Shown: positions 1-64,000, numbered from the stretch's first letter. The stretch is DNA of 64,000 nt from Halomarina pelagica (GCF_024228315.1 NZ_CP100454.1:62001-126000), one strand, 5' to 3'. Made by a program: numbers and translations. The notes: generated by a model from the sequence alone, not told the origin.

Positions 1-9
1 TCGCTCATC

Positions 10-927
10 TCAGTACTCTCCCATGTCGACGGGCGTCGCGTAGTTCGACCGGGGCTGGAGGTCGAGGAACCGTTCGGTGTCCAGTTTCTCCAGGTACTCC
101 GCCCGGTTCTCGACGCCGTACACCCACTCGTCGAGCCACTCGACCGTCGACTCGTGTGACGCGGACTGGCGGTCCCAGTCGAGGTACGCCTCGTTGTCGC
201 GGTCGTAGTACCCCTGCGCGTACGACGGGTGTGACCCGTACGGCTCTTCGACCACGTAATCGACGATGGACCCCGGAATCAGGGTCCGGTTCGGGTCGCT
301 GCGAATGACTCGCGAATCGACGAATTCCTCGACGCTCAGGACGACCGTGTCGGCGGCGAACGCCGCCTCCACCATCTCACCGACGATGCCCCAGAGCTGT
401 CCGTTCCCGTCCGCGTCGGCACGTTGTGCTCTGACGACGGCCACGTCTGGGTTCAGCGGGGGGACGACCGGTATTTCGTCGACGCCCTCGTCGTAGGGGT
501 TCTCGACGGTCCGAATGGCGTCGGTATGCTCGGGGTAGCTGGACCCGATATACGTCCGGAGCGGGAGGAACGGGAGGTCCTGTGCCCCCGCCGCAAGACG
601 GGTGACGAGGCCGAAGTGTGAGTACTCCTCGATGGACAGTTCGTTCGGCACGCCGTCCTCGACTGCCCGACGGAACGCCCGAAGGCTCCCCACGCCGGGG
701 TTCCCCGCCCACGAGAACGTCATCTCGCTCGCACAGCCGGCGGCGACCAGCTGGTCGTAGACGAGATCCGGCGTCGCCCTGACGAGGTGCAGGTCGCGTC
801 GTCCCTGCCGGATTATCTCGTGGCCGGCCGCGAACGGGATGAGGTGCGTGAACCCACCGAGGTAGAGGCTCTGGCCGTCGGCGACCGCCGCCTCAATGGC
901 GCGGTCCATCTCGACTACTTCGGGCAC
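10..927 (-). CDS. CoA-transferase alpha subunit (glutaconate-type family I)
   Basis: This 305-residue protein resembles alpha subunits of family I CoA-transferases, which move CoA between an acyl-CoA and a free acid. Visible family features are the glycine-rich N-terminal stretch SLYLGGFTHLIP (about residues 20-31) and the conserved PPLNPDVAVVRAQRADADGNGQ segment with its DxxGN-like turn near the middle. The annotated start is GTG at 927; an ATG at 909 (MDRAIEAA) is equally plausible. Just past its stop, bases 8-1 read ATGAGCGA on this strand, so another gene, probably the beta subunit, starts at the window edge. The true acid substrate cannot be told. The gene starts right beside a decayed SDR gene on the same strand. 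Confidence 0.8.
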   Translation of the reverse strand: MPEVVEMDRAIEAAVADGQSLYLGGFTHLIPFAAGHEIIRQGRRDLHLVRATPDLVYDQLVAAGCASEMTFSWAGNPGVGSLRAFRRAVEDGVPNELSIEEYSHFGLVTRLAAGAQDLPFLPLRTYIGSSYPEHTDAIRTVENPYDEGVDEIPVVPPLNPDVAVVRAQRADADGNGQLWGIVGEMVEAAFAADTVVLSVEEFVDSRVIRSDPNRTLIPGSIVDYVVEEPYGSHPSYAQGYYDRDNEAYLDWDRQSASHESTVEWLDEWVYGVENRAEYLEKLDTERFLDLQPRSNYATPVDMGEY

Positions 928-928
928 G

Positions 929-1804
929 TTACGACCCCCTCTCGAACGATGACTCTACTCGGCACGCTGCGCGGCACGCTGGGTCTTCCATGAGGCGTGT
1001 ATCCGGGGGTTCGTCATAAGTGTCCGGTCCGCACTGCGGGCCCTCGTCGACTCCTGGCCCACGGATGGTGACCCAGCCACCGTCGACGAGGATGGTCTCA
1101 GCGGTGACGTACGAGGACTGGTCGCTCGCGAAGAACACGGCGACGTTCCCCACGTCGTCGGGCATACCGAGTCGGTCCATCACCGCCTCCTCGGCCCAAG
1201 TCGCCGCGGCCTCCGGGTCGTGGTTCTCCGCCAGGCCGTCTGGTCGGTGACCCCCGGCTGGATGGCGTTGACGCGGACTTCCTGTCCGAGGCGGTCGGCG
1301 ATCGAGAGGGTCATCGACCTCACGCCTCCTTCGCGGCGGCGTAGAAGACAGACCCTGGTTCGACGAACCCCTGGTCGGCCGCGGAACTCAGGACGTTAAC
1401 TATGGAGCCGCCATCCTCCAGCATCTGTTCACCGGCGGCCTGAAAGCCGTAGTACGCGCCCTTCAGGTCCACCTCGATGCGCGTCTCGAAGTCCTCGTCG
1501 GTGGTATCGAAGAACTCCACCAGGTGGAGGCTGCCTGCGTTATTGACCACAACGTCTACGCGGCCGAGAAGTTCGGCTGCGTCAACCACCCCGACCAGGT
1601 CGTCGTAGTCCGTCACGTCACACTCCACGACCTCGCCGTGGGAGTCGGTTACGTCCTCGACGGCCTTCCAGCGTGGGCGTCGTCTCCGTCGTCTTTGGTT
1701 TGTGGTGCAGGTTAGCGATGACGACGTTGACGCCCGCTCTGGCTAGTTTCAGGGGTGATTCCCCGTCCGGTGTCGCTCGCGTCGCCTGTGATTATCGCGT
1801 TCAT
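929..1804 (-). pseudogene. Decayed short-chain dehydrogenase/reductase (SDR)
   Basis: Pieces of one SDR lie in order in different frames. The N-terminus MNAIITGDASDTGRGI begins at 1804. The middle piece (1628-1320) carries the NNAG motif and ends in YAAAKEA, the YxxxK catalytic motif, followed by a stop. A short stretch reading VNAIQPGVT comes next. The C-terminus (1183-929) carries PDDVGNVAVFFASDQSSYVTAETILVDGG. At least two frameshifts and an in-frame stop separate these parts, so no full protein can be made. It lies on the same strand as the CoA-transferase gene and was probably cotranscribed with it. The substrate is unknown. Confidence 0.85.
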
Positions 1805-1910
1805 TCCGCTCAACTGACTCGGCATAAGCCTATAGTAACAGGAAACGATATCGAAGCTCCGGTCAGGGGCCTGCAGGAAGCCCGGGAATTGGGGTGCCGA
1901 CGGCGTGGAT

Positions 1911-1920
1911 ACCTTTATTA
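1911..1920 (+). promoter_or_regulatory. TATA-like box for the flavin reductase gene
   Basis: The AT-rich stretch acctttatta is centred about 28 bases before the ATG at 1944. This fits an archaeal TATA box driving a leaderless transcript and decides the start in favour of 1944 over an upstream ATG at 1905. Confidence 0.55.
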
Positions 1921-1943
1921 CCGACTCGCCAGGTGTCGTTGAC

Positions 1944-2570
1944 ATGCCCAAGTCGAGTATTACGAGACTGGAGGAAGTCGGCGAAGCGACATTGGCCGTC
2001 GAGATCGAGACACCACAGGGATTTGAGGCGTTTCCCGGACAGTTCGTCCTAATTCGAGCGACCGTCGACGGTAATGAGGAGTCGGGGTACTACACAATCT
2101 CCTCGCCGACGGTGGACGAGACGTTCGAGGTGACGGTCGCCGTCGACCCGGACGGGACGCTCGGCCCGTGGTTCGCCGGTCGGACGCTCACCGATTCCGT
2201 CACCGTCGAGGGACCGTACGGGGAGGTCCAGTACACGGACGACGGAGACGTCCTCGTGCTGGCGAGCGGTCCTGGCATCGGTCCGGCGGTCGGTATCGCC
2301 GAACGGGCACTTGACACGGGTCACGAGGCGACGGTCGTCTACGGCGGTAGCAACCCACCTCACGGTGACCGCCTCACGAGACTGGAGAAAGAGGGCGCGA
2401 CCATCATCATCTCGGACAACCTCGGGACGGCGGTCGGGTCGCTCGACTTTGACGGGGTCCAGACGTACGTGTTCGGATTCCAGGGGTTCGTCGAGGAGGC
2501 AAGGACCACGCTGACCGACGCGAGTGTGGATCTTGACGACGTGGAAATAGAGGGGTTCGGTCCCGAGTGA
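1944..2570 (+). CDS. FAD/NAD(P)-binding ferredoxin-reductase-like protein
   Basis: This 208-residue protein looks like the FNR superfamily of flavoprotein electron carriers. The N-terminal barrel contains FPGQFVLIRA and SGYYTISSP (the RxYS-like flavin-binding segment, with YYTISS). The C-terminal nucleotide-binding half starts with VLVLASGPGIGPAVGIAE, a GxGxxP-type motif, and ends VYVFGFQGFVEEA-like. No iron-sulfur domain is present, so it is a short stand-alone reductase. The start follows a TATA box at leaderless distance. It sits near a luciferase-like flavin monooxygenase (3275-4441), to which it might pass reduced flavin; that link is inference. Confidence 0.72.
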   Translation: MPKSSITRLEEVGEATLAVEIETPQGFEAFPGQFVLIRATVDGNEESGYYTISSPTVDETFEVTVAVDPDGTLGPWFAGRTLTDSVTVEGPYGEVQYTDDGDVLVLASGPGIGPAVGIAERALDTGHEATVVYGGSNPPHGDRLTRLEKEGATIIISDNLGTAVGSLDFDGVQTYVFGFQGFVEEARTTLTDASVDLDDVEIEGFGPE

Positions 2571-2649
2571 GTGGACGGTAGCCAAGCAGTACGGAGACGT
2601 CTCAGAGCACTTGAAAGCCGCCGTAGTGGACGTTGAGGTCGCGGACGGA

Positions 2650-3111
2650 GAGCATCTACGCCTCCATCCCCGACGTACGCCTCCGCGACGTATGGGAAGA
2701 CCCGCAGCTGCGCCGGCGTCGTTCGGGTTGAGGTCGAGAAACAATCGCAGGATACGTCTGCCACGAATATCGAACACGTCACGCCAACGCCCACCGGCGG
2801 GCGTCCCGTCGAGTCGCCACTTGATGCCGTCGGCGGTCTCGCCAGTGCTAGTCCTCTCGACGACGACCACGTAGATGTCGATGACGTAATTAAACATCTC
2901 GTAGTCATGAGCCATCGCGTTCACGGTCTCGCCCGACGCCGTTGAACAGTTCGTCGATCTCGTCGTGACCGGTCGCGACGCCCCTCTTCAGGTAGAACAC
3001 CCAGCGTCCTCGGCGAACAGGTCAAGGAAGTCGTCGCCACGGTGCAGTCGCCGGAAGTACTCAAGGACGGTGCTCTTCCACTCGACATCGTCTGAGGTAT
3101 CTTCTCGCATT
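2650..3111 (-). pseudogene. Decayed SnoaL/NTF2-like small protein
   Basis: Reading left from the ATG at 3111, the frame gives MREDTSDDVEWKSTVLEYFR and then shifts at about 3000. The second piece reads WVFYLKRGVATGHDEIDELF. After another shift near 2940 a long piece holds MAHDYEMFNYVIDIYVVV, GIKWRLDGTPAGGRW and RDVFDIRGRRILRLFLDLNP. A last shifted piece reads VFPYVAEAYVGDGG. The order and the EWRLxGTPAGG...DGGRI-like pattern match SnoaL-like/NTF2-fold proteins. Three or more frameshifts make it a pseudogene. The family call is from pattern memory only. Confidence 0.6.
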
Positions 3112-3235
3112 TACCGCCATATTCACACGTAAGAATCCCCCATTGCGTCTTGATGGGCGACGCTCGAGGCGGGACGAACGCGATTCACGTCTCGGGAGTG
3201 ACGAACTATCGTTGTTCGACCGACGGCCCGCAGGA

Positions 3236-3248
3236 TTACATACAATTA
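3236..3248 (+). promoter_or_regulatory. TATA-like box for the luciferase-like monooxygenase
   Basis: tacatacaattaa is centred about 31 bases before the ATG at 3275. It supports a leaderless start there rather than at the longer in-frame ATG at 3143. Confidence 0.5.
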
Positions 3249-3274
3249 AGTGGTGCCGTGCGAACTGTGACCAC

Positions 3275-4441
3275 ATGGAAACCTTTGCGTTTCACCTGAT
3301 GCCGTATCAGGACATAGAGGAGATTGACGAAGAGCACGCGGCGTGGCCGTGGGCCGAGTACGAGTATGACCCCGAGAAGGGTGCCCAGTACTACGACGAC
3401 TACCTCGGTCAACTGGAGTACGCCGCGGACCTCGGGTTCGACGGTGTCGCAGTCAACGAACACCACTACAACGCGTACGGTCTCCAGCCGAGTCCGAACA
3501 TCACTGCGTCAAACCTCGCGGGCCGGACAGAGGACACGACCATCGCCTTTTTCGGGAACCTCCCGGCGCTACGGGAGAATCCAATTCGATTGGCCGAGGA
3601 ACTCGCAATGCTTGACAACATCACCGAGGGTCGCATCATCAGCGGGTTCCCGCGTGGCATTCCGAGCGAGTACCTCGCGTACGGCATCCCGATGGAGGAG
3701 TCCCGGAGTCGCTTCGAGGAGGCGTGGGACCTCATCGTGAAGGCGTGGACCGCCGACGAACCGTTTGACTGGGACGGCAAGCATTTCCAGTACGAGCAAG
3801 TCAACATCTGGCCACGCCCCTACCAAGACCCCCACCCGCAGCTCTGGATGCCAGCTGAGAGCGAAGAGTCACTGCGGTTTGCCGCCGAACGACAGATCCC
3901 AACGGGTCTCGTGTTCCAGCCCATCGAGACCATCGCCGAGAAGTTCGACGAGTATCGGCAGTACGCCGACGAGTACGACTGGACGCCAGGCGACGAACAC
4001 TTCTCGACGATGCGCGCTATCTACGTCGCCGAGTCGATGGAGAAGGCCCGCGAGGAGGCCGAGCAACACCTTCGGAAGTTCTACAAGACGCTCACCGCTG
4101 GCGTTCACATCGGCGTAACCGCGGGCATGATGGGCGACCAGCCGTGGGCCCCTGACAAGTGGGACACCTATGTCGACGAACTTCATCCGCACGGCGAACT
4201 CGCGTACAACTACGACTTCGAGAAGTTCCAGGACTACGGCGAGACCATCGTCGGCACCCCTGAGTACGTCGTTGAGGAACTGAAACGCCAGTACGACGTC
4301 GTCGACGGGTTCGGCCGTATCGTCGGGCAGTTTCACTTCGGCGACCTGCCGGACTGGAAGATGCGCAAGAGCCTCAAACTCTATGCTGAGGAGGTCAAGC
4401 CCGAAGTCGACGAGATCGGCGACGTGAATCCGAACGAGTAA
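3275..4441 (+). CDS. Luciferase-like (LLM class) flavin-dependent monooxygenase
   Basis: The 388-residue protein belongs to the bacterial luciferase superfamily, whose members use FMNH2 or F420H2 to oxidise organic substrates. It shows the TIM-barrel landmarks of that family: GFDGVAVNEHHYNAYGLQPSP (NEHH motif, about residues 53-73), NPIRLAEELAMLDNITEGRIISGFPRG (about 103-130), and the WPRPYQDPHPQLWMPA segment. The NEHH segment is typical of alkanal-monooxygenase-like members. A 44-residue upstream extension is open in frame but is basic, unlike the rest, and the TATA box favours 3275. The reductase at 1944 may supply reduced flavin. The substrate is unknown. Confidence 0.85.
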   Translation: METFAFHLMPYQDIEEIDEEHAAWPWAEYEYDPEKGAQYYDDYLGQLEYAADLGFDGVAVNEHHYNAYGLQPSPNITASNLAGRTEDTTIAFFGNLPALRENPIRLAEELAMLDNITEGRIISGFPRGIPSEYLAYGIPMEESRSRFEEAWDLIVKAWTADEPFDWDGKHFQYEQVNIWPRPYQDPHPQLWMPAESEESLRFAAERQIPTGLVFQPIETIAEKFDEYRQYADEYDWTPGDEHFSTMRAIYVAESMEKAREEAEQHLRKFYKTLTAGVHIGVTAGMMGDQPWAPDKWDTYVDELHPHGELAYNYDFEKFQDYGETIVGTPEYVVEELKRQYDVVDGFGRIVGQFHFGDLPDWKMRKSLKLYAEEVKPEVDEIGDVNPNE

Positions 4442-4621
4442 CCACAGTGCGAACGCCGAATTTCTACGTTTCACGCCGGACAACAGTAGCCGTCGACCGC
4501 CCTCCAGGCACAAATACCTCGTAGCGAACCGCTCGCGTCGGTCCGATTCGGCGAAAGCTCTTACTCGGACGCGGTCGCAGAGGACGATTACATAGCACCC
4601 TCGCTGCACCAGTCGCTGCTG

Positions 4622-4978
4622 ATGGTCACCGACCTCGAGGAGTCGACAGCGTTCTACCGGGACATCGTGGGACTGAATGTGGACCGCGAAGCTGACGGGA
4701 ACGTGGAGTTCGACACCGGACAGGCGACGCTCGTGCTTGAATCTGACTTCGAGGAGGACGTACTCGACGCGTTCGGCCTAGACGCTCCTGGCGACGAGCG
4801 GGGTCGGGGGGTCGTTGTCGCCATCGAGGTCGACGGGCCGGGAACCGTCGACGACATTTGCGAGTTGGTCCCCACTGAGAGGATGCGCCTCGAACCGACG
4901 GATGTCGACTGGGGCCGCCGAATGGCTATTCTCTCGGACCCGGACGACTACGCCGTCGAGATCTCGGCACCGCTGTAA
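4622..4978 (+). CDS. VOC (glyoxalase/extradiol dioxygenase) family protein
   Basis: This 118-residue protein begins MVTDLEESTAFYRDIVGL, the first beta-alpha-beta unit of the vicinal oxygen chelate fold, and ends FSDPDDYAVEI-like (LSDPDDYAVEISAPL). The homology continues upstream of this ATG: the in-frame codons from 4592 read ATA GCA CCC TCG CTG CAC CAG TCG, i.e. APSLHQSLLMVTDLEEST, and the His there sits where VOC proteins carry a metal ligand. The natural start may therefore have been an ATG at 4592 that is now ATA, or ATA might be used. If translation begins at 4622 the first metal ligand is lost. It follows the flavin monooxygenase on the same strand; its role is unknown. Confidence 0.7.
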   Translation: MVTDLEESTAFYRDIVGLNVDREADGNVEFDTGQATLVLESDFEEDVLDAFGLDAPGDERGRGVVVAIEVDGPGTVDDICELVPTERMRLEPTDVDWGRRMAILSDPDDYAVEISAPL

Positions 4979-4992
4979 GCGAGCTACCTGAA

Positions 4993-5000
4993 CATATTTA
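4993..5000 (+). promoter_or_regulatory. TATA-like box for the esterase gene
   Basis: catattta is centred about 30 bases before the ATG at 5026 but only 12 before the ATG at 5008. This favours the shorter, leaderless start at 5026. Confidence 0.5.
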
Positions 5001-5025
5001 ACGAACGATGACCCTCGTTGGTGTG

Positions 5026-5967
5026 ATGCGTGCGAAAGAGCCACATCCAGAGATTCAGGCATTCATCGACGAGGCGGCGGACGCGCCGGCGTTCAACGAG
5101 ATGAGCATCGAGGAGGTACGGGGGATGACCGTCGAGGTGTTCTCCGTCGAGGACCCCGACCCGGTCGGCGAGGTCGTCGACCGGACGATTCTCGGGGAGG
5201 GAGGAGACCTGCCAATTCGCACCTACGTCCCGGAGGGCGAGGGGCCGTTCCCGGTGACGATGTTCTTCCACGGTGGCGGGTTCGTCTCGGGGAGCCTGGA
5301 GAGCCACGACCAACTGTGCAGGGCGCTGGCGAACGCGACCGGCGCGGCGGTCGTCGCCGTCGACTATCGCCTCGCGCCGGAGCATCCGTTCCCTGCGGCC
5401 GTCGAGGACGCGTACACCGCGACGCAGTGGGTTGCGGAGAACGCCGACGAGTTCGAGGGGGACGCGAGTCGACTCGCCGTCGCGGGCGACTCTGCAGGCG
5501 GGAACCTCGCGGCCGTCGTCGCCCAAATGACTCGCGACCGTGACGGCCCCGACCTCCAGTACCAGTTGCTCCTCTACCCGACGGTGTCATCCCACATGGA
5601 CTGGCCGTCGGTCGAGGAGAACGGCCAGGGATATTTCATCACGGCCGAGGACCTTGAGTGGTTCGACGACCAGTACTTCGAGAACGACATCGACGCGATG
5701 AACGTCTACGCCTCGCCGCTGCTGGCAGCCGAATTGGAGGACCTCCCGCCCGCGACGGTCGTGACCGCCGGGTTCGACCCGTTGCGCGACCAGGGCGTCG
5801 CGTACGCGGAAAGGCTGGAAGAGGCCGGCGTCGAGGTGACCCATCGCCACTACGACGACGTCATCCACGCGTTCGTCCAGATGGCGACCAAGCCATTCAG
5901 CTTCGAGCGCTCCGCCGAGGCGTTCGACGACGCTGGAGCCGACCTCCGCGACGCACTGGTAGAATGA
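5026..5967 (+). CDS. Alpha/beta hydrolase, hormone-sensitive-lipase/acetyl-esterase type
   Basis: The 313-residue protein is an HSL-family carboxylesterase acting in the cytoplasm. It shows the oxyanion-hole motif HGGGF (about residue 83), the nucleophile motif GDSAGG (about 155), the catalytic acid region GFDPLRDQG and the catalytic His in DDVIHAFVQM near the C-terminus. Length is typical of the family. An ATG 18 bases upstream (5008) is in frame, but the TATA position favours 5026. Its place in a catabolic cluster suggests hydrolysis of an ester or lactone intermediate; that is inference. Confidence 0.88.
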   Translation: MRAKEPHPEIQAFIDEAADAPAFNEMSIEEVRGMTVEVFSVEDPDPVGEVVDRTILGEGGDLPIRTYVPEGEGPFPVTMFFHGGGFVSGSLESHDQLCRALANATGAAVVAVDYRLAPEHPFPAAVEDAYTATQWVAENADEFEGDASRLAVAGDSAGGNLAAVVAQMTRDRDGPDLQYQLLLYPTVSSHMDWPSVEENGQGYFITAEDLEWFDDQYFENDIDAMNVYASPLLAAELEDLPPATVVTAGFDPLRDQGVAYAERLEEAGVEVTHRHYDDVIHAFVQMATKPFSFERSAEAFDDAGADLRDALVE

Positions 5968-6169
5968 GTAACCACGGCCACTCGCGGCGCGCCATCGATC
6001 GCTCCGTCGCCGGCCAGAGCGTCGCCGCCCGCATCGCTGCTACTTGCGTCGCGATTGCCGCCCATCGTCACCGGAGAAAGAGTATTGTACGCTGTCAACG
6101 ACCGGCCCGTAGTCCCACTATGTTGACACTGACGCCGACCAGCGGTCGACGGGACAGGTGTATCGACTG

Positions 6170-6595
6170 ATGTCGTTCGAGATCAAGGGAGCCGTGACGA
6201 GTGGGTTCGGTCGGGGCGAGGAGTTCGTCTCACTACAGGGGTACGCACGTCAGTTCGAGGAGAAGCTGGGCTACGAGCCGTACCCTGGCACGCTGAACCT
6301 CAACCTCCCACGCCCCGTGACGGACGAACTCGACGGCCTCCAACCAGTCTACATCGAGGAGTGGAGCAACGCCGGCCGGTCGTTCGGCGGTGTCGACTGC
6401 TATCCCACTGAGATGGTCAACAGCGACGCTTTCGTCCGGGTGCACACCATCGTTCCGCGGCGAACCGACCACGACGCGTCGACGATAGAACTCATCTCTC
6501 CCGTCGGACTGCGGGCTCGCTACGACCTGAGCGACGATGACTGTGTGTCGATTCGCGTATCATCGAGCGACGGCGGTGCGTCGAACGGGACGTAA
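6170..6595 (+). CDS. ribK: CTP-dependent riboflavin kinase
   Basis: This 141-residue protein matches archaeal RibK (DUF120), which makes FMN from riboflavin using CTP. Family landmarks are the N-terminal SGFGRGEEFVSLQGY, the signature GYEPYPGTLNLNLPRP, GGVDCYPTEM, VHTIVPRRTDHD, and the C-terminal LRARYDLSDDDCVSI. No DNA-binding HTH domain is fused, unlike some archaeal RbkR proteins. ATG at 6158 is also in frame, adding four residues; 6170 gives the usual length. It lies about 0.8 kb from ribB (7390), so two steps of flavin biosynthesis are clustered beside flavin enzymes. Confidence 0.9.
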   Translation: MSFEIKGAVTSGFGRGEEFVSLQGYARQFEEKLGYEPYPGTLNLNLPRPVTDELDGLQPVYIEEWSNAGRSFGGVDCYPTEMVNSDAFVRVHTIVPRRTDHDASTIELISPVGLRARYDLSDDDCVSIRVSSSDGGASNGT

Positions 6596-6671
6596 GCGTC
6601 GTTGGGTGAGCGGCCGCGCGGACAGCGACTACTCATCGAGGAAGCGTCAGTCAATGGTCGCTCGGCGACGG

Positions 6672-7193
6672 CTACTCGCCGGCTAGTAGCACGGAGTCGC
6701 GTTCTGGGTGAGGCCGGGCCAGTTCGCGGTCGAGTAGGGCCGCCGACACCCGGTCGTACGTCTCGGCGACCGCCTCTTCGACGACCGCCGTGTTCGCCGT
6801 GAGCGGGAGGAAACTCGTGTCGCTCTCCCACCGCGGGATGACGTGCATGTGGAGGTGGTCGGCGATGGAGGCACCGCCGGCGTTGCCGACGTTGAACCCG
6901 ACGTTGTACCCGCCTGGCGATAGCGCGTCGTTAAGTGCCGCAATGGCGGTCTGGGCCGTCCGTATGCAGTCGACGACCGTCGCCTCGTCGAGCACATGGA
7001 ACTTGCCGCCGTGGTCGTATGGAATCACCATCAGGTGCCCTGGGTTGTACGGCATGTTGTTCAACAAGACGTAGACGTGTTCGCTCCGGGCGACGACGTT
7101 GGTCCCTCGGTCGTCGCCTCGCTTCGGGAGCGCGCAGAACGTACACGATGAGTCGTCGGCCTCCTCGTCACGGTCCCGGTTCACCCATTGCAT
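6672..7193 (-). CDS. HIT-family nucleotide hydrolase/phosphorylase
   Basis: The 173-residue protein is a histidine-triad protein that acts on nucleotide phosphates such as Ap4A or adenylylated compounds. The triad motif HLHMHVIPRW is at about residues 113-122, and a CTFC pair near residue 17 is a likely zinc site as in Ap4A-phosphorylase-like members. Segments HVYVLLNNMPYNPGHLMVIPYDH and GFNVGNAGGASIADH are typical. It is transcribed opposite to ribK and ribB, between them. The physiological substrate cannot be told. Confidence 0.88.
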   Translation of the reverse strand: MQWVNRDRDEEADDSSCTFCALPKRGDDRGTNVVARSEHVYVLLNNMPYNPGHLMVIPYDHGGKFHVLDEATVVDCIRTAQTAIAALNDALSPGGYNVGFNVGNAGGASIADHLHMHVIPRWESDTSFLPLTANTAVVEEAVAETYDRVSAALLDRELARPHPERDSVLLAGE

Positions 7194-7389
7194 CCGCCAC
7201 GGGGCGAATAGTGAATCTATCTACAGATAGTGCAGTCGGGCCGTGTTAAACCGTTCGGTGAACTGATCGTGCGGAACACTGATCGTACCATGCTCAACGA
7301 CCGACACGGTCCGGACAATACTTATGAGGCATGCCAACCAGTGTCTCACATGGTTTCGATCGTACCGATGCGAATCGAGGTGGTCAGCG

Positions 7390-8091
7390 ATGTGGAGTGA
7401 CACCCTGCTCCCGGACAGTTACAGCTATCCACAGAAAGAGGTCAAGGACGGACTGGACGACGCTGTCGAGGCGTTCGGTCACGGAGAACCGGTCCTCGTC
7501 CACGACGACGATGATCGCAAGAACGAGATCGACCTAGTGTACCCCGCTCACGCCGTCACCCCCTCTGACGTCGCGCGACTGCGCAACGACGCGGGCGGCC
7601 TCATCTGCGTCGCCCTCGCGCACGATGTCGCGGAGGTGTTCGACCTGCCGTTCCTTCACGACGCCGTCGACCATCCCGCCGGGAGGTCGCCAGCAATCGC
7701 GTACGACGACCGCTCGTCGTTCTCGCTGACGGTGAACCACCGCGACACGTTCACCGGTGTCGTGGACAACGACCGGGCGCGCACCATCGCCGAACTCGGC
7801 GAGGCGGCACGCGACCCCGACGCCGTCGACTTCGCGACCGAGTTCGACACGCCCGGCCACGTCCAGCTGCTGAAGGCAGCGCCGGAACTCCTCGACGACC
7901 GGCAGGGACACACGGAACTCGGCATCGCGCTGGCCGACCTCGCCGGTGTGCCCCCGGCGGTCGTGGTCTGTGAGATGCTCGACGACCAGACGGGCGGGGC
8001 ACTCTCCCGCTCCGGCGCCGAGTCGTACGCCCGGGACAACGACGCGGTGTTCCTGAACGGCGGGACGATAGTCGACAAACTAGACGGCTGA
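7390..8091 (+). CDS. ribB: 3,4-dihydroxy-2-butanone 4-phosphate synthase
   Basis: This 233-residue enzyme turns ribulose 5-phosphate into the four-carbon riboflavin precursor plus formate. Landmarks are the acidic metal-binding loop HDDDDRKNEIDLVYPA (about residues 34-49), NDAGGLICVALA, SLTVNHRDTFTGVVDNDRARTI and QGHTELGIALADLAGVPPAVVVCEM with the conserved His and Glu. There is no fused GTP cyclohydrolase II domain. An upstream in-frame ATG at 7324 exists but the added residues do not fit the family. It shares the neighbourhood with ribK. Confidence 0.93.
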   Translation: MWSDTLLPDSYSYPQKEVKDGLDDAVEAFGHGEPVLVHDDDDRKNEIDLVYPAHAVTPSDVARLRNDAGGLICVALAHDVAEVFDLPFLHDAVDHPAGRSPAIAYDDRSSFSLTVNHRDTFTGVVDNDRARTIAELGEAARDPDAVDFATEFDTPGHVQLLKAAPELLDDRQGHTELGIALADLAGVPPAVVVCEMLDDQTGGALSRSGAESYARDNDAVFLNGGTIVDKLDG

Positions 8092-8206
8092 CTCTGCTCC
8101 ATCGAGCCCGCTTCTCACGCTTCGAACCCCCGTCCGGTCGACGGTAGCGGCGTTCGGTGCTGGCCCCAGAACCAAGCTTCAAGATACCAGCGGTCGATGG
8201 GCCGGT

Positions 8207-9217
8207 ATGTCACAGCAGCCAGCGGAATACCCGACTCACCGACCGACAGACGAGGCGTACCTCGACGCCGACCAGTTCGACCCGCCGACCTCGCTGCTCA
8301 ACCTCCCCTGGGTCGACTGTCACAATCACGCCCACACGCTGTCGTGGGAGGACCGCGAGCGCTACTCGCTGTCGGGATGCGAAGCGATGGTCATGGTGGC
8401 GTCGGGCTACCACTGGACGCCGTACAAACCCGTCGCGGCCGAGGACGTGCAGTTCCTCTGGGACGATGTCATCAACCGGAAGCGCGCCATCGAGCGCAAC
8501 CATCTCTTCGACGCGAACCTCGCGCTCGGCGTCCACACTGGCGTCCGCATCGAGAACCCCGAAACGCTACTGGAGCGGATGGCGGCGTACAGCCAGCTCG
8601 ATGACGTCGTCGCCATCGGCGAGACGGGTATCACGCCCACTCAGCACGCCGAGTCGTGGGACTTGGACGAACAGCGAGCGGTCATTGGATCGCAGATGGA
8701 ACTCGCCGACGAGGAGGACCTGCCAGTCATCCTCCACACGCCGAACGTCGGAACCGACTCGGGGCCGGAGTACCGCCCAGAGTTCGGCCTGCCGGGCTAC
8801 GAGAGCAATACGTCGGTCGTGCAGGACCCGGTGCTTACGGGCGAGAACCCGGCGCTGGAGTCGGTGAAGATAGACATCGACGTCGCCGCAGAGGTCGGCC
8901 TGCCCGAAGAGAGTATCGTGGCGTCCCACGCTGACACGAACAACGTCGAGTACCTGCTGGAGGAGACCGACTGTTACGTCAGTTTCACGGTCGGCTACCC
9001 GTGGCTGACCGGCATCGACGCGACTGACGTCGCGAACACCATCGAGGAGTATGGCCCGGACCGCGTCATGATGGACACCGACTGCGCGAACATCCTCAAG
9101 ACCGACGTATTCTCGGTCAAGCGCAGCATCCTCGAACTGTACCGGCAGGGTATTGACGAGGACGACGTCCGGCAGGTCGTGCTCGACAATCCGCGGGACG
9201 TGTTCGGCCTTGGCTGA
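8207..9217 (+). CDS. TatD-like metal-dependent hydrolase
   Basis: The 336-residue protein is an amidohydrolase-superfamily TIM barrel of the TatD type. Metal-site motifs appear in order: VDCHNHAH (about residues 40-47), AIGETGI, VILHTPN, ASHAD and MMDTDCAN. It is longer than typical TatD DNases and has an N-terminal extension of about 35 residues. Families of this kind act as nucleases or on small carbonyl and amide substrates, so the specific reaction is open. It is a single gene followed by the convergent FAH-family gene. Confidence 0.75.
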   Translation: MSQQPAEYPTHRPTDEAYLDADQFDPPTSLLNLPWVDCHNHAHTLSWEDRERYSLSGCEAMVMVASGYHWTPYKPVAAEDVQFLWDDVINRKRAIERNHLFDANLALGVHTGVRIENPETLLERMAAYSQLDDVVAIGETGITPTQHAESWDLDEQRAVIGSQMELADEEDLPVILHTPNVGTDSGPEYRPEFGLPGYESNTSVVQDPVLTGENPALESVKIDIDVAAEVGLPEESIVASHADTNNVEYLLEETDCYVSFTVGYPWLTGIDATDVANTIEEYGPDRVMMDTDCANILKTDVFSVKRSILELYRQGIDEDDVRQVVLDNPRDVFGLG

Positions 9218-9266
9218 GAGAAAACGAAAGCGGGACGGCGAGCCAACGAGCAGTGCCGACAGCCGG

Positions 9267-10154
9267 TCAGCGATGCCGACAGCCGTTCGTTAGCTCCCCC
9301 AGTCCCTCTACGCCGACCGTCACGGTGTCGCCGTCGTCCAGCAGCACCTGCGGATCGCGGTAGACGCCGACGCCTGGGGGCGTGCCCGTGAAGATCAGAT
9401 CGCCCGGCTTCAGCGTGAACGCGCGACTGCAGAACGAAACGAGTTCGTCGATGCCGAAGATGAGGTTCGCCGTCGTCGAGTCCTGGACACGGTCGCCGTT
9501 GACCTCCGTCCAGATATCGAGGGCGTGGGGGTCGTCAACCTCCGAGAGCGTCACGAGGTCCGGGCCGGTCGGCGCGAACGTGTCGAGGCTCTTCCCGCGG
9601 ACCCACTGGCCGTCGCCGTGCTGGAGATCACGCGCCGAGACGTCGTTGCCGACCGTGACGCCGGCGACGTAGTCGAACGCATCCTCCTCGGAGACTTCGC
9701 GGGCCTCGCGGCCGACGACGACGACGAGTTCCGCCTCGTAGTCCACCTGCTCAGTGTACGATGGATTCCAGACGACATCATCACCGGGCGCGGTGAGCGT
9801 CGTCGGGAACTTCGAGAACAGCACCGGTTCGTCGGGGATGGGGTTATCTCCCTCCTCGGCGTGGTCGCGGTAGTTCAGGCCGACACAGACAATCTTCTCT
9901 GGACTCGACACCGGTTCGTGACGCTCCAGCGAGTCCAGATCGTGCCGTGCGATGCCCGCTTCCTTGGCGTACTCGACCGCGAGCGACGCCTTCTCCTCCC
10001 AGTTCCACTGCTTCAGGAGCGCCGTCGTCCGCCGGGGTATCTCGATGCCTGCTTCCTCGCCCGCGGCGTGGAGGTCAATTACGGTATTCTCGTCAAGTAG
10101 CGCGCCGCACCACGGCCAGTCCGTAGTCGACGTGCTGAATTGCCCAATACGCAT
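9267..10154 (-). CDS. Fumarylacetoacetate hydrolase (FAH) family protein
   Basis: The 295-residue protein belongs to the FAH superfamily, which hydrolyses or decarboxylates 2-oxo acids from aromatic or sugar degradation. Visible motifs are CVGLNYRDHAEE (about 100-111), the metal ligands in YEAELVVVVG and GNDVSARDLQ, GKSLDTFAPTGPDLV, and the C-terminal LKPGDLIFTGTPPGVGVYRDP. The start fits a TATA box (10177-10186). A decayed second copy lies at 12271-12600. The substrate could be a ring-cleavage product, given nearby VOC and CoA-transferase genes, but this is inference. Confidence 0.88.
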   Translation of the reverse strand: MRIGQFSTSTTDWPWCGALLDENTVIDLHAAGEEAGIEIPRRTTALLKQWNWEEKASLAVEYAKEAGIARHDLDSLERHEPVSSPEKIVCVGLNYRDHAEEGDNPIPDEPVLFSKFPTTLTAPGDDVVWNPSYTEQVDYEAELVVVVGREAREVSEEDAFDYVAGVTVGNDVSARDLQHGDGQWVRGKSLDTFAPTGPDLVTLSEVDDPHALDIWTEVNGDRVQDSTTANLIFGIDELVSFCSRAFTLKPGDLIFTGTPPGVGVYRDPQVLLDDGDTVTVGVEGLGELTNGCRHR

Positions 10155-10176
10155 CGGAGTAGGCTACTATCCGCAG

Positions 10177-10186
10177 ATATTTAATT
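10177..10186 (-). promoter_or_regulatory. TATA-like box for the FAH-family gene
   Basis: On the minus strand this reads aattaaatat, centred about 27 bases before the ATG at 10154, which indicates a leaderless transcript. Confidence 0.5.
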
Positions 10187-10189
10187 GTC

Positions 10190-10739
10190 GGTCTAGACGA
10201 AGCGCGCGAGCCACTGCATGACGCGAACCACTGTGAATCATTTTCATGTCGGGCCTGGAGGTACAGATGGACTCGAGGTTTTCCCTGGGGCGTATCGACC
10301 GGGGAACGTTCGACTCTACAGGGCACTCGTCGACACTAGCGTGAGCACGTCGGTATTGGCGGGCGTCGTCAACGACCCCGACGCCGTCACGGCCCGCTAG
10401 CGGGAGAACCGCGGTTCATCTCGGTCATCACGCAACCGCTTGACGAGTACGAGACGTACTTCGACCTCCACGAGATGGGATCGCGCGACGCCCTCCGGGC
10501 CGAGGGCGCCAGTCTCGGCGACGTGGACGTCGGTGACCTGAACGGCGTTACCACCGCATGAAGCCGTATTCCGACATCGAACCAGCCTTCGAACGCCCGC
10601 GAACACGGGATACGGTCCGTCTGTCGTCTCGTCCATCACGTCCAGATCAGCGTACACGTTGCACTCCGAATCCATCACGTCACCCGATTACTGACGGTCA
10701 CGACGCGGCGCGAGAGAAGACCGAACGACAGGTCGCTGC
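10190..10739. other. Stretch without an intact gene; unassigned coding debris
   Basis: No full gene is visible in about 550 bases. A partial plus-strand frame near 10407-10560 reads GEPRFISVITQPLDEYETYF and continues with DLHEMGSRDALRAEG before a TGA at 10558-10560. It has no start codon and an upstream piece is in another frame. It looks like gene debris that I could not assign. It precedes the CoA-transferase beta relic. Confidence 0.4.
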
Positions 10740-11151
10740 TGAACCGAAGAAGCGCCACACCCTCAGTAGTCCCAGCGCTCAATGGTGGTCGCACGGGCGG
10801 CACAGAAACTCAAGGACGGCGACGACTACCGTGTCGCCGTCCACGTCCCGAACCTGGCCTACAACCTCGAGAAACGGGCCCACGCACTGAACTTGCAGAT
10901 AGTATACGAGTTTGGCACCGTCGATTCGACTCCGCCGAAGTTGCCGTTGGTTTATCGGCGATCCTATGCTCGCTACGGACGCAAAGAGCGTCGTGTCGAT
11001 GGTACATGGGTTCTTTTATTACCCGCAAGTTGATCGTATCGGCGCGGGCTTCTTGGGGAGGGTGCAGATTGACCGGTTTAGGAACATCGACTTGACGGTC
11101 ATCGGCGACGTTGACCTCATCGCCCGCCTCTCCGGCTGCGGTGACAGGTAG
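10740..11151 (+). pseudogene. Decayed CoA-transferase beta subunit
   Basis: One frame from 10782 reads MVVARAAQKLKDGD, then HVPNLAYNLEKRAHALNLQI and VYEFGTVDSTPPKLPLVY. After a frameshift near 10950 another frame reads IGDPMLATDAKSVVSM, FFYYPQVDRIGAGFLGRVQI and DRFRNIDLTVIGD. These match the order of family I CoA-transferase beta subunits (xxAAxxLxDGD, glycine-rich LP motif, EsGxid, SMxxxFxYlQ, GxLGaaQvDrfGNlN). The usual GlGlP and GAAQ residues are already altered, so it is non-functional. The intact alpha subunit lies at 10-927. Confidence 0.75.
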
Positions 11152-11387
11152 GGAGGCTGACCGAAGGGCCGATGATGGACTAGCGGCATAGGTCGTTGGT
11201 TCGAGGGACCTTCAAGCGTTCAACACCTGAGAGGCGTTTGCCCCTCTCGATCCGGGGTGCGTCGCTGACGGCACTGGGGGGAACCCATGACCGAGGGATC
11301 AGCAGAACTCGCCGGTCGAACACCGACCCTCTCTGGCGAGGAGTCGTCCGGGGGAACACTAACCTTCCTCGAATCGCAACGGTGACT

Positions 11388-12209
11388 ATGCGTTCCCATA
11401 TGGTCTCGCGTACAGGTCGCCCAGATCTCCACGTCGTCGAAACGGGATTGCAGGACGCTCAGTCTATCCTCCTCGTCCACGGGTACTCTCAGAACCATCT
11501 CTCGTGGCGTAAGCAATTGTTCTCTCCGCTAGCCGACGCGTTTCATCTGGTAGCGATGGATCTACGCGGTCACGGGGACTCGGAGAAGCCACGCGACGGA
11601 TACGACGATAGTGAGGCCTGGGCGAGCGATGTACGCGCAGTCGTCGAAGCACTCGACTTAGAACCGTTCGTACTCGTCGGGTGGTCCTACGGATCGCTTG
11701 TCGTGCTCGACTATCTAGCGAGTTATAGCGCTATCGGCGTTGACGGCGTGAACCTGGTCGGCATCGTCGCCGGAGTCGGGACCGAACAAACGAACGAATG
11801 GCTCCAGCAGGGGTACCTCGAGCTATTCCCGGACCTTGTCTCATCCGACGCCGAGACGAGCGCGTCGGCGCTCGATCGATTCGTCGCACAGTGTTTCAAT
11901 GCGGAGTTATCACCTGAGGAACGGTACCTCCTGCTCGGGATGAACACAATCGTCCCGCCGTACGTCCGCGATGGGATGCGCGACCGAACCGTGGCACACG
12001 TCGAGTTTTTAGATGACATCTCCGTGCCCACACTGCTCACGCATGGCGCTCACGACGGTGTCGTCGCCATCGACGCAGCGCGCGAGGCCGCCCGTCGAAT
12101 ACCCGATTCTACGCTGTCGGAGTACCCCGAAGACGGACATACGCCGTTCTGGGAGTCTCCCGAACGGTTCAATCGAGAACTCGCGGAATTCGTTACAGAG
12201 GTATCCTAA
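11388..12209 (+). CDS. Alpha/beta hydrolase
   Basis: This 273-residue protein has the alpha/beta-hydrolase core: LLVHGYSQNHLSW (oxyanion loop, about residue 30), MDLRGHGDSEKP, nucleophile elbow GWSYGS (about 110), the acid in THGAHDGVV and the catalytic His in YPEDGHTPFWESPE. Such enzymes cleave esters, C-C bonds or act as haloperoxidase-like proteins. The upstream frame is open to 11196 but looks non-coding; ATG 11388 or 11400 are the likely starts. It is flanked by relics on both sides, with no evident operon. Confidence 0.82.
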   Translation: MRSHMVSRTGRPDLHVVETGLQDAQSILLVHGYSQNHLSWRKQLFSPLADAFHLVAMDLRGHGDSEKPRDGYDDSEAWASDVRAVVEALDLEPFVLVGWSYGSLVVLDYLASYSAIGVDGVNLVGIVAGVGTEQTNEWLQQGYLELFPDLVSSDAETSASALDRFVAQCFNAELSPEERYLLLGMNTIVPPYVRDGMRDRTVAHVEFLDDISVPTLLTHGAHDGVVAIDAAREAARRIPDSTLSEYPEDGHTPFWESPERFNRELAEFVTEVS

Positions 12210-12270
12210 CTGACGACTAGAGAGCATAACTGGACTCGCGAAGGAACCCACGTATGTCGGCAGACGTTGG

Positions 12271-12600
12271 TCAGTTCGCCGGCGCCCTTGGCGCCGACAG
12301 TAACGGTGACACTATCGTCAAGCAAAACCTATGGTCGCGGTACACTCCGCTTCCAGATGGGATACCAGAAAGTGTACATCTCCGGAGCAAGGATAAGGCG
12401 TAGCTATAGAAGGCAATTAGTTCGTCGATACTGAAGATGAGGTTCGCCGTGGTCATATCCTGAACTCGTTTGCCGTTGATTTCCGTTTAGACCCTGAGAT
12501 CGTGGGGATAGTAGCTCTCTGTCAACGCTACCAGTTCTGGGCCAATCAGTGCTAACGTATCCCAACTCTTCCCGTGCACTCACTGCACGTCATCGTGTAA
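12271..12600 (-). pseudogene. Decayed second FAH-family gene
   Basis: The minus strand reads VQWVHGKSWDTLALIGPELV, then after lesions MTTANLIFSIDELIAFYSYA and GIPSGSGVYRDHRF. These align piece by piece with the intact FAH protein at 9267-10154 (GKSLDTFAPTGPDLV, STTANLIFGIDELVSFCSRA, GTPPGVGVYRDPQV). Only the C-terminal third remains and stops and frameshifts break it. GC content falls here, at the border of the IS-rich stretch. Confidence 0.85.
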
Positions 12601-12696
12601 CAAAGTCTATAACAGAATGATAAAATATCATCATGTGTTCGGGTTTTCGTTTTGTTTCAAATACGACTATCAATGTGACGACCAGGGATAACCGGA

Positions 12697-13128
12697 TTAT
12701 CGTTGCTTGATCCCTTGATAGAGGAACTCGATGATCGCGCCGAGGATGACGACATTCTTCACGAACTGATACATCTCTACTTGTCGCTGTTGTTCGTCGT
12801 CCTCGTTCCAGAAATCGTGCATAATCGGGGTCACTCCGAGAAGGAAAGAGGCGATAGCCCCAGTGGCAACGATCGGAACACGCCAGAGAATGACCCCGAG
12901 ACTCCCAATTGCAAGCAGTCCACTGGAGAACGGAACCAACATCTCTGCATATGGTACCCCTTTCGATTCCGCATACGCTATCTGGCCATCCAACTGCCTA
13001 AAATTCTTAAGCGCAGTGTACCCGAGGGCCCCTCCGATGAGGATCCGACTCAGGAGTGAAGGGGGATCACGGGTTGATTTCGCGAGGGTTCTATTCTGAT
13101 CGGACTCAAGAGACTGTTCAGGCTCCAT
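12697..13128 (-). CDS. DoxX-family membrane protein
   Basis: The 143-residue protein has a hydrophilic N-terminus of about 28 residues and then four predicted membrane segments. The family pattern is visible: SRILIGGALGYTALKNF, GVPYAEMLVPFSSGLLAIGSLGVIL, PIMHDFWNEDDEQQRQVEMYQFVKNVVILGAII. The MHDFW and FxKN segments are hallmarks of DoxX-like proteins. The biochemical role of the family is poorly known; some members pair with redox enzymes. It is a single gene. Confidence 0.82.
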   Translation of the reverse strand: MEPEQSLESDQNRTLAKSTRDPPSLLSRILIGGALGYTALKNFRQLDGQIAYAESKGVPYAEMLVPFSSGLLAIGSLGVILWRVPIVATGAIASFLLGVTPIMHDFWNEDDEQQRQVEMYQFVKNVVILGAIIEFLYQGIKQR

Positions 13129-13507
13129 GTTCTCACCATCGTTTGGAAGGATACTAATCTAGCGGTAAATTCCAAAGATGCTATTATTAATCCATCTCTT
13201 AACACACACGGTTAGTTATGATTATGCGGTGCGAAGTGTGAAGTCCGATCTTAAGGAGTGAGTGAGCAGATCGAGAGAATATTATATCTGATATGTAGGG
13301 CAGTCAATCTGCTAGTTGAATGGAGCACCGGCAATCACAAGTTGAGAGTGATATCCTCAATGCATAGGAACCGTAGCGTAGACTAACCGCTCCAGTGATT
13401 CCTGCACGAAGAAGGAAGCGACCGAGAGGATGCGATCGCCCGACTGTCTAGTCTCGAGGCAATGGAAGTGAACACTGTCTTGCTAGTATGACAGTCAGTA
13501 TCGGCAC
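13129..13507. other. AT-rich intergenic stretch, no gene seen
   Basis: About 380 bases of lower-GC sequence lie between doxX and the transposase relic. I see no coding pattern, tRNA or clear repeat. It includes the doxX promoter region near 13148-13172. Confidence 0.5.
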
Positions 13508-14094
13508 ATGCCCTCGACGCCTGCCTCACGACGCGCGGTCTTCCGGCCGATCACGACGACCTCGTATCATGACTGGCCGGCGTACGACACGATAGCGCTG
13601 TACGATCGTCGCTCGCTTGGCGCGCTCAAGGGAGATATCCGGACGGTTGCGACGGTCTGGTTCGAGCACGACGTCTACGACTCGCTTGCTGACTTCGTCT
13701 GCCACCTTCCGCTAGCGTATGTTGAGTTCCAATCCCACGATCGCTATCCCGGCGTTACGCAGTACGAGATGCCCCCCTCGTTCGCGTGTTCGTGCTAAAA
13801 CAACTCTACGGAAGGGACCACGAGACCGCGCTGGTTGAGTACCTCGATCGTCGCCCTGCTCTCTGCGAGCACCTGGACTTCGAATCGGTCCCCGACCAGT
13901 TAACGCTGTGGGGGAGCTGGCCCACCCGCTTTTCCGCAGCCCTCCGCGAGACCATCGAGCCGGCCGCTCGAACGATCCTCATTACCCCCCAGAATGCGGG
14001 GGTTACGGGCCGGCGCGACCCAGAACGGAACAGCCACCACCGGGCAGAGGATACAGACGAATCGACGCCTGACGATCTGACCGTCCTACAATAA
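13508..14094 (+). pseudogene. Transposase N-terminal relic
   Basis: Two adjacent frames form one protein start: the first ends YPGVTQYEMPP, and the second continues VFVLKQLYGRDHETALVEYL, then DRRPALCEHLDFESVPDQLT. The break sits in a run of six C at 13772-13777; one extra C would restore PPLVRVFVLKQL. The pattern matches N-terminal parts of haloarchaeal IS4/IS5-like transposases. The catalytic C-terminal domain is absent. Confidence 0.6.
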
Positions 14095-14133
14095 CTGTTA
14101 GAACTTTTTGCTCAGCTATTGTGACCGTAGCTA

Positions 14134-15115
14134 GTGAACCATCTCGACGAACTCTCCGTCGAGGAATCGCAAGACGCCCTCGACAACGTGGACGGAACGA
14201 AGCTGACGTAACGGCTCTTAGCGGCAATCGCGTACAACATCGGTGTGACGCAAGCTGAGTTGGCCGACTGGGACGACGTTCAGCGGCGGACGATCTACAG
14301 TTGGTCCACGCGACTCAACACCGACGAGTCGCGGGAGCCAACTGTGTCTGATGATAAATGAACTAGAAGGAAACGAAAATTGCCATATTTATAGAAGAAT
14401 TTGGAGCAACTATTCACGAATCACCTGAAGAGATTGGCATCAACGCGCCGGCGCTCGCCCAAGAATACCTTGAAGAAACGTACGGCGTCGAGTAATTAAT
14501 CCCGAGTTGTCGGCAGTCGCTGAAAGAAGCAGGATTGAGCTATCAGAAACCGCCCCGAAGAGTTGCTGAAGCTGGCGAAACCGAGCAAGAGAAGTTCACC
14601 GATAAGCTCAAAAAAGCGACGGGAGATGGACGCCACCGTAGTCTTTATCGATCAAACCAAGAAATCCATGCAAGTCGAGCCGCGCGCCGCGTGGTTTCCG
14701 CGCGGTAGGGGGCCCTCCGTCGAACTCTCCGGCCAACGCGACTGGAAGTGTCTATTGGGCGAGGTTACCGAGGACGGTGATCGCTTTTTCTCCCGATTTA
14801 AGGGGTATGTCACGGCCATCCACACAAAATATCTAATTTTGATTTATACAAATAATTCGGTATAAGTTGATCGTGGTGCTTGATGGAGCGCCGTATCGTC
14901 AGGCGTCGACCGTCACGGACCTAGCGGCCCGTGACGACCTCGCCTTCGTGACGTTACCATCGTATTCGCCAGAACTGAACCCTGTCGAGGAATGCCGGAG
15001 ACAGCTGCAAGCTGCTCTCAGCAACCGCTTCTTTGACTCGCTCGACGAGCTTACAACAGCGATCGACACCGCTCTCGACCAACTCTCTGCCCCTAATGTG
15101 AGCAATTATTTCTAG
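14134..15115 (+). pseudogene. IS630-family transposase relic
   Basis: The first part (from GTG 14134) reads VNHLDELSVEESQDALDNVD, then an in-frame TAA, then RLLAAIAYNIGVTQAELADW and RRTIYSWSTRL, the HTH of IS630 orfA. A lower-GC, heavily damaged middle follows. The catalytic domain is recognisable as MDATVVFIDQTKKSMQVEPR and DWKCLLGEVTEDGDRFF, then after a break VVLDGAPYRQASTV and LPSYSPELNPVEECRRQLQA, the DDE end. Several stops and frameshifts make it dead. Confidence 0.85.
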
Positions 15116-15213
15116 TTCCTACTATAGGATACGTTTTCGCCACCGCAACAAGCTATCAGGTCGTCGCCAGATATCCGATAATAACGGGATTGTGCTGAAC
15201 GATTGGACGGCTT

Positions 15214-16581
15214 TCAATCGTCGAAATCGGCACTAGCTGGGGTAGGAGCCTCCGTCTCGTGATCAACATCAACGTCGCTCGTGTCCTTGGGAACGACGTT
15301 GTCAAGGATGAGTGAGACAAGGGCAGTGACGACGACGGCTTCTCCGAGGAACATCTGGACCTGTTCGGGGAGTTGCTGAAGGACCTCGGGCCGGGTAGCG
15401 ACACCAAGGCCCAAGCCGATTGACGCAGCGATAATGACCATGTTGCGCTGATTTAGCACGACGTTGTCCTTGAGAATTTTGAATCCACTGGAGAGGACCA
15501 TGCCGAACATGACGAGCGTCACCCCCCCGAGAACTGGGTTCGGCATGGTTGCGAACAGCGCGCCAACCTTCGGCACGAATCCGAGCAACAGGAGAATCAC
15601 ACCGCCGACGACGACAATGAATCGACTCATAATGCCAGTAAAGGTGACGACGCCGACGTTCTGTGCGAACGAAGTGTTCGGGAATGCACCGAAGACGCCT
15701 GCGAGACCGCTCATCACGCCGTCAGCTATGACGCCACCTTTGAGTTCAGACTCTTTCGGTTCGCGGTCCTCCACTGCTGTAATTGCTGAGATGTGGCCGA
15801 TCGTTTCCATTGTCGTCGTGACGTAGATCACCGAGAGGATGAGGATAGGAACGGGTTCAAATGCGATTCCGAACTTCAGGGGAACAGGGAACGCGAACCA
15901 GGCTGCTTGAGTGACCGGTGAAAAATCAACCATCCCGAGCGCGGCGGCAACGATGTAGCCGACCGCGATGCTGACCAGAAGGCTGAGGATTCGAAGATAA
16001 CCCGAAAACAGCTGATTCAATCCAATCGCGACGACAAACACGAGACCGCCGAGCGCGAGATTAACTGGCGCCCCGTAGTTGGGCATTCCGACTCCGCCGG
16101 CGAGATAATCCATCCCAACGGGAATGAGATAGAGACCGATTATCACGACGATCAATCCGTTTACGAGCGGGGTAAAGTACGACTCAAACCACTCGAATTT
16201 CCACCCGATGAACACCTCAACGAGTGCGGCAACGATACAAGCACCGAAGGCCGCAGCGAGGCTGTACTGCGTTGCCACGGAGATAATCGCGCCGACAAAG
16301 GCGAAGCTCGTCCCCATGACGATCGGTAACCGCGCGCCAACCGGACCGATTGGCGAGGCTTGTACGATCGTCGCGAGACCGGCGAAGACCAACGCCATCT
16401 GAACAAGGAAGGTCACCTGTCCCGTCGCAAGGCCGACCGCACCGGCGATGATGAGCGGCGGAGCAAGGTTCGGTAAAATCATCGCCAGAATATGTTGTAG
16501 GCCTAGCGGAACTGATTCGCGTAACGGTGGCTTCGCGTCGATACCATACACTATCTCGATATCAGAGGTGTTATCGGACAT
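15214..16581 (-). CDS. NCS2-family uracil/xanthine-type permease
   Basis: The 455-residue membrane protein is a nucleobase:cation symporter of the NCS2 (UraA/PbuX) family with about 12-14 membrane segments. Landmarks include GLQHILAMILPNLAPPLI at the N-terminus, PIGPVGARLPIVMGTSFAFVG, the family signature TTTMETIGHISAIT with the substrate-binding Glu, and GAFPNTSFAQNVGVVTFTGI. The start at 16581 sits 29 bases downstream (in transcription) of the TATA box at 16605-16616. A decayed paralogue lies at 22098-23464. Given the neighbouring xanthine dehydrogenase, a purine such as xanthine or urate is a likely substrate; that is inference. Confidence 0.9.
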   Translation of the reverse strand: MSDNTSDIEIVYGIDAKPPLRESVPLGLQHILAMILPNLAPPLIIAGAVGLATGQVTFLVQMALVFAGLATIVQASPIGPVGARLPIVMGTSFAFVGAIISVATQYSLAAAFGACIVAALVEVFIGWKFEWFESYFTPLVNGLIVVIIGLYLIPVGMDYLAGGVGMPNYGAPVNLALGGLVFVVAIGLNQLFSGYLRILSLLVSIAVGYIVAAALGMVDFSPVTQAAWFAFPVPLKFGIAFEPVPILILSVIYVTTTMETIGHISAITAVEDREPKESELKGGVIADGVMSGLAGVFGAFPNTSFAQNVGVVTFTGIMSRFIVVVGGVILLLLGFVPKVGALFATMPNPVLGGVTLVMFGMVLSSGFKILKDNVVLNQRNMVIIAASIGLGLGVATRPEVLQQLPEQVQMFLGEAVVVTALVSLILDNVVPKDTSDVDVDHETEAPTPASADFDD

Positions 16582-16604
16582 CGTATAGAGGAATGACAAT
16601 AGTT

Positions 16605-16616
16605 AACTTATAACTT
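16605..16616 (-). promoter_or_regulatory. TATA-like box for the NCS2 permease
   Basis: The minus-strand sequence aagttataagtt is centred about 29 bases before the ATG at 16581. It indicates a leaderless transcript and decides the start over 16599. Confidence 0.55.
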
Positions 16617-16887
16617 TGGCATGTCCATCATCGTCGCGTAGCGGTTATAGGATTATGTTTAGATAGATCATTATAACTAATAGCCTATCCCAGATTAGAT
16701 TCGCAATTTAAGTCCCTTGCGCTGCAACCCGTTTTACCACGGTGGGACCATATGACTAGTGTCGCTCGATCATAGGCAGGATATCGGGATTCACAATGTT
16801 CTGCTCTGTAGGATCGCTAGACTCCGGCGTGACGACTCCGTTATCTCGGTGGAAACCGAAGGGGCAGATTGGTTTGAGTTTAGAATT

Positions 16888-17697
16888 CCGCCACTTCACA
16901 CTTATTACGGTCGCCACTGCTAAAACAGTTCTCGAGAAACCAGGCGAACCCGCCAACCCCGTTGGCGGAAGCGGGTTCGCCGACTGGGCGATGCTCACAC
17001 TACATGTCCTCCGGATTGAACTCAGTAAGTCCTAACCGTCAGACAATTGACTTGCTGAGCGAAATACCGAGCGTCTTGGAAGAGATTGGCCTCACGCGGT
17101 TGCCTCACTACATGGTCCCCGATAACTGGTTCGAGAAGATTCCGACGACGACTTAGCGTGCGTTTCTCCGCGCGTCAGCGGAGAAACGCACTGGCCACGC
17201 CGCTATCGATTCGACTGGCTTCGACCGCGACCAGCCTTCGCAGTAGTACGCTCAACGAGCACACTACCACGTCCGGTCGCTAAAAGTCACTGCTCTCGTG
17301 GATGTCGAAACGCTGGACGTCACCGACGTCCACTGCACGACGACGAAGAAACACGACGCGAAGATTGGCCTGCAGGTCGCCCGCGTTTCGGCGGGCAAGC
17401 TACTCTCGTTGCCCGCTGATTGAGCGTACGACGGCAAACCATTCCGCGATGAACTCCGAAGTTACGGAGTTCGTCCGCTCATTAAGCATCGGATCCACAA
17501 TTCGCTTGATTTCGTACACAACGCACGGCTGAGTTCAACGCACGACAACCGCCCCTGGATGGTCGAAACCGTCTTCTCAAGCCTCAGGCGCACACTCGGC
17601 GCAGCCGTGCGTGTGCGAAGCTGGCATCAGGAGCTCCGCGAGATGATCCTCAAATGTACCGTCTACAAGCTCCGTCGGAGCGTGAGATATCCGTGAA
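16888..17697 (+). pseudogene. IS5-family transposase relic
   Basis: Ordered pieces of a haloarchaeal IS5-type transposase are visible. They are LITVATAKTVLEKPGEPANP and SGFADWAMLTLHVLRIEL; after a shift RQTIDLLSEIPSVLEEIGLT and RLPHYMVPDNWFEKIPTTT then a stop; HAAIDSTGFDRDQPS; VTALVDVETLDVTDVHCTTT and KKHDAKIGLQVAR; AYDGKPFRDELRSYGVRPLI; and WMVETVFSSLRRTLGAAVRV. Multiple stops and shifts exclude function. The DDE motif residues are still recognisable. Confidence 0.85.
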
Positions 17698-18646
17698 ATC
17701 CAGTGCCGTATACCGATCCTACAGAGTAAACTATTTGAGAAATGAAAACGGACAGTTTGACCCCAATATGTCAATATTATATACTTTCTGTCGTGTTGGT
17801 CCAGACCAGAACCTTTGTCCCTAGTTGCCTAATGCGATATTCAAGCTGTTCTATCAACAGGGCGTAACGAACAGACAACTGTGGATTAAAGTATCTCAAC
17901 GCCGTGGAGGCACATGAAAAAAGTAGCTCTCATGAATAGTCTCCGTGGTTAGTAACAACGATAGGATTGTTATTTTCGCCCTGTTTGCCCTCTAGTCCGA
18001 ATCAGATTGTGGGTATTTGTGTTTGAAATATACGAATGCATTTTCGGGTACGCTCTTATGAAGTAGATTGTTGGTGACGACCCCATACTGTGAGTCGGGT
18101 CAGTAGATCCTCCCGCTGGACCGGCCGCGCTCCTGTTCTGGAGAGCCCTCTCACCAAGTCCATCCACAGCAACATCGCCGGACGGTTCTATACCAACAAT
18201 GGTCTACACCAGAGCGTTGGGGGATAAGTTGAATTCTGCACAGTCAATTTCCAAACGACACACCTTCGATCAACGGTTCAATTTTCCTTCTCCGACAATC
18301 AAGTCCCAGATAATGTCGAAGGCACTGAAGCCAGCACGATTGCAGAGAATCATTAGCAAACTCGTCGTCGAGTGAGATCTGATAGACTAACACATTCACG
18401 GTATGGTTGGAGATTGCGTTCCGATGACTTGTCCAGAGGACGATCTCGGTAATAAGGCAACCAGGGGAGAAGTTTTAAATGACCAACGACCACCTATACT
18501 GTGCAGGAAACTAGCATGCCCGGGGTCAGGAAGGTCATACGGTTAGCCCGTCTCGTTCGGTCCTCAAGTCGCGAGGGTTCAGAAACACGGCCTCTCGTCC
18601 AGCAGGTGAGCACCGCTCTCGTGATTATCAACCGACCACAATAGCC
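17698..18646. other. Low-GC stretch without a recognised gene
   Basis: About 950 bases between the IS5 relic and the xanthine dehydrogenase genes. Short open frames here (for example 17970-18167 on the minus strand) show no family pattern. A TATA-like gttttaaatg at 18472-18481 is about 165 bases before the xdh start, so a long leader or a lost gene is possible. I see no RNA gene. Confidence 0.45.
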
Positions 18647-19195
18647 ATGGAAATCGATCTCACACTGAACGAAAACGACGTAACGTTCGAGGCCGCTCGC
18701 TCAGACACGCTGCTCGACGTCCTCCGGGACAACGGGTACACCGGTGCGAAACGCGGATGTGACACCGGCGACTGCGGGTTTTGCACCGTGATCGTCGACG
18801 GCGAACCGGTCAAGTCCTGTATCCGACCGATCCGTCGAGTCGAAGGGGGCGATATTGAGACCATCGAGAACCTGGGTACGCAAGACGACCTCAGCCCGGT
18901 GCAGGCGGCGTTCGTCGACAACGCCGCGCTCCAGTGTGGCTTCTGTATCCCGGGTATGATCATGCGCTCGAAGGTGCTGCTGGAAGAGAACCCGGATCCA
19001 GACGAGGCCGAGATTCGCGACGCGCTCTCGGGGAACCTCTGTCGGTGCACGGGCTACGAGAAGATCATCGACGCCGTGCAGGACGCCTCGACCCGGTTGG
19101 ATGGCGAAGGGGACGTAGCGGCTGACGGAGGTTCCCCGCTCACCGGCGGTGCTTCTCAGGGTCGTGGCTGCCACGAGGGAGGGTTCGACGAATGA
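18647..19195 (+). CDS. Xanthine dehydrogenase iron-sulfur subunit
   Basis: The 182-residue protein is the [2Fe-2S] subunit of a molybdenum hydroxylase. All eight cluster cysteines are present: C38, C43, C46 and C58 in the plant-type ferredoxin domain (RGCDTGDCGFCTV) and C97, C100, C132 and C134 in the C-terminal helical domain (QCGFCIPGM, LCRCTGY). A glycine-rich tail of about 30 residues follows. Its last codons overlap the start of the large subunit by ATGA. Subunits of this kind also serve CO and aldehyde dehydrogenases, but the purine-degradation neighbours favour xanthine or hypoxanthine as substrate. Confidence 0.92.
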   Translation: MEIDLTLNENDVTFEAARSDTLLDVLRDNGYTGAKRGCDTGDCGFCTVIVDGEPVKSCIRPIRRVEGGDIETIENLGTQDDLSPVQAAFVDNAALQCGFCIPGMIMRSKVLLEENPDPDEAEIRDALSGNLCRCTGYEKIIDAVQDASTRLDGEGDVAADGGSPLTGGASQGRGCHEGGFDE

Positions 19196-21633
19196 GCAAG
19201 AGCGACGAGCTGACTCCAGAGGAAGAGACTGCCGATACTTCGGAGGCCGAAGAAGGTACCCTAGTCGAGTGGGACGAGGCCCCGAACAACCGAAAGGCTC
19301 CGGGCGAGCGGCGGACGGTATCGCACCGTGAGGAGAAAGACGACGCCAGGAAAATCGTCACCGGAGAGGCGAAGTACACGGCCGACTACGCCCGGGAGTT
19401 CCCGGACCTCGCCGAGGCGGAGATCGTCCGCTCGGATATCGCACACGGCGTCGTCAAGGATATCGACACGAGTGCGGCCGAGACGATGGACGGCGTCTAC
19501 GCCGTCCTCACGCCGGATTCTCCCGAAGTACCGGACAAGCTCTACACCTCCGCCGGTCAGTCGTATCCCGAGCCCTCCCCGTGGGATATCCGGGTCCTCC
19601 GCCGGAAGGTGCGCTTCGTCGGCGACCCCATCGCTGCCATCGCCGCCGAGGACAAGGACACCGCGAGTAAGGCTGCGCGCAAACTCGACGTCACCTACGA
19701 GGAGTACGACGCCGTCTTCGATACCGCCGAGGCGATGGCACCCGATGCACCGCAGATTCACGACGAAGACGACGTGGAGAACATCCAACCCGGCGCGGAC
19801 TACGAGCGAAACATCGAGGCACAGGCGACCGGAGAGATCGGAGACGTGGACACGGCCTTCGCAGAGGCAGCGGACCGCGCGGACCTGACGGTGACCGAAA
19901 CTGAGTGGGAAACGCCCTATCAGTCCCACTGCGTTCCCGAACCTCACACGACCATCGCCCACCGTGACGAGGACAACCGCTATCACCTCATCTCCAGCAC
20001 GCAAGTGCCCTACCACACGCGTCGACAGCTTGCACATCTCTTCGACGTGCCGATACGTGACGTCCGGGTGTCGAAACCGCGAATCGGTGCCGGGTTCGGG
20101 TCGAAGCAGGGGATGATCATCGAACCGATCGCGGTGGCCCTCTCCGAGGCTGCCGACCGGCCGGTGATGGTCGAGACGACGCGCCGCGAGCAGTTCCACG
20201 CAGTTCGCAATCGCCGGCCTGCCCGTGTCAAACTCCGGAGCGTCGTGACCGACGACGGCGACCTCAGAGCGCTTGACATGGAGGCCATCACGAACTCGGG
20301 TGCGTACGGCCCCCACGGGATGACTGTCGCTATCTCCATCGGCAAGAAACCGTTGCCGCTCTACACGCATACGCCGAACATCCGCTTTAGAACGACTGCC
20401 GTTCACACTAACCTGCCGATCGCGGGTGCCATGCGTGGCTACGGCGCCCCACAGGGCCACCTCGCCGTCGAGGGACATATGGACGAGGTCGCCCGTGATC
20501 TCGATATCGATCCTATCGAACTCCGCGCGCAGAACGTGGTATCCGAGGGCGATTTCGAGGTCGCCTCCGGCATCTTGAAGGACAAGGAGTACGGCCGGCG
20601 CATCCGGTCGTGTGGTCTCGACGAGTGCATCGCCGAAGGCCGAGCGGCGATCGGCTGGGGCGACATCGAACAGCCCGACGAGGATCACCTCCACCGGGCC
20701 TGCGGCATGGCGCTCACGGTTCAGGGGAGCGGCGTCCCCGGCGACGAACTCGGCGCGGCTCACATCAAGATGAACGAGGACGGGTCCTTCATTCTCCAGA
20801 CCGGCGCCGTCGATATCGGTCCCGGAGCCGACACGGTGATGGCCCAGATCGCGGCCGAAGTGCTCGGCGTGCCTCCGGAGGACGTGCTGGTCCAGCCCTC
20901 GGATACCGATATCTCCCCGTTCGACCACGGTGCGTACGCATCCTCGACGACGTACATCACTGGACAAGCGGTCAAGAAGGCCGCCGAGGACGCTCGCGAG
21001 ATGCTGTTCGAGTTCGCGTCGCGGATGCTCGACGAGCCCGAATCGGCGTTCACCGTCGACGCGGGATCGATCGTCTCAGAGGTTTCGGGCGAGTCAGTCT
21101 CGCTCGAAGAGATCGGCTACGAGTCCGTATACGGTGACGAGGTTCGGGCCCACGTGATGGGGGAGGCGAGTTACTGCACGGAAGAATCGCCGCCACCCTT
21201 CGGCGCGCAGTTCGTCGACGTGACTGTGAACGAGGAGACCGGCGAGATCGAGGTCAACGACATGGTGTATGCCGTCGACTGTGGCACCGCGCTCAACCCC
21301 GACCTCGTGGAGGGACAGATCGAGGGCGCGGTACACATGAGTTACGAGCTGGCGACCGGTGATGGCATCACTTTCGACGCGGACGGACGGCCGGAAGTGA
21401 TGGGCTTTCGCAACTACGACATGCCCACCACGGCCGACCAGCCTCCGATAGACTCCATCATCGTCGAAACACACGAACCGACTGGGCCCTTCGGCGCGAA
21501 GTCGGTCGCCGAAATCCCCGTCAATGGGGTTCCGCCGGCACTGAGCAACGCTATCCGCCGGGCCGTCGGTGTCCGAATCGGTGACATGCCGATCACCCCG
21601 GAGAAGATCAAGACCGCGCTCGACGAAACCTGA
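19192..21633 (+). CDS. Xanthine dehydrogenase molybdopterin-binding subunit
   Basis: This 813-residue catalytic subunit oxidises purines at the Mo-pterin centre. Landmarks are the N-terminal a/b hammerhead region from about residue 55 (ARKIVTGEAKYTADY), GAGFGSKQGM (Mo-cofactor contact), MRGYGAPQGHLAVE (substrate arginine), and near the end PTGPFGAKSVAEIPVNG with the catalytic glutamate. An acidic N-terminal extension of about 60 residues precedes the domain. It overlaps the FeS subunit by 4 bases. No FAD-binding medium subunit lies alongside or elsewhere in the window, so the electron acceptor is unclear. XdhC and MocA-like maturation genes are at 35706-37537. Confidence 0.9.
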   Translation: MSKSDELTPEEETADTSEAEEGTLVEWDEAPNNRKAPGERRTVSHREEKDDARKIVTGEAKYTADYAREFPDLAEAEIVRSDIAHGVVKDIDTSAAETMDGVYAVLTPDSPEVPDKLYTSAGQSYPEPSPWDIRVLRRKVRFVGDPIAAIAAEDKDTASKAARKLDVTYEEYDAVFDTAEAMAPDAPQIHDEDDVENIQPGADYERNIEAQATGEIGDVDTAFAEAADRADLTVTETEWETPYQSHCVPEPHTTIAHRDEDNRYHLISSTQVPYHTRRQLAHLFDVPIRDVRVSKPRIGAGFGSKQGMIIEPIAVALSEAADRPVMVETTRREQFHAVRNRRPARVKLRSVVTDDGDLRALDMEAITNSGAYGPHGMTVAISIGKKPLPLYTHTPNIRFRTTAVHTNLPIAGAMRGYGAPQGHLAVEGHMDEVARDLDIDPIELRAQNVVSEGDFEVASGILKDKEYGRRIRSCGLDECIAEGRAAIGWGDIEQPDEDHLHRACGMALTVQGSGVPGDELGAAHIKMNEDGSFILQTGAVDIGPGADTVMAQIAAEVLGVPPEDVLVQPSDTDISPFDHGAYASSTTYITGQAVKKAAEDAREMLFEFASRMLDEPESAFTVDAGSIVSEVSGESVSLEEIGYESVYGDEVRAHVMGEASYCTEESPPPFGAQFVDVTVNEETGEIEVNDMVYAVDCGTALNPDLVEGQIEGAVHMSYELATGDGITFDADGRPEVMGFRNYDMPTTADQPPIDSIIVETHEPTGPFGAKSVAEIPVNGVPPALSNAIRRAVGVRIGDMPITPEKIKTALDET

Positions 21634-21670
21634 TCGCGTCGACTCCTCGTCAGGGAACAGGGATTCGCCA

Positions 21671-21708
21671 TCGACACTGGAAGTCACGATCGACACTGAA
21701 AGTCACGA
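21671..21708 (+). repeat. Two-copy 19-base tandem repeat
   Basis: The unit TCGACACTGGAAGTCACGA (21671-21689) is followed directly by a copy with one change, G to A (21690-21708). It starts 38 bases after the xdh stop codon. It could be a regulator site or a replication slip; no function is shown. Confidence 0.8.
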
Positions 21709-22066
21709 TCGCCGGGGTGTCTGCTATCGTAACCGCCACGACGGTCGCTGCCCGAACGAGACTCCTGACGCACCCACGCCACGAACGAGACCGGAACGAA
21801 CGGTCTGTCCAGCAGGTGCTACCCGTCGATGGGATGAAACACGATCGGAGATCGCTCGCAGTGATCGTCCACGGGTGTTCGTTATCTCCAACCACGTCGT
21901 TGGATTGGGTAGCTGCGTCTTTATCGATGCTTCCCTACAGCGCCGTTTACCCCGAGTCGGGTCGGCGGCAATCGCCGAACGCAGCCACAGTTCGGTCGAA
22001 TAGCCGCCCGCGACATGTTATATCAATTTTTAATTCCTGTATTAAACTAGGGAACAATAGTCTCTA

Positions 22067-22076
22067 ATTATTTTTA
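22067..22076 (+). promoter_or_regulatory. TATA-like box of the decayed NCS2 permease
   Basis: attattttta is centred about 27 bases before the ATG at 22098, a leaderless arrangement that has survived although the gene is broken. Confidence 0.45.
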
Positions 22077-22097
22077 GTAATATTCCTTGTGCGGGCC

Positions 22098-23464
22098 ATG
22101 TCTGATAACACAGAGAACGGTATCGACCTCGCGTAGGGCCTAGAGGAGAAGCCGCCGCTGTCGAAATCGCTCCTACTTGCGTTACAACACGTATCGGTTA
22201 TGATCCTCCCCTCGACCGCTGTCGCATTCATCGTCACAGGGGGTGAGGATTGGGTACCGCGGACACGACGTTCCTCGTGTAGATGATGATTCTCTTCGCG
22301 GGCGTGGCGACCGTCGTCTATGCCTACACCGTTGGGCCGGTCGGCGCGAAGCTCCCGATCGTGATAGGGACGAGTTTCGCTTTCGTCGGCGCGATGTCGT
22401 CGATCGGCGCGAATTCGGGCCCCGACGTGGTGTTCGGGTCGATCGTAGTCGCAGCGACCATCGTCCCGTTCCTGCCGGGCTGGCAGTTCAAACGGCTCGG
22501 GGCGTTCTTTCCGCCGCTCGTCACGGGGCTCATCGTCATCATAATTGGACGGTACCTCATCCCGGCCGGCATCGAGTACGCCGCGGGCGGCGTCGGCGCA
22601 GAGAACTTTGGCTCGGTACAGAACCTCGGGCTCGCGGGGCTGGTCCTACTGATCACCGTCCTCTTCAACCTGCTCCTGCGTGGGGTCTGGCGGATGTTGA
22701 GTATCATCATCGGCATCGGCGTCGGCTACATCGCCGCGATCGCGATGGGCATCGTCGACGTCAGTGCCTTCTACAGCGCGGCGTGGATTGCGGTTCCCAC
22801 GCCCGGTCGTTTCGGGTTCAGCCTCGAGTTGATCCCGCTTTTAACGTTCGCGTTCCTGTTTCTGGTTTCAGGGATGGAGACGATCGGCAATATGTCAGGG
22901 ATCACCGCCGCCGAGGGCCGCAACTCGACCGAGGACGAGTTCCGCGGCGGGATCTTCGCTGACGGATTCATCAGCGCTCTCGGGGCGGTCTTCGGGTCGT
23001 TCCCGCAGACGTCGTTCTCACAAAACGTCGGTATCATCAATTTCACGGGCGTGATGAGCCGCCACATCGTCGGGATCGGCGGTGGGATCCTGATCGTACT
23101 CGGGTTGGTCCCGAAAATCGGGGCGATTGTGACGACGATTCCCTCTGCCGTCTTTGGTGGCGCCGTACTCATCATGGTCGGGATGGTGGCCGCCAGCGGA
23201 ATGCGACTGCTGTTTCTGAACATCGAGATGAACCGCCGGAACATGGTCATCATCGCCACGGCGCTTAGCCTCGGACTCGGGGTTGCGACGGTGCCCGAGG
23301 CGCTCTCGGGCTTGCCGAGCGGCGCACAGACGTTCTTCGGCGAACCGGTCATCGTCACTGGGCTCGTGGCGCTCACGTTGAACACGTTCGTCCCCGGCGA
23401 ATCGAGCCCCCTGTTCGATAGAACCGACGCCGCAGCACCGCTCTCCGAACCGGTCGACGACTGA
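22098..23464 (+). pseudogene. Decayed NCS2 purine permease (second copy)
   Basis: The N-terminus from ATG 22098 reads MSDNTENGIDLA, then TAG (22134-22136) where the paralogue at 15214 has Tyr, then GLEEKPPLSKSLLLALQHVS. A frameshift follows near 22240-22250. The other frame reads TADTTFLV, then TAG (22280-22282) where the paralogue has Gln (FLVQM), then continues intact for 393 residues to 23464 with GPVGAKLPIVIGTSFAFVG, SGMETIGNMSGIT and GSFPQTSFSQNVGIINFTG. The C-terminal part could in theory start at ATG 22283, but it would lack the first membrane segments. Sequencing error is possible for single-base lesions, but three of them argue for real decay. Confidence 0.85.
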
Positions 23465-23779
23465 GTCTCGACCGACCTCGATCGACGATCGGGGACGACG
23501 GAGGATCTGCCGGAGGGGACTTCCTTCCGGTACTCAATTACCAGTCGTAGAGATCCCAGAAGCAATCCAGTGGCATGAACGGGTACAGTGACGGTACGCA
23601 CGCACACGTACACTAACCACGGCGAAAAGGCCGTGAATGGCGAGCACTTCTCGACGGTTCACTCGATGCTGACCCGTCATCCGCCGGACCGGCCCTGGTT
23701 GGTCCATCGCACCTACTGCCCTCGCATGGGAGTCCCGGCAGAGAAATACTTTTGCTCCGGTGTCGTATACGATCGACGT
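23465..23779. other. Intergenic stretch upstream of the deaminase gene
   Basis: About 315 bases. The frame of the next gene is open from 23588, but the added residues do not resemble the family. A TATA-like box at 23744-23753 points to a leaderless start at 23780. Nothing else recognised. Confidence 0.5.
23744..23753 (+). promoter_or_regulatory. TATA-like box for the deaminase gene
   Basis: aaatactttt is centred about 32 bases before ATG 23780. Between box and start lies a 10-base palindrome tcgtatacga (23764-23773), which could be an operator. Confidence 0.5.
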
Positions 23780-25123
23780 ATGTTGCTAACCGGTTCCGTC
23801 GTCGTAGACCCTCGTACGGTACTCCGCGACGGAGCGGTCGTCACCGAAGGATCACGTATCGAGAGAGTGGGCGAGCGATCCGAGATCGCACCACAGTATA
23901 CCGACCACGAACACCAGTCGTACGACGTCTTGTTGCCGGGGCTCATCGGCGGGCACGTCCACTCCGTCCAGAGCCTCGGTCGCGGGATCGCCGACAACAC
24001 CGAGCTGCTGGACTGGCTGTTCGACTATATTCTCCCGATGGAAGCATCGCTCTCGGCCAAGGAGATGGAGGTCGCGGCGAAACTGGGGTATCTGGAGATG
24101 ATCGAGAGTGGAACGACGACGTGCATCGATCACCTTTCCGTCGCCCACGCCGACGAGGCCTTCGAGGCTGCGGGCGAAATCGGCATCCGCGGTGTCCTCG
24201 GCAAGGTCATGATGGACCAGCGCTCGCCCGATGGTCTCCTCGAAGATACCCAGGAAGCCCTCGACACGTCCGAGCGTCTCATCCAGAAGTACCACGGATC
24301 GTTCGACGACCGTATCCGATACGCCGTGACGCCGCGTTTCGCCGTCTCATGTACCGAGGACTGTCTCCGCGGCGCTCGTGAGCTGGCCGACGCATACGAC
24401 GGCGTCCGCATCCACACCCACGCCAACGAGAACCGGAGCGAGATCGAGACCGTCAAGGATGACACCGGAATGCGCAACGTCCACTGGCTCAACGAAGTCG
24501 GTCTCACGGGCGAGGACGTGGTGCTGGCACACTGTGTGTGGACCGACGAAAGTGAGCGGGAGGTCCTCGCAGAGACGGGCACGCACGTCACGCACTGCCC
24601 GTCCTCGAACATGAAGCTCGCGAGCGGGATCGCCCCGATCTGGGACTACCTCGACCGGGGAATCAACGTCGCACTCGGTAACGACGGCCCGCCGTGTAAC
24701 AACACGCTCGATGCGTTTACCGAGATGCGCCAGGCCAGCCTCCTCCAGAAGGTCGATCGACTAGACCCGACGACGACACCGCCTGCTAGAATTTTCGAGA
24801 TGGCGACGCTCAATGGAGCGAAAGCCGCCGGCTTCGACGAACTCGGTGCGATTCAGGAGGGCTGGCGCGCCGACATCGTGGGGCTCAGTACGGACTGCAC
24901 GCGTGCGACCCCACTCCACGACATACTCTCCCACATCGTGTTCGCCGCGCACGGCGACGACGTGCGGTTCACGATGGTAGACGGCACCGTCTTGCAGGAG
25001 GAGGGGAAGATGACTGCCATCGACGCCGGAGCGGTCCGGCAGCGTGCGTCGGAGATAGGTCTCGACATGGACCTGGAGGACGAACGGCGGTCCGCACAGC
25101 AGCAGAAACCTGGAGGGAACTAG
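23780..25123 (+). CDS. Guanine/8-oxoguanine-deaminase-like amidohydrolase
   Basis: The 447-residue protein belongs to the AtzA/TrzN/guanine-deaminase group of metal-dependent amidohydrolases. Motifs in order: LPGLIGGHVHSVQSL (metal HxH, about residues 54-68), RIHTHANENRSEI (His and Glu), VLAHCVW, THCPSSNMKLASG and LGNDGPPCNN (metal Asp). It most likely deaminates guanine (or a related aminopurine) to xanthine, since XDH lies upstream and purine permease and adenine deaminase genes downstream. The SNMKLASG motif is shared with hydroxyatrazine, 8-oxoguanine and S-adenosylhomocysteine deaminases, so the exact substrate is not certain. Confidence 0.82.
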   Translation: MLLTGSVVVDPRTVLRDGAVVTEGSRIERVGERSEIAPQYTDHEHQSYDVLLPGLIGGHVHSVQSLGRGIADNTELLDWLFDYILPMEASLSAKEMEVAAKLGYLEMIESGTTTCIDHLSVAHADEAFEAAGEIGIRGVLGKVMMDQRSPDGLLEDTQEALDTSERLIQKYHGSFDDRIRYAVTPRFAVSCTEDCLRGARELADAYDGVRIHTHANENRSEIETVKDDTGMRNVHWLNEVGLTGEDVVLAHCVWTDESEREVLAETGTHVTHCPSSNMKLASGIAPIWDYLDRGINVALGNDGPPCNNTLDAFTEMRQASLLQKVDRLDPTTTPPARIFEMATLNGAKAAGFDELGAIQEGWRADIVGLSTDCTRATPLHDILSHIVFAAHGDDVRFTMVDGTVLQEEGKMTAIDAGAVRQRASEIGLDMDLEDERRSAQQQKPGGN

Positions 25124-25370
25124 GTTCTCCCGATTCGGACACAGTTCGTCGACAGTCTATCGAGTACCACAGGTATGTCACTCGAGCGTCGCTCCGTCGG
25201 TCGGTACGAGAGCGGCCATTGTACACCCGGAATGAAACGTTTCGACCACGTACCGTCGAGTCGACCCACCACGCTGGCAACTCCGTCCACAGGGGAGTGT
25301 GCTCTCCGTCGAACCCTGCAGTCGTGGATAATCGCTGGGACCTCCGACCAGAAACAGTGGTCGCAGTGAA

Positions 25371-25380
25371 AACTTATTTG
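25371..25380 (+). promoter_or_regulatory. TATA-like box for the AzgA-type permease
   Basis: aacttatttg is centred about 29 bases before ATG 25405, consistent with a leaderless transcript. Confidence 0.5.
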
Positions 25381-25404
25381 TGTCTAGTAGGGTAGTGAAC
25401 AACT

Positions 25405-26796
25405 ATGGCAAGCGATAGCAAGGTACGGTCACGCATAGCGACGTTTTTCGGATTCGAACGTCACGGGACGGACGTCAAGACCGAAGTCGTTGCGGGCATC
25501 ACGACGTTCCTCACCATGTCGTATATCATCGTGGTAAACCCGGCGATCCTGTCGGAGGCGATCTCTATACAGGGATATTCCGACGGGCAGACGTTCCAGA
25601 TGCTCGCCATCGCGACTATCTTGGCCGCCGCTATCGGTTCGATCGTGATGGCGTTGTACGCGAACCGGCCGTTCGGTCTCGCTCCCGGAATGGGATTGAA
25701 CGCGTACTTCGCGTTCACTGTGGTGATCTCGCTGGGGATTCCGTGGGAGACCGCGCTCGCGGCGGTGTTCGTCGAGGGCGTCATCTTCATGGCGATGTCC
25801 AGCGTCGGCGCGAGACGGTACATCATCGAATTCTTCCCGGAACCCGTGAAGTTCGCCGTCGGGGCCGGCATCGGTCTGTTCCTCCTGTTGCTCGGCCTCA
25901 TCGAGATCAACGTCGCTGTCGCGGACGAGGCGACGCTGGTTTCGCTCGGTAACGTCGCGTCGGACCCGGTTGCACTGCTGGCGCTTGCCGGACTCGCCTT
26001 CATGATCGTCCTCTACGCCAAGGGAGTCACTGGCTCGATCATTGCTGGCATCATCGCAACTGCTGCCGCCGGGTGGGGACTGACGTTCGCTGGGGTTGTG
26101 GACGGCGGCGTCCTCACACCCGAAAGCCTCCCACCGGTTCAGTACGACATCACGCCGCTGTTTGGGGCGTTTATCGACGGCTTCGGAAACATCGAACCGA
26201 TTCCGTTCATTATTGTAGTGATTACTTTCTTGTTCGTCGATTTTTTCGACACCGCCGGAACGCTCATCGGCGTCTCGCAGTTCGGAAACTTCCTCGATGA
26301 GGACGGCAACCTCCCAGAGATGGAGAAACCGCTGATGGCCGACGCCGTCGCTACCACCTGCGGGGCGATTGTCGGGACGACCACCGTGACCACCTACGTC
26401 GAGAGTTCGACCGGGGTCGAAGAGGGTGGCCGCACCGGATTGACAGCACTTGTCGTCGCCGTACTGTTCCTGGCTTCGCTCGTCGCTGTCCCGGTAGTGG
26501 CAGCGATACCGACGTACGCTTCCTATCTCGGGCTCATCCTCGTCGGTCTCATCATGCTCCAGGGCGTCACAGACATCAAGTGGCAGCGCTCCGACTGGCT
26601 CATTCCTGGAGGGCTCACCATCGTCATGATGCCCCTGACGGCCTCGATAGCCAACGGCATCGCCGCGGGTATCATCAGTTATCCCCTCGTCAAAGCGGCA
26701 CAGGGCGAACACGATGACGTCCACGCCCTCCAGTGGCTCCTGGCAGTGTCGTTTGCTCTCTACTTCTACGTCACCGCTGGTGGCGTGATGGGTTGA
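25405..26796 (+). CDS. AzgA-type adenine/guanine/hypoxanthine permease
   Basis: This 463-residue membrane protein is of the AzgA/GhxP/PbuG branch of NCS2 transporters. Landmarks are the N-terminal FFGFERHGTDVKTEVVAGITTFLTMSYIIVVNP split over residues 14-46, NRPFGLAPGMGLNAYFAFTVV, the DFFDTAGTLIGV signature (about residue 277) and GTTTVTTYVESSTGVEEGGRTGLTA. It would bring adenine, guanine or hypoxanthine into the cell by ion symport. It stands between the guanine-deaminase-like gene and adenine deaminase on the same strand, with its own promoter. Confidence 0.93.
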   Translation: MASDSKVRSRIATFFGFERHGTDVKTEVVAGITTFLTMSYIIVVNPAILSEAISIQGYSDGQTFQMLAIATILAAAIGSIVMALYANRPFGLAPGMGLNAYFAFTVVISLGIPWETALAAVFVEGVIFMAMSSVGARRYIIEFFPEPVKFAVGAGIGLFLLLLGLIEINVAVADEATLVSLGNVASDPVALLALAGLAFMIVLYAKGVTGSIIAGIIATAAAGWGLTFAGVVDGGVLTPESLPPVQYDITPLFGAFIDGFGNIEPIPFIIVVITFLFVDFFDTAGTLIGVSQFGNFLDEDGNLPEMEKPLMADAVATTCGAIVGTTTVTTYVESSTGVEEGGRTGLTALVVAVLFLASLVAVPVVAAIPTYASYLGLILVGLIMLQGVTDIKWQRSDWLIPGGLTIVMMPLTASIANGIAAGIISYPLVKAAQGEHDDVHALQWLLAVSFALYFYVTAGGVMG

Positions 26797-27129
26797 CACC
26801 ACCGGCACGACCGAACCGTCTTCACGTCCCTCTCGCGGGATCGCCGACTGAACCCGCGCTGTCCTCACACTCCCACTGCCGGGGAGTTGTCCACGCTGTC
26901 CGTGCGGCTGCCGCGGGGAAGTGGGGCAGAATGTATCGGTTCCTCGAGAGGGTCGCGTTCGACGACAGTGAGTGGTTTCGGCGGCCACCGAGCCAAACGA
27001 CTATCTATCTACGGTAACTACCATCTCGCATGTGGTATACTAACCCACACCTCGGGTCGGCTGATACTACGTGCATTCGACCGCGGGTGAGCCGTGAAAG
27101 CAACATCGCTGCCGGCACGGTCGACAGCG
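26797..27129. other. Intergenic stretch before adenine deaminase
   Basis: About 330 bases with no gene seen. A TATA-like ggtatactaa lies at 27032-27041, about 90 bases before the ade start, so a short leader may exist. Nothing else recognised. Confidence 0.45.
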
Positions 27130-28794
27130 ATGACTGATTCGGTCGACACGCTCGTTCACGGAACACTGGTAAACGTTCACACCGGGACGCTCGAAGACGG
27201 TACGGTCGCTATCGACGACGGCAGGATAGTCGCTCTGGAAGACCGTCCGGCCGATCACGTCCTCGACACGGGGTACGTCACGCCCGGACTCATCGACGCC
27301 CACGTGCACGTCGAGTCAAGCATGGTGACGCTCCCGGAGTACGGAAACGCGGTCCTGCCAGGTGGCGTGACTAGCATCGTTCACGACCCACACGAGATTG
27401 CGAACGTCTTGGGGGAGGCTGGCATTCGTGCCGTCATCGAGGACGCGACGAACACGCCGCTGAAGGCACGGTTTACTGTTCCGTCCAGCGTTCCGGCCTC
27501 CGGGCTACAGGACACCGGTGCGACGCTGGACGCGGCGGCCGTGGCGACGCTGGTTGACCTCGACCCTGTCGTCGCGCTCGGCGAGGTGATGGACATCCCG
27601 GGACTGATCGCCGGCGACAGCGAGGTCCACGCGAAGATAACAGCCGCCCGCGAGCGCGGTCTCACCGTCGACGGACACATGGCAGGCGTCGACGGGACGT
27701 CCCTCCACGAGGCGGCTCGGTATCTCGACACCGATCACGAGAGTATTACGCTCGCTGAAGCGCGACAGCGGGCGAGACTCGGTATCCGGGTCTATCTGCG
27801 CGAGGGGTCATCGAGTGAGAACCTCGCCGACCTCCTGCCGCTCGTCGACGCTGTCGACACCCGTCTGCTCTCTCTCTGTACCGACGACACGGAGGTGACC
27901 GATCTCGTCGACCGCGGCGGCGTCGACTTCGCAGTTCGCAAGGCCATCGACGAGGGTGTCGATCCCGTCGAAGTCGTCCAGATGGCGACACTCAATACGG
28001 CCGAGAGCTACGATCTGCCCTTCGGGCGGCTCAAACCCGGGACACCGGCCGACTTGGTGTTGCTCGACGACCTGAACTCGTGGGACGTCGCCCACGTGAT
28101 AGTTGACGGCGAGATGGATCCCACAGCGAAGAATCGGACCGGGACTACGAACCTGGCGGACGACACCGTCAAGTTCGACCCGGTTTCGGGCAGGGACCTC
28201 GTGATCACGGCGGCGGACGATGACGGCGAGACGATCCCCGTTCGGGTTATCGATGCCGTCGGCGGTCTGCAGACCGATCCCATGCGAGCAACCGTCTCGG
28301 TCGAAGCGGGCGCGCTGGTCCCGCCGGTCGACGAGGACATCCTCTCGCTGACCGTCATCGAGCGACACGGCCGGGATGGGGGGATCGGACGGGGATTCGT
28401 CCACGGTCTCGGCCTGCACCGCGGAGCCATCGGTTCCACCATCGCCCACGACGCACACAACTGTGTGGTCGCCGGTGCGGACCGCGACTCCATGGCCCGT
28501 GTGGCCAATCACCTCCGTGACATCGGCGGCGGTATCGCCGCTTTCGACCCGGAGGCCGCCGAAATGGTGTCGCTCCCGCTTCCGGTGGCGGGACTGATGT
28601 CCGACGAGCCGATCGAGGTGGTGGCCGAGCAGTACGAGAACGTCGAGGCGTTCGTGACCGATCTCGGTCTGGTCGACAACGGACTGATGGAGCTGTCGTT
28701 CCTCGCCCTCGAGGTCATTCCGACGTATCGCCTGACGAACAAGGGGCTGGTCGATGTCGAGGCGGCAGAACACATCGACGTGGTCCGTCCCTGA
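27130..28794 (+). CDS. ade: Adenine deaminase
   Basis: The 554-residue amidohydrolase converts adenine to hypoxanthine and ammonia. Family landmarks: TPGLIDAHVHVESSMVTLPEY (HxH and ESS, about residues 51-71), VHDPHEIANVLG, GEVMDIPGLI, VDGHMAG, LCTDDTEV (metal Asp) and the C-terminal domain with VHGLGLHRGAIGSTIAHDAHN. Length matches the Ade family. The frame is open 12 codons upstream, but ATG 27130 (MTDSVDTLVHGTLVNVHTG) starts exactly at the family N-terminus. With the AzgA-type permease it feeds the (hypo)xanthine pool for XDH. Confidence 0.95.
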   Translation: MTDSVDTLVHGTLVNVHTGTLEDGTVAIDDGRIVALEDRPADHVLDTGYVTPGLIDAHVHVESSMVTLPEYGNAVLPGGVTSIVHDPHEIANVLGEAGIRAVIEDATNTPLKARFTVPSSVPASGLQDTGATLDAAAVATLVDLDPVVALGEVMDIPGLIAGDSEVHAKITAARERGLTVDGHMAGVDGTSLHEAARYLDTDHESITLAEARQRARLGIRVYLREGSSSENLADLLPLVDAVDTRLLSLCTDDTEVTDLVDRGGVDFAVRKAIDEGVDPVEVVQMATLNTAESYDLPFGRLKPGTPADLVLLDDLNSWDVAHVIVDGEMDPTAKNRTGTTNLADDTVKFDPVSGRDLVITAADDDGETIPVRVIDAVGGLQTDPMRATVSVEAGALVPPVDEDILSLTVIERHGRDGGIGRGFVHGLGLHRGAIGSTIAHDAHNCVVAGADRDSMARVANHLRDIGGGIAAFDPEAAEMVSLPLPVAGLMSDEPIEVVAEQYENVEAFVTDLGLVDNGLMELSFLALEVIPTYRLTNKGLVDVEAAEHIDVVRP

Positions 28795-28836
28795 TCGCCG
28801 GCCAGTTCTCATCCGACAGCGCGGGTCCCACGTGCA

Positions 28837-28846
28837 CTTTTATGTT
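28837..28846 (+). promoter_or_regulatory. TATA-like box for the first hydantoinase gene
   Basis: cttttatgtt is centred about 29 bases before ATG 28870 but only about 20 before ATG 28861, which favours the start at 28870. Confidence 0.5.
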
Positions 28847-28869
28847 CCTCGTCGGTAGAGATGCATCCG

Positions 28870-30246
28870 ATGGTCGTAGATACTGTTATCGAAGGAGGAA
28901 GGATCCTCTCCGGTACACGGTCGTTCGAAGGTGCGATCGCGATCGACGACGGAACGATCGTGGGACTCGGTGATCCACAGCACCTCCCGGAAGCCGACCG
29001 GACGCTTGATGCGACGGGAAGGGTCGTCATGCCGGGAATCGTCGACCCGCACGTCCACATCGACGATCACGTCTCTATCGATAGTTACGAGACGGCGACG
29101 AAGGCGGCGGCGCTCGGGGGTGTGACGACGGTGATCGATTTCGCCTGGCAGGGTTACGCGGCCGAGGGAAGTCCGTGGGACGAGAGGGGGACGCTCATGG
29201 AGGGAATCGAACGAAAGCGAGAGCGAGCCTCCGACGCGTTGATCGACTACGGGCTACACGGAGGCATTCTCAGGGAGGGCGCTGATCTCTTCGACGAACT
29301 GGAGGAGGTCATCGACGCCGGGGTCACCTCGTTCAAGATGTATACGGCCTACGAGTTCGGCCTCTCGAACGGATACATCAACCGCGTACTCGGGCGACTC
29401 GCGGAACTCGACGCCGTCGGGGTCGGCCACACCGAAGACGACTCCGTCTGTGAGGCAGTGACCGAGAGACTACGAGCGGAGGGACGCGGGGCGAGTAGCT
29501 ATCCCGAGTCGCGGCCAGACTACGCGGAGGCCATGGCGGCCGACGACCTCGCACGAATGGCTCGCCAGCTCGGGGCGAAGTATTACGGGATTCACACCTC
29601 CTGTCGGAAGTCTGCTGATGCACTGGCGCGTCACCAGGAGGACGGCAGCCTGATCCGCGGCGAGACGTGTACACACTACACGACGCTGACCGGAGACCTC
29701 CACGAGGAGATGGGGAACCTCCCGCGGATCGCACCACCACTTCGACGCAGCGACGACACCGACGCTCTCTTTGACTATCTCAAACGGGACGTACTGAGCG
29801 TCGTCTCGACCGATCACGTCGCACAGAAGCGCGACGCGAAGGAGGAAAGCGAGTGGTGGGAAGGGCCGTTCGGGGCGAACGGCCTGCAGACGAGTCTGCC
29901 AGTGTTCCACGACGAAGCCGTGAACGAACGGGGACTGTCGTACGAGTTTCTCACACGCCTCATGAGCCGAAATCCGGCGGTCACGTTCGGTCTCTCGGAG
30001 AAGGGGACGCTCGACCCGGGCACCGACGCGGACATCGTGATCTTCGACCCGGATGTCGAGTATACGATATCGGCGGAGGACAACGCCTCGAAAGCGGACT
30101 ACTCGCTCTACGAGGATCGGACAGTACGAGGCGCAGTCGAGACGACACTCGTCCGTGGTGTCATCGTCGCGGACGACGGCGAAATCGTCGGTGCCCCCGG
30201 TCACGGCGAGTACGTCGAGCGCGAGCGCCCGGACTGGACGCCGTAG
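28870..30246 (+). CDS. Hydantoinase/dihydropyrimidinase family; candidate allantoinase
   Basis: The 458-residue amidohydrolase opens cyclic amide rings. Binuclear metal ligands are in place: HxH at residues 61 and 63 (DPHVHIDDH), the carboxylated Lys 156 (TSFKMYTAY), His in HTEDD and GIHTSC, and Asp in VSTDH. The position between adenine deaminase and the DUF3830/M20/uricase genes makes allantoinase (allantoin to allantoate) the most likely role, but sequence alone fits D-hydantoinase equally. ATG 28861 is also in frame; the promoter favours 28870. A second family member is at 40176-41579. Confidence 0.85.
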   Translation: MVVDTVIEGGRILSGTRSFEGAIAIDDGTIVGLGDPQHLPEADRTLDATGRVVMPGIVDPHVHIDDHVSIDSYETATKAAALGGVTTVIDFAWQGYAAEGSPWDERGTLMEGIERKRERASDALIDYGLHGGILREGADLFDELEEVIDAGVTSFKMYTAYEFGLSNGYINRVLGRLAELDAVGVGHTEDDSVCEAVTERLRAEGRGASSYPESRPDYAEAMAADDLARMARQLGAKYYGIHTSCRKSADALARHQEDGSLIRGETCTHYTTLTGDLHEEMGNLPRIAPPLRRSDDTDALFDYLKRDVLSVVSTDHVAQKRDAKEESEWWEGPFGANGLQTSLPVFHDEAVNERGLSYEFLTRLMSRNPAVTFGLSEKGTLDPGTDADIVIFDPDVEYTISAEDNASKADYSLYEDRTVRGAVETTLVRGVIVADDGEIVGAPGHGEYVERERPDWTP

Positions 30247-30471
30247 CACCGTGCCAGCCGACACAACTGTACCAACGAACCGGGACGGTCGACAGTCGCC
30301 GGTGTCAGTGGACTACCACTCCGTGAAGGCGGTGAGGGAGCCGCGGGGACCCGAAGGGACTGTGGCCGGCCGCGGTACCGGTGCCGACCGACACGGAATC
30401 CCAGGTACCGACGGCGGCGTGCCGCAGGGTGGACGACGGAGAAACGGGAACGGGAGCGTCGTCGCGACAGT

Positions 30472-30481
30472 ACCTTTATTT
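30472..30481 (+). promoter_or_regulatory. TATA-like box for the DUF3830 gene
   Basis: acctttattt is centred about 29 bases before the GTG at 30505 and supports that unusual leaderless GTG start. Confidence 0.5.
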
Positions 30482-30504
30482 TCCAGTGACCTATTGGTCG
30501 TGAC

Positions 30505-30921
30505 GTGAGCCAACTAGAGTTCGACATCGAGGGAGAGGTGTACGTAGCTGACCTACTCAAGGACGAAGCGCCGCGATCAGTCGAGGCACTTCGCGACTTC
30601 CTGCCGCTCGAATCGGAGTTGATGCACGTCCGCTGGAGTGGTCACGCGACGTGGGTCAACATCGACGAGATCGACCTTCCAGAGATTCCACGCGAGAACC
30701 ACACTGTGTATCCCTCGCGCGGCGATATCCTGCTCTATCCGGGGTACCGGAACGAACAGGAGATCCTCGTTCCCTGTGGACCGACGTGCTTCAAGAGTCC
30801 GGCGGGTGAACTCGCCGGCAACCACGTGGCGACGCTGGACGCGTCACGTGAAGAACTCGCCGAACTGGAGGAGGAGACGCTGCAGACCGGTGCGAAACGG
30901 ATCGTCATCAGAGAACGTTAA
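30505..30921 (+). CDS. DUF3830 family protein (cyclophilin-like fold)
   Basis: This 138-residue cytoplasmic protein has the DUF3830 look: N-terminal ADLLKDEAPRSVEALRDFLPLES, HVRWSGHATWVNIDEI, then PRENHTVYPSRGDILLYPG and VPCGPTCFKSPAGELAGNHVATL. The family has a cyclophilin-like barrel but no established reaction. It starts with GTG, supported by the TATA box. It lies between a candidate allantoinase and an M20 amidohydrolase on the same strand, which suggests a part in ureide or cyclic-amide metabolism; this is inference from context. Confidence 0.82.
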   Translation: MSQLEFDIEGEVYVADLLKDEAPRSVEALRDFLPLESELMHVRWSGHATWVNIDEIDLPEIPRENHTVYPSRGDILLYPGYRNEQEILVPCGPTCFKSPAGELAGNHVATLDASREELAELEEETLQTGAKRIVIRER

Positions 30922-31015
30922 TACCGCTCCACGAGCGTCGAGAGAGCCACCGCTCCGATCCGGACCTGGCAGTACGTCGGTATCTTCAAATCCGGGGGGC
31001 TGTAACTCGTAGATC

Positions 31016-32290
31016 ATGAGTACCACGGAGCATGCCCACCGATCCGTGAGTGAGGAGCGTCTCCGCGACGACATCACGACGAACGCGGAGTACGGTGCCA
31101 TTCCGACCAGTCGTGGTCACGGTCGGACGGTGCTGACCGGCACGAACGCGAACCGGCAGGCACGGCAGTATCTGCTCGACCGACTCGAGGTGGCCGGTCT
31201 CGACGTGCGAATCGATGCGGTCGGTAACGTCGTCGGCCGCTGGGTGTCCAGTAGCGCCGACCCCACGGCGTCGGCCGTCGCGTGTGGCAGCCACCTCGAC
31301 TCCGTCCCCGAGGGCGGCATCTTCGACGGCGTGCTGGGAGTCTACAGCGCGCTGGAAGCCGTCAGGGCGCTACAGGACACCGGCAGTGACCTCGCACGGC
31401 CGATAGAAGTCGTCTGCTTCACCGAGGAGGAAGGTGGGCGGTTCTCCAACGGCCTCCTCGGCTCGTCGGTGGCCAGTGGGAACCGGTCGATCAAGGAGGC
31501 ACTCGCTCTCGAAGATGACGACGGCGTGACGCTCGAGACGGCGCTGACTGACATCGGGTTTCGTGGGACCGGCCGAGTGGACGCGAGCGCGTGGGACGCG
31601 TGGCTCGAGCTCCACGTCGAACAGGGCGAGCGACTCCAGGAAACGAACGCCGCCGTCGGAATCGTCTCCGCGATCACGGGGACGATCCGCTGTGAGATCG
31701 AAATTGTGGGGGAGGCTGACCACTCGGGATCGACGACGATGGAGGCGCGGACAGACGCGTTGACCGCTGCGAGCGAACTCGTCCTCGAGGTAGAGGCGAC
31801 GGCGAACGACGTCCTCGCCGAGCACGGCGACACCGTCGTCGGGACGGTCGGGAAACTCGATGTCTCGCCGAACGCGATCAACGTCGTGCCAGGACGGGCG
31901 GAACTCGGCGTCGACATCCGCGACGTTCGGTATGCATCGATGGAGCGCATCGTCGAACGGGTCCGCGACTGCCTCGCGGGGCTCGAAACCGAGCGGGGGG
32001 TGGAAGTCACGTTCGAGCGACCGTACGATATCGCGCCAAGCCAGATGAGCGACCGGTGTATAGCTGCCCTCGAACACGCGGTTTCGACCGTCGACGCATC
32101 GTCGCTGTCGCTGCACTCCGGCGCCGGCCATGACACGATGCACATCACGGACGTCACCGACACCGGGATGCTGTTCGCGCCATCCAAAGGCGGGTTCTCG
32201 CACAGCCCCCGCGAGTGGACGGACTGGAGCAGTTGCGCGACGGCGACGCGGGTCCTGACGGCAGGCCTCCAGCGTCTCGCAGAGGCGTGA
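31016..32290 (+). CDS. M20-family allantoate/N-carbamoyl-amino-acid amidohydrolase
   Basis: The 424-residue Zn-dependent hydrolase cleaves ureido (carbamoyl) groups. Metal motifs of the M20 allantoate/carbamoylase group are all present: CGSHLDSVPEGGIFDGVLGV (His, Asp; about residues 84-103), CFTEEEGGRFSNGLLGS (Glu), LELHVEQG (His), the dimer-domain motif ADHSGSTTM, and SGAGHDTMH near the C-terminus. In this purine island it is best read as allantoate amidohydrolase, making ureidoglycine/ureidoglycolate plus ammonia and CO2. A second such enzyme is at 54799-56037. Confidence 0.88.
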   Translation: MSTTEHAHRSVSEERLRDDITTNAEYGAIPTSRGHGRTVLTGTNANRQARQYLLDRLEVAGLDVRIDAVGNVVGRWVSSSADPTASAVACGSHLDSVPEGGIFDGVLGVYSALEAVRALQDTGSDLARPIEVVCFTEEEGGRFSNGLLGSSVASGNRSIKEALALEDDDGVTLETALTDIGFRGTGRVDASAWDAWLELHVEQGERLQETNAAVGIVSAITGTIRCEIEIVGEADHSGSTTMEARTDALTAASELVLEVEATANDVLAEHGDTVVGTVGKLDVSPNAINVVPGRAELGVDIRDVRYASMERIVERVRDCLAGLETERGVEVTFERPYDIAPSQMSDRCIAALEHAVSTVDASSLSLHSGAGHDTMHITDVTDTGMLFAPSKGGFSHSPREWTDWSSCATATRVLTAGLQRLAEA

Positions 32291-32322
32291 TCGGAGGAGT
32301 CGGCGAGGGGTACGGCCGCAGT

Positions 32323-32670
32323 TCAGCTCCCGCGGTAGGTCGTGTACCCACCCGGAGAGAGAAGCAGGGGAACGTGGTAGTGCTCGGTCGGGTCGTCGAT
32401 CAGGAACCGCACCGGCACCTCGTCGAGGAACGATGACTCGGCGGGACCCTCGCGGTAGTAGGCACCCACGTCGAAGACGAGTTCGAAGGTCCCGGTCTCG
32501 ATCTCGTCGGCGTCGAGCAACGGCTCATCGACACGTCCGTCGTGGTTCGTCGTCGCCGCAGTGACCTGCTCGCGGTGGTCGTCCTCAAGGCGATAGAGCG
32601 TTACTTCGACGCCCTCCGCCGGTCCCTCGCGGCTCGTGTCGAGGACGTGTGTGGTCAGGCCGGCAGTCAT
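32323..32670 (-). CDS. uraH: 5-hydroxyisourate hydrolase (transthyretin-like)
   Basis: This 115-residue enzyme hydrolyses 5-hydroxyisourate, the product of uricase, to OHCU. It has the N-terminal catalytic His 8 in TTHVLDTSREGPA, a central Arg/Thr region, HYHVPLLLSPGGYTTYRGS with the second His and the diagnostic C-terminal YRGS tetrapeptide. Its start overlaps the uricase stop by ATGA, so the two are cotranscribed and translationally coupled in the order uricase then HIU hydrolase. Confidence 0.96.
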   Translation of the reverse strand: MTAGLTTHVLDTSREGPAEGVEVTLYRLEDDHREQVTAATTNHDGRVDEPLLDADEIETGTFELVFDVGAYYREGPAESSFLDEVPVRFLIDDPTEHYHVPLLLSPGGYTTYRGS

Positions 32671-33632
32671 CGTTCACCTGCCTCCTCGAGGTCGCTGCGG
32701 TCCATCGAGAACTGCTGAAAGCCGGTCGGCCGTGGCGGTTCCCGCAGCACCTTTGCGTCGCCGTCCATGTCGTCGCGTACTTTCAGCCACGTACGGTTGT
32801 TAGCCTCGAAGCTCACCTGGGACAGTTGCGGGAACCGCTCGAGCACCCGAAGCCCGACCTGGTAGATGAGGTCTTGGATCGAGTTGACGTTCTTCTCGTG
32901 GAAGACCACCTGGGCGATGTCCCGTACCTGCTCCGCCGGCACGTACGCCGCAGGATCCTCGCCCAGCGCCGTCTCGGGCTCGTCGTACGTCCAGAAGATG
33001 TCGAGGCTGATGTACAGCGTCCGGTTCTCCCGTTCCGGTAGGGTGGTGTACTCGTCTTGAACGTAGCCGACGAATGAGTTGTCCTTCACCTTCACGAGTT
33101 CGAAGCCGGTGACGCCGCTTCGTTGCTCCTCGATGACGACGTCGCCGTTCTCTCGGGTGAGGTAGAACTCGCCGAAAGCGGACTCGTTGTCGGTAACGCG
33201 GAAGACGAGGTCACTCGGCTCGAAGTCACCGTCCCCGTCGGGCACGGGACGTTCGTTGAACGCGAGTTCGTCGGCCGACATACGGACCGACTCCATCTGG
33301 TCGTAGGTTCGGAGGAACTCCGATCCGACGTAATGAAGAAAGCCCTCGACGGTCGCGCCGTCGTAATCGCCGGCGTGATGAAGGATGAAGTTCTTCATCG
33401 AGTCCGTCGCCACGACCTTCGTGTTGTCCCCGTCCCGGAAGGAGGGAAGGAACTCCTCGCCCTCGATCTGGGCGCGCACCTCCATTCCGAAGAGCGTGTT
33501 CGGCTTGCCGTCGAATCCCGACTCGGGTATCTCGCGAACGCCCTCCAGTGGGGTCGCGTACGTCCGGTAGACGTTGACGTGCTCTTTGCCGTAGTTCATC
33601 GTCCGCTCGCCCGCGGAGTGGTTCTCGGTCAT
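32667..33632 (-). CDS. Urate oxidase (uricase)
   Basis: The 321-residue cofactor-free enzyme oxidises urate to 5-hydroxyisourate. Active-site landmarks are Lys 16 in YGKEHVNVYR, Thr 76 in VVATDSMKN, the DIFWTYDEP segment, and FEANNRTW near the C-terminus (Asn of the oxygen site). The two T-fold halves are both present. Start choice is open: ATG 33632 or ATG 33599 (MNYGKEHV); upstream codons to 33686 look non-coding. It heads the uricase-uraH pair. A perfect 16-base palindrome lies upstream at 33902-33917. Confidence 0.95.
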   Translation of the reverse strand: MTENHSAGERTMNYGKEHVNVYRTYATPLEGVREIPESGFDGKPNTLFGMEVRAQIEGEEFLPSFRDGDNTKVVATDSMKNFILHHAGDYDGATVEGFLHYVGSEFLRTYDQMESVRMSADELAFNERPVPDGDGDFEPSDLVFRVTDNESAFGEFYLTRENGDVVIEEQRSGVTGFELVKVKDNSFVGYVQDEYTTLPERENRTLYISLDIFWTYDEPETALGEDPAAYVPAEQVRDIAQVVFHEKNVNSIQDLIYQVGLRVLERFPQLSQVSFEANNRTWLKVRDDMDGDAKVLREPPRPTGFQQFSMDRSDLEEAGER

Positions 33633-33945
33633 ACTATCGATCCCCCTCCGAGCGGTCGGTGTGTTCTGGGGCGTTTCCAGGCACATCGGCTCACGCTCCG
33701 CATGCTATGTGGTCTCATCGTCCAGCTAAGGATTCCATTCCCGATACAAAATAGTTTGCCTCCTGGCGACTCGTGTGATCACCAGACGACGATCACTCCA
33801 GCCGTGCCGGGGTAGCACTCACGCGAGACGGCCTCTGGCGGGCGAGCGACCCGCAGCACCGCGATGCGATCGCTACTGTATTGGGGGCTTACTGAAAGTC
33901 GACCGGTGTACACCGGTATTGGTACGCCCTATCGGTAGACCGGTA
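33633..33945. promoter_or_regulatory. Uricase upstream region with 16-base palindrome
   Basis: This gap of about 310 bases carries the uricase promoter: the minus strand has an AT-rich actattttgtatc near 33745-33757. The perfect palindrome ACCGGTGTACACCGGT is at 33902-33917 and a third ACCGGT follows at 33938-33943, just beyond the uraD stop (33946). It may be an operator or the uraD terminator. Confidence 0.5.
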
Positions 33946-34461
33946 CTACGAATCGCCCGCCTCGCGAAACCGATCGTCGAGCCGGAGGCGCGCGATTTCG
34001 TTGACCTGCTCCAGTGCGGTCCGGAACTCGGTGGTCTCGTCGTTATCGACGCGCGCCTCCATCGCCGCTTGGATTTCGTCGGGTGAGGCTCCTTTGACGG
34101 CCATGATGAACGGGAACTCGAATCGACTCTGGTACTGCTCGTTCAGCCGCTGGAACGTCTCGTACTGTTCGGGGCTTAGCTCGTCCAGCCCCGCCGACGA
34201 CTGTTCCGCTTCCGAGGCGTCAGTCATCTCCGTCTGCTCGCCGAGATCCGGGTGTGCTCGCAGGAGCTCGAGTTGTTTCGCCTCGGCGGCCTCCCGGACG
34301 ATCCGTGCCATTTCCGCATGGAGGTCAGAGACGGTCTCGAACGGCCGCGCCGACACGGCACGCTCAGCCACCCACGGCGAGTGTTCGTACACGTCACTTA
34401 ACTCGTCTACGAAGGCATCGTTGTCGAGATCGTTGAGGTCCGTGATAGTACGTACGCTCAT
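33946..34461 (-). CDS. uraD: OHCU decarboxylase
   Basis: The 171-residue helical enzyme decarboxylates OHCU to S-allantoin, the third step after urate. The catalytic His 70-Pro 71 lie in LLRAHPDLGEQ, and the conserved QYQSRFEFPFIMAVKG segment and the C-terminal EVNEIARLRLDDRF-like helix (EQVNEIARLRLDDRF) are present. The TATA box at 34485-34494 gives a leaderless ATG at 34461. It lies upstream of uricase on the same strand but has its own promoter. Confidence 0.95.
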   Translation of the reverse strand: MSVRTITDLNDLDNDAFVDELSDVYEHSPWVAERAVSARPFETVSDLHAEMARIVREAAEAKQLELLRAHPDLGEQTEMTDASEAEQSSAGLDELSPEQYETFQRLNEQYQSRFEFPFIMAVKGASPDEIQAAMEARVDNDETTEFRTALEQVNEIARLRLDDRFREAGDS

Positions 34462-34484
34462 ACCATCGCAGTGTCGGCCACAAG

Positions 34485-34494
34485 TAACTTAATA
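34485..34494 (-). promoter_or_regulatory. TATA-like box for uraD
   Basis: The minus strand reads tattaagtta, centred about 28 bases before ATG 34461. Confidence 0.55.
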
Positions 34495-34499
34495 GCACT

Positions 34500-34675
34500 C
34501 ATCACCACTCCACCGGCGTCAGTCCGGTGTGCAACGCGTTCTGCGAGGCCGTAACGTCGACTGCCCTCGCCAGCGAGGGCGCGGAGTCGGTCACCGACAT
34601 CCAGCAGATGGAACACACCTACGGCGTTGATTTGTCGACTTCCTCCCACGGCTGAAGGCCGTGGGCTTCCGCCTC
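34500..34675. mobile_element. IS200/IS605-type end relic
   Basis: The sequence cccacggctgaaggccgtgg (34647-34666) forms a hairpin (CCCACGGC / GCCGTGGG) flanked by cctc and cttcc, the usual look of IS200/IS605 element ends in haloarchaea. No transposase gene is recognisable beside it; the plus-strand frame before it has no clear family pattern. It appears to be a solo end or relic between uraD and the IclR gene. Confidence 0.5.
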
Positions 34676-34715
34676 GAAATTATCGTGAATACTGGGCATC
34701 GAGGGTCAGCCCTCA

Positions 34716-35525
34716 TCAACTCCTCTCGGGTGAGTCGCCATGCGTGGCCATGTTGACGTTCACTTCGATCAGGTTCGCAGCGCTCAGAACGGTCTCGGGA
34801 AGTTCGTCTTCAAACCGCTCGCCTTTCAGACGGCTCGTCGGACCGGCGACGCTCAGCGATCCGAGGACGTTCTTCTTGCGGTCGATGACAGCAGCACCGA
34901 CAGCACGGAGCCCCTCGACTTCCTCCTCGTCGTTGTACGCAAATCCCTGGTCACGAACGATCTCGAGTTCATCTTTGAGTTCAGCACGATCGGTGATCGT
35001 GTTGACAGTTTGGGAGGGGAGGCCATGCTGATCAATGATTTCGTCGACACGTTCCTCGGGGAGGAGGGCCAGGATGGCTTTGCCCGTCGCGGTGCAGTGG
35101 AGGTGGTCCGGGCGCTGGAGTTTCTCGGTCTGATACCCACTTCCGACGGCGTCACTTCCCCGAACCTTGTATAGGTTGATTCCCATGCCGTGCTGTTCGG
35201 TGAAGAGGTTCGCGTACTCGCCGGTCGACTCGGCGAGCGCCTCGACTTCCTCCTTGCCGTACTTGTACAATTGATTCCGGTTCCGGACGTACTCCCCCGA
35301 CAGGAGAAACTTCAGGCTGAGCCTGTACTGGTTGTCCTCCTTGACGACTAGATGTTGTTGTCGAAGTGTGGCCAGATATTGATACGTAGTGCTTTTTGAG
35401 ATATCCAAATGAGAGGCAACCTCGGTCACGCCAGCACCGTCCAGCGTTTCGAGGACGCCGAGAATTTGAGCGCTTCGTTCGACGGTTTTCAACGTCCGTG
35501 GCGATTCGCCCTTTTTGGATGCCAT
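34716..35525 (-). CDS. IclR-family transcription regulator
   Basis: The 269-residue protein has the IclR layout: an N-terminal winged HTH (SAQILGVLETLDGAGVTEVASHLDISKSTTYQYLATL, split over residues 18-52) and a C-terminal effector domain from about residue 85, with HLHCTATGKAILALLPEERV and GLRAVGAAVIDRKKNVLGSLSVAGP. IclR proteins sense small acids or ureides. Its place between the uricase-side genes and xdhC, transcribed away from xdhC, suggests it controls this purine island. The inverted repeat at the xdhC start is a candidate site. Confidence 0.9.
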   Translation of the reverse strand: MASKKGESPRTLKTVERSAQILGVLETLDGAGVTEVASHLDISKSTTYQYLATLRQQHLVVKEDNQYRLSLKFLLSGEYVRNRNQLYKYGKEEVEALAESTGEYANLFTEQHGMGINLYKVRGSDAVGSGYQTEKLQRPDHLHCTATGKAILALLPEERVDEIIDQHGLPSQTVNTITDRAELKDELEIVRDQGFAYNDEEEVEGLRAVGAAVIDRKKNVLGSLSVAGPTSRLKGERFEDELPETVLSAANLIEVNVNMATHGDSPERS

Positions 35526-35689
35526 ATGATGGCATTCCTCCCTGTCGGTTTAGCTGTTCGGTATACATGTTCCTTCTTGATTCGGACGAGTACTATGAGC
35601 GACACCGTCGTGCTGAACCAGGCGGAAAATCCGCCTCAGCCGTTCCCCACCCTGTGATCGGTCCAAGAGTAACACAGATATGCCTCCAG

Positions 35690-35706
35690 TCACTGGTCAT
35701 CAGTGA
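35690..35706. promoter_or_regulatory. Inverted repeat at the xdhC start
   Basis: TCACTG-gtcat-CAGTGA (35690-35706) is a perfect 6-base inverted repeat with 5-base spacer that ends on the first base of the xdhC ATG. Such a place suits an operator for the divergently transcribed IclR protein. Confidence 0.4.
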
Positions 35707-36872
35707 TGGAATCAAGTGCGTGGAGTGCCCCGGTCCACGAGGTTCACTCTACCATCGCGGCGATGACCGACAGTGATCGCCGGGCGGCACTGGCGACCGT
35801 CGTCGCCGTGGAGGGCAGCGCCTACCGGCGCCCGGGTGCGAAGGCGGTAATCGAGGAAGGAGGCGACGGGACCGGCACCATCACCCCCGGCTGTCTTGAG
35901 GATGAGGTTGCGGAGTTGGCGAGCGAGGTGATCGAAAGCGGGAAACCAACCGTCGTCACCTACGACCTGATGGACGACGACGACGTCTGGGGGCTGGGCG
36001 TCGGGTGTAACGGGATCATCGACATCCTCCTCGAACCGCTGGACGCCTCGTTCGAACCCGTCGCTTCCGCCTACGCGGACGACGAGCCCGTTGCAGTCGT
36101 GACCGCCGTGGAGTCGGCCCGTGACGACATCGTCGTGGGGAATCGGACGGTCGTGCGCCCCGACGGATCGACCGACGAGGGAGGTGGGCTGCCGAGATCC
36201 GTCGTCGATGCCGTCGCGGACGCCGCAGCGGACTTCGCGGTGAGCGGAAAGTCGAGATCGATCGCCGTCTCCGGCGAACCGGTCACGGTCTTCGTCGACG
36301 GCGTCGCACCGTTGCCAAAGCTCGCGATTCTCGGCTCCGGGTACGACGTGGGCCCACTGGTCAAGTGCGGGAAGCGAAACGGGTTCAGGGTCCGGATTAT
36401 CGGGTTCCGGGGCGGGATCGATCTCGCGGCGAGGTTCCCCGAGGCCGACGAGACGGGGACTGCGAGGGTGACCGATCTCCGGGCGGACTACACGTTCGAC
36501 GAGCGGACCTACGCCGTCGTGATGTCGCACAACTTCGTCGACGACCGCTTTGCCGTCGCGGAACTCCTCAAGACGGATGTCCCATATCTGGGTCTGATGG
36601 GACCCCGTGAGCGGTTCGAGGAGATGCTCGAGTCGTACGACGAGGAACAGCGACGGACCGTCGAGGCGAACCTCGATCGGGTGTACACGCCGGTCGGCCT
36701 CGACCTCGGCGCCGGCTCGCCCCACCAGATCGCCACGAGCGTCGTCGCCGAAGCGCTGGCCATCCACAACGACCGGACGCCAGACCACCTGAGGGCCCGC
36801 AAAGGACCGATCCACGATCGCGTCGAACTCGGACAACGAGCCGAGGCCCCCGGGGTGGATCGCGGATCGTGA
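35706..36872 (+). CDS. xdhC: XdhC/CoxI-family molybdenum hydroxylase maturation factor
   Basis: The 388-residue protein resembles XdhC/CoxI, which binds Mo-cofactor and inserts the sulfurated form into xanthine dehydrogenase. The N-terminal XdhC domain shows ATVVAVEGSAYRRPGAKAVI, TPGCLEDEVAELASEVI and WGLGVGCNGIIDILLEPL; the C-terminal Rossmann-like domain shows LAILGSGYDVGPLV, YAVVMSHNFVDDRFAVAELL and YLGLMGPRERFEEML. Its stop overlaps the next gene's GTG start. GTG 35703 and ATG 35706 are adjacent start choices. It sits about 14 kb from its presumed client enzyme. Confidence 0.92.
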   Translation: MESSAWSAPVHEVHSTIAAMTDSDRRAALATVVAVEGSAYRRPGAKAVIEEGGDGTGTITPGCLEDEVAELASEVIESGKPTVVTYDLMDDDDVWGLGVGCNGIIDILLEPLDASFEPVASAYADDEPVAVVTAVESARDDIVVGNRTVVRPDGSTDEGGGLPRSVVDAVADAAADFAVSGKSRSIAVSGEPVTVFVDGVAPLPKLAILGSGYDVGPLVKCGKRNGFRVRIIGFRGGIDLAARFPEADETGTARVTDLRADYTFDERTYAVVMSHNFVDDRFAVAELLKTDVPYLGLMGPRERFEEMLESYDEEQRRTVEANLDRVYTPVGLDLGAGSPHQIATSVVAEALAIHNDRTPDHLRARKGPIHDRVELGQRAEAPGVDRGS

Positions 36873-37537
36873 CGGACAGAATCGGTGACAGCGGACGACT
36901 GCCGGTCGTGGACCCAGCGGAGGTCAACGGTCGTGAACCTGTCCAGCAGGGATCCATCGCGGGAGTGGTGCTCGCGGCCGGAATCGGGAGCCGCTTCGGC
37001 CCGGAGAACAAACTCCTAGCGCCCCTCGACGGGACGCCGGTGGTGGAACGGACTGTCCGGACAGTCGACCGGGGCAACCTCTCGCCGCTCGTGGTCGTGC
37101 TCGGCCACGAGGCCGATCGGGTCGAGGCCGCGCTCGGCGATGTCAAGGCTGAGACCGTTCACAACGCGGACTACGAGGCGGGGCAGGCGACGTCCGTCGC
37201 GACTGGGATCGAGGCCGTCCGCGATCGGGCGGACGCGGCGCTTATCGCGCTGGGAGACATGCCGTTGGTGGCCGTCGAGTCGATCCGCACCCTCGTCCGT
37301 GCCTATCGCGTCGGAGTCGGTAACGTCCTCGCGGCTGCCCACGGGGGACGACGAGGTAATCCGGTGGTGTTCGACAAACGGTACTTCTCGGCCTTGACCG
37401 CCATCCGTGGAGACGTGGGGGGACGACGGCTTCTCATCGAGAGCGATGGATCGGTACTCGTGGAGACGGGTGATCCGTACGTCCGCCAGGACGTGGACAC
37501 GCCCGCCGATCTCGAGTCCATCGCTACCAGCCGGTAA
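36869..37537 (+). CDS. MocA/MobA-like molybdenum-cofactor nucleotidyltransferase
   Basis: This 222-residue protein is of the NTP-transferase family that attaches CMP or GMP to molybdopterin. It has the signature GVVLAAGIGSRFGPENKLLAPLDGTPVVE split around residues 31-58, VVVLGHEADRVEAAL, ALIALGDMPLV and GRRGNPVVFDKRYF. A 30-residue N-terminal tail precedes the domain. It starts with GTG overlapping xdhC by GTGA, so the pair forms one operon for XDH maturation; MCD (cytidylyl) cofactor is typical for this enzyme class. A fragment of a second copy lies at 39186-39290. Confidence 0.9.
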   Translation: MTDRIGDSGRLPVVDPAEVNGREPVQQGSIAGVVLAAGIGSRFGPENKLLAPLDGTPVVERTVRTVDRGNLSPLVVVLGHEADRVEAALGDVKAETVHNADYEAGQATSVATGIEAVRDRADAALIALGDMPLVAVESIRTLVRAYRVGVGNVLAAAHGGRRGNPVVFDKRYFSALTAIRGDVGGRRLLIESDGSVLVETGDPYVRQDVDTPADLESIATSR

Positions 37538-37719
37538 CGATCTCGACTGCGTCGAACGAGGCGGTGTCGCTGCCGGTGGCTGGAGCGCTGGGGGTAGACC
37601 AGCGGTGTGGACGAGGCATCACCCGTTCAGATCGGAGGAGCCCGGAGACCGTCGCCTCGATCCCAATTGCATCGCCGACCACATCCGTAGTCCGAGTTTG
37701 CTGGACCGGGGGGAGGGCT

Positions 37720-38734
37720 GTGAGATCCACGAGCACGTGTTCTGGGATCTCCAGACGTATCTCGGTCTGCGAGAGAAGCTGACTGCAAATGAAGGGGCGC
37801 AGAGTGTATCTACGACTCACATCGCGAGCGGACGCTGCTTGGTCATGTTCATCGGGCGCACATCTTAAGAGCTCACTGTCGCCCGCATTTGAGCAATGTA
37901 TCGGCAGACGGTTCGCCGACTCATCGATCGAGTGGCCGAAACGGACGCGTCCTTCGGGCGGGAATCGTCGCGATCGACACGACGGAAGATGAGCCATTCA
38001 CTGGCGACCGGACAGGTCACGAAGTCGAGGACATTGGCACGAAAAAAGCCAGACGACTACACCTACCAGTGGGCAACCGTCCAGTTGGTCTGGAACGCGG
38101 TCCCCTAGTGTTCACTTTCAGATTAACACGTGAGCGTGACAGTCACAATGAGATCGTCAAGGATCTGTTAACCACGGTCCAAGACCTCGTATACGTCGAT
38201 AAGGTGGTAATAGATCGTGAGTTCGACGGTCCGCACGTCCTCAAGGCAATCGCTGACCGAGGACTAACATGCGGCGTTCTTAAACGGATGCAGACGAGCG
38301 AGAGGGCGCAGGCCAAACGCCTTCTCTAACACAATGAGGACTTCTACGTCACCGACCGGGACCTCCATCTGGGCAATGACGAGTGGTACCCGACGACGCT
38401 AGTCTACACACGAACGGAGAACACTGATCGAACCGATTACCGCCAGTACGTGGTGTTCATGACCAATGCCCAACCGGGAACAGTTCACCGATACAGTTCT
38501 CGCTGGGAGATTGAGAGTGGCTACAAATCAATCAAGCGAGTTATGGCTGCGATGACCTCCAAAAGTTACGTACTGCGGTTCTTCTACTTCGCGTTCGCGT
38601 GTCTCCTCTACTCGATCTGGCGGGCGGTCGATTCACTCCTCCAGGTCGAATTGACGGGTAAGTATGAGCACTCGCCAATTGTGACGGCGAACAACACACT
38701 CACGCTACTGAAGAAGGAGACCGGTATCGGATAA
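37720..38734 (+). pseudogene. ISH3-family transposase relic
   Basis: Pieces match the haloarchaeal ISH3 transposase in order: HEHVFWDLQTYLGLREKLTA near 37730, IVAIDTTEDEPFTGDRTGHE (first catalytic Asp), a shifted YTYQWATVQLVWNAVP, RDSHNEIVKDLL, VYVDKVVIDREFDGPHVLKA (second Asp), a TAA at about 38328, then NEDFYVTDRDLHLGNDEWYP, YSSRWEIESGYKSIKRVMAA (catalytic Glu) and NTLTLLKKETGIG. Several frameshifts and one stop make it inactive. Confidence 0.9.
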
Positions 38735-39185
38735 GGAGTCTCTCAGACCGAGAGAACGCCAGGGAGTCGAAGGAGCAACAAGATTTCGACCAAGCGGACA
38801 CGAAACGTGTAGACAGGACGAGACAGGTTATACCAGTTACCTGATGCGTGTTCAGTTAAAAGTGATTACTCAGATAAAGAACCACTACATCAAGTAATAG
38901 GCGTGCTTAATACCGATGTACATTCGTGTTCGGTTAACACTGCCAGTAATGTTTCCCGAGCAGTGGCGACCATACTTGTTCGCTAAACATACTCGATCTG
39001 GCTGTCTGAACGTGGCCAGCCTGACCCAGTACGCGGACGATCTTGCGCTCACAGCCTTAACCGACCATGGATATACCGGGAGGGAGCGTTATGCTGATAT
39101 CGTAACGGTGTTGCGCGTGTAGGTGAACGCGAAGCGGCAGTGAGGCCACCAGATGCGAAAACTGTCGTCCCCCGCGTCTAGAGGG
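38735..39185. other. Stretch without a recognised gene
   Basis: About 450 bases after the ISH3 relic. A short open frame at 38916-39122 has no family pattern I recognise. Confidence 0.4.
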
Positions 39186-39290
39186 CTATTTCATCGCGGC
39201 CGGGACGGAGAGTCGGTTCCCAGGCGCCCTTTCAGCGCCACTCGACGATGGTGTCGAACGGCGCGGGCCTGACACTATTGCCCCTCGCTC
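39186..39290 (+). pseudogene. Fragment of a MocA-like gene
   Basis: The plus strand reads AAGTESRFPGALSAPLDDGV and then ERRGPDT. This aligns with the start of the MocA-like protein at 36869 (AAGIGSRFGPENKLLAPLDG, VVERTVRTV). Only about 30 codons remain and the motif is damaged, so it is a relic. Confidence 0.6.
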
Positions 39291-40175
39291 GATACCGTCC
39301 GTAGCACGCCCCGGAAAACTGTATCCACACGAAGTAGCATACGGTGAGGTACTGGAATTCTCACGTCATTGTTTCATTAGATTCGACAAGAGCCTCGATT
39401 CAAAAATATGACGAGACACATCGAGAGCCCGTCTCGACAACTTTGTGGGTGTGTGAGAGACCGCCTCCCTCCAAATCCCTCAAACGTGAACGTTCAAGCG
39501 ATGGCGTTTCCAGGCTCAGTATGGCACGCGAGTGCCGGGGGTATCGATCGTGAGTGCTCTCAGCATCGGGTGAACCGTTTACTGATCACAAGCCGTTGTG
39601 GATCTTCCGGGATCGTGCGTCCACTGTAACGTTCGGTAGCGTGACCCTGACGCTGTGATTCTGCAGGACTCTCGATTACCGTCGAGAATGCGTCGCTGGA
39701 ATCAACGGGACTCGTCGGCGAATTACCCTGATTGAGCCCATGGACGTACATGTGTCCGATTTCTACTTCAATCCCATTGCCCGATATCGTCAGTGTAGTA
39801 CAGCGTTCGCTCTCTGCTGTCTCACACCCCGAGGGACGGAAGCGACGATCACGAACATTAAACGAGTAAAAAGTATCGACGTCTCTCTTGATCATAACCG
39901 TCGATATTACGCCTGAGGGAGGTTGCCGATCACCAACGGGGACCGATCTATCGACGACTCGCCAGCACGGTGGAGATGTGGCAGTGATCCGCGTTCCGTA
40001 CTGACGCGGAGCCCGTCCAGGCGATTTCGACACGGTTGACGTCATCCCGTTCCCCCTCACTGACCGCGTCTCAATTCCTCCTACGTCCTTCGTCCTGCTC
40101 GACAGAAGAGAACTCTGACACGTACGAACGCTTATCCCATCACACGGTCTGAAGACGCCGTGGCGTGTTTAGACC
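39291..40175. other. Poorly coding stretch upstream of the second hydantoinase
   Basis: About 880 bases with no confident gene. A minus-strand frame at 39560-39895 (or to 40060) is listed separately as a weak candidate. A TATA-like cgcttatccc lies at 40128-40137, about 43 bases before the hydantoinase ATG. Confidence 0.4.
39560..39895 (-). CDS. Hypothetical small protein (weak)
   Basis: The open frame from ATG 39895 gives 111 residues beginning MIKRDVDTFYSFNVRDRRF, with TTLTISGNGIEVEIGHMYVHG in the middle and a basic C-terminus. I do not recognise the family. The frame is open further to 40060 but the added part is basic and serine-rich, unlike haloarchaeal proteins. It may be a small protein gene or a chance frame in a relic region. 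Confidence 0.3.
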   Translation of the reverse strand: MIKRDVDTFYSFNVRDRRFRPSGCETAESERCTTLTISGNGIEVEIGHMYVHGLNQGNSPTSPVDSSDAFSTVIESPAESQRQGHATERYSGRTIPEDPQRLVISKRFTRC

Positions 40176-41579
40176 ATGCACGATACAGTGATTCGTAACG
40201 GGACGGTCGTCACTCCCGAATACACCTTCGAAGGTGACGTAGGTATCGACGATGGAACGATCACCTCGATCGGGAGACCCCACGAGTTAGCCGGGGAGGC
40301 GGTACAAGACGCGACCGGACAGTTGGTCTTTCCGGGGTTCGTCGATTCACACGTTCACGTGAACCTCGCACTTGGCGAGTTCACGACGAACGATTCGTTC
40401 GCGGCCGCGACGGCGGCCGCCGCCCGTGGAGGGACGACGACTATCGTTCCCTTCGCGATACCAGACGCGGACGAGTCGCTCCTCGATGCGTTCGAGCGAC
40501 GGCAAGCAGAGGCCGCCGGAAACGCCTACGTCGACTACGGGCTACACGGCTGCGTGACGCGCGCTAGTGAGAGGGCGCTCTCTGAATTACCCCATCTCAT
40601 CGATCGCGGCGCAGCGAGCATCAAGCTCTTCACGGTGTACCGAGATCGGTTGATGCTCACGCACGGCGAGATACGTGATGTCTTCGAGGTGGTCGCTGCC
40701 CACGGTGGGCTGTGTCTGGTTCACGCCGAAGACGAAGCGATCATCGCACACCTCATCGATCGGCAAAAACGTCACGGCGTACTCGACTATTCGGTGCATG
40801 GGACGACCCATCCAGACGTATCAGAGTCGACAGCGATGTGGACGATCGCCGATCTCGTCGGAGAGACGTGTTGTCCGACCTTCTTCGTCCACGTTAGTAC
40901 GGGTAGGGCACGACAGGTTCTCGAATCCGCCCAGAGGCGAAACCTCCCTCTGCTCGCGGAGACGTGTCCACACTACCTCACGCTCACGGAGGATGTCTAC
41001 GATCGAAGGGATGGGGAGCGATTCGTCTGCAGTCCACCAGTTCGCGACGTGACCAGCCGCGACGCCCTCTGGTCGATGCTCGACGACGGCCTCCTCCAGA
41101 CCGTAAACAGCGATCACTGCGGCTACGATACGGAACAGAAACGCCGACACCGCGGTGACGTTACGCGGATGCCCAACGGGTTGCCCGGGGTCGAGACGCG
41201 AAATACCGTCCTCTACTCGGAGGGTGTCACGACGGGGCGATTGTCCCTCAGCGAATTCGTTCGGTTGACGTCGACGAACATCGCCAGGATGCTGGGACTG
41301 TACCCACGAAAGGGGTCCGTCGCCATCGGGAGCGACGCGGACCTCGTGGTGTTCGACCCGGACGCCGAGTGGACGGTCGATGGGTCGACGCTGCAGCAGG
41401 CATCCGACTACTCGCCGTTCGACGGATTCGAGGTGCGCGGGAGACCGCGAGTGACGCTCGTCCGAGGGGAGCCGATCGTGGAGGAAGGTACTCTCGTCGG
41501 GGCCCCCGATCACGGTGCGTTCCTCCCGACCTCCGGCGTGGACGCGCTCGACCTGTTCTCGAGATGGCCCCGTCCCTGA
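40176..41579 (+). CDS. Second hydantoinase/dihydropyrimidinase-family enzyme
   Basis: The 467-residue cyclic amidohydrolase carries HxH at residues 59 and 61 (DSHVHVNLA), the metal-bridging Lys 150 (ASIKLFTVYRD), His in LVHAEDE and FFVHVST, CPHYLTLT, and Asp in VNSDHCGYD. It is diverged from the enzyme at 28870, so it likely has a different ring substrate (hydantoin, dihydropyrimidine or allantoin). It begins a hydantoin-type gene set with cupin, MFS, racemase, HyuAB and an ECF transporter. ATG 40176 begins exactly at the family N-terminus. Confidence 0.87.
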   Translation: MHDTVIRNGTVVTPEYTFEGDVGIDDGTITSIGRPHELAGEAVQDATGQLVFPGFVDSHVHVNLALGEFTTNDSFAAATAAAARGGTTTIVPFAIPDADESLLDAFERRQAEAAGNAYVDYGLHGCVTRASERALSELPHLIDRGAASIKLFTVYRDRLMLTHGEIRDVFEVVAAHGGLCLVHAEDEAIIAHLIDRQKRHGVLDYSVHGTTHPDVSESTAMWTIADLVGETCCPTFFVHVSTGRARQVLESAQRRNLPLLAETCPHYLTLTEDVYDRRDGERFVCSPPVRDVTSRDALWSMLDDGLLQTVNSDHCGYDTEQKRRHRGDVTRMPNGLPGVETRNTVLYSEGVTTGRLSLSEFVRLTSTNIARMLGLYPRKGSVAIGSDADLVVFDPDAEWTVDGSTLQQASDYSPFDGFEVRGRPRVTLVRGEPIVEEGTLVGAPDHGAFLPTSGVDALDLFSRWPRP

Positions 41580-41662
41580 ACGCGCCCTCGAGAAATGTCG
41601 TCACGTTCCGTCACCTGCCCGGTACGCACAGTTAACCGCTGCCGGAGCCAAGTGGGATTCCC

Positions 41663-42034
41663 ATGGGCGAGGAGATTCGATCCAGTAGCGGATTCGTCGC
41701 GCGGCCCCTCGACGACGGAGAGCGGACGACGTTTCCGAACGGCACGGTCGAGGCGGTCATGATCGGCGACCTCACGGTGAGGCGGGCGACGATGCAACCG
41801 GACTGGGAGTGGGAACGGGACGAGAAGCGACTCGTCGGGACGAACAGCTGTCAGAACTCGCACGTGCTATACGTCGTGGCCGGTCGACTCGGACTCAGAC
41901 TCGAGGACGGCACCGAGCACGAACTCAGTCCGGGCGACGTGGCCACCGTTCCTCCCGGTCACGTCGGCTGGACGATCGGAGACGAGGAGCTCGTCTACCT
42001 CGACTTCGACGCCGGCGACGATCCGACGGACTAG
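41663..42034 (+). CDS. Cupin-domain protein
   Basis: The 123-residue single-domain beta-barrel protein shows the cupin motifs CQNSHVLYVVAGRLGLRLEDG and ELSPGDVATVPPGHVGW. The first motif has a single His, so metal binding may be incomplete. Small cupins next to amidohydrolases may bind or process unstable intermediates, but it is too short for the two-cupin ureidoglycine aminohydrolase. Its last 4 bases overlap the convergent MFS gene. Confidence 0.78.
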   Translation: MGEEIRSSSGFVARPLDDGERTTFPNGTVEAVMIGDLTVRRATMQPDWEWERDEKRLVGTNSCQNSHVLYVVAGRLGLRLEDGTEHELSPGDVATVPPGHVGWTIGDEELVYLDFDAGDDPTD

Positions 42035-43233
42035 CCGGCGTCCCTCGGTTCGGGGGCGATCCAGGCGAACGCCAGGCCGACGACTGCGAGCAACGCGGCG
42101 TAGCCGAAGACCGCGTCGAACGCACCGGTATCCTCGATGAGCGTCCCTGCGACGATCGGAGCCGTGAACGAACCGAGGATGCCGACCGTACTGACGAACG
42201 CGACGGTCGTGCCGCCGACGGCGTCTGGGACGAGGTCGCGGGCGTAGCTGAAGAACACGCCGATGCCGAACTGGACGAAGAAGCCGACGAGCACGAGCAA
42301 GATGACGATGAGCACCGCGTCGTTCACGGCGAGGAGTGCGGCGGTGGCCGGCGCGACGACGAGGAACGAGGCGCGAGCGATCGGGCGACGACGGCGTTCC
42401 ATGAGGCGATCGGAGACGAGGCCGCCGCCCGAGCGGGAGAGGACCCCGAGCGCCGGAACCAGTGCGACGAGGAGGCCGCCCTCTTCGAGCGAAAGGTCGG
42501 AGGTCGTCGCCAGGTAGGACGGCATCCACCCGCTGAAGAGCAGGAGGAGCGAGTACGCGACGAACGCCATGGCGGCGACCGACCACACGCGCCGATTCCC
42601 GAGCACGTCCGCGAGTGCCCCGACCGTCGGTCCGGAGCGGGCGTCGTTCGACGGGGGGTCGGCGGTTCCGCCGACGAGCGCGAACGCGACGAACGAGAGC
42701 GTGAGGAGGCATCCCTGAACAGGAAACGTCGCGAGCCAACCGACTCTGGACGCGACGACCGGAGCGAGCGCGAGGCCGAGCGCGAGACCGACCGGGCCGC
42801 TCGTCGTGTAGAACCCGAGCGCGGTCGCCTCGTTCCGCGGGTCCACCGATCGGCCGACGAGATCGATGCTCGCGATCCAGAGGGCCGCGAACGCCATCCC
42901 GCCGAGGAAGCGCGACGCGAGGAAGGACGCGTAATCGCCCTCGCCGCCGGCGAACCAGCCCCAGACGATCGCGACGAGGAGCCCCACCACGGCGGCCGTC
43001 ACGACGCGGCCGGCGTCGAACCGGTCGAGGACGCGCCCCGCCGGTAGTCCAACGACGGCCTCGGCGGCATAGGGAACGCTCACGATCCAGCTCGCGGCGG
43101 CCGCACCGATCGCGAGTTCCGCGGTCAGCACTGGGAGGATGCCCGCCGGTGCGATCAGGTAGGCGGAGCCGCAGACCGCGAGTAGCCACGCCCCGAGCAG
43201 GAGTCCCCGCGGGGATTCTCGTCCCTTCTCCAT
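42031..43233 (-). CDS. MFS transporter
   Basis: This 400-residue protein has 12 predicted membrane segments. Major-facilitator features include the first-loop VGLPAGRVLDRFDAGRV (GxxxDRxGRR-like), the SRFLGGMAFAALWI segment and a second-half repeat SDRLMERRRRPIARAS. It probably exports or imports a small organic acid or ureide; no substrate clue is in the sequence. ATG 43233 is preferred to the in-frame TTG at 43275. It is convergent with the cupin gene and divergent from the racemase gene. Confidence 0.85.
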   Translation of the reverse strand: MEKGRESPRGLLLGAWLLAVCGSAYLIAPAGILPVLTAELAIGAAAASWIVSVPYAAEAVVGLPAGRVLDRFDAGRVVTAAVVGLLVAIVWGWFAGGEGDYASFLASRFLGGMAFAALWIASIDLVGRSVDPRNEATALGFYTTSGPVGLALGLALAPVVASRVGWLATFPVQGCLLTLSFVAFALVGGTADPPSNDARSGPTVGALADVLGNRRVWSVAAMAFVAYSLLLLFSGWMPSYLATTSDLSLEEGGLLVALVPALGVLSRSGGGLVSDRLMERRRRPIARASFLVVAPATAALLAVNDAVLIVILLVLVGFFVQFGIGVFFSYARDLVPDAVGGTTVAFVSTVGILGSFTAPIVAGTLIEDTGAFDAVFGYAALLAVVGLAFAWIAPEPRDAG

Positions 43234-43375
43234 GGGTGACGATCGGTCGATCCGCGTCTGATCGAATTCAACCAAGTACCGGAGAGTCGACCGACGGAGT
43301 ACATATACGTTTCGTACACCTCGACCCCCTCCCCCCGCGTACTATCCCGCGACTGAACGCGAACGGCCGACGCAT

Positions 43376-43386
43376 AGCTTTATCAA
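43376..43386 (+). promoter_or_regulatory. TATA-like box for the racemase gene
   Basis: agctttatcaa is centred about 33 bases before ATG 43414, close to leaderless spacing. Confidence 0.5.
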
Positions 43387-43413
43387 GCAATGCGGGTATG
43401 GTTAACGTGAGCC

Positions 43414-44169
43414 ATGCGAATAAAGGCCATCAATCCGAACACCACCCTCGAGATGACGGAGAACATCGGGAAGGTGGCGGACAGGTACACGAGCGACGAG
43501 GTCGAGGTCGTGGCCGTCTCCCCGGAGCGCGGTCCGATCAGCATCGAGTCCTACTACGACGATTACCTCGCGATCCCCGGGCTGTTGGAGGAGATACGGA
43601 AGGACGAGGGGGACTTCGACGCGTTCATCAACGCCTGCTGGGGCGATCCGGGGATCGACGCCTGCCGCGAGGTGACCGAGAAGCCGGTCGTCGGGATCGC
43701 CGAGGGGTCGATGTACGTCGCCAACATGCTCGGCGCGAGGTTTTCGGTCGCGACTATCCTCCCGCGGGCGAAGGACCTCATCGAGGAGACGGTCCTGACG
43801 ACGGGGCTCGCCTCGAAGTGTGCGTCCGTCAGGTGCACGGACCTGACCGTCGTCGAGACGGAGACGGCCCGCGACGCCGCGGTCGAGGCACTCCTCGAGG
43901 CGAGCACGCTCGCGGTCGAGGAGGACGGGGCGGAGGCGATCTGCCTCGGCTGCGCGGGCATGGGCGGTCTCGACGAGGAACTCGAGAAGGCGCTCCCGGT
44001 GCCGGTCATCGACAGCGTCGGCGCGGCGGCCGTCCTCGCGGAGGGACTGGTCAGGCTCGGCAAGTCGACGAGCAAGGTCATGACGTACAAGCCGCCGGAG
44101 CCGAAGGAGATCAAGGGGTACCCCGACGTCTTCCAGTTCACGGAACACGCCCCGTCCGCCGACGACTGA
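43414..44169 (+). CDS. Asp/Glu-hydantoin racemase family protein
   Basis: The 251-residue protein belongs to the Asp/Glu/hydantoin racemase family. Both catalytic cysteines are in place: Cys 75 in INACWGDPG and Cys 180 in CLGCAGMGG. The N-terminus MRIKAINPNTT is the family hallmark. It would racemise 5-substituted hydantoins or allantoin, which fits the adjacent hydantoinases and HyuAB and the S-allantoin made by uraD. It converges on hyuB. Whether it is a hydantoin or allantoin racemase cannot be told by eye. Confidence 0.9.
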   Translation: MRIKAINPNTTLEMTENIGKVADRYTSDEVEVVAVSPERGPISIESYYDDYLAIPGLLEEIRKDEGDFDAFINACWGDPGIDACREVTEKPVVGIAEGSMYVANMLGARFSVATILPRAKDLIEETVLTTGLASKCASVRCTDLTVVETETARDAAVEALLEASTLAVEEDGAEAICLGCAGMGGLDEELEKALPVPVIDSVGAAAVLAEGLVRLGKSTSKVMTYKPPEPKEIKGYPDVFQFTEHAPSADD

Positions 44170-44311
44170 GCGCTCGAGTAGACTCGACGGTTTCGACGTT
44201 CCCTTTCTCTCTCGCGACACGAACCCGACCACCGGCGTCGCGGACCGAACTGCACTAAATCGCGACCGGATCGACGGAAGGGCGCTACGTCGCCGCGACT
44301 TTCCGTCTCCG

Positions 44312-46144
44312 TCAGCCGCGCAACCGGCGGGTCTCCGCCTCGTCGACCTCGATATCGTCGGTGAGCGCGACGCCGTAGGCCTCGCGTGCGCGTTCAACGC
44401 TGACGAAGCCGTCGAGGACGTCGGCGCGAACCTTCTCCGGGTCGCGCTCCGTCGGATCGCCCCACCCGCCGCCGCAGGGGCCCACCAGGCGGAGCCGCTG
44501 GCCGACGTCCATCGCCTGGTTCTCCAGCTTCGAGGTGAGCCGCTGCTCGTCGTCGGTGTCGGGATCGAGGATGATCTGCCCCGTCGTGCCGTCGCGGCCG
44601 CCGTCGAAGCCCCACGGCGGGTACTTGTTGCCGTCGCCCTCGATGGACACGCGCGCCGGGGTGACGAACTCCATCTCGCGGATCGTGCCGATGCCGCCGC
44701 GGTTGCGCCCCGCCCCCTCGCTGTCCTCGCGGAGCTCGTACCTGCTCACCCGGAGCGGGTAGTGGCTCTCGATGTCCTCGATCGGGTTGTTCCGCGTGTT
44801 GGCGTAGAGCGTGTCGACCGCGTCGAGGCCGTCCTTCGCCGGTCGGCCGCCGTAGCTGCCCGAGGAGATGTCCATGTACACCCAGTACTCGTCGTCCTCC
44901 GTGACGCCGCTGAACGTGCTCACCTTGAGGTTCCCGATGCCCGCGCAGGTCTTCTCCGGGACGACCTCCGCCAGCGCCTTCAGCGTGAGGTCCGCGATCC
45001 GGTTGCCCGGGCAGAACCGCGCGATCGTCGGCGCGGGGAACCGCGGGTTGACGATGGTCCCCTTCGGTGCGTGGACGGAGACGGGCCGGGTGATGCCGTT
45101 GTTCTGTGGGACGAGCTCGTGCTCCTCGGTGTCGAGGAGGGTCGACCGGACGACGAGCAACACCGCCGGGATGACGGTCCCCTTGAACGGCATGTTGATC
45201 GGTCGATTGTCGATCTGGTCGTCGCACCGCGAGAGATCGACGCGGATCTCCGAACCGTCGACCTCCAGGTCGACCGCGAGGAACACGTCCTTCTCGTTCG
45301 GATCCGGCGAGTCGAGGAACCCGTCGATGTAACCCTCCGCGGAGTAGGTGCCGTCGGGGAGCCGCTCGATCTCCCGGCGCAGGCGCTCCTCGGAGTAGTT
45401 CATCATCGCCTGGCCCGCGAGCTTGACCGTGTCGTGGCCGTACTCCTCGAACAGCTCGTGCATCCGGTCGACGCCGACGCGGGCGGCGGAGATCTGCGCC
45501 TCGATGTCGCCCATGACCATGTCGGGCACCCGGATGTTGTCGGCGATGAGCTGCCAGGCGGCCTCGTTGCGCACCCCGTCGTCGACGATCTTCAGGGCGT
45601 CGAGCCGGATCGACTCGCTGTAGGCGTCGATGGTGTCGATGATGCACGTCCCGGGCTTGTCCGCGCCGACGTCGAGATGGTGGGCCGTCGTCACCGAGAA
45701 CCCCGTCAGCTCGCCGCCGTGGAAGATCGGGACGACGATCCCGAAGTCCGGGGCGTGACTCGCGCCGTAGTAGGGATCGTTGTGCAGGACGACGTCGCCG
45801 GGCCGGAAGGAATCGCCCCGCTCGTCGAAGACCTCGATCACGCCCTCCACGTAGGCCGGGATGGGACCCATCTGGAGCGGCGTGCTGTCGGTCTCACAGA
45901 GCTGTCGGCCCTGCTCGTCGAGGAGCGCGCAGCCGAAGTCCTCCGACTCCCGGATGATGCTCGAGTAGCTCATCCGGGTCAGCTTGTGACCCATCTCGTC
46001 GCAGATGTTGACGAGGCTGCCCGAGATGACCTGCCGGGTGATCGGATCGACCCGTCGTTCGGGGTCGTCGACCTCGAGTCGCGGCGCGGTCTGCTGTCTA
46101 ATGTCGGTGCCGGCGGGGTTCTGTGTTTCGTGTACTTCTGCCAT
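44312..46144 (-). CDS. hyuB: N-methylhydantoinase B / oxoprolinase-type beta subunit
   Basis: The 610-residue protein is HyuB-like. Landmarks: VDPITRQVISGSLVNICDEMG near residue 34, YSSIIRESEDFGCAL, GDVVLHNDPYYGASHAPDFGIVVPIF, RPINMPFKGTVIP, and GAGRNRGGIGTIREMEF with the C-terminal GPCGGGWGDPTERDPE. With HyuA it forms an ATP-dependent hydantoinase or oxoprolinase-type enzyme that opens hydantoin-like rings. It starts 18 bases after the hyuA stop and is in the same operon. Its start is ATG 46144. Confidence 0.93.
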   Translation of the reverse strand: MAEVHETQNPAGTDIRQQTAPRLEVDDPERRVDPITRQVISGSLVNICDEMGHKLTRMSYSSIIRESEDFGCALLDEQGRQLCETDSTPLQMGPIPAYVEGVIEVFDERGDSFRPGDVVLHNDPYYGASHAPDFGIVVPIFHGGELTGFSVTTAHHLDVGADKPGTCIIDTIDAYSESIRLDALKIVDDGVRNEAAWQLIADNIRVPDMVMGDIEAQISAARVGVDRMHELFEEYGHDTVKLAGQAMMNYSEERLRREIERLPDGTYSAEGYIDGFLDSPDPNEKDVFLAVDLEVDGSEIRVDLSRCDDQIDNRPINMPFKGTVIPAVLLVVRSTLLDTEEHELVPQNNGITRPVSVHAPKGTIVNPRFPAPTIARFCPGNRIADLTLKALAEVVPEKTCAGIGNLKVSTFSGVTEDDEYWVYMDISSGSYGGRPAKDGLDAVDTLYANTRNNPIEDIESHYPLRVSRYELREDSEGAGRNRGGIGTIREMEFVTPARVSIEGDGNKYPPWGFDGGRDGTTGQIILDPDTDDEQRLTSKLENQAMDVGQRLRLVGPCGGGWGDPTERDPEKVRADVLDGFVSVERAREAYGVALTDDIEVDEAETRRLRG

Positions 46145-46162
46145 GATGTCTCGTCTCCGTTC

Positions 46163-48247
46163 TCACTCCCTCGGGGCCAGTTCGATGTCGCCGTACTCTA
46201 GGACGCGCGCCGAGAAGTCCGGCGGGACGATGGTCGTCGAGTCCTTCTCCCCGATGATGACGGGGCCGTCGATCTCGTGGCCCGCACCGAGCGTCGCCCG
46301 TTCGACGAACGGCGTCTCGAACGAACGCGCCTCGCCGTCGACGCTGAAGTAGACGTCCTCCGTGAACAGCGCGAGGTCGGCCACCTCGCCTTCCGCCTCG
46401 GGGATCGGGACGAGCTTCGAGGAGGGGAGACGACCGTACGCCGTCACCCGCTCGTTGACCAGCTCGACCGGGTTCTCCGGGAAGTTGTGGCCGAACTCGC
46501 TCCGGTGGATCTCGTCGAACGTCTCGCGGACCCGCTCGACGGGCGACACGCGCTCGCCGTCGCCGACGACGACGTTCAGCTCGTAGCCCTGTCCCTGGTA
46601 GCGGCAGTCGGCGGTCAGTTCGAGTTCGATGTCGTCGTCGCTCACGCCGTCGGCGCGGAGGCGGGTTCGAACCCGCTCGACCAGGTCGTCGTAGTCGGTC
46701 TGGAGCGTCTCGCGGTCGAGGTCGGCCAGCATCGAGAACTCGGTGGCGATCTGGTCGTACTGGAGGTCGGTCGTCGAGAGCCCGATCGCCGACAGCACGC
46801 CGGGGCTAGCCGGGATCAGCGTGCGTGGGATGTCGAGTTCGCGCGCGATGTCGGCGGCGTGCATCGGCCCTGCCCCGCCGAACGAGACGAGCGCGAACTT
46901 CTTCGGATCGCGCCCCTTCTGGATCGTCTTCGACCGGATCGCGTTCGCCATGCTGTTGTTGACGATCTGGAGGACGCCGAGCGCGGCCTCCATGGTATCC
47001 ATCCCGAGGGGCTCCGCGAGACGCTCGCGGACGACCTCGCGCGGCTCGTCGGTCGAGAGGTCCATCTCGCCGCCGAGGAAGAACTCCGGGCGGATGCGCC
47101 CGAGGGTGACGTGTGCGTCGGTGACCGTCGGGTCGGTCCCGCCGCGCTTGTAGGCCACGGGGCCGGGGACCGCGCCGGCGGACTTCGGCCCGACGCGGAA
47201 CGCGCCCACCTCATCGAGGTAGGCGATGGAGCCGCCGCCCGCGCCGATCGTCTCGATGTCGATCATCGGGATCATCACGGGGTAGCCGCCGATCTGCGTC
47301 TCGCGGACGTTCGCCTCGACGATCTCGCCGCCGGAGACGATGCCGATGTCGGCGCTCGTCCCGCCCATGTCGAGCGTGATGACGTTCGTCCCGGAGTCGT
47401 CGACGGGGTTGGCGTCGCCGCGCCACTTCCCTCCCAGGATGCCCGCCGCGGGGCCGGACAGTAGGAGCGTCACCGCAGTCTGCTTGACCATGTCCTCGGT
47501 GGCGATGCCGCCGTTCGACTGCATGACGTGAAGGTCGGCGTTCACGCCGAAGGCCTCGAGTTCGCGCTTGAAGCGACTGATATATTCGACCACCTTGGGG
47601 CCGATGAACGCGTTCATCGCGGTGGTGGTGAACCGCTCGAACTCGCGGAACTGTGGGTAGACCTCACTCGACGTCGTCACGTACGCGTCCGGGTGAACCT
47701 CCTCCACGATCTCCTTCGTTCGTCGCTCGTGCTCGTCGTTCAGGTAGGAGAAGAGGAACGAGACGGCGACGGACTCGACGCCCTCCTCCCGTAGCTCGGC
47801 CGCGCGCTCGGCGACCGCGTCCTCGTCGAGCGCGAGCGCGACCTGACCGTCGGCGGTCACCCGTTCGGGGACCCCCTTCCGGTGCCGTCGCCTGACTAAC
47901 GGATTCTTCTGCCACGGGATGTCCTGCTGGATGGAGTAGTTCTGCGGACGCTGGTGGCGTCCGATGTGGACTACGTCGCGGTAGTTCTCGGTCGTGATCA
48001 TCCCCGTCACGACGCCGTCGTGTTCCAGCACGGCGTTGGTCGCGATCGTCGTGCCGTGGAGCACGTAATCGACCTCGACTGGCTCCGTCCCGGTCATCTC
48101 GCAGATCTCGCGTATCCCAGTCAGAGCACCCTCTGAGGGATCCTCAGGGGTCGTGCTCACTTTGTGTATCGTCTGTTCACCCGTTTCGTTGTCTATCAGG
48201 TAGATATCGGTAAAGGTCCCGCCGATATCTACGCCCAGGATTTTCAT
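46163..48247 (-). CDS. hyuA: N-methylhydantoinase A / oxoprolinase-type alpha subunit
   Basis: This 694-residue ATP-binding subunit starts MKILGVDIGGTFTDIYLID, the ASKHA phosphate-binding loop. It has YVLHGTTIATNAVLEHDG, RHQRPQNYSIQ, the second ATP motif NVITLDMGGTSADIGIVSGG, GAGGGSIAYLDEVGAFRVGPKSAGA and SFGGAGPMHAADIARELDI. It couples ATP hydrolysis to ring opening with HyuB. The TATA box at 48274-48283 gives a leaderless start and drives hyuA-hyuB. The 5-oxoprolinase family is related; the hydantoinase and racemase neighbours support a hydantoin or ureide substrate. Confidence 0.94.
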   Translation of the reverse strand: MKILGVDIGGTFTDIYLIDNETGEQTIHKVSTTPEDPSEGALTGIREICEMTGTEPVEVDYVLHGTTIATNAVLEHDGVVTGMITTENYRDVVHIGRHQRPQNYSIQQDIPWQKNPLVRRRHRKGVPERVTADGQVALALDEDAVAERAAELREEGVESVAVSFLFSYLNDEHERRTKEIVEEVHPDAYVTTSSEVYPQFREFERFTTTAMNAFIGPKVVEYISRFKRELEAFGVNADLHVMQSNGGIATEDMVKQTAVTLLLSGPAAGILGGKWRGDANPVDDSGTNVITLDMGGTSADIGIVSGGEIVEANVRETQIGGYPVMIPMIDIETIGAGGGSIAYLDEVGAFRVGPKSAGAVPGPVAYKRGGTDPTVTDAHVTLGRIRPEFFLGGEMDLSTDEPREVVRERLAEPLGMDTMEAALGVLQIVNNSMANAIRSKTIQKGRDPKKFALVSFGGAGPMHAADIARELDIPRTLIPASPGVLSAIGLSTTDLQYDQIATEFSMLADLDRETLQTDYDDLVERVRTRLRADGVSDDDIELELTADCRYQGQGYELNVVVGDGERVSPVERVRETFDEIHRSEFGHNFPENPVELVNERVTAYGRLPSSKLVPIPEAEGEVADLALFTEDVYFSVDGEARSFETPFVERATLGAGHEIDGPVIIGEKDSTTIVPPDFSARVLEYGDIELAPRE

Positions 48248-48273
48248 CGGCGTGTACGACGATAGACGCGACC

Positions 48274-48283
48274 GCTAAAAAAG
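48274..48283 (-). promoter_or_regulatory. TATA-like box for hyuA-hyuB
   Basis: On the minus strand it reads cttttttagc, centred about 31 bases before ATG 48247. Confidence 0.5.
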
Positions 48284-48401
48284 ATTTGCCCCTTGTTTGC
48301 ACGTCACGAGGTATGGTGCTGCCCGGAACGAGCCTCGCCGGATCGGCCGGCGTTCTGTGTGCCGTCACGTCGACGGCCCTTGGCAATCAGGCGCTCGACG
48401 A

Positions 48402-48950
48402 TCAGTCGGCGGCCAGGTCGAAACCGTCGGCGATCGCGTCGATACCGTAGCCGACGTTTCCGCCCATGACGCTCGGGACGACGAAGTCGAGGCCGTAGTC
48501 GAAGAACTCGGCGAGTCGCGCGACGCACTCGTCTGCGGTGCCGGCGGCGGCGAGTTCCCCGACCACCCAGTCCGGAACGTGCTCGGCGGCACTCGCGCTC
48601 CCCTCGGCCTCGGTGGCCTCACGCACGGGTCCCATGACCTCCTCCCGGACGTCGTCGCGGTCGAAGAACGGGTCGCCGACCGCTCGCCTCGCTCGCTCCA
48701 GTCCGGGGAGATTGCAGACGTACTCCGCGACCATCGGTTTCACCGCCGCCTTAGCCCTCTCGCCGTCAGCGTCAATGGAGAACGCGGGTACCATCCCCAC
48801 ATCGGGGCGCTCACGTCCGGCCTCGCGTGCCCCCTCGTCGATGAGGTCGAGGGCGTTCTTCACGTAGCCCTCGCTGACGAAGACGTTCAGCACGACACCG
48901 TCAGCTATCGCTCCTGCGAGTTTTAGCATCTTCGGACCGGTCACGCCCAT
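48402..48950 (-). pseudogene. C-terminal part of an interrupted luciferase-like gene
   Basis: The 183-residue frame begins GVTGPKMLKLAGAIADGVVL, a core segment of F420-dependent (Mer-like) members of the luciferase superfamily, and runs to the natural C-terminus. It cannot be a complete protein: the N-terminal barrel strands are on the far side of an IS605-type element, at 50760-50973. The ATG at 48950 comes from the junction with the element. About 75-110 residues between the two parts are missing. Confidence 0.8.
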
Positions 48951-48954
48951 ATGA

Positions 48955-49030
48955 CATCCTCCCCGGCGTAAACGCCGGGAGACGCACGGCGTCTCCCGAG
49001 CCTCGCTTCACGTCGTTCAGCGAGACGCCG
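48955..49030 (-). ncRNA. Structured right end, candidate omega-RNA region
   Basis: Just past the tnpB stop the DNA can fold into CCCGGCGT-aa-ACGCCGGG (48962-48979), GGGAGACG-cacgg-CGTCTCCC (48977-48997) and a CTCGCT/AGCGAG stem (49002-49007 with 49019-49024). In studied IS605 elements the guide RNA of TnpB comes from this place. Transcription here is inferred, not seen. Confidence 0.4.
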
Positions 49031-49052
49031 GGGTTTCCTCGCGCTGGGGGTA

Positions 49053-50388
<1,336 letters not shown>

Positions 50389-50441
50389 CACCTATTCCTT
50401 GTACCCGAAAGCTAATGTATGTTTGGGTTTTGTGCGTTTGT

Positions 50442-50573
50442 ATGGTGAAGAACATCCACCTCGTCGTGGACGACGACGTGCATGAGCGGCTAAAGCGAAT
50501 CAAGGACGACCACGGTCTGACGTGGGAAGGGATGTTGCTCCACGCGGCGAAGGACTTGGATATCCCGGACTGA
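50442..50573 (+). CDS. Small ribbon-helix-helix-like protein divergent from tnpB
   Basis: This 43-residue protein, MVKNIHLVVDDDVHERLKRI followed by KDDHGLTWEGMLLHAAKDLD, has one short beta strand and two helices, as in RHH-type DNA-binding or antitoxin proteins. It starts 53 bases from the tnpB start on the opposite strand, so a shared promoter region separates them. It may repress tnpB. Function is inferred from position and fold pattern. Confidence 0.6.
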   Translation: MVKNIHLVVDDDVHERLKRIKDDHGLTWEGMLLHAAKDLDIPD

Positions 50574-50620
50574 GCGGTGTCGGCGGTGTTTCGCCGTTGT
50601 CGGATTCACGCCCGTCATCA

Positions 50621-50730
50621 GAATCGCTTCGCGGTTCTTATGGGCTGTCCCAAGAATGACTTCGTCGTTCTTGTGGGCATGGAAGACGTGACGCGTCTTC
50701 CATACTGCACAAGACGTTTTGCGTCTTGTG
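50621..50730. repeat. Array of four hairpins at the element's left end
   Basis: Four inverted repeats follow each other: AGAATCGC-ttc-GCGGTTCT (50621-50639), CAAGAATGAC-ttc-GTCGTTCTTG (50651-50673), GGAAGACG-tgacg-CGTCTTCC (50681-50701) and CACAAGACG-ttttg-CGTCTTGTG (50708-50730). The last two are perfect. The stems share an AAGACG/CGTCTT-like core, so they seem related by duplication. They lie where IS605-family elements carry their TnpA-recognised hairpin. Confidence 0.85.
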
Positions 50731-50759
50731 AACGCCGTGAACGGTGGGACTCTCTCCTT

Positions 50760-50973
50760 GAGTCAGGTAGGGGTTGACCATGGCCGTGCCGAGCCGTATC
50801 CGTTCGGTGCGCGACGCCCACGCGGCGAGCGGCGCGACGCCGTCGCGCATGAGCCGGGATTCGAGCGCCCACGCCGACTCGAATCCGCGGTCTTCCGCGA
50901 GGCGCACGTACGTCCCCTGGCGGGGTTCCACCGGCTGATCGACGAAGGCGATGCCAAATCTCTTGGCAGACAT
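50760..50973 (-). pseudogene. N-terminal part of the interrupted luciferase-like gene
   Basis: From ATG 50973 the frame reads MSAKRFGIAFVDQPVEPRQG, then LAEDRGFESAWALESRLMRD and ASRTERIRLGTAMVNPY, the first two beta-alpha units of a Mer/F420-type luciferase-like protein. After NPY (about 50767) the homology stops and element sequence begins. The remainder is at 48402-48950. Confidence 0.8.
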
Positions 50974-51074
50974 TATCTCGCTTCAGGGACCGGGGTCGCA
51001 TAACTGTTTGCCGTAGAGAGCGTCGATCGACTGGAGCGCTCGACAGCGACGGTCGTGTTCTAACTACGATAGAA

Positions 51075-51084
51075 AACTATTAAT
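51075..51084 (+). promoter_or_regulatory. TATA-like box for the ECF transporter operon
   Basis: aactattaat is centred about 39 bases before ATG 51118, which would leave a leader of roughly 12 bases. Confidence 0.45.
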
Positions 51085-51117
51085 CGTCCTGCACCGAACA
51101 ACCCTCCGGGCATTGTC

Positions 51118-51318
51118 ATGGCAAACCAAGGCATACTTCCCCTCGTGGGGATCGTAGTAGTCGCAGTCCTGTTGTTGGGGCTGGTGTACGCCAACGTCAC
51201 CGGGATGCTGTCGCTGTCCGGGGCGGAGGTAGTGGACAGGAACACGGCGACGATCGTCGTCGCTGCGCTGTTTCTGCTCATGGTACCGTGGGTGTACCGA
51301 CGCATGAAGACGTCGTAG
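51118..51318 (+). CDS. Small two-TM membrane protein of the ECF operon
   Basis: The 66-residue protein has two hydrophobic segments (LPLVGIVVVAVLLLGLVYA at residues 7-25 and ATIVVAALFLLMVPWVYR at 44-61) joined by a polar loop, and ends in a basic MKTS tail. I do not recognise a family. It is the first gene of the ECF-transporter operon, 52 bases before the first ATPase. It may be an accessory subunit, as small membrane proteins accompany some nickel/cobalt ECF systems (CbiN-like), but no homology is claimed. Confidence 0.7.
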   Translation: MANQGILPLVGIVVVAVLLLGLVYANVTGMLSLSGAEVVDRNTATIVVAALFLLMVPWVYRRMKTS

Positions 51319-51370
51319 AGACGATACGACGACCACAGACTCGAACGAAGATGGAGGACCCGATCCAATA

Positions 51371-52225
51371 ATGGCGGCTATCGAACTGAACGACCTATCG
51401 TTCCGGTACCGGAATCAGCGCGGCGAACCGGCGCTTCGCGACGTCTCGCTCACGGTCGAGGAGGGCGAATTCCTCGGCGTCGTCGGCGAGACCGGGGCCG
51501 GAAAGACGACGCTCCTCTCGGCGATGTGCGGGGTCATCCCGTTTCACACGTCGGGCGATCGAACGGGGACGGTGCGGGTGAAGGGCAGGGCAGTCGAGGA
51601 GTACGACTCGTTGAGTGCCCTGTCGTCCGAGATCTCCATGGTGCTCGACAGCCCGGAGAACCAGCTGTTCAACCTGCACGTGTTCGACGAGGTGATCTGG
51701 GGACCGGAGAACATGGGCTTCGACCGCGAGGAGATCATCGAACGCGGCGAACGCGCCCTTCGGTTGTTCGGCCTGGAAGGGTTCGAAGATCGGATCACCT
51801 ACACCCTGTCGGGCGGCGAGAAGCAGAAGGTCGCGATCGCCTCCATCTACGCGCTCAGTCCGGAGATCATCCTCCTCGACGAGCCGACCAGCCAACTGGA
51901 CCCTATCGGCACCGAGATGGTGTTCGAAGCCATCGATCAGTTGATCGCTGAGGGCGTCACCATCGTGATGGCCGAGCATAAGATCGAGGAACTGGCCAAG
52001 TACGCCGACCGGATCGCGGTTCTCCGTAGCGGTGAACTGACCCACGTCGACGAGACGCGGGCGTTCTTCCTCGATGAGACGGACCACGGCGTTGCCCCAC
52101 CGCAGGTCACCGAACTCGGTCTCGAACTGTCCCAGAACGGCGTCGACGGGTTCCGCATCCCGCTTACGCTCGACGAGGCCACCGTCGAATACGCCGGCGT
52201 GCTCCGCCGGGAGGCCACGCGATGA
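51371..52225 (+). CDS. ecfA1: ECF transporter ATPase 1
   Basis: This 284-residue ABC ATPase has Walker A GETGAGKTT (residues 39-47), the ECF-type Q-loop SPENQLFNLHVFDEV, the signature TLSGGEKQKVAIA, Walker B EIILLDEPTSQLDP and the switch His in VMAEHKIEEL. The PENQLF motif marks ECF/CbiO-type ATPases. Its stop overlaps the next ATPase by ATGA, so both are made together and likely form the heterodimeric energy module on EcfT. Confidence 0.93.
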   Translation: MAAIELNDLSFRYRNQRGEPALRDVSLTVEEGEFLGVVGETGAGKTTLLSAMCGVIPFHTSGDRTGTVRVKGRAVEEYDSLSALSSEISMVLDSPENQLFNLHVFDEVIWGPENMGFDREEIIERGERALRLFGLEGFEDRITYTLSGGEKQKVAIASIYALSPEIILLDEPTSQLDPIGTEMVFEAIDQLIAEGVTIVMAEHKIEELAKYADRIAVLRSGELTHVDETRAFFLDETDHGVAPPQVTELGLELSQNGVDGFRIPLTLDEATVEYAGVLRREATR

Positions 52226-53211
52226 TAGTGGACGGCGCGCGGAATCGGGCGCTCCGGTTCGACGAGGTCGAGTTCAGTTACGTACCCGGAACGAGAGTTC
52301 TACACGGGATCGATCTGACCGTCGACGCGGGCGAGTTCGTGACGATTATCGGCCAGAACGGGTCGGGGAAGTCGACGCTCGTCAAGCACATCAACGGGTT
52401 ACTGACGCCGAACGCGGGCACCGTGGAGGTGACAGACCGCGACGGGACGACCTACTCGACCGCCGAACACCCGATGAACGTGCTCGCTCGGATCGTCGGC
52501 TACGTGTTCCAGAACCCGGACGACCAGATCTTCCACACCACGGTCCAGGAAGAGATCGAATACGGACTCAAGAACGTCGGCGTCCCGAAGTCGGAGCGTG
52601 TCGATCGCGTCGCGACGGTGCTCGACCGGGTCGGTCTCCCGGTCGACGGGAGCGAGAACCCCTTCAGCTTCAGCAAGGGTCAGCGCCAGCGGCTCGCGAT
52701 CGCGTCCGTGCTGGCGATGCGTCCGCAGTTGATCTGCGTCGACGAGCCGACGACGGGCCAGGACCGGGCCGAGAGCGTCCGCATCATGGAAATCCTGCGC
52801 GATTACAACGAGCGAGGGCACACCGTCGTCGTCATCACGCACGACATCGCACTCGCGGCGGCTTACACGGATCGTGTGATCGCGATAAAGGACGGTCGCA
52901 TCATCGCCGACGGACCGCCGGAGCGTGTGTTCCTCGACGCGGAGAACTTGGAGCAGACGAACATCCGTCCCCCCCAGATCACGCAGCTCGGACTCGCGCT
53001 CGCCGACGAAGCACCGCCGGGCGTGCTGGACGAGATGTGGCTGACGACCGGCGATGCGTTCGAGGACATCACGTCGTTTCTGGGACAGAGCGACCGGGGT
53101 GACCGGAGCGATCGGACCGACTCGGCCGACGTGACCGATCCGACGGTCCGAAACGGAACAACCGCGACTGATCGACAGCCGACCGAGCGCGCGGAGACGC
53201 GCGACGACTGA
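52222..53211 (+). CDS. ecfA2: ECF transporter ATPase 2
   Basis: The 329-residue ABC ATPase has Walker A IGQNGSGKSTL (about 37-47), the ECF Q-loop QNPDDQIFHTTVQEEI, Walker B QLICVDEPTTGQD and switch His VITHDIALA. The ABC signature reads FSKGQRQR rather than LSGGQ, leaving one of the two composite ATP sites possibly weaker. A 50-residue hydrophilic, Asp/Thr-rich tail follows the domain. It is tightly coupled to ecfA1. Confidence 0.93.
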   Translation: MIVDGARNRALRFDEVEFSYVPGTRVLHGIDLTVDAGEFVTIIGQNGSGKSTLVKHINGLLTPNAGTVEVTDRDGTTYSTAEHPMNVLARIVGYVFQNPDDQIFHTTVQEEIEYGLKNVGVPKSERVDRVATVLDRVGLPVDGSENPFSFSKGQRQRLAIASVLAMRPQLICVDEPTTGQDRAESVRIMEILRDYNERGHTVVVITHDIALAAAYTDRVIAIKDGRIIADGPPERVFLDAENLEQTNIRPPQITQLGLALADEAPPGVLDEMWLTTGDAFEDITSFLGQSDRGDRSDRTDSADVTDPTVRNGTTATDRQPTERAETRDD

Positions 53212-53257
53212 ACCGACGACGAACACAACCGACGAACGTACACCAGACACGGAGACA

Positions 53258-53917
53258 ATGAACGGAACTACCGACGTAGGAACCGAGGTACCGACTTCAG
53301 ATAAGACGATCGCGGAAGGCACCGCACCAGGGCCACTCCCGGACAACCTCTACGGTCAGCTCCCGGACTGGGAGTTCAAGTTATGGCCCAGTTCGACCAC
53401 GGTGATCATGGCGTCGCTGTTCCTGGCGCTCGGGTTCACCGTGAACATGCAGATCACGGAACGCATCGACACGGCGATGTGGGGAGGCATCTCCCCCCTG
53501 TGGGGACTGTTCTTCTTCTCGCTGTGGAACATGCCCGGGGCGATCTTCTTCGGTCTACCGGGGGCGCTCATCGTGGCCAACATCAACCCGATCGTCGCCA
53601 ACCTGACCGCAACGAACCCGCTCGCGCCGACATTCTTCGCGACGAACACGCTGTACGCCGTCCCGATGGCACTGTGGGCGTGGTACTTCAAGCGTCCCGG
53701 GGAGGGACTCACCTTCACCCAGATATCGATCGCACACTTCCTGTCGATCCCACTCGCGGTCGTGCCGCTCGCGTTCATCTGGCTGTTCGTGCTGAACTTC
53801 ACGATCGAGGTGATCGCGTTCTGGTTCGTCGCGTCCGCCGTGTTCGGCTGGGCCGGTATCTTCGTCTCGTACCCATTCGCGAAGAAGCTACTCGAATCCG
53901 GCGTCGTCCAGCGGTAG
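53258..53917 (+). CDS. Putative ECF substrate-binding (S) membrane protein
   Basis: The 219-residue protein has a 50-residue polar N-terminus and then five to six membrane segments starting at VIMASLFLALGFTVNMQI. The conserved-looking core is SLWNMPGAIFFGLPGALIVA, then NINPIVANLTATNPLAPTFF and ATNTLYAVPMALWAWYF. Position between ATPases and EcfT (4-base gap to EcfT) marks it as the S component that sets the substrate. I could not place it in a known S family (a YkoE-like arrangement is possible). The hydantoin/ureide genes on both sides suggest such a substrate. Confidence 0.75.
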   Translation: MNGTTDVGTEVPTSDKTIAEGTAPGPLPDNLYGQLPDWEFKLWPSSTTVIMASLFLALGFTVNMQITERIDTAMWGGISPLWGLFFFSLWNMPGAIFFGLPGALIVANINPIVANLTATNPLAPTFFATNTLYAVPMALWAWYFKRPGEGLTFTQISIAHFLSIPLAVVPLAFIWLFVLNFTIEVIAFWFVASAVFGWAGIFVSYPFAKKLLESGVVQR

Positions 53918-53921
53918 CGCG

Positions 53922-54722
53922 ATGAAGTCACTGTTCCAATTTTCGGGCGGCGATTCGTTCCTCCATCGACTCGATCCACGTCCGAAATTCCTCCTGGTGC
54001 TCGCGGTGCTAGCGTACGTGCTGTTGTTCGAGCGACCGGTCTATATGCTCGCGGCATTCCTGATCGTCATCGGTATTATCTGGGCGTTCGGCCGTATCTC
54101 ACCGCTGGCGTACGGGAAGCTATTGCTCCTGTTCACGCCGCTCATCGCGGCCGTCGCGCTGATCCAGGGGCTGACGCAGCACCCGCCAGACGCGACGACC
54201 GTGATCGGGATCGGCCCGGTCGGCCTCTCCGACGTCGGACTACTCCTCGGCGCGAGCATCGGCATGCGACTCGCCACGATGGGTCTGACGTTCATGATGT
54301 TCTCGATGACGACGACGCCAAAGGACGTCGGCCTCGCGATACACAAGATCGGCGTTCCATTCCGGTACGCATACCTGGCGACGTTCGGTCTGCGGTTCCT
54401 CCCGATGATGCAGGAGGACCTCCAGACGATACAGAACGCCCGGGCCGTCAGAGGGGACGTGGACGTGGGATCGCGAAACCCCTTACGGCGGTTGAAGAGC
54501 CTCCCGATGTCGTTCTTCCCGCTCGCGGCGAACTCGCTCAGGCAGAGCAGCGAGACGGCGAAGGCCCTCGAACTTCGGGGGTACGGTTCCTCCGAGCGAC
54601 GAACGACAGTGTTCGACCTCTCGTTGACCGGCCGGGACTACGCGACAACGGGTGTCGCAGTCATCGTCATCGCGGCGGTCGTGTACGCCCGCGTCGTCCT
54701 CGGCCTGGGCGGACTCGGGTAA
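53922..54722 (+). CDS. ecfT: ECF transporter transmembrane protein EcfT
   Basis: This 266-residue protein has the EcfT plan: N-terminal LHRLDPRPKFLLVLAVLAYV (DPRxK motif), four to five membrane segments, and a cytoplasmic coupling region with the two Ala-Arg motifs, IQNARAVRGDVDVG and AKALELRGYGSSERR. These short motifs dock onto the ATPases. It is the last ECF gene; an M20 amidohydrolase follows 76 bases later, so transporter and enzyme may be one transcript. Confidence 0.93.
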   Translation: MKSLFQFSGGDSFLHRLDPRPKFLLVLAVLAYVLLFERPVYMLAAFLIVIGIIWAFGRISPLAYGKLLLLFTPLIAAVALIQGLTQHPPDATTVIGIGPVGLSDVGLLLGASIGMRLATMGLTFMMFSMTTTPKDVGLAIHKIGVPFRYAYLATFGLRFLPMMQEDLQTIQNARAVRGDVDVGSRNPLRRLKSLPMSFFPLAANSLRQSSETAKALELRGYGSSERRTTVFDLSLTGRDYATTGVAVIVIAAVVYARVVLGLGGLG

Positions 54723-54798
54723 TGGCTCCCCGGATCCGAACGCGGATAACGGAGACGGCAGCATGTAGCGAACGACGAACAGAACGGAAGCAGTAGAC

Positions 54799-56037
54799 AT
54801 GACGAACGAAATCGTGATACGAAAGGACCGGCTCTGGGATTCGATTCAGGCACTCGGTGAGATCGGGGAGGTCGACGGAGCGATGATGCGCGTGACGGGG
54901 AGCGACGCGGACAGGCGCGCGCGAGATCGGGTGGTCGGGTGGTTCGAGGCGGCGGACATGGACGTGGCCGTCGACGCGGTCGGAAACATCGTGGCACGCC
55001 GGGTGGGACGCGTCGACGCCCCGCCGGTCGTCACGGGGTCACACATCGATACGGTACCAGCGGGCGGGAAGTTCGACGGGACGGTCGGCGTACTCGGCCC
55101 ATTGGAGATCGTGCGAGCGTGGAACGCGGCCAATGTCGAGACCGACCGACCGCTCCACGTAGTCGTCTTCACGGAGGAAGAGGGGACGAGATTCGGCACC
55201 GGCCTCCTGGGCAGTCTCGTCGCCACTGAACGGCTCCAGGCCGATAAGGCGCTGGCACTCGAGGACGAGGACGGAGTCACGCTCGCGGAAGCGTTGCGGT
55301 CGATCGGGTACGACGGGACAGCGGAGCTCGGGTTGGCCGATGCCGCCGCCTTCATCGAGATGCACGTCGAACAGGGCCCGATTCTCGATCGCAGCGATAC
55401 TGCCGTGGGAATCGTGGAGACCGTTGCGGGCATCACCCACCACCGGGTGACCTTCGAGGGTGAGGCCGATCACGCCGGCAACACGCCGATGGCGATGCGC
55501 CGGGACGCGTACGTTGGGGCCGCCGAGTTCGCCCTCGAACTGGAACGGACCGCGCGCCGACACGCCGAAACGTCGAACACCGTCGGCACCGTTGGCAAGT
55601 CGAAGGTCACACCGAACGGGACGAACGTGATCCCAGGCCGTGTCGAACTCGGAGTCGACATCCGAGATACGGACGACGAACACCTCCACGAGACGGTTTC
55701 CTCGGCCAGGGAACACGCCCGGGCGATCGCGTCGAAACGGGAGTTGAGCCATCAGTGGCAATCGCTCTTGGAGGTCACCCCTACGGAATTGTCGCCGGAC
55801 ATCAGCAACCGACTCGTCGAAGCAGTGCAGAACTGTGGACACACGTACCGACGGATGCTATCGGGCGCGGGGCACGACGCGATGAACGTCGCCGCCGTCG
55901 CTCCTGCCGGCATGCTGTTCGTTCCGAGTAGAGACGGCATCAGCCACAGCCCCGAGGAGTACACGTCGCCCGAGGACGTCTACATGGGAACTCGGGTCCT
56001 CGAGGCGGCGTTGCGCGAGTTGACGAGGAGCGGGTAA
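54799..56037 (+). CDS. Second M20-family N-carbamoyl-amino-acid/allantoate amidohydrolase
   Basis: The 412-residue Zn hydrolase has TGSHIDTVPAGGKFDGTVGV (His, Asp), FTEEEGTRFGTGLLGS (Glu), EMHVEQGP (His), DHAGNTPM of the lid domain and LSGAGHDAMN (His). It resembles the enzyme at 31016 but is clearly diverged. Following the ECF operon, it could hydrolyse the N-carbamoyl product formed after hydantoin ring opening by the hydantoinase or HyuAB. Allantoate is the alternative substrate. Confidence 0.88.
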   Translation: MTNEIVIRKDRLWDSIQALGEIGEVDGAMMRVTGSDADRRARDRVVGWFEAADMDVAVDAVGNIVARRVGRVDAPPVVTGSHIDTVPAGGKFDGTVGVLGPLEIVRAWNAANVETDRPLHVVVFTEEEGTRFGTGLLGSLVATERLQADKALALEDEDGVTLAEALRSIGYDGTAELGLADAAAFIEMHVEQGPILDRSDTAVGIVETVAGITHHRVTFEGEADHAGNTPMAMRRDAYVGAAEFALELERTARRHAETSNTVGTVGKSKVTPNGTNVIPGRVELGVDIRDTDDEHLHETVSSAREHARAIASKRELSHQWQSLLEVTPTELSPDISNRLVEAVQNCGHTYRRMLSGAGHDAMNVAAVAPAGMLFVPSRDGISHSPEEYTSPEDVYMGTRVLEAALRELTRSG

Positions 56038-56074
56038 CTGTCGGCGGTCGCCCGCGGCGGCGGATCGGTGGACG

Positions 56075-57055
56075 CTACGGAACGAGTACGATTTTCCCGG
56101 CGAAGCTATCCTCGACGACGGCGCGCTGGGCCTCGGCACCGTCGTCGAGATCGTACGTCCGAGCGATGTTGACGGTCAATCGATCGGCGTCGAGGAGGCG
56201 AGCGAGTCGCTCGAGCACCTCATCGATGTTCGGTTCGTTGAACATGTCCATCGGCTGGATAGTGAGATCCTTTCCGATGGCTGCGGTGAGGTCCTGGATA
56301 ACGGGTGAGTCGTAGTTACCGCCGATCGCGACGACCGTTCCCCCGTACGCGGAGACGTCGATGTCGAACTGCATGTACTCGCCGAGCATGTGATCGAGGA
56401 CGACGTCGACGCCGCGCTCGGACGACTCGATCACTGCGTCCTGAAGGCCTCTCTGATCGTACTCTAGTACGACGTCGGCACCTAGACGCTCGACTATCGG
56501 CCTGTAATCGTCTGACGTGGTGGCTATGACGGTCGCACCGATGGTGGCAGCGAGCTGGACGGCGATGTGGCCGACCCCGCCACTTCCCCCGTGGATCAGG
56601 CAGGTCTGCCCAGGTTCGAGTTCACCGAAGTGAAAGAGTGCGCGCCACGCAGTGATGCCGACGAGACCGAGACCTGCTCCGATTTCGAACGATACTCCGT
56701 CAGGGAGTCGGGCCAGGCGGTCCTCGCGAGCGACGACGAACTCGGCGTAGGTCCCCTGACGGTCGCCACGAGCGCCGCTGACGTTCAGGTGTGGGATCGT
56801 CCCGAAGACTCGATCGCCGACATCGAATCGGGTGACGCGCTCACCGACCATTTCGACGACACCTGCCACGTCGGATCCGGGGATGAGCGGGAGTTCATCC
56901 CCCCAGAGCCCCTGCCGCCGCAACGTGTCGCACGGATTGACGCCGATGGCACGAGTCTCGACGAGTACTTCGTCGGCATCCGGCGTGAGCTGCTCTACAT
57001 CTTCGAGTTCGAGGACGCTCGGGTCACCAAACTCGTGGTACCGAATGGCACGCAT
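56075..57055 (-). CDS. Zinc-free MDR oxidoreductase (quinone-reductase-like)
   Basis: The 326-residue protein is a medium-chain dehydrogenase of the NADPH:quinone reductase type. It begins MRAIRYHEFGDPSVLELEDV, has IGVNPCDTLRRQGLWG, IPGSDVAGVVEMVG, and the nucleotide motif CLIHGGSGGVGHIAVQLAATIGA split around residues 143-165. No zinc-ligand cysteines are seen. ATG 57055 begins at the family N-terminus; the frame is open 69 codons further but those look non-coding. It is convergent with the M20 gene and divergent from the IclR gene. Confidence 0.88.
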   Translation of the reverse strand: MRAIRYHEFGDPSVLELEDVEQLTPDADEVLVETRAIGVNPCDTLRRQGLWGDELPLIPGSDVAGVVEMVGERVTRFDVGDRVFGTIPHLNVSGARGDRQGTYAEFVVAREDRLARLPDGVSFEIGAGLGLVGITAWRALFHFGELEPGQTCLIHGGSGGVGHIAVQLAATIGATVIATTSDDYRPIVERLGADVVLEYDQRGLQDAVIESSERGVDVVLDHMLGEYMQFDIDVSAYGGTVVAIGGNYDSPVIQDLTAAIGKDLTIQPMDMFNEPNIDEVLERLARLLDADRLTVNIARTYDLDDGAEAQRAVVEDSFAGKIVLVP

Positions 57056-57260
57056 ATGTGTAGACAGACGGCGAACGGACTTAGCGTTACGTGTCCAGAG
57101 GTCGCGGTGAATACGGACGACCCTCCGTTCGATCAGAGACTCCCGCTCGTCGCCGGAGATATCCGTTCGATAATATCGAACGGTCGTCTCTGCGGGATCG
57201 GGCGTATTCCCTCGAGAGAAGCCGATTCGTAACAGGACGCTGTCGCGATAGGACGGGAAC

Positions 57261-57270
57261 AACTAATACA
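57261..57270 (+). promoter_or_regulatory. TATA-like box for the second IclR gene
   Basis: aactaataca is centred about 28 bases before ATG 57294, which favours that start over the longer frame. Confidence 0.5.
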
Positions 57271-57293
57271 CAGTGGGCACGAGTGGGTTTACC

Positions 57294-58052
57294 ATGGAAA
57301 CGAAGCGCACCATCAAGTCGGTCGAAACGATGTTCGATATACTCGAACTTCTACGAACTCAGAACGGCGCTCGACTGACCGACGTCGCAGACGAGTTAGG
57401 GATGGCGAAAAGTACCGTTCATCAGTACCTTACCACACTCGAGGTACGCGAGTTCGTGGTCAGGGAGGGGGACGAGTACCACGTCGGGTTGCGATTTCTG
57501 GATTACGGGGAGTTCGCGCGAAGTCGCAACCCGGTCTACGACCTGGCGAAAGAATCGGTGAGAGAGCTCGCCGAGCTGACCGAGGAGCGGGCGCAGTTCG
57601 TCATTGAGGAGCACGGGAGGGGCGTGTACGTCTACATGGCGGTCGGCGATCGAGCGGTCAAAACCGACTCTCGTATCGGCAAGCGGGTGTTCCTTCACGC
57701 CACTGCCGCCGGGAAAGCGATCCTCGCTCATCTTCCGGACCGACGGATCCGTGAGGTGTTCGACGCCCCCGGCTTGGAACCCGTAACGGAACACACGGTC
57801 GTCGACCCTGACGAACTCCGCGAGGAACTCGAGGAGATCCGCGACCGCGGTGTCGCCTACAACAATCAAGAGGACACGTTGCGACTGCGCGCGGTCGGTG
57901 TTCCGGTGATGGATGCGGACGGAACCGTTCTCGGGGCACTGAGCGTGTCCGGACCCACACACCGGTTCAAGGGTGAGGTTCTCGAGCGGGAGATCCCCGA
58001 TCTCCTGCTCGGCATAGCCAACGAACTCGAACTCAACATCGAGTACATGTGA
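57294..58052 (+). CDS. IclR-family transcription regulator (second)
   Basis: The 252-residue protein has an N-terminal winged HTH (TMFDILELLRTQNGARLTDVADELGMAKSTVHQYLTTL, split over residues 12-49) and the IclR effector domain with FLHATAAGKAILAHLPDRR, GVAYNNQEDTLRLRAVGVPVMDADG and LGALSVSGPTHRFKG. It is clearly a paralogue of the regulator at 34716. It closes the hydantoin/ECF region and may regulate it and the divergent MDR gene; no site could be assigned with confidence. Confidence 0.9.
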   Translation: METKRTIKSVETMFDILELLRTQNGARLTDVADELGMAKSTVHQYLTTLEVREFVVREGDEYHVGLRFLDYGEFARSRNPVYDLAKESVRELAELTEERAQFVIEEHGRGVYVYMAVGDRAVKTDSRIGKRVFLHATAAGKAILAHLPDRRIREVFDAPGLEPVTEHTVVDPDELREELEEIRDRGVAYNNQEDTLRLRAVGVPVMDADGTVLGALSVSGPTHRFKGEVLEREIPDLLLGIANELELNIEYM

Positions 58053-58650
58053 GGTGAACCCGCACCGTACGTGATAGAGGTTTTCATTATCTTACCACGC
58101 TACGGGAGTCTTCCGATTGATGGGTGCGGCAAATTCGCACGATTCGGCTCGTACTGTACCTGCTCGGTCGTCCTCGGACTGCGTTATCGCCCGATAAATG
58201 TAGTACATTTCAGAACAGATTGCAAAGATTTATTTCGACAATATCGAACTCCTATTTCTATTCCATTCGAATACCCGCCTCGCCTCGCCGACGGCCCGGA
58301 CGATCTCCTCGCGTCTCCGCCGATAAGTTATCCCTCGTAAGACTATCCGTCGTTCCGTCGCCAGACTGACGATCGCGACCATCTCTGTGAAGGCGCTGTA
58401 ATCGGTACTGTAGAGCATTGACGGTCGGATACGGTAAGACAGTCGCCCCCATCTAACGGATGGAATAACATTAGTATAGATGTTACGCAAATTCGTTCCC
58501 GTCTGGTTTCTATGGGGGCAGGTAGAATAGCTTGTCGTAGACAAAAGACGCTGTATCTGTGACGTTACGTGTTTCGGGTGAATCCTGGCCAGAGCGCCGT
58601 CGTGGGGCTGGTGTCGTCCGGCGTCCATCTACTCACACGTGCCGGTTCGG

Positions 58651-58685
58651 CTACCTGCTCGGCACCGGAGGGATGGGGTTCAAAC
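58651..58685 (+). pseudogene. Short acyl-CoA dehydrogenase gene fragment
   Basis: The plus strand reads YLLGTGGMGFKQ. The intact enzyme at 59497-60714 has HLLGTEGMGFKH, and the DNA is nearly the same: CTGCTCGGCACCG, then one inserted or shifted base, then GATGGGGTTCAAACA. No other part of the gene could be seen around it, so it is a small relic of a second copy. Confidence 0.5.
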
Positions 58686-58938
58686 AGCCCGGGATCTGCG
58701 TTGTGGGCAGTGGCGCACAGGCAGTAATCACGCTCTTCTACCCTCTCACCAGCCCCGGACCACGCCGGTTACCAGCGGCATTTCGCGTTAGAAGTCGTTG
58801 CTCTATCTATGAAACCGCTCGATCGAGCAACCACGCGCTCGAGGCCATGGGCAGAGACATCGCATGTGACCACAAATAAACCTAGATAACGGTGGTGTTT
58901 CAACATATGTCCAATCATATTAGGGATTGGATTGATTA

Positions 58939-59106
58939 TTAACCACGGTAGATCACATGGCGTCGGGCGATCTCGCGTATACGAAGAGAGGGTGAATCGA
59001 TATGGCCCTCCTCTGCGCGCCGGTGAGCCCTCCTACAATGCCACTTGTCAGCCTCGTATCGATCTTTCGTCTCCCAGATCCGGTCGTAATTCCTGTAGTA
59101 GCTCAT
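58939..59106 (-). CDS. Possible small protein (weak)
   Basis: An open frame of 55 residues from ATG 59106, MSYYRNYDRIWETKDRYEAD continuing KWHCRRAHRRAEEG, rich in Tyr, Trp and Arg. It is not like any family I know and could be chance. Confidence 0.2.
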   Translation of the reverse strand: MSYYRNYDRIWETKDRYEADKWHCRRAHRRAEEGHIDSPSLRIREIARRHVIYRG

Positions 59107-59496
59107 CGGTTTACCGCTCCGTTAAAACAGCGTATTCATCTACTCACCGAGCAATTAGTAATAAGTTTACTACTGGCTTTGTACGCTCACGTGGCGCAGT
59201 GGGAAGATCCCTGGGGGCCACGAACCTCGAAGAGCGTCGCATGGCTTCGCCCGTATACGAACCACATCGGTAGAGCGAACGCTCATCGTTTCACTGAGGT
59301 CGCTTGACCACGATGCATCTTCGAGGACTCCATACCGTGTTGCCACACACTCACGGCGATACGGAATCGGCTCGCACAGCGTGAAAATACTGCTGTCTGA
59401 GTAGTGGCTCCAGATGTATCCGTGTTCTCGCCTGGAAGGACGAGTCGACTGGCAGCGCGGAACGAGTTCGCTCGAACCAACCCGGGGCTGATAATG

Positions 59497-60714
59497 CTAC
59501 TTGTCGTAGGTGACGATCGGGTCGAGTTCCGCCGAATCAGGGTTCTCGAACGCCGCTCGCGCGATGGTGCGTTTGTGGACCTCGTCGGCCCCGTCGACGA
59601 TGCGGAACTGTCGGACGGTCTCGTAGAAATCGGCGATCGGGAGGTCTCTCGTCATCCCGTTGGCCCCGCAGAACTGGAGCGCGTCGTCGATGGCGGCCTG
59701 CGTGACGTTCGCCGCGAACACCTTCGCCATCGACACCTCGATGCGTGCCTCGTGTCCGGCGGCGATACGGTCGGCGGCGGTCCGAACGAGCGAGCGGGCG
59801 GCTCCGATCTGCGCGTAGTGTTGGGCGATCCGATGGCGCGGGTCCTGCTTGTCCGCCAGCGACGACCCAAATCCCTCCCGTTCGGAGAGGTAGGCGACCG
59901 TGATGTCCAGCGCCCGCTCGGCCATTCCCGAAAAGCGCATGCAGTGGGTCAAGCGGGCCGGACCGAGTCGTTCCTGAACGTGTTTGAACCCCATCCCCTC
60001 GGTGCCGAGCAGGTGTTCCTCGGGCACGCGTACGTCGTTGTACTTGATCTCGGCGTGACCCTTTCCGACGAGTTCGCTGCCGAGGTGGGGGATGTTGCGC
60101 ACGATTTCGACGCCATTGGCCTCTGCGGGAACGATGAACACCGAACAGGCCTCGTAGGGATGGGCGTCCAGGTCCGTCCGGGCGAACACCAGCAGGAAGT
60201 CGGCTCGGAGACCCTGCGTGGTGTACCACTTGTGGCCGTCGATGACCCACTCGTCGCCGTCCCGCTCGGCAGTCGTCCGTATCATCTTCGGGTCCGAGCC
60301 TGCGCCCTGCATCGGTTCGGTCATCGAGAAGGCAGACTTGACATTACCCGCGACCAGTGGGTCGAGGTACTGCTCTTTCTGGAGGTCGTTCCCCTGTAGT
60401 TCCAGCAGGTGCATGTTCCCCTCGTCTGGGGCGTCGATCTGCATCGCCACCGGTCCGAGCAGCGACCGGCCGGCCTGCTCGAAGACGGGGAGCGCGTCGC
60501 GGAAGTCGACCCCCATTCCGCCGTGTTCCTCGCCGATCTGCGGGCAGTAGACGCCGTACTCGCGGGCCGCCTCACGGAGGTCGGTGACCGTCCCCTCGGA
60601 GATCGTCGTCCCGCCCGTGAGTTCGCGCTCTCTCGGGAGGACTACCTCCTCCATTAACGCCTCCGCTCGCTCCGTTAGATCCCGCGCTTCCCTCGAATCG
60701 TTAAACGATATCAC
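59497..60714 (-). CDS. Acyl-CoA dehydrogenase
   Basis: This 405-residue flavoenzyme inserts a double bond into an acyl-CoA thioester. Domain order is standard: N-terminal helices with CPQIGEEHGGMGVDF, the FAD/substrate strand AFSMTEPMQGAGSDPKMIRTTAERDGDEW split around residues 128-156, GHKWYTTQGLRAD, PEEHLLGTEGMGFKHVQERLGPAR, and the C-terminal helices with CGANGMTRDLPIADFYETVRQFRIVDGADEVHKRTIAR. The acid in GADEVH is near the usual catalytic position. A minus-strand TATA-like ctttactatcc at 60735-60745 lies about 26-30 bases before its start. It is separate from the liv operon. Confidence 0.93.
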   Translation of the reverse strand: MISFNDSREARDLTERAEALMEEVVLPRERELTGGTTISEGTVTDLREAAREYGVYCPQIGEEHGGMGVDFRDALPVFEQAGRSLLGPVAMQIDAPDEGNMHLLELQGNDLQKEQYLDPLVAGNVKSAFSMTEPMQGAGSDPKMIRTTAERDGDEWVIDGHKWYTTQGLRADFLLVFARTDLDAHPYEACSVFIVPAEANGVEIVRNIPHLGSELVGKGHAEIKYNDVRVPEEHLLGTEGMGFKHVQERLGPARLTHCMRFSGMAERALDITVAYLSEREGFGSSLADKQDPRHRIAQHYAQIGAARSLVRTAADRIAAGHEARIEVSMAKVFAANVTQAAIDDALQFCGANGMTRDLPIADFYETVRQFRIVDGADEVHKRTIARAAFENPDSAELDPIVTYDK

Positions 60715-60734
60715 ATCTCACGATTCAGGCACGT

Positions 60735-60745
60735 GGATAGTAAAG
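60735..60745 (-). promoter_or_regulatory. TATA-like box for the acyl-CoA dehydrogenase
   Basis: The minus strand reads ctttactatcc, centred about 26 bases upstream of ATG 60714. Confidence 0.45.
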
Positions 60746-60801
60746 CCTACCGATACCTCGCTCAGGGAGGTCGACGTAGCACCGGACCCAGTTAAACGAG
60801 A

Positions 60802-60829
60802 CGAAATGCCGACGCGCGTTGGCATTTCG
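60802..60829. terminator. 28-base near-perfect palindrome after livF
   Basis: CGAAATGCCGACGC is followed directly by GCGTTGGCATTTCG, its reverse complement except for one C/T (a G-U pair in RNA). It starts 9 bases past the livF stop. Its place suits an operon terminator or processing site, though no T-run follows. Confidence 0.5.
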
Positions 60830-60837
60830 GCGAGGAC

Positions 60838-61560
60838 TCATCCTCCACCGATGATCTGCATCAGTTCCTCGTCCTCCTCGATCGAGCCCGGATCGTCCGT
60901 CTCGGCGATGATCTCGCCTCGTTCGATGACGTACAGCCGATCGACGACGCCCTGGACGTGGCTCAACTGAGATTCGGCGACGAACACCGACGCGCCGAGT
61001 TCGCTTCGAATGAGCCCGATGCTCTCGCGCAGGTCCTTCTTGATGCTGGGTGCGAGGCCCTCGAACGGCTCGTCGAGGAGCACGAGATCGGGCTGGGAGA
61101 CGAGGGCGCGCGAGACCGCGACCATCTGCTGTTGACCGCCGGAGAGCTTCCCCGCGTCCCGGTCGAGGAACGCCTCCATCGCGGGAAAGACGTCGAGGAC
61201 CATCGCGAGACGCTCGCCGGTGTCGATGTCGGACTCGTCGTCCGACCCCCACAGCGCCATCTCGATGTTCTCGCGGGCCGTCAGCTTCGAGATCAACTGT
61301 CGATCCTCCGGCGCGAACCCGATCCCGAGTCGCTTCCGTCTGTACGTCTCGTAGGTGGTGATGTCCTCGCCGCGGAACGTGACCGACCCGTGGTCGAGAT
61401 CCCGGAGCCCCATCACCGTCCTGAACGTCGACGTCTTGCCCGCGCCGTTCCGTCCGACGATGGCGACGCTCTCCGCCTCGTCCACGTCGACGTGGACGTT
61501 TCGAAGGACCGAAACGTCCTCGATCGTCGCCTCGATGTCGTCGAGTTCGAGCAGCATCAT
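60838..61560 (-). CDS. livF: Branched-chain-amino-acid-type ABC transporter ATPase LivF
   Basis: The 240-residue ATPase has Walker A GRNGAGKTS, the LivF-like FAPEDRQLISKLTARENIEMAL, signature KLSGGQQQMVAVSRALV, Walker B LVLLDEPFEGLAP and switch region VAESQLSHV. It ends the livHMGF operon and overlaps livG by 4 bases. Importers of this family take up branched-chain amino acids, urea, amides or aromatic acids. The substrate-binding protein is outside the window. Confidence 0.94.
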   Translation of the reverse strand: MMLLELDDIEATIEDVSVLRNVHVDVDEAESVAIVGRNGAGKTSTFRTVMGLRDLDHGSVTFRGEDITTYETYRRKRLGIGFAPEDRQLISKLTARENIEMALWGSDDESDIDTGERLAMVLDVFPAMEAFLDRDAGKLSGGQQQMVAVSRALVSQPDLVLLDEPFEGLAPSIKKDLRESIGLIRSELGASVFVAESQLSHVQGVVDRLYVIERGEIIAETDDPGSIEEDEELMQIIGGG

Positions 61561-62303
61561 TCCTCACCTCGGATTCGACGCTTCACCGTGGAGTCTTTGA
61601 GGACCTCCTCCGGCGTGCCGTCGACGAGCTTCCGTCCCTGGTCCATCGCGAGTACTCGTTCGGCGTACTGGGCGATGAGTTCCATGTCGTGTTCGATGAA
61701 CAGAACTGCCGAGTCGGTCGTCTCGAAGTACTCCTGCAGCCGGTTCATGATCTCGTGTTTGTTGTCGGTGGCGACCCCGCTGGTCGGCTCGTCGAGGATG
61801 AGCAGCTTCGGCCGCATCGCGACGCTCATGCAGACGTCGAGGATCTTCTTGTCACCGTGGGGGATCGTCTCCGCCTTCGAGTTCCGGCGGTCGGCGAGGC
61901 CGAACCGCTCGAGCAACTCGATCGCCTCCGCCCGGCTCTCGTCCTCCCAGAGGAGCACGGAGAACATGGAGTTGTTCCGTCGCTCGCGAGAGAGTACCGC
62001 AGAACGAACGTTCTCTACCAGCGTTAGGTCGTTACACACCTGAGGGAGCTGGAACGACCGGACGAGTCCGCGCCTCGCGCGGTCGTGGACTGGGGCGTCG
62101 CCGAGCGTCTCGCCGGCGAAGATCACCTCGCCGTCCGTCGCTTCGAGAACGCCGGTAAGCAGGTTCACGAACGTCGTCTTCCCGGCCCCGTTCGGGCCGA
62201 TGATACCGACGATCTCGCCGCGCCGTATCTCGAAATCCATCTGGTCGACGGCCGTGAGTTCACCGAACTTCTTGGTCAGTCCCCGCGTCTCGAGGACCGT
62301 CAT
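61557..62303 (-). CDS. livG: Branched-chain-amino-acid-type ABC transporter ATPase LivG
   Basis: The 248-residue ATPase has Walker A GPNGAGKTT (about residue 36), the LivG-type RSFQLPQVCNDLTLVENV, Walker B LLILDEPTSGVA and switch His LFIEHDMELI. In place of the usual LSGGQ/LPYGQ signature it reads ETIPHGDKKILDVCMSVA. The frame is open far upstream, but ATG 62303 overlaps livM by ATGA and begins at the family N-terminus. It pairs with LivF. Confidence 0.93.
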   Translation of the reverse strand: MTVLETRGLTKKFGELTAVDQMDFEIRRGEIVGIIGPNGAGKTTFVNLLTGVLEATDGEVIFAGETLGDAPVHDRARRGLVRSFQLPQVCNDLTLVENVRSAVLSRERRNNSMFSVLLWEDESRAEAIELLERFGLADRRNSKAETIPHGDKKILDVCMSVAMRPKLLILDEPTSGVATDNKHEIMNRLQEYFETTDSAVLFIEHDMELIAQYAERVLAMDQGRKLVDGTPEEVLKDSTVKRRIRGEE

Positions 62304-63340
62304 TCTCGTTTCCTCCCTTCCATCAGTTCGCTCGCTTTCCGTCGAATCCGTCCAGTGATTCCCGCCACTCCGCCCGGTTCGAACACGATGATGAGAAACA
62401 GGATCAGTCCCATTACGAAGTGCCAGTACTCGGTGAACTGCTGGGCCTCCGAACGGATGAGGATGAACGCTCCCGCGCCCGCGATCGGCCCGAAGAACGA
62501 CCCGATGCCGCCGAGGACAGCCATGAATGCCAGCTCGCCGGACTGGGACCAGTGGAGTACCGACCCCGGCGTGATGTGTCCATTGAGGAAGGCGTACATC
62601 GCACCGCCGACCCCGGTAAAGATACCCGAGACGATCGTCGCGTACCAACGGTACCGCACGACCGGAATCCCGATGGCACGGGCTCGGTCGGGACTGTCCC
62701 GAATCGTCTTGAGCGTCAGCCCGAACGGGGAGTTCATGAACACCCACATCAGCGCTATCGAGGCCAGAAACGACAGCAGGACGACGTAGTAGAGGACGCC
62801 CTGGAGGTAGCCGCTGTACCCCCAGACCGCGACGTAGTCGATACCGGCGACGGTCGGCGATGCGATCGGAACCCCGTCCGTCCCGCCGGTGTAGGTGTAC
62901 AGTTTCACCGTAACGACGTACAGGAGGAAGCTCAGCGCGAGCATCAGCAGCGCGTAGTACACCTCGGTGTGCCTGACCGAGATGTACCCGATGACGACCG
63001 CCAACACGGCCGCCGCGAGGATTCCGATCGGGAGCAACACGAACAGTTCGCGAATCTCCGTGTACCGGAGAACCAGACCGATCGCGTACGCCGACCCGCC
63101 GAAGAATGCAGCGTGACCGAACGACAGCAGTCCGGTGTAGCCGAGGAGTACGTTGAACGCGACCGCGGCGATCGCGAACGCGAGTATCTGCGCCGTCAGG
63201 AAGACCTCGAACTGTCCCGTGACAGGGAGGTACGGCAGTACCAAAGCGAGCGCGACGAGGCAGGCGGTCACGAGGCCGAAGGGGGTCGTGAACCCGTCTC
63301 GAACGACGCCCGCGATTCCGGTGTCGGTGTCCTGGCTCAT
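62300..63340 (-). CDS. livM: Branched-chain-amino-acid-type ABC transporter permease LivM
   Basis: The 346-residue permease has eight to ten membrane segments and the LivM landmarks NVLLGYTGLLSFGHAAFFGGSAYAIGL split over residues 64-90, NSPFGLTLKTIRDSPDRARAIGIPVVRYR (coupling helix) and LNGHITPGSVLHWSQSGELAFMAVLGGIGSFFGPIAGA. It overlaps livH upstream and livG downstream by 4 bases each. Confidence 0.94.
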   Translation of the reverse strand: MSQDTDTGIAGVVRDGFTTPFGLVTACLVALALVLPYLPVTGQFEVFLTAQILAFAIAAVAFNVLLGYTGLLSFGHAAFFGGSAYAIGLVLRYTEIRELFVLLPIGILAAAVLAVVIGYISVRHTEVYYALLMLALSFLLYVVTVKLYTYTGGTDGVPIASPTVAGIDYVAVWGYSGYLQGVLYYVVLLSFLASIALMWVFMNSPFGLTLKTIRDSPDRARAIGIPVVRYRWYATIVSGIFTGVGGAMYAFLNGHITPGSVLHWSQSGELAFMAVLGGIGSFFGPIAGAGAFILIRSEAQQFTEYWHFVMGLILFLIIVFEPGGVAGITGRIRRKASELMEGRKRE

Positions 63341-64000
63341 GCTTTGATGTCTCCGTACAGACCGGTCGGTTTGATCAACATCACGGCGGCCATCAGCAGG
63401 AACACGATCGCCAGCGCCAGTTGCGGAACGTAGTAGGTACCGAACGCCCGCATGAAGCCGATGAGCAGGGACGCCGCGATCGCCCCTTTCAGACTACCGA
63501 GTCCACCGATGACCAGCACCGCGAACGCCAGGATGACGAACTGGAGCGAGAGTCCGGTAGTCATGGACGCGTTCGGCAGGTACAGCGCGCCGCCCAGCCC
63601 CGCCAGCGCGACGCCGATGACGTACACCTTGAGGTGGACCGACCGCGTGTCGATGCCGGTGACCCCCACGATCTCGGCGTCTTCGGCCATCGCCAGCGTG
63701 ATCTTGCCCAGGCGCGTCTCCTCGAAGAAGTAATAGAGGGTGACGGCTACCACGGCGGTTACGGCCGTCGCGAAGATCGGCCACAGCGGATAGGTGAAGC
63801 CGAACAGCGTGACGCCGCCGAGGAGGTCAGACGGTGCCGTCGCGCTCACCGGCTGACCGCCCCAGACGAACTTCATCCCGTCTTCCAGCATCAGGATGAC
63901 GCCGAACGTCGCCAGCAGCTGGTAGTCGTCCTCGAGACCGTATATCGGCCTGAACATCGTCCGTTCCATCGTGAGTCCGACGATCGAGACGATCGCCGGA
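63337..64000 (-). CDS. livH: Branched-chain-amino-acid-type ABC transporter permease LivH (partial)
   Basis: The gene runs off the right edge of the window; the frame stays open to 64000 (PAIVSIVGLTMERTMFRPIY). At least 221 residues are visible with several membrane segments, the coupling segment MAEDAEIVGVTGIDTRSVHL and the LivH motif LGGALYLPNASMTTGLSLQF followed by FAVLVIGGLGSLKGAI. It is the upstream gene of livM in this operon. The N-terminus is not in view. Confidence 0.93.
   Translation of the reverse strand, partial: PAIVSIVGLTMERTMFRPIYGLEDDYQLLATFGVILMLEDGMKFVWGGQPVSATAPSDLLGGVTLFGFTYPLWPIFATAVTAVVAVTLYYFFEETRLGKITLAMAEDAEIVGVTGIDTRSVHLKVYVIGVALAGLGGALYLPNASMTTGLSLQFVILAFAVLVIGGLGSLKGAIAASLLIGFMRAFGTYYVPQLALAIVFLLMAAVMLIKPTGLYGDIKA

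Follow-up and report, generated by a model that had tools for sequence, protein, structure and literature searches.

The window analysed here, a 64,000-nucleotide stretch of Halomarina pelagica DNA (GCF_024228315.1, NZ_CP100454.1:62001-126000), contains a compact operon on the + strand (51118-54722) whose genes encode a two-TM protein, the ATPases EcfA1 and EcfA2, a candidate S protein and EcfT, in that order, and which is followed by an M20 amidohydrolase gene. All operon genes and the M20 gene are open reading frames. The EcfA1 (51371-52225) and EcfA2 (52222-53211) genes overlap by 4 bases, the S gene (53258-53917) and the EcfT gene (53922-54722) are separated by 4 bp, and a gap of 76 bp precedes the M20 gene (54799-56037). 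A TATA-box-like element, GAAAACTATTAATCG (51072-51086, + strand), lies 31 bp 5′ of the first start codon, and its 14 bases are found at the same position in Halomarina halobia though the flanks differ, which is consistent with a role as a promoter. The sequence-only reading had described a full set of ecfA1, ecfA2, a putative S gene and ecfT with an additional 66-aa two-TM gene, and the reading frames, family matches and motifs bear this out.

Both ATPases match ABC_tran (1.8e-27 for EcfA1 and 8.2e-30 for EcfA2) and carry Walker A, signature and Walker B sequences (GETGAGKT, LSGGEKQ and IILLDEP in EcfA1; GQNGSGKS, FSKGQRQ and LICVDEP in EcfA2). The best-scoring models for both are ECF_ATPase models, with scores under the equivalog cut-offs of those models. 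The Q-loop of EcfA1 reads LDSPENQ, with a D in place of the usual Q, and the same D is present in H. halobia. EcfT belongs to the CbiQ family (PF02361, 2e-29) and finds solved EcfT chains (4hzu, 3.6e-14); its two X-R-X coupling motifs, V-R-G and L-R-G, align with canonical EcfT. Two ABC ATPases with Walker A/B and signature motifs and a CbiQ-family EcfT with two X-R-X motifs are features of ECF transporters, and the module has both.

The first gene of the operon (51118-51318, + strand) encodes the two-TM protein, a putative accessory subunit whose position recalls CbiN/NikN. It has no Pfam family, no CbiN match and no detectable CbiN/NikN homology. Orthologues occupy the same place in H. halobia (97% identity) and in Halarchaeum (47%), and the gene is absent from a related operon in Klebsiella. 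Comparison with H. halobia gives a dN/dS of 0.014/0.339 (~0.04) for the two-TM gene and 0.008/0.287 (~0.03) for the S gene. The latter value denotes strong purifying selection on S, and no other module gene is as well conserved between the two Halomarina species. Since both ratios are low and the gene order of the module is kept in a second genus, the S and two-TM genes are real and constrained.

The candidate S protein (219 aa, + strand) has six predicted helices and orthologues in H. halobia, Halarchaeum and Klebsiella, which share the motif INPI(V/I)xNLTAxxPxAP; QxxER residues are conserved too. In sequence searches the window protein matched neither a Pfam or NCBIfam family nor a solved structure, and a four-sequence profile likewise found no match among solved structures. 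Neither did it match BioY, YkoE, CbiM, ThiT or other known S family models; YkoE (PF09819) was also absent from 59 relatives. Against PF12822, the ECF S component family, residues 34-219 of the window protein gave nothing at E<=10, nor did the Klebsiella protein give any match, whereas the Halarchaeum orthologue matched over 128 residues (43-170) with 22.4 bits and E 1.4e-4, short of the gathering score of 30.7 bits. Profile-profile comparison with two PF12822-type proteins and a Rhodococcus ECF neighbour yielded nothing, with thin profiles. Two AlphaFold models, each built from a three-sequence alignment, were poor (pLDDT 44 and 47). The first of these low-confidence models shows six helices, and the top Foldseek match was the ECF S component 5edl, at a non-significant E of 0.83. 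In helix 1 of ECF S components an AxxxA motif makes contact with EcfT; the corresponding motif here is S53xxxA57 in the archaea and CxxxG in Klebsiella, that is, small-xxx-small and not AxxxA. The two other ECF systems of the window genome have S proteins of other kinds, which, judged from their sequences, are BioY-like in one case and PF12822-like in the other. Taken together, the 219-aa protein is probably the S component of a new, undescribed family. The earlier statement that it fits no recognised S family was upheld, as profile searches with Pfam, NCBIfam and PF12822 gave no confident match, to a thiamin, biotin or cobalt family or to any other.

It is very improbable that the 219-aa membrane protein does something else, for instance as a receptor-like relative of the S fold, while the ECF module uses an S component encoded elsewhere. 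S-fold relatives with signalling roles do exist (PMC11109136), the window protein is without a significant family match, and its structure models are poor. Its gene, however, lies between those for the ATPases and EcfT and is the best conserved of the module between the two Halomarina species, archaea and Klebsiella pair the protein with one and the same EcfA/EcfT lineage, and the Halarchaeum orthologue reaches PF12822 at the E-value given above.

A more conventional S component, binding a vitamin, a cofactor precursor (e.g. thiamin) or a metal on which the neighbouring enzymes depend, also appears unlikely. Such ligands are those of most characterised ECF transporters and of the S proteins named in PMC6828968 and PMC11109136, and the non-significant top fold match is itself an ECF S component. 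Against this, none of the S family models was matched, a vitamin-riboswitch search of window positions 48000-58500 found no match, and the module travels with ureide genes instead of vitamin genes. The S sequence also lacks the N-terminal His motif of CbiM/NikM.

The surroundings of the operon form a block that begins with a D-hydantoinase/dihydropyrimidinase-type cyclic amidase (40176-41579, + strand; TIGR02033, 448 bits against a cut-off of 393), whose nearest solved structure is the D-hydantoinase 1k1d. Next come a cupin-domain protein (41663-42034, + strand; 75% identity in H. halobia), an MFS transporter (42031-43275, - strand; 93%) and an Asp/Glu/hydantoin racemase family protein (43414-44169, + strand; PF01177, 1.1e-52), the nearest solved structure of which is an allantoin racemase (5lfd, 4e-54). 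On the - strand are HyuB (hydantoinase B/oxoprolinase; 44312-46144; PF02538, 1.4e-154) and HyuA (46163-48247; PF01968, 1.8e-87), the latter nearest to the solved N-methylhydantoinase 7hk5 (4.5e-197). A luciferase-like monooxygenase gene split by a TnpB element (48402-50973) stands between HyuA and the five ECF operon genes, which run from the two-TM gene through A1, A2 and S to T. Downstream, on the + strand, is the M20 enzyme of the hydantoinase/carbamoylase family (TIGR01879 hydantase, 394.7 against a cut-off of 204), which is of the allantoate amidohydrolase or N-carbamoyl amino acid hydrolase type. The block ends with a zinc-type alcohol dehydrogenase family protein (56075-57262, - strand), 85% identical in H. 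halobia, and an IclR-family regulator (57273-58052, + strand), 83% identical there, which likely regulates the block; both are at the same place in that species. The annotated start of the dehydrogenase may be too long, as the match spans 339 of its 395 aa.

The ECF genes had been placed between HyuAB/racemase genes and an M20 gene, all of which are present, although the monooxygenase gene and its TnpB element intervene after HyuA. The hydantoin/ureide gene set ascribed to the locus was likewise found, within surroundings wider than those described: the window also holds an adjoining purine-to-allantoin set comprising xanthine dehydrogenase, uricase, HIU hydrolase, OHCU decarboxylase, a hydantoinase/allantoinase-like protein and a second M20 enzyme. 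The hydantoinase-to-IclR block is kept in H. halobia at 75-98% identity. No uricase was found in H. halobia, which nevertheless keeps the block, so the block can exist apart from purine oxidation.

The S family is rare among haloarchaea. It was detected in two of 391 haloarchaeal genomes, those of the window and of Halarchaeum nitratireducens, and a family-wide profile search added H. halobia alone. Scanning 84,980 species for two conserved S peptides, a method blind to distant members, returned only H. halobia and Halarchaeum. Among 72,556 plasmids, S was found on an H. halobia megaplasmid and on four Klebsiella pneumoniae plasmids, where it is annotated as ‘hypothetical protein’. Identity to the window protein is 98% in H. 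halobia, 52-54% in Halarchaeum and 35% in Klebsiella (E 4e-23). Two weak archaeal matches proved on inspection to be unrelated proteins, and three short ones (E 0.002-0.003) were judged to be due to chance. No relatives of S were found in viral contigs, and the Klebsiella module had no match in E. coli genomes. An ECF system of Paracoccus yeei beside hydantoinase/acetone-carboxylase-like genes was set aside, its S protein being an ordinary PF12822 member and its T protein 31% alike.

The Klebsiella T protein is 42% and its ATPases 47% identical to the archaeal ones, while the next haloarchaeal T proteins reach at most 31%. Because the Klebsiella proteins are far closer than these other haloarchaeal T proteins, the whole module is one lineage that spans two domains and has been inherited together.

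Uricase is encoded by 36 of the 391 haloarchaea, including both holders of the module. Since most haloarchaea with uricase are without the module, purine catabolism does not depend on it. Nor is the module tied to uricase as such, given that H. halobia keeps it without that enzyme.

In Halarchaeum, the operon has the same order (two-TM-A1-A2-S-T) and lies inside a purine-to-allantoin island. Upstream of it is an M20/DUF3830 pair and what we take to be a D-2-hydroxyacid-dehydrogenase-like gene; downstream are an NCS2 permease, adenine deaminase, a hydantoinase, OHCU decarboxylase, uricase and HIU hydrolase, with a racemase-HyuB-HyuA group ~12 kb further on. The Klebsiella operon is arranged as M20-S-T-A-A-epimerase-RidA-PuuE, followed by a divergent dihydropyrimidinase, a second M20 enzyme and an NCS1 allantoin-permease-like transporter. 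Its PuuE allantoinase passes the equivalog cut-off of TIGR03212 (456.8 against 424.6), its dihydropyrimidinase passes the TIGR02033 cut-off (544 against 393), and its M20 enzyme scores well against allantoate deiminase, under the cut-off of that model.

Linkage to ureide ring-opening and M20 genes thus recurs in Halomarina, Halarchaeum and Klebsiella, three independent contexts in all. The M20 enzyme adjoining the ECF genes is a different paralogue or subgroup in each lineage, a pattern better explained by a functional link than by co-inheritance alone. There are two to four M20 genes of the hydantoinase/carbamoylase family per archaeal genome, and a rough estimate puts the chance of one of them lying close to the module at about 0.1-0.4% per genome. 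The sequence-only reading had noted the place of the module within a hydantoin gene set. When relatives were surveyed, every operon found (H. halobia, Halarchaeum, Klebsiella) stood among hydantoin/allantoin genes, and none of the homologous operons was consistently located away from them. The association recurs across domains and is in this respect stronger than first thought, though the context points more to allantoin than to hydantoins generally.

Judged from sequence and gene neighbourhood, the module would be a dedicated, group I-like ECF importer whose S component represents a new family and whose substrate is allantoin or a closely related hydantoin ring; this is the reading we lean towards, with moderate confidence. 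Import of the ring is the best explanation because the linkage is seen three times independently, with another M20 paralogue in each case. Allantoin is favoured because PuuE passes its cut-off and the racemase is nearest to allantoin racemase; hydantoins or dihydropyrimidines could also be carried, since the hydantoinases are of the dihydropyrimidinase type.

The same catabolic logic would hold for an importer of another nitrogen ring or open ureide, such as a pyrimidine, a dihydropyrimidine, a purine base, urate or an N-carbamoyl amino acid, a possibility to which we give a minor share of belief. The dihydropyrimidinase-type enzymes of both Halomarina and Klebsiella pass TIGR02033, the Halarchaeum module adjoins purine genes and an NCS2 permease, and enzymes of the M20 family act on N-carbamoyl amino acids too. 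On the other hand, the module persists in H. halobia, which has no uricase; bases already have NCS2 and NCS1 permeases encoded nearby; and allantoin is the substrate suggested by the PuuE allantoinase and the allantoin-racemase-like gene.

For an importer of allantoin or a related ring, we infer the functional role of S, which substrate is carried and in which direction, and the order of catabolism as follows. EcfA1 and EcfA2 would hydrolyse ATP, and EcfT would couple them to the membrane, where the S component would capture the substrate outside and release it inside by toppling. Of the neighbouring enzymes, the racemase and hydantoinase/HyuAB would then epimerise the ring and open it, after which the M20 amidohydrolase would cleave the resulting ureide to free nitrogen. 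Toppling and the import direction belong to the established ECF mechanism (PMC11109136, PMC6828968).

A broader claim, on which we are evenly divided, is that an S family common to haloarchaea and enterobacterial plasmids imports allantoin or a related hydantoin ring and so would constitute the first ECF transporter for a catabolic nitrogen source, with an accessory two-TM subunit confined to the archaea. ECF transporters are known for bringing in vitamins and metals that are scarce, and to our knowledge a catabolic role in nitrogen supply would be new. If true, a nitrogen-catabolic member would widen the uses of the ECF mechanism, and it would have to be explained how an importer of trace nutrients can serve a bulk nutrient. 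Known ECF transporters carry micronutrients, and a nitrogen source needs a higher flux, which is a point against a ureide importer. The predicted substrates form a small and obtainable set, so the claim is testable with one purified protein.

Several known systems can be set beside the module. The purine/allantoin catabolic cluster of Haloferax volcanii (HVO_B0299-HVO_B0302) encodes enzymes of the uricase pathway, as does the window (PMC8305020). The context of the module differs from described purine/allantoin clusters in the presence of an ECF importer, none being described in those, and searches of open-licence papers found none that describes an ECF transporter joined to allantoin, hydantoin, uric acid or dihydropyrimidinase. 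With the group I ECF transporters (CbiMNQO/NikMNQO, BioMNY) the module shares a dedicated operon of A, A′, T and S genes and a CbiQ-type EcfT with X-R-X motifs, and the small two-TM protein of its operon resembles the arrangement of CbiN/NikN systems, though without CbiN homology. It departs from group I in having an S protein of no known family and a context of ureide catabolism, not of metals or vitamins. Its likeness to the PF12822 S components lies in the sub-threshold match of the Halarchaeum orthologue and the six predicted helices; unlike them, the window and Klebsiella proteins match no such model, and helix 1 has SxxxA or CxxxG for AxxxA. The proposed substrate class is that of the NCS1 allantoin/hydantoin permeases (PucI, Mhp1 type), and an NCS1-like gene is part of the Klebsiella cluster itself; NCS1 permeases are secondary transporters of another fold and are not driven by ATP.

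The window holds a near-complete island for purine catabolism (15214-37537), in which genes for NCS2 permeases, xanthine dehydrogenase subunits, uricase, HIU hydrolase and OHCU decarboxylase are found together with deaminase, hydantoinase/allantoinase-like, M20, XdhC, MobA-like and IclR genes. A DUF3830 protein is encoded at 30505-30921 (+) and adjoins the M20 gene at 31016. Its homologue in Halarchaeum nitratireducens is 72% identical, and the corresponding gene is located immediately after an M20 gene and upstream of the ECF operon. The M20 adjacency in the window and the M20/ECF neighbourhood in Halarchaeum suggest a role for the DUF3830 protein in ureide catabolism.

In EcfA1 (51371-52225, +), the usual Q of the Q-loop is replaced by D (VLDSPENQ). 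This D is also present in Halomarina halobia, whereas the equivalent stretch in Halarchaeum is LQNPESQ. Judging from these residues, the ATP site of EcfA1 is possibly degenerate.

A luciferase-like monooxygenase gene (48402-50973, -) is interrupted by an IS605-type TnpB-only element (49057-50391, -), with gene pieces on either side at 48402-48950 and 50638-50973 (-); the H. halobia gene is unbroken (locus L011, about 15580-16608). The archaeal HgcC RNA family gives a match below threshold at 48939-49068 (-; 25.2 bits, E 0.017). This match lies exactly where the TnpB element has its 3′-end, the place at which one would expect an omega RNA.

ECF modules were also observed on bacterial replicons. 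A Klebsiella pneumoniae plasmid (NZ_CP009865.1; L032:13662-25531) carries a catabolic cluster for allantoin/dihydropyrimidine that includes the predicted ECF importer. The cluster is flanked on both sides by insertion sequences and is also found on three other Klebsiella plasmids, with at least 99.9% identity across the four. Another ECF module, in Paracoccus yeei (NZ_CP031080.1; L035:371-9987), has a PF12822 S protein and lies downstream of HyuA/HyuB-like genes of the acetone-carboxylase type; it is not closely related to the module in the window.
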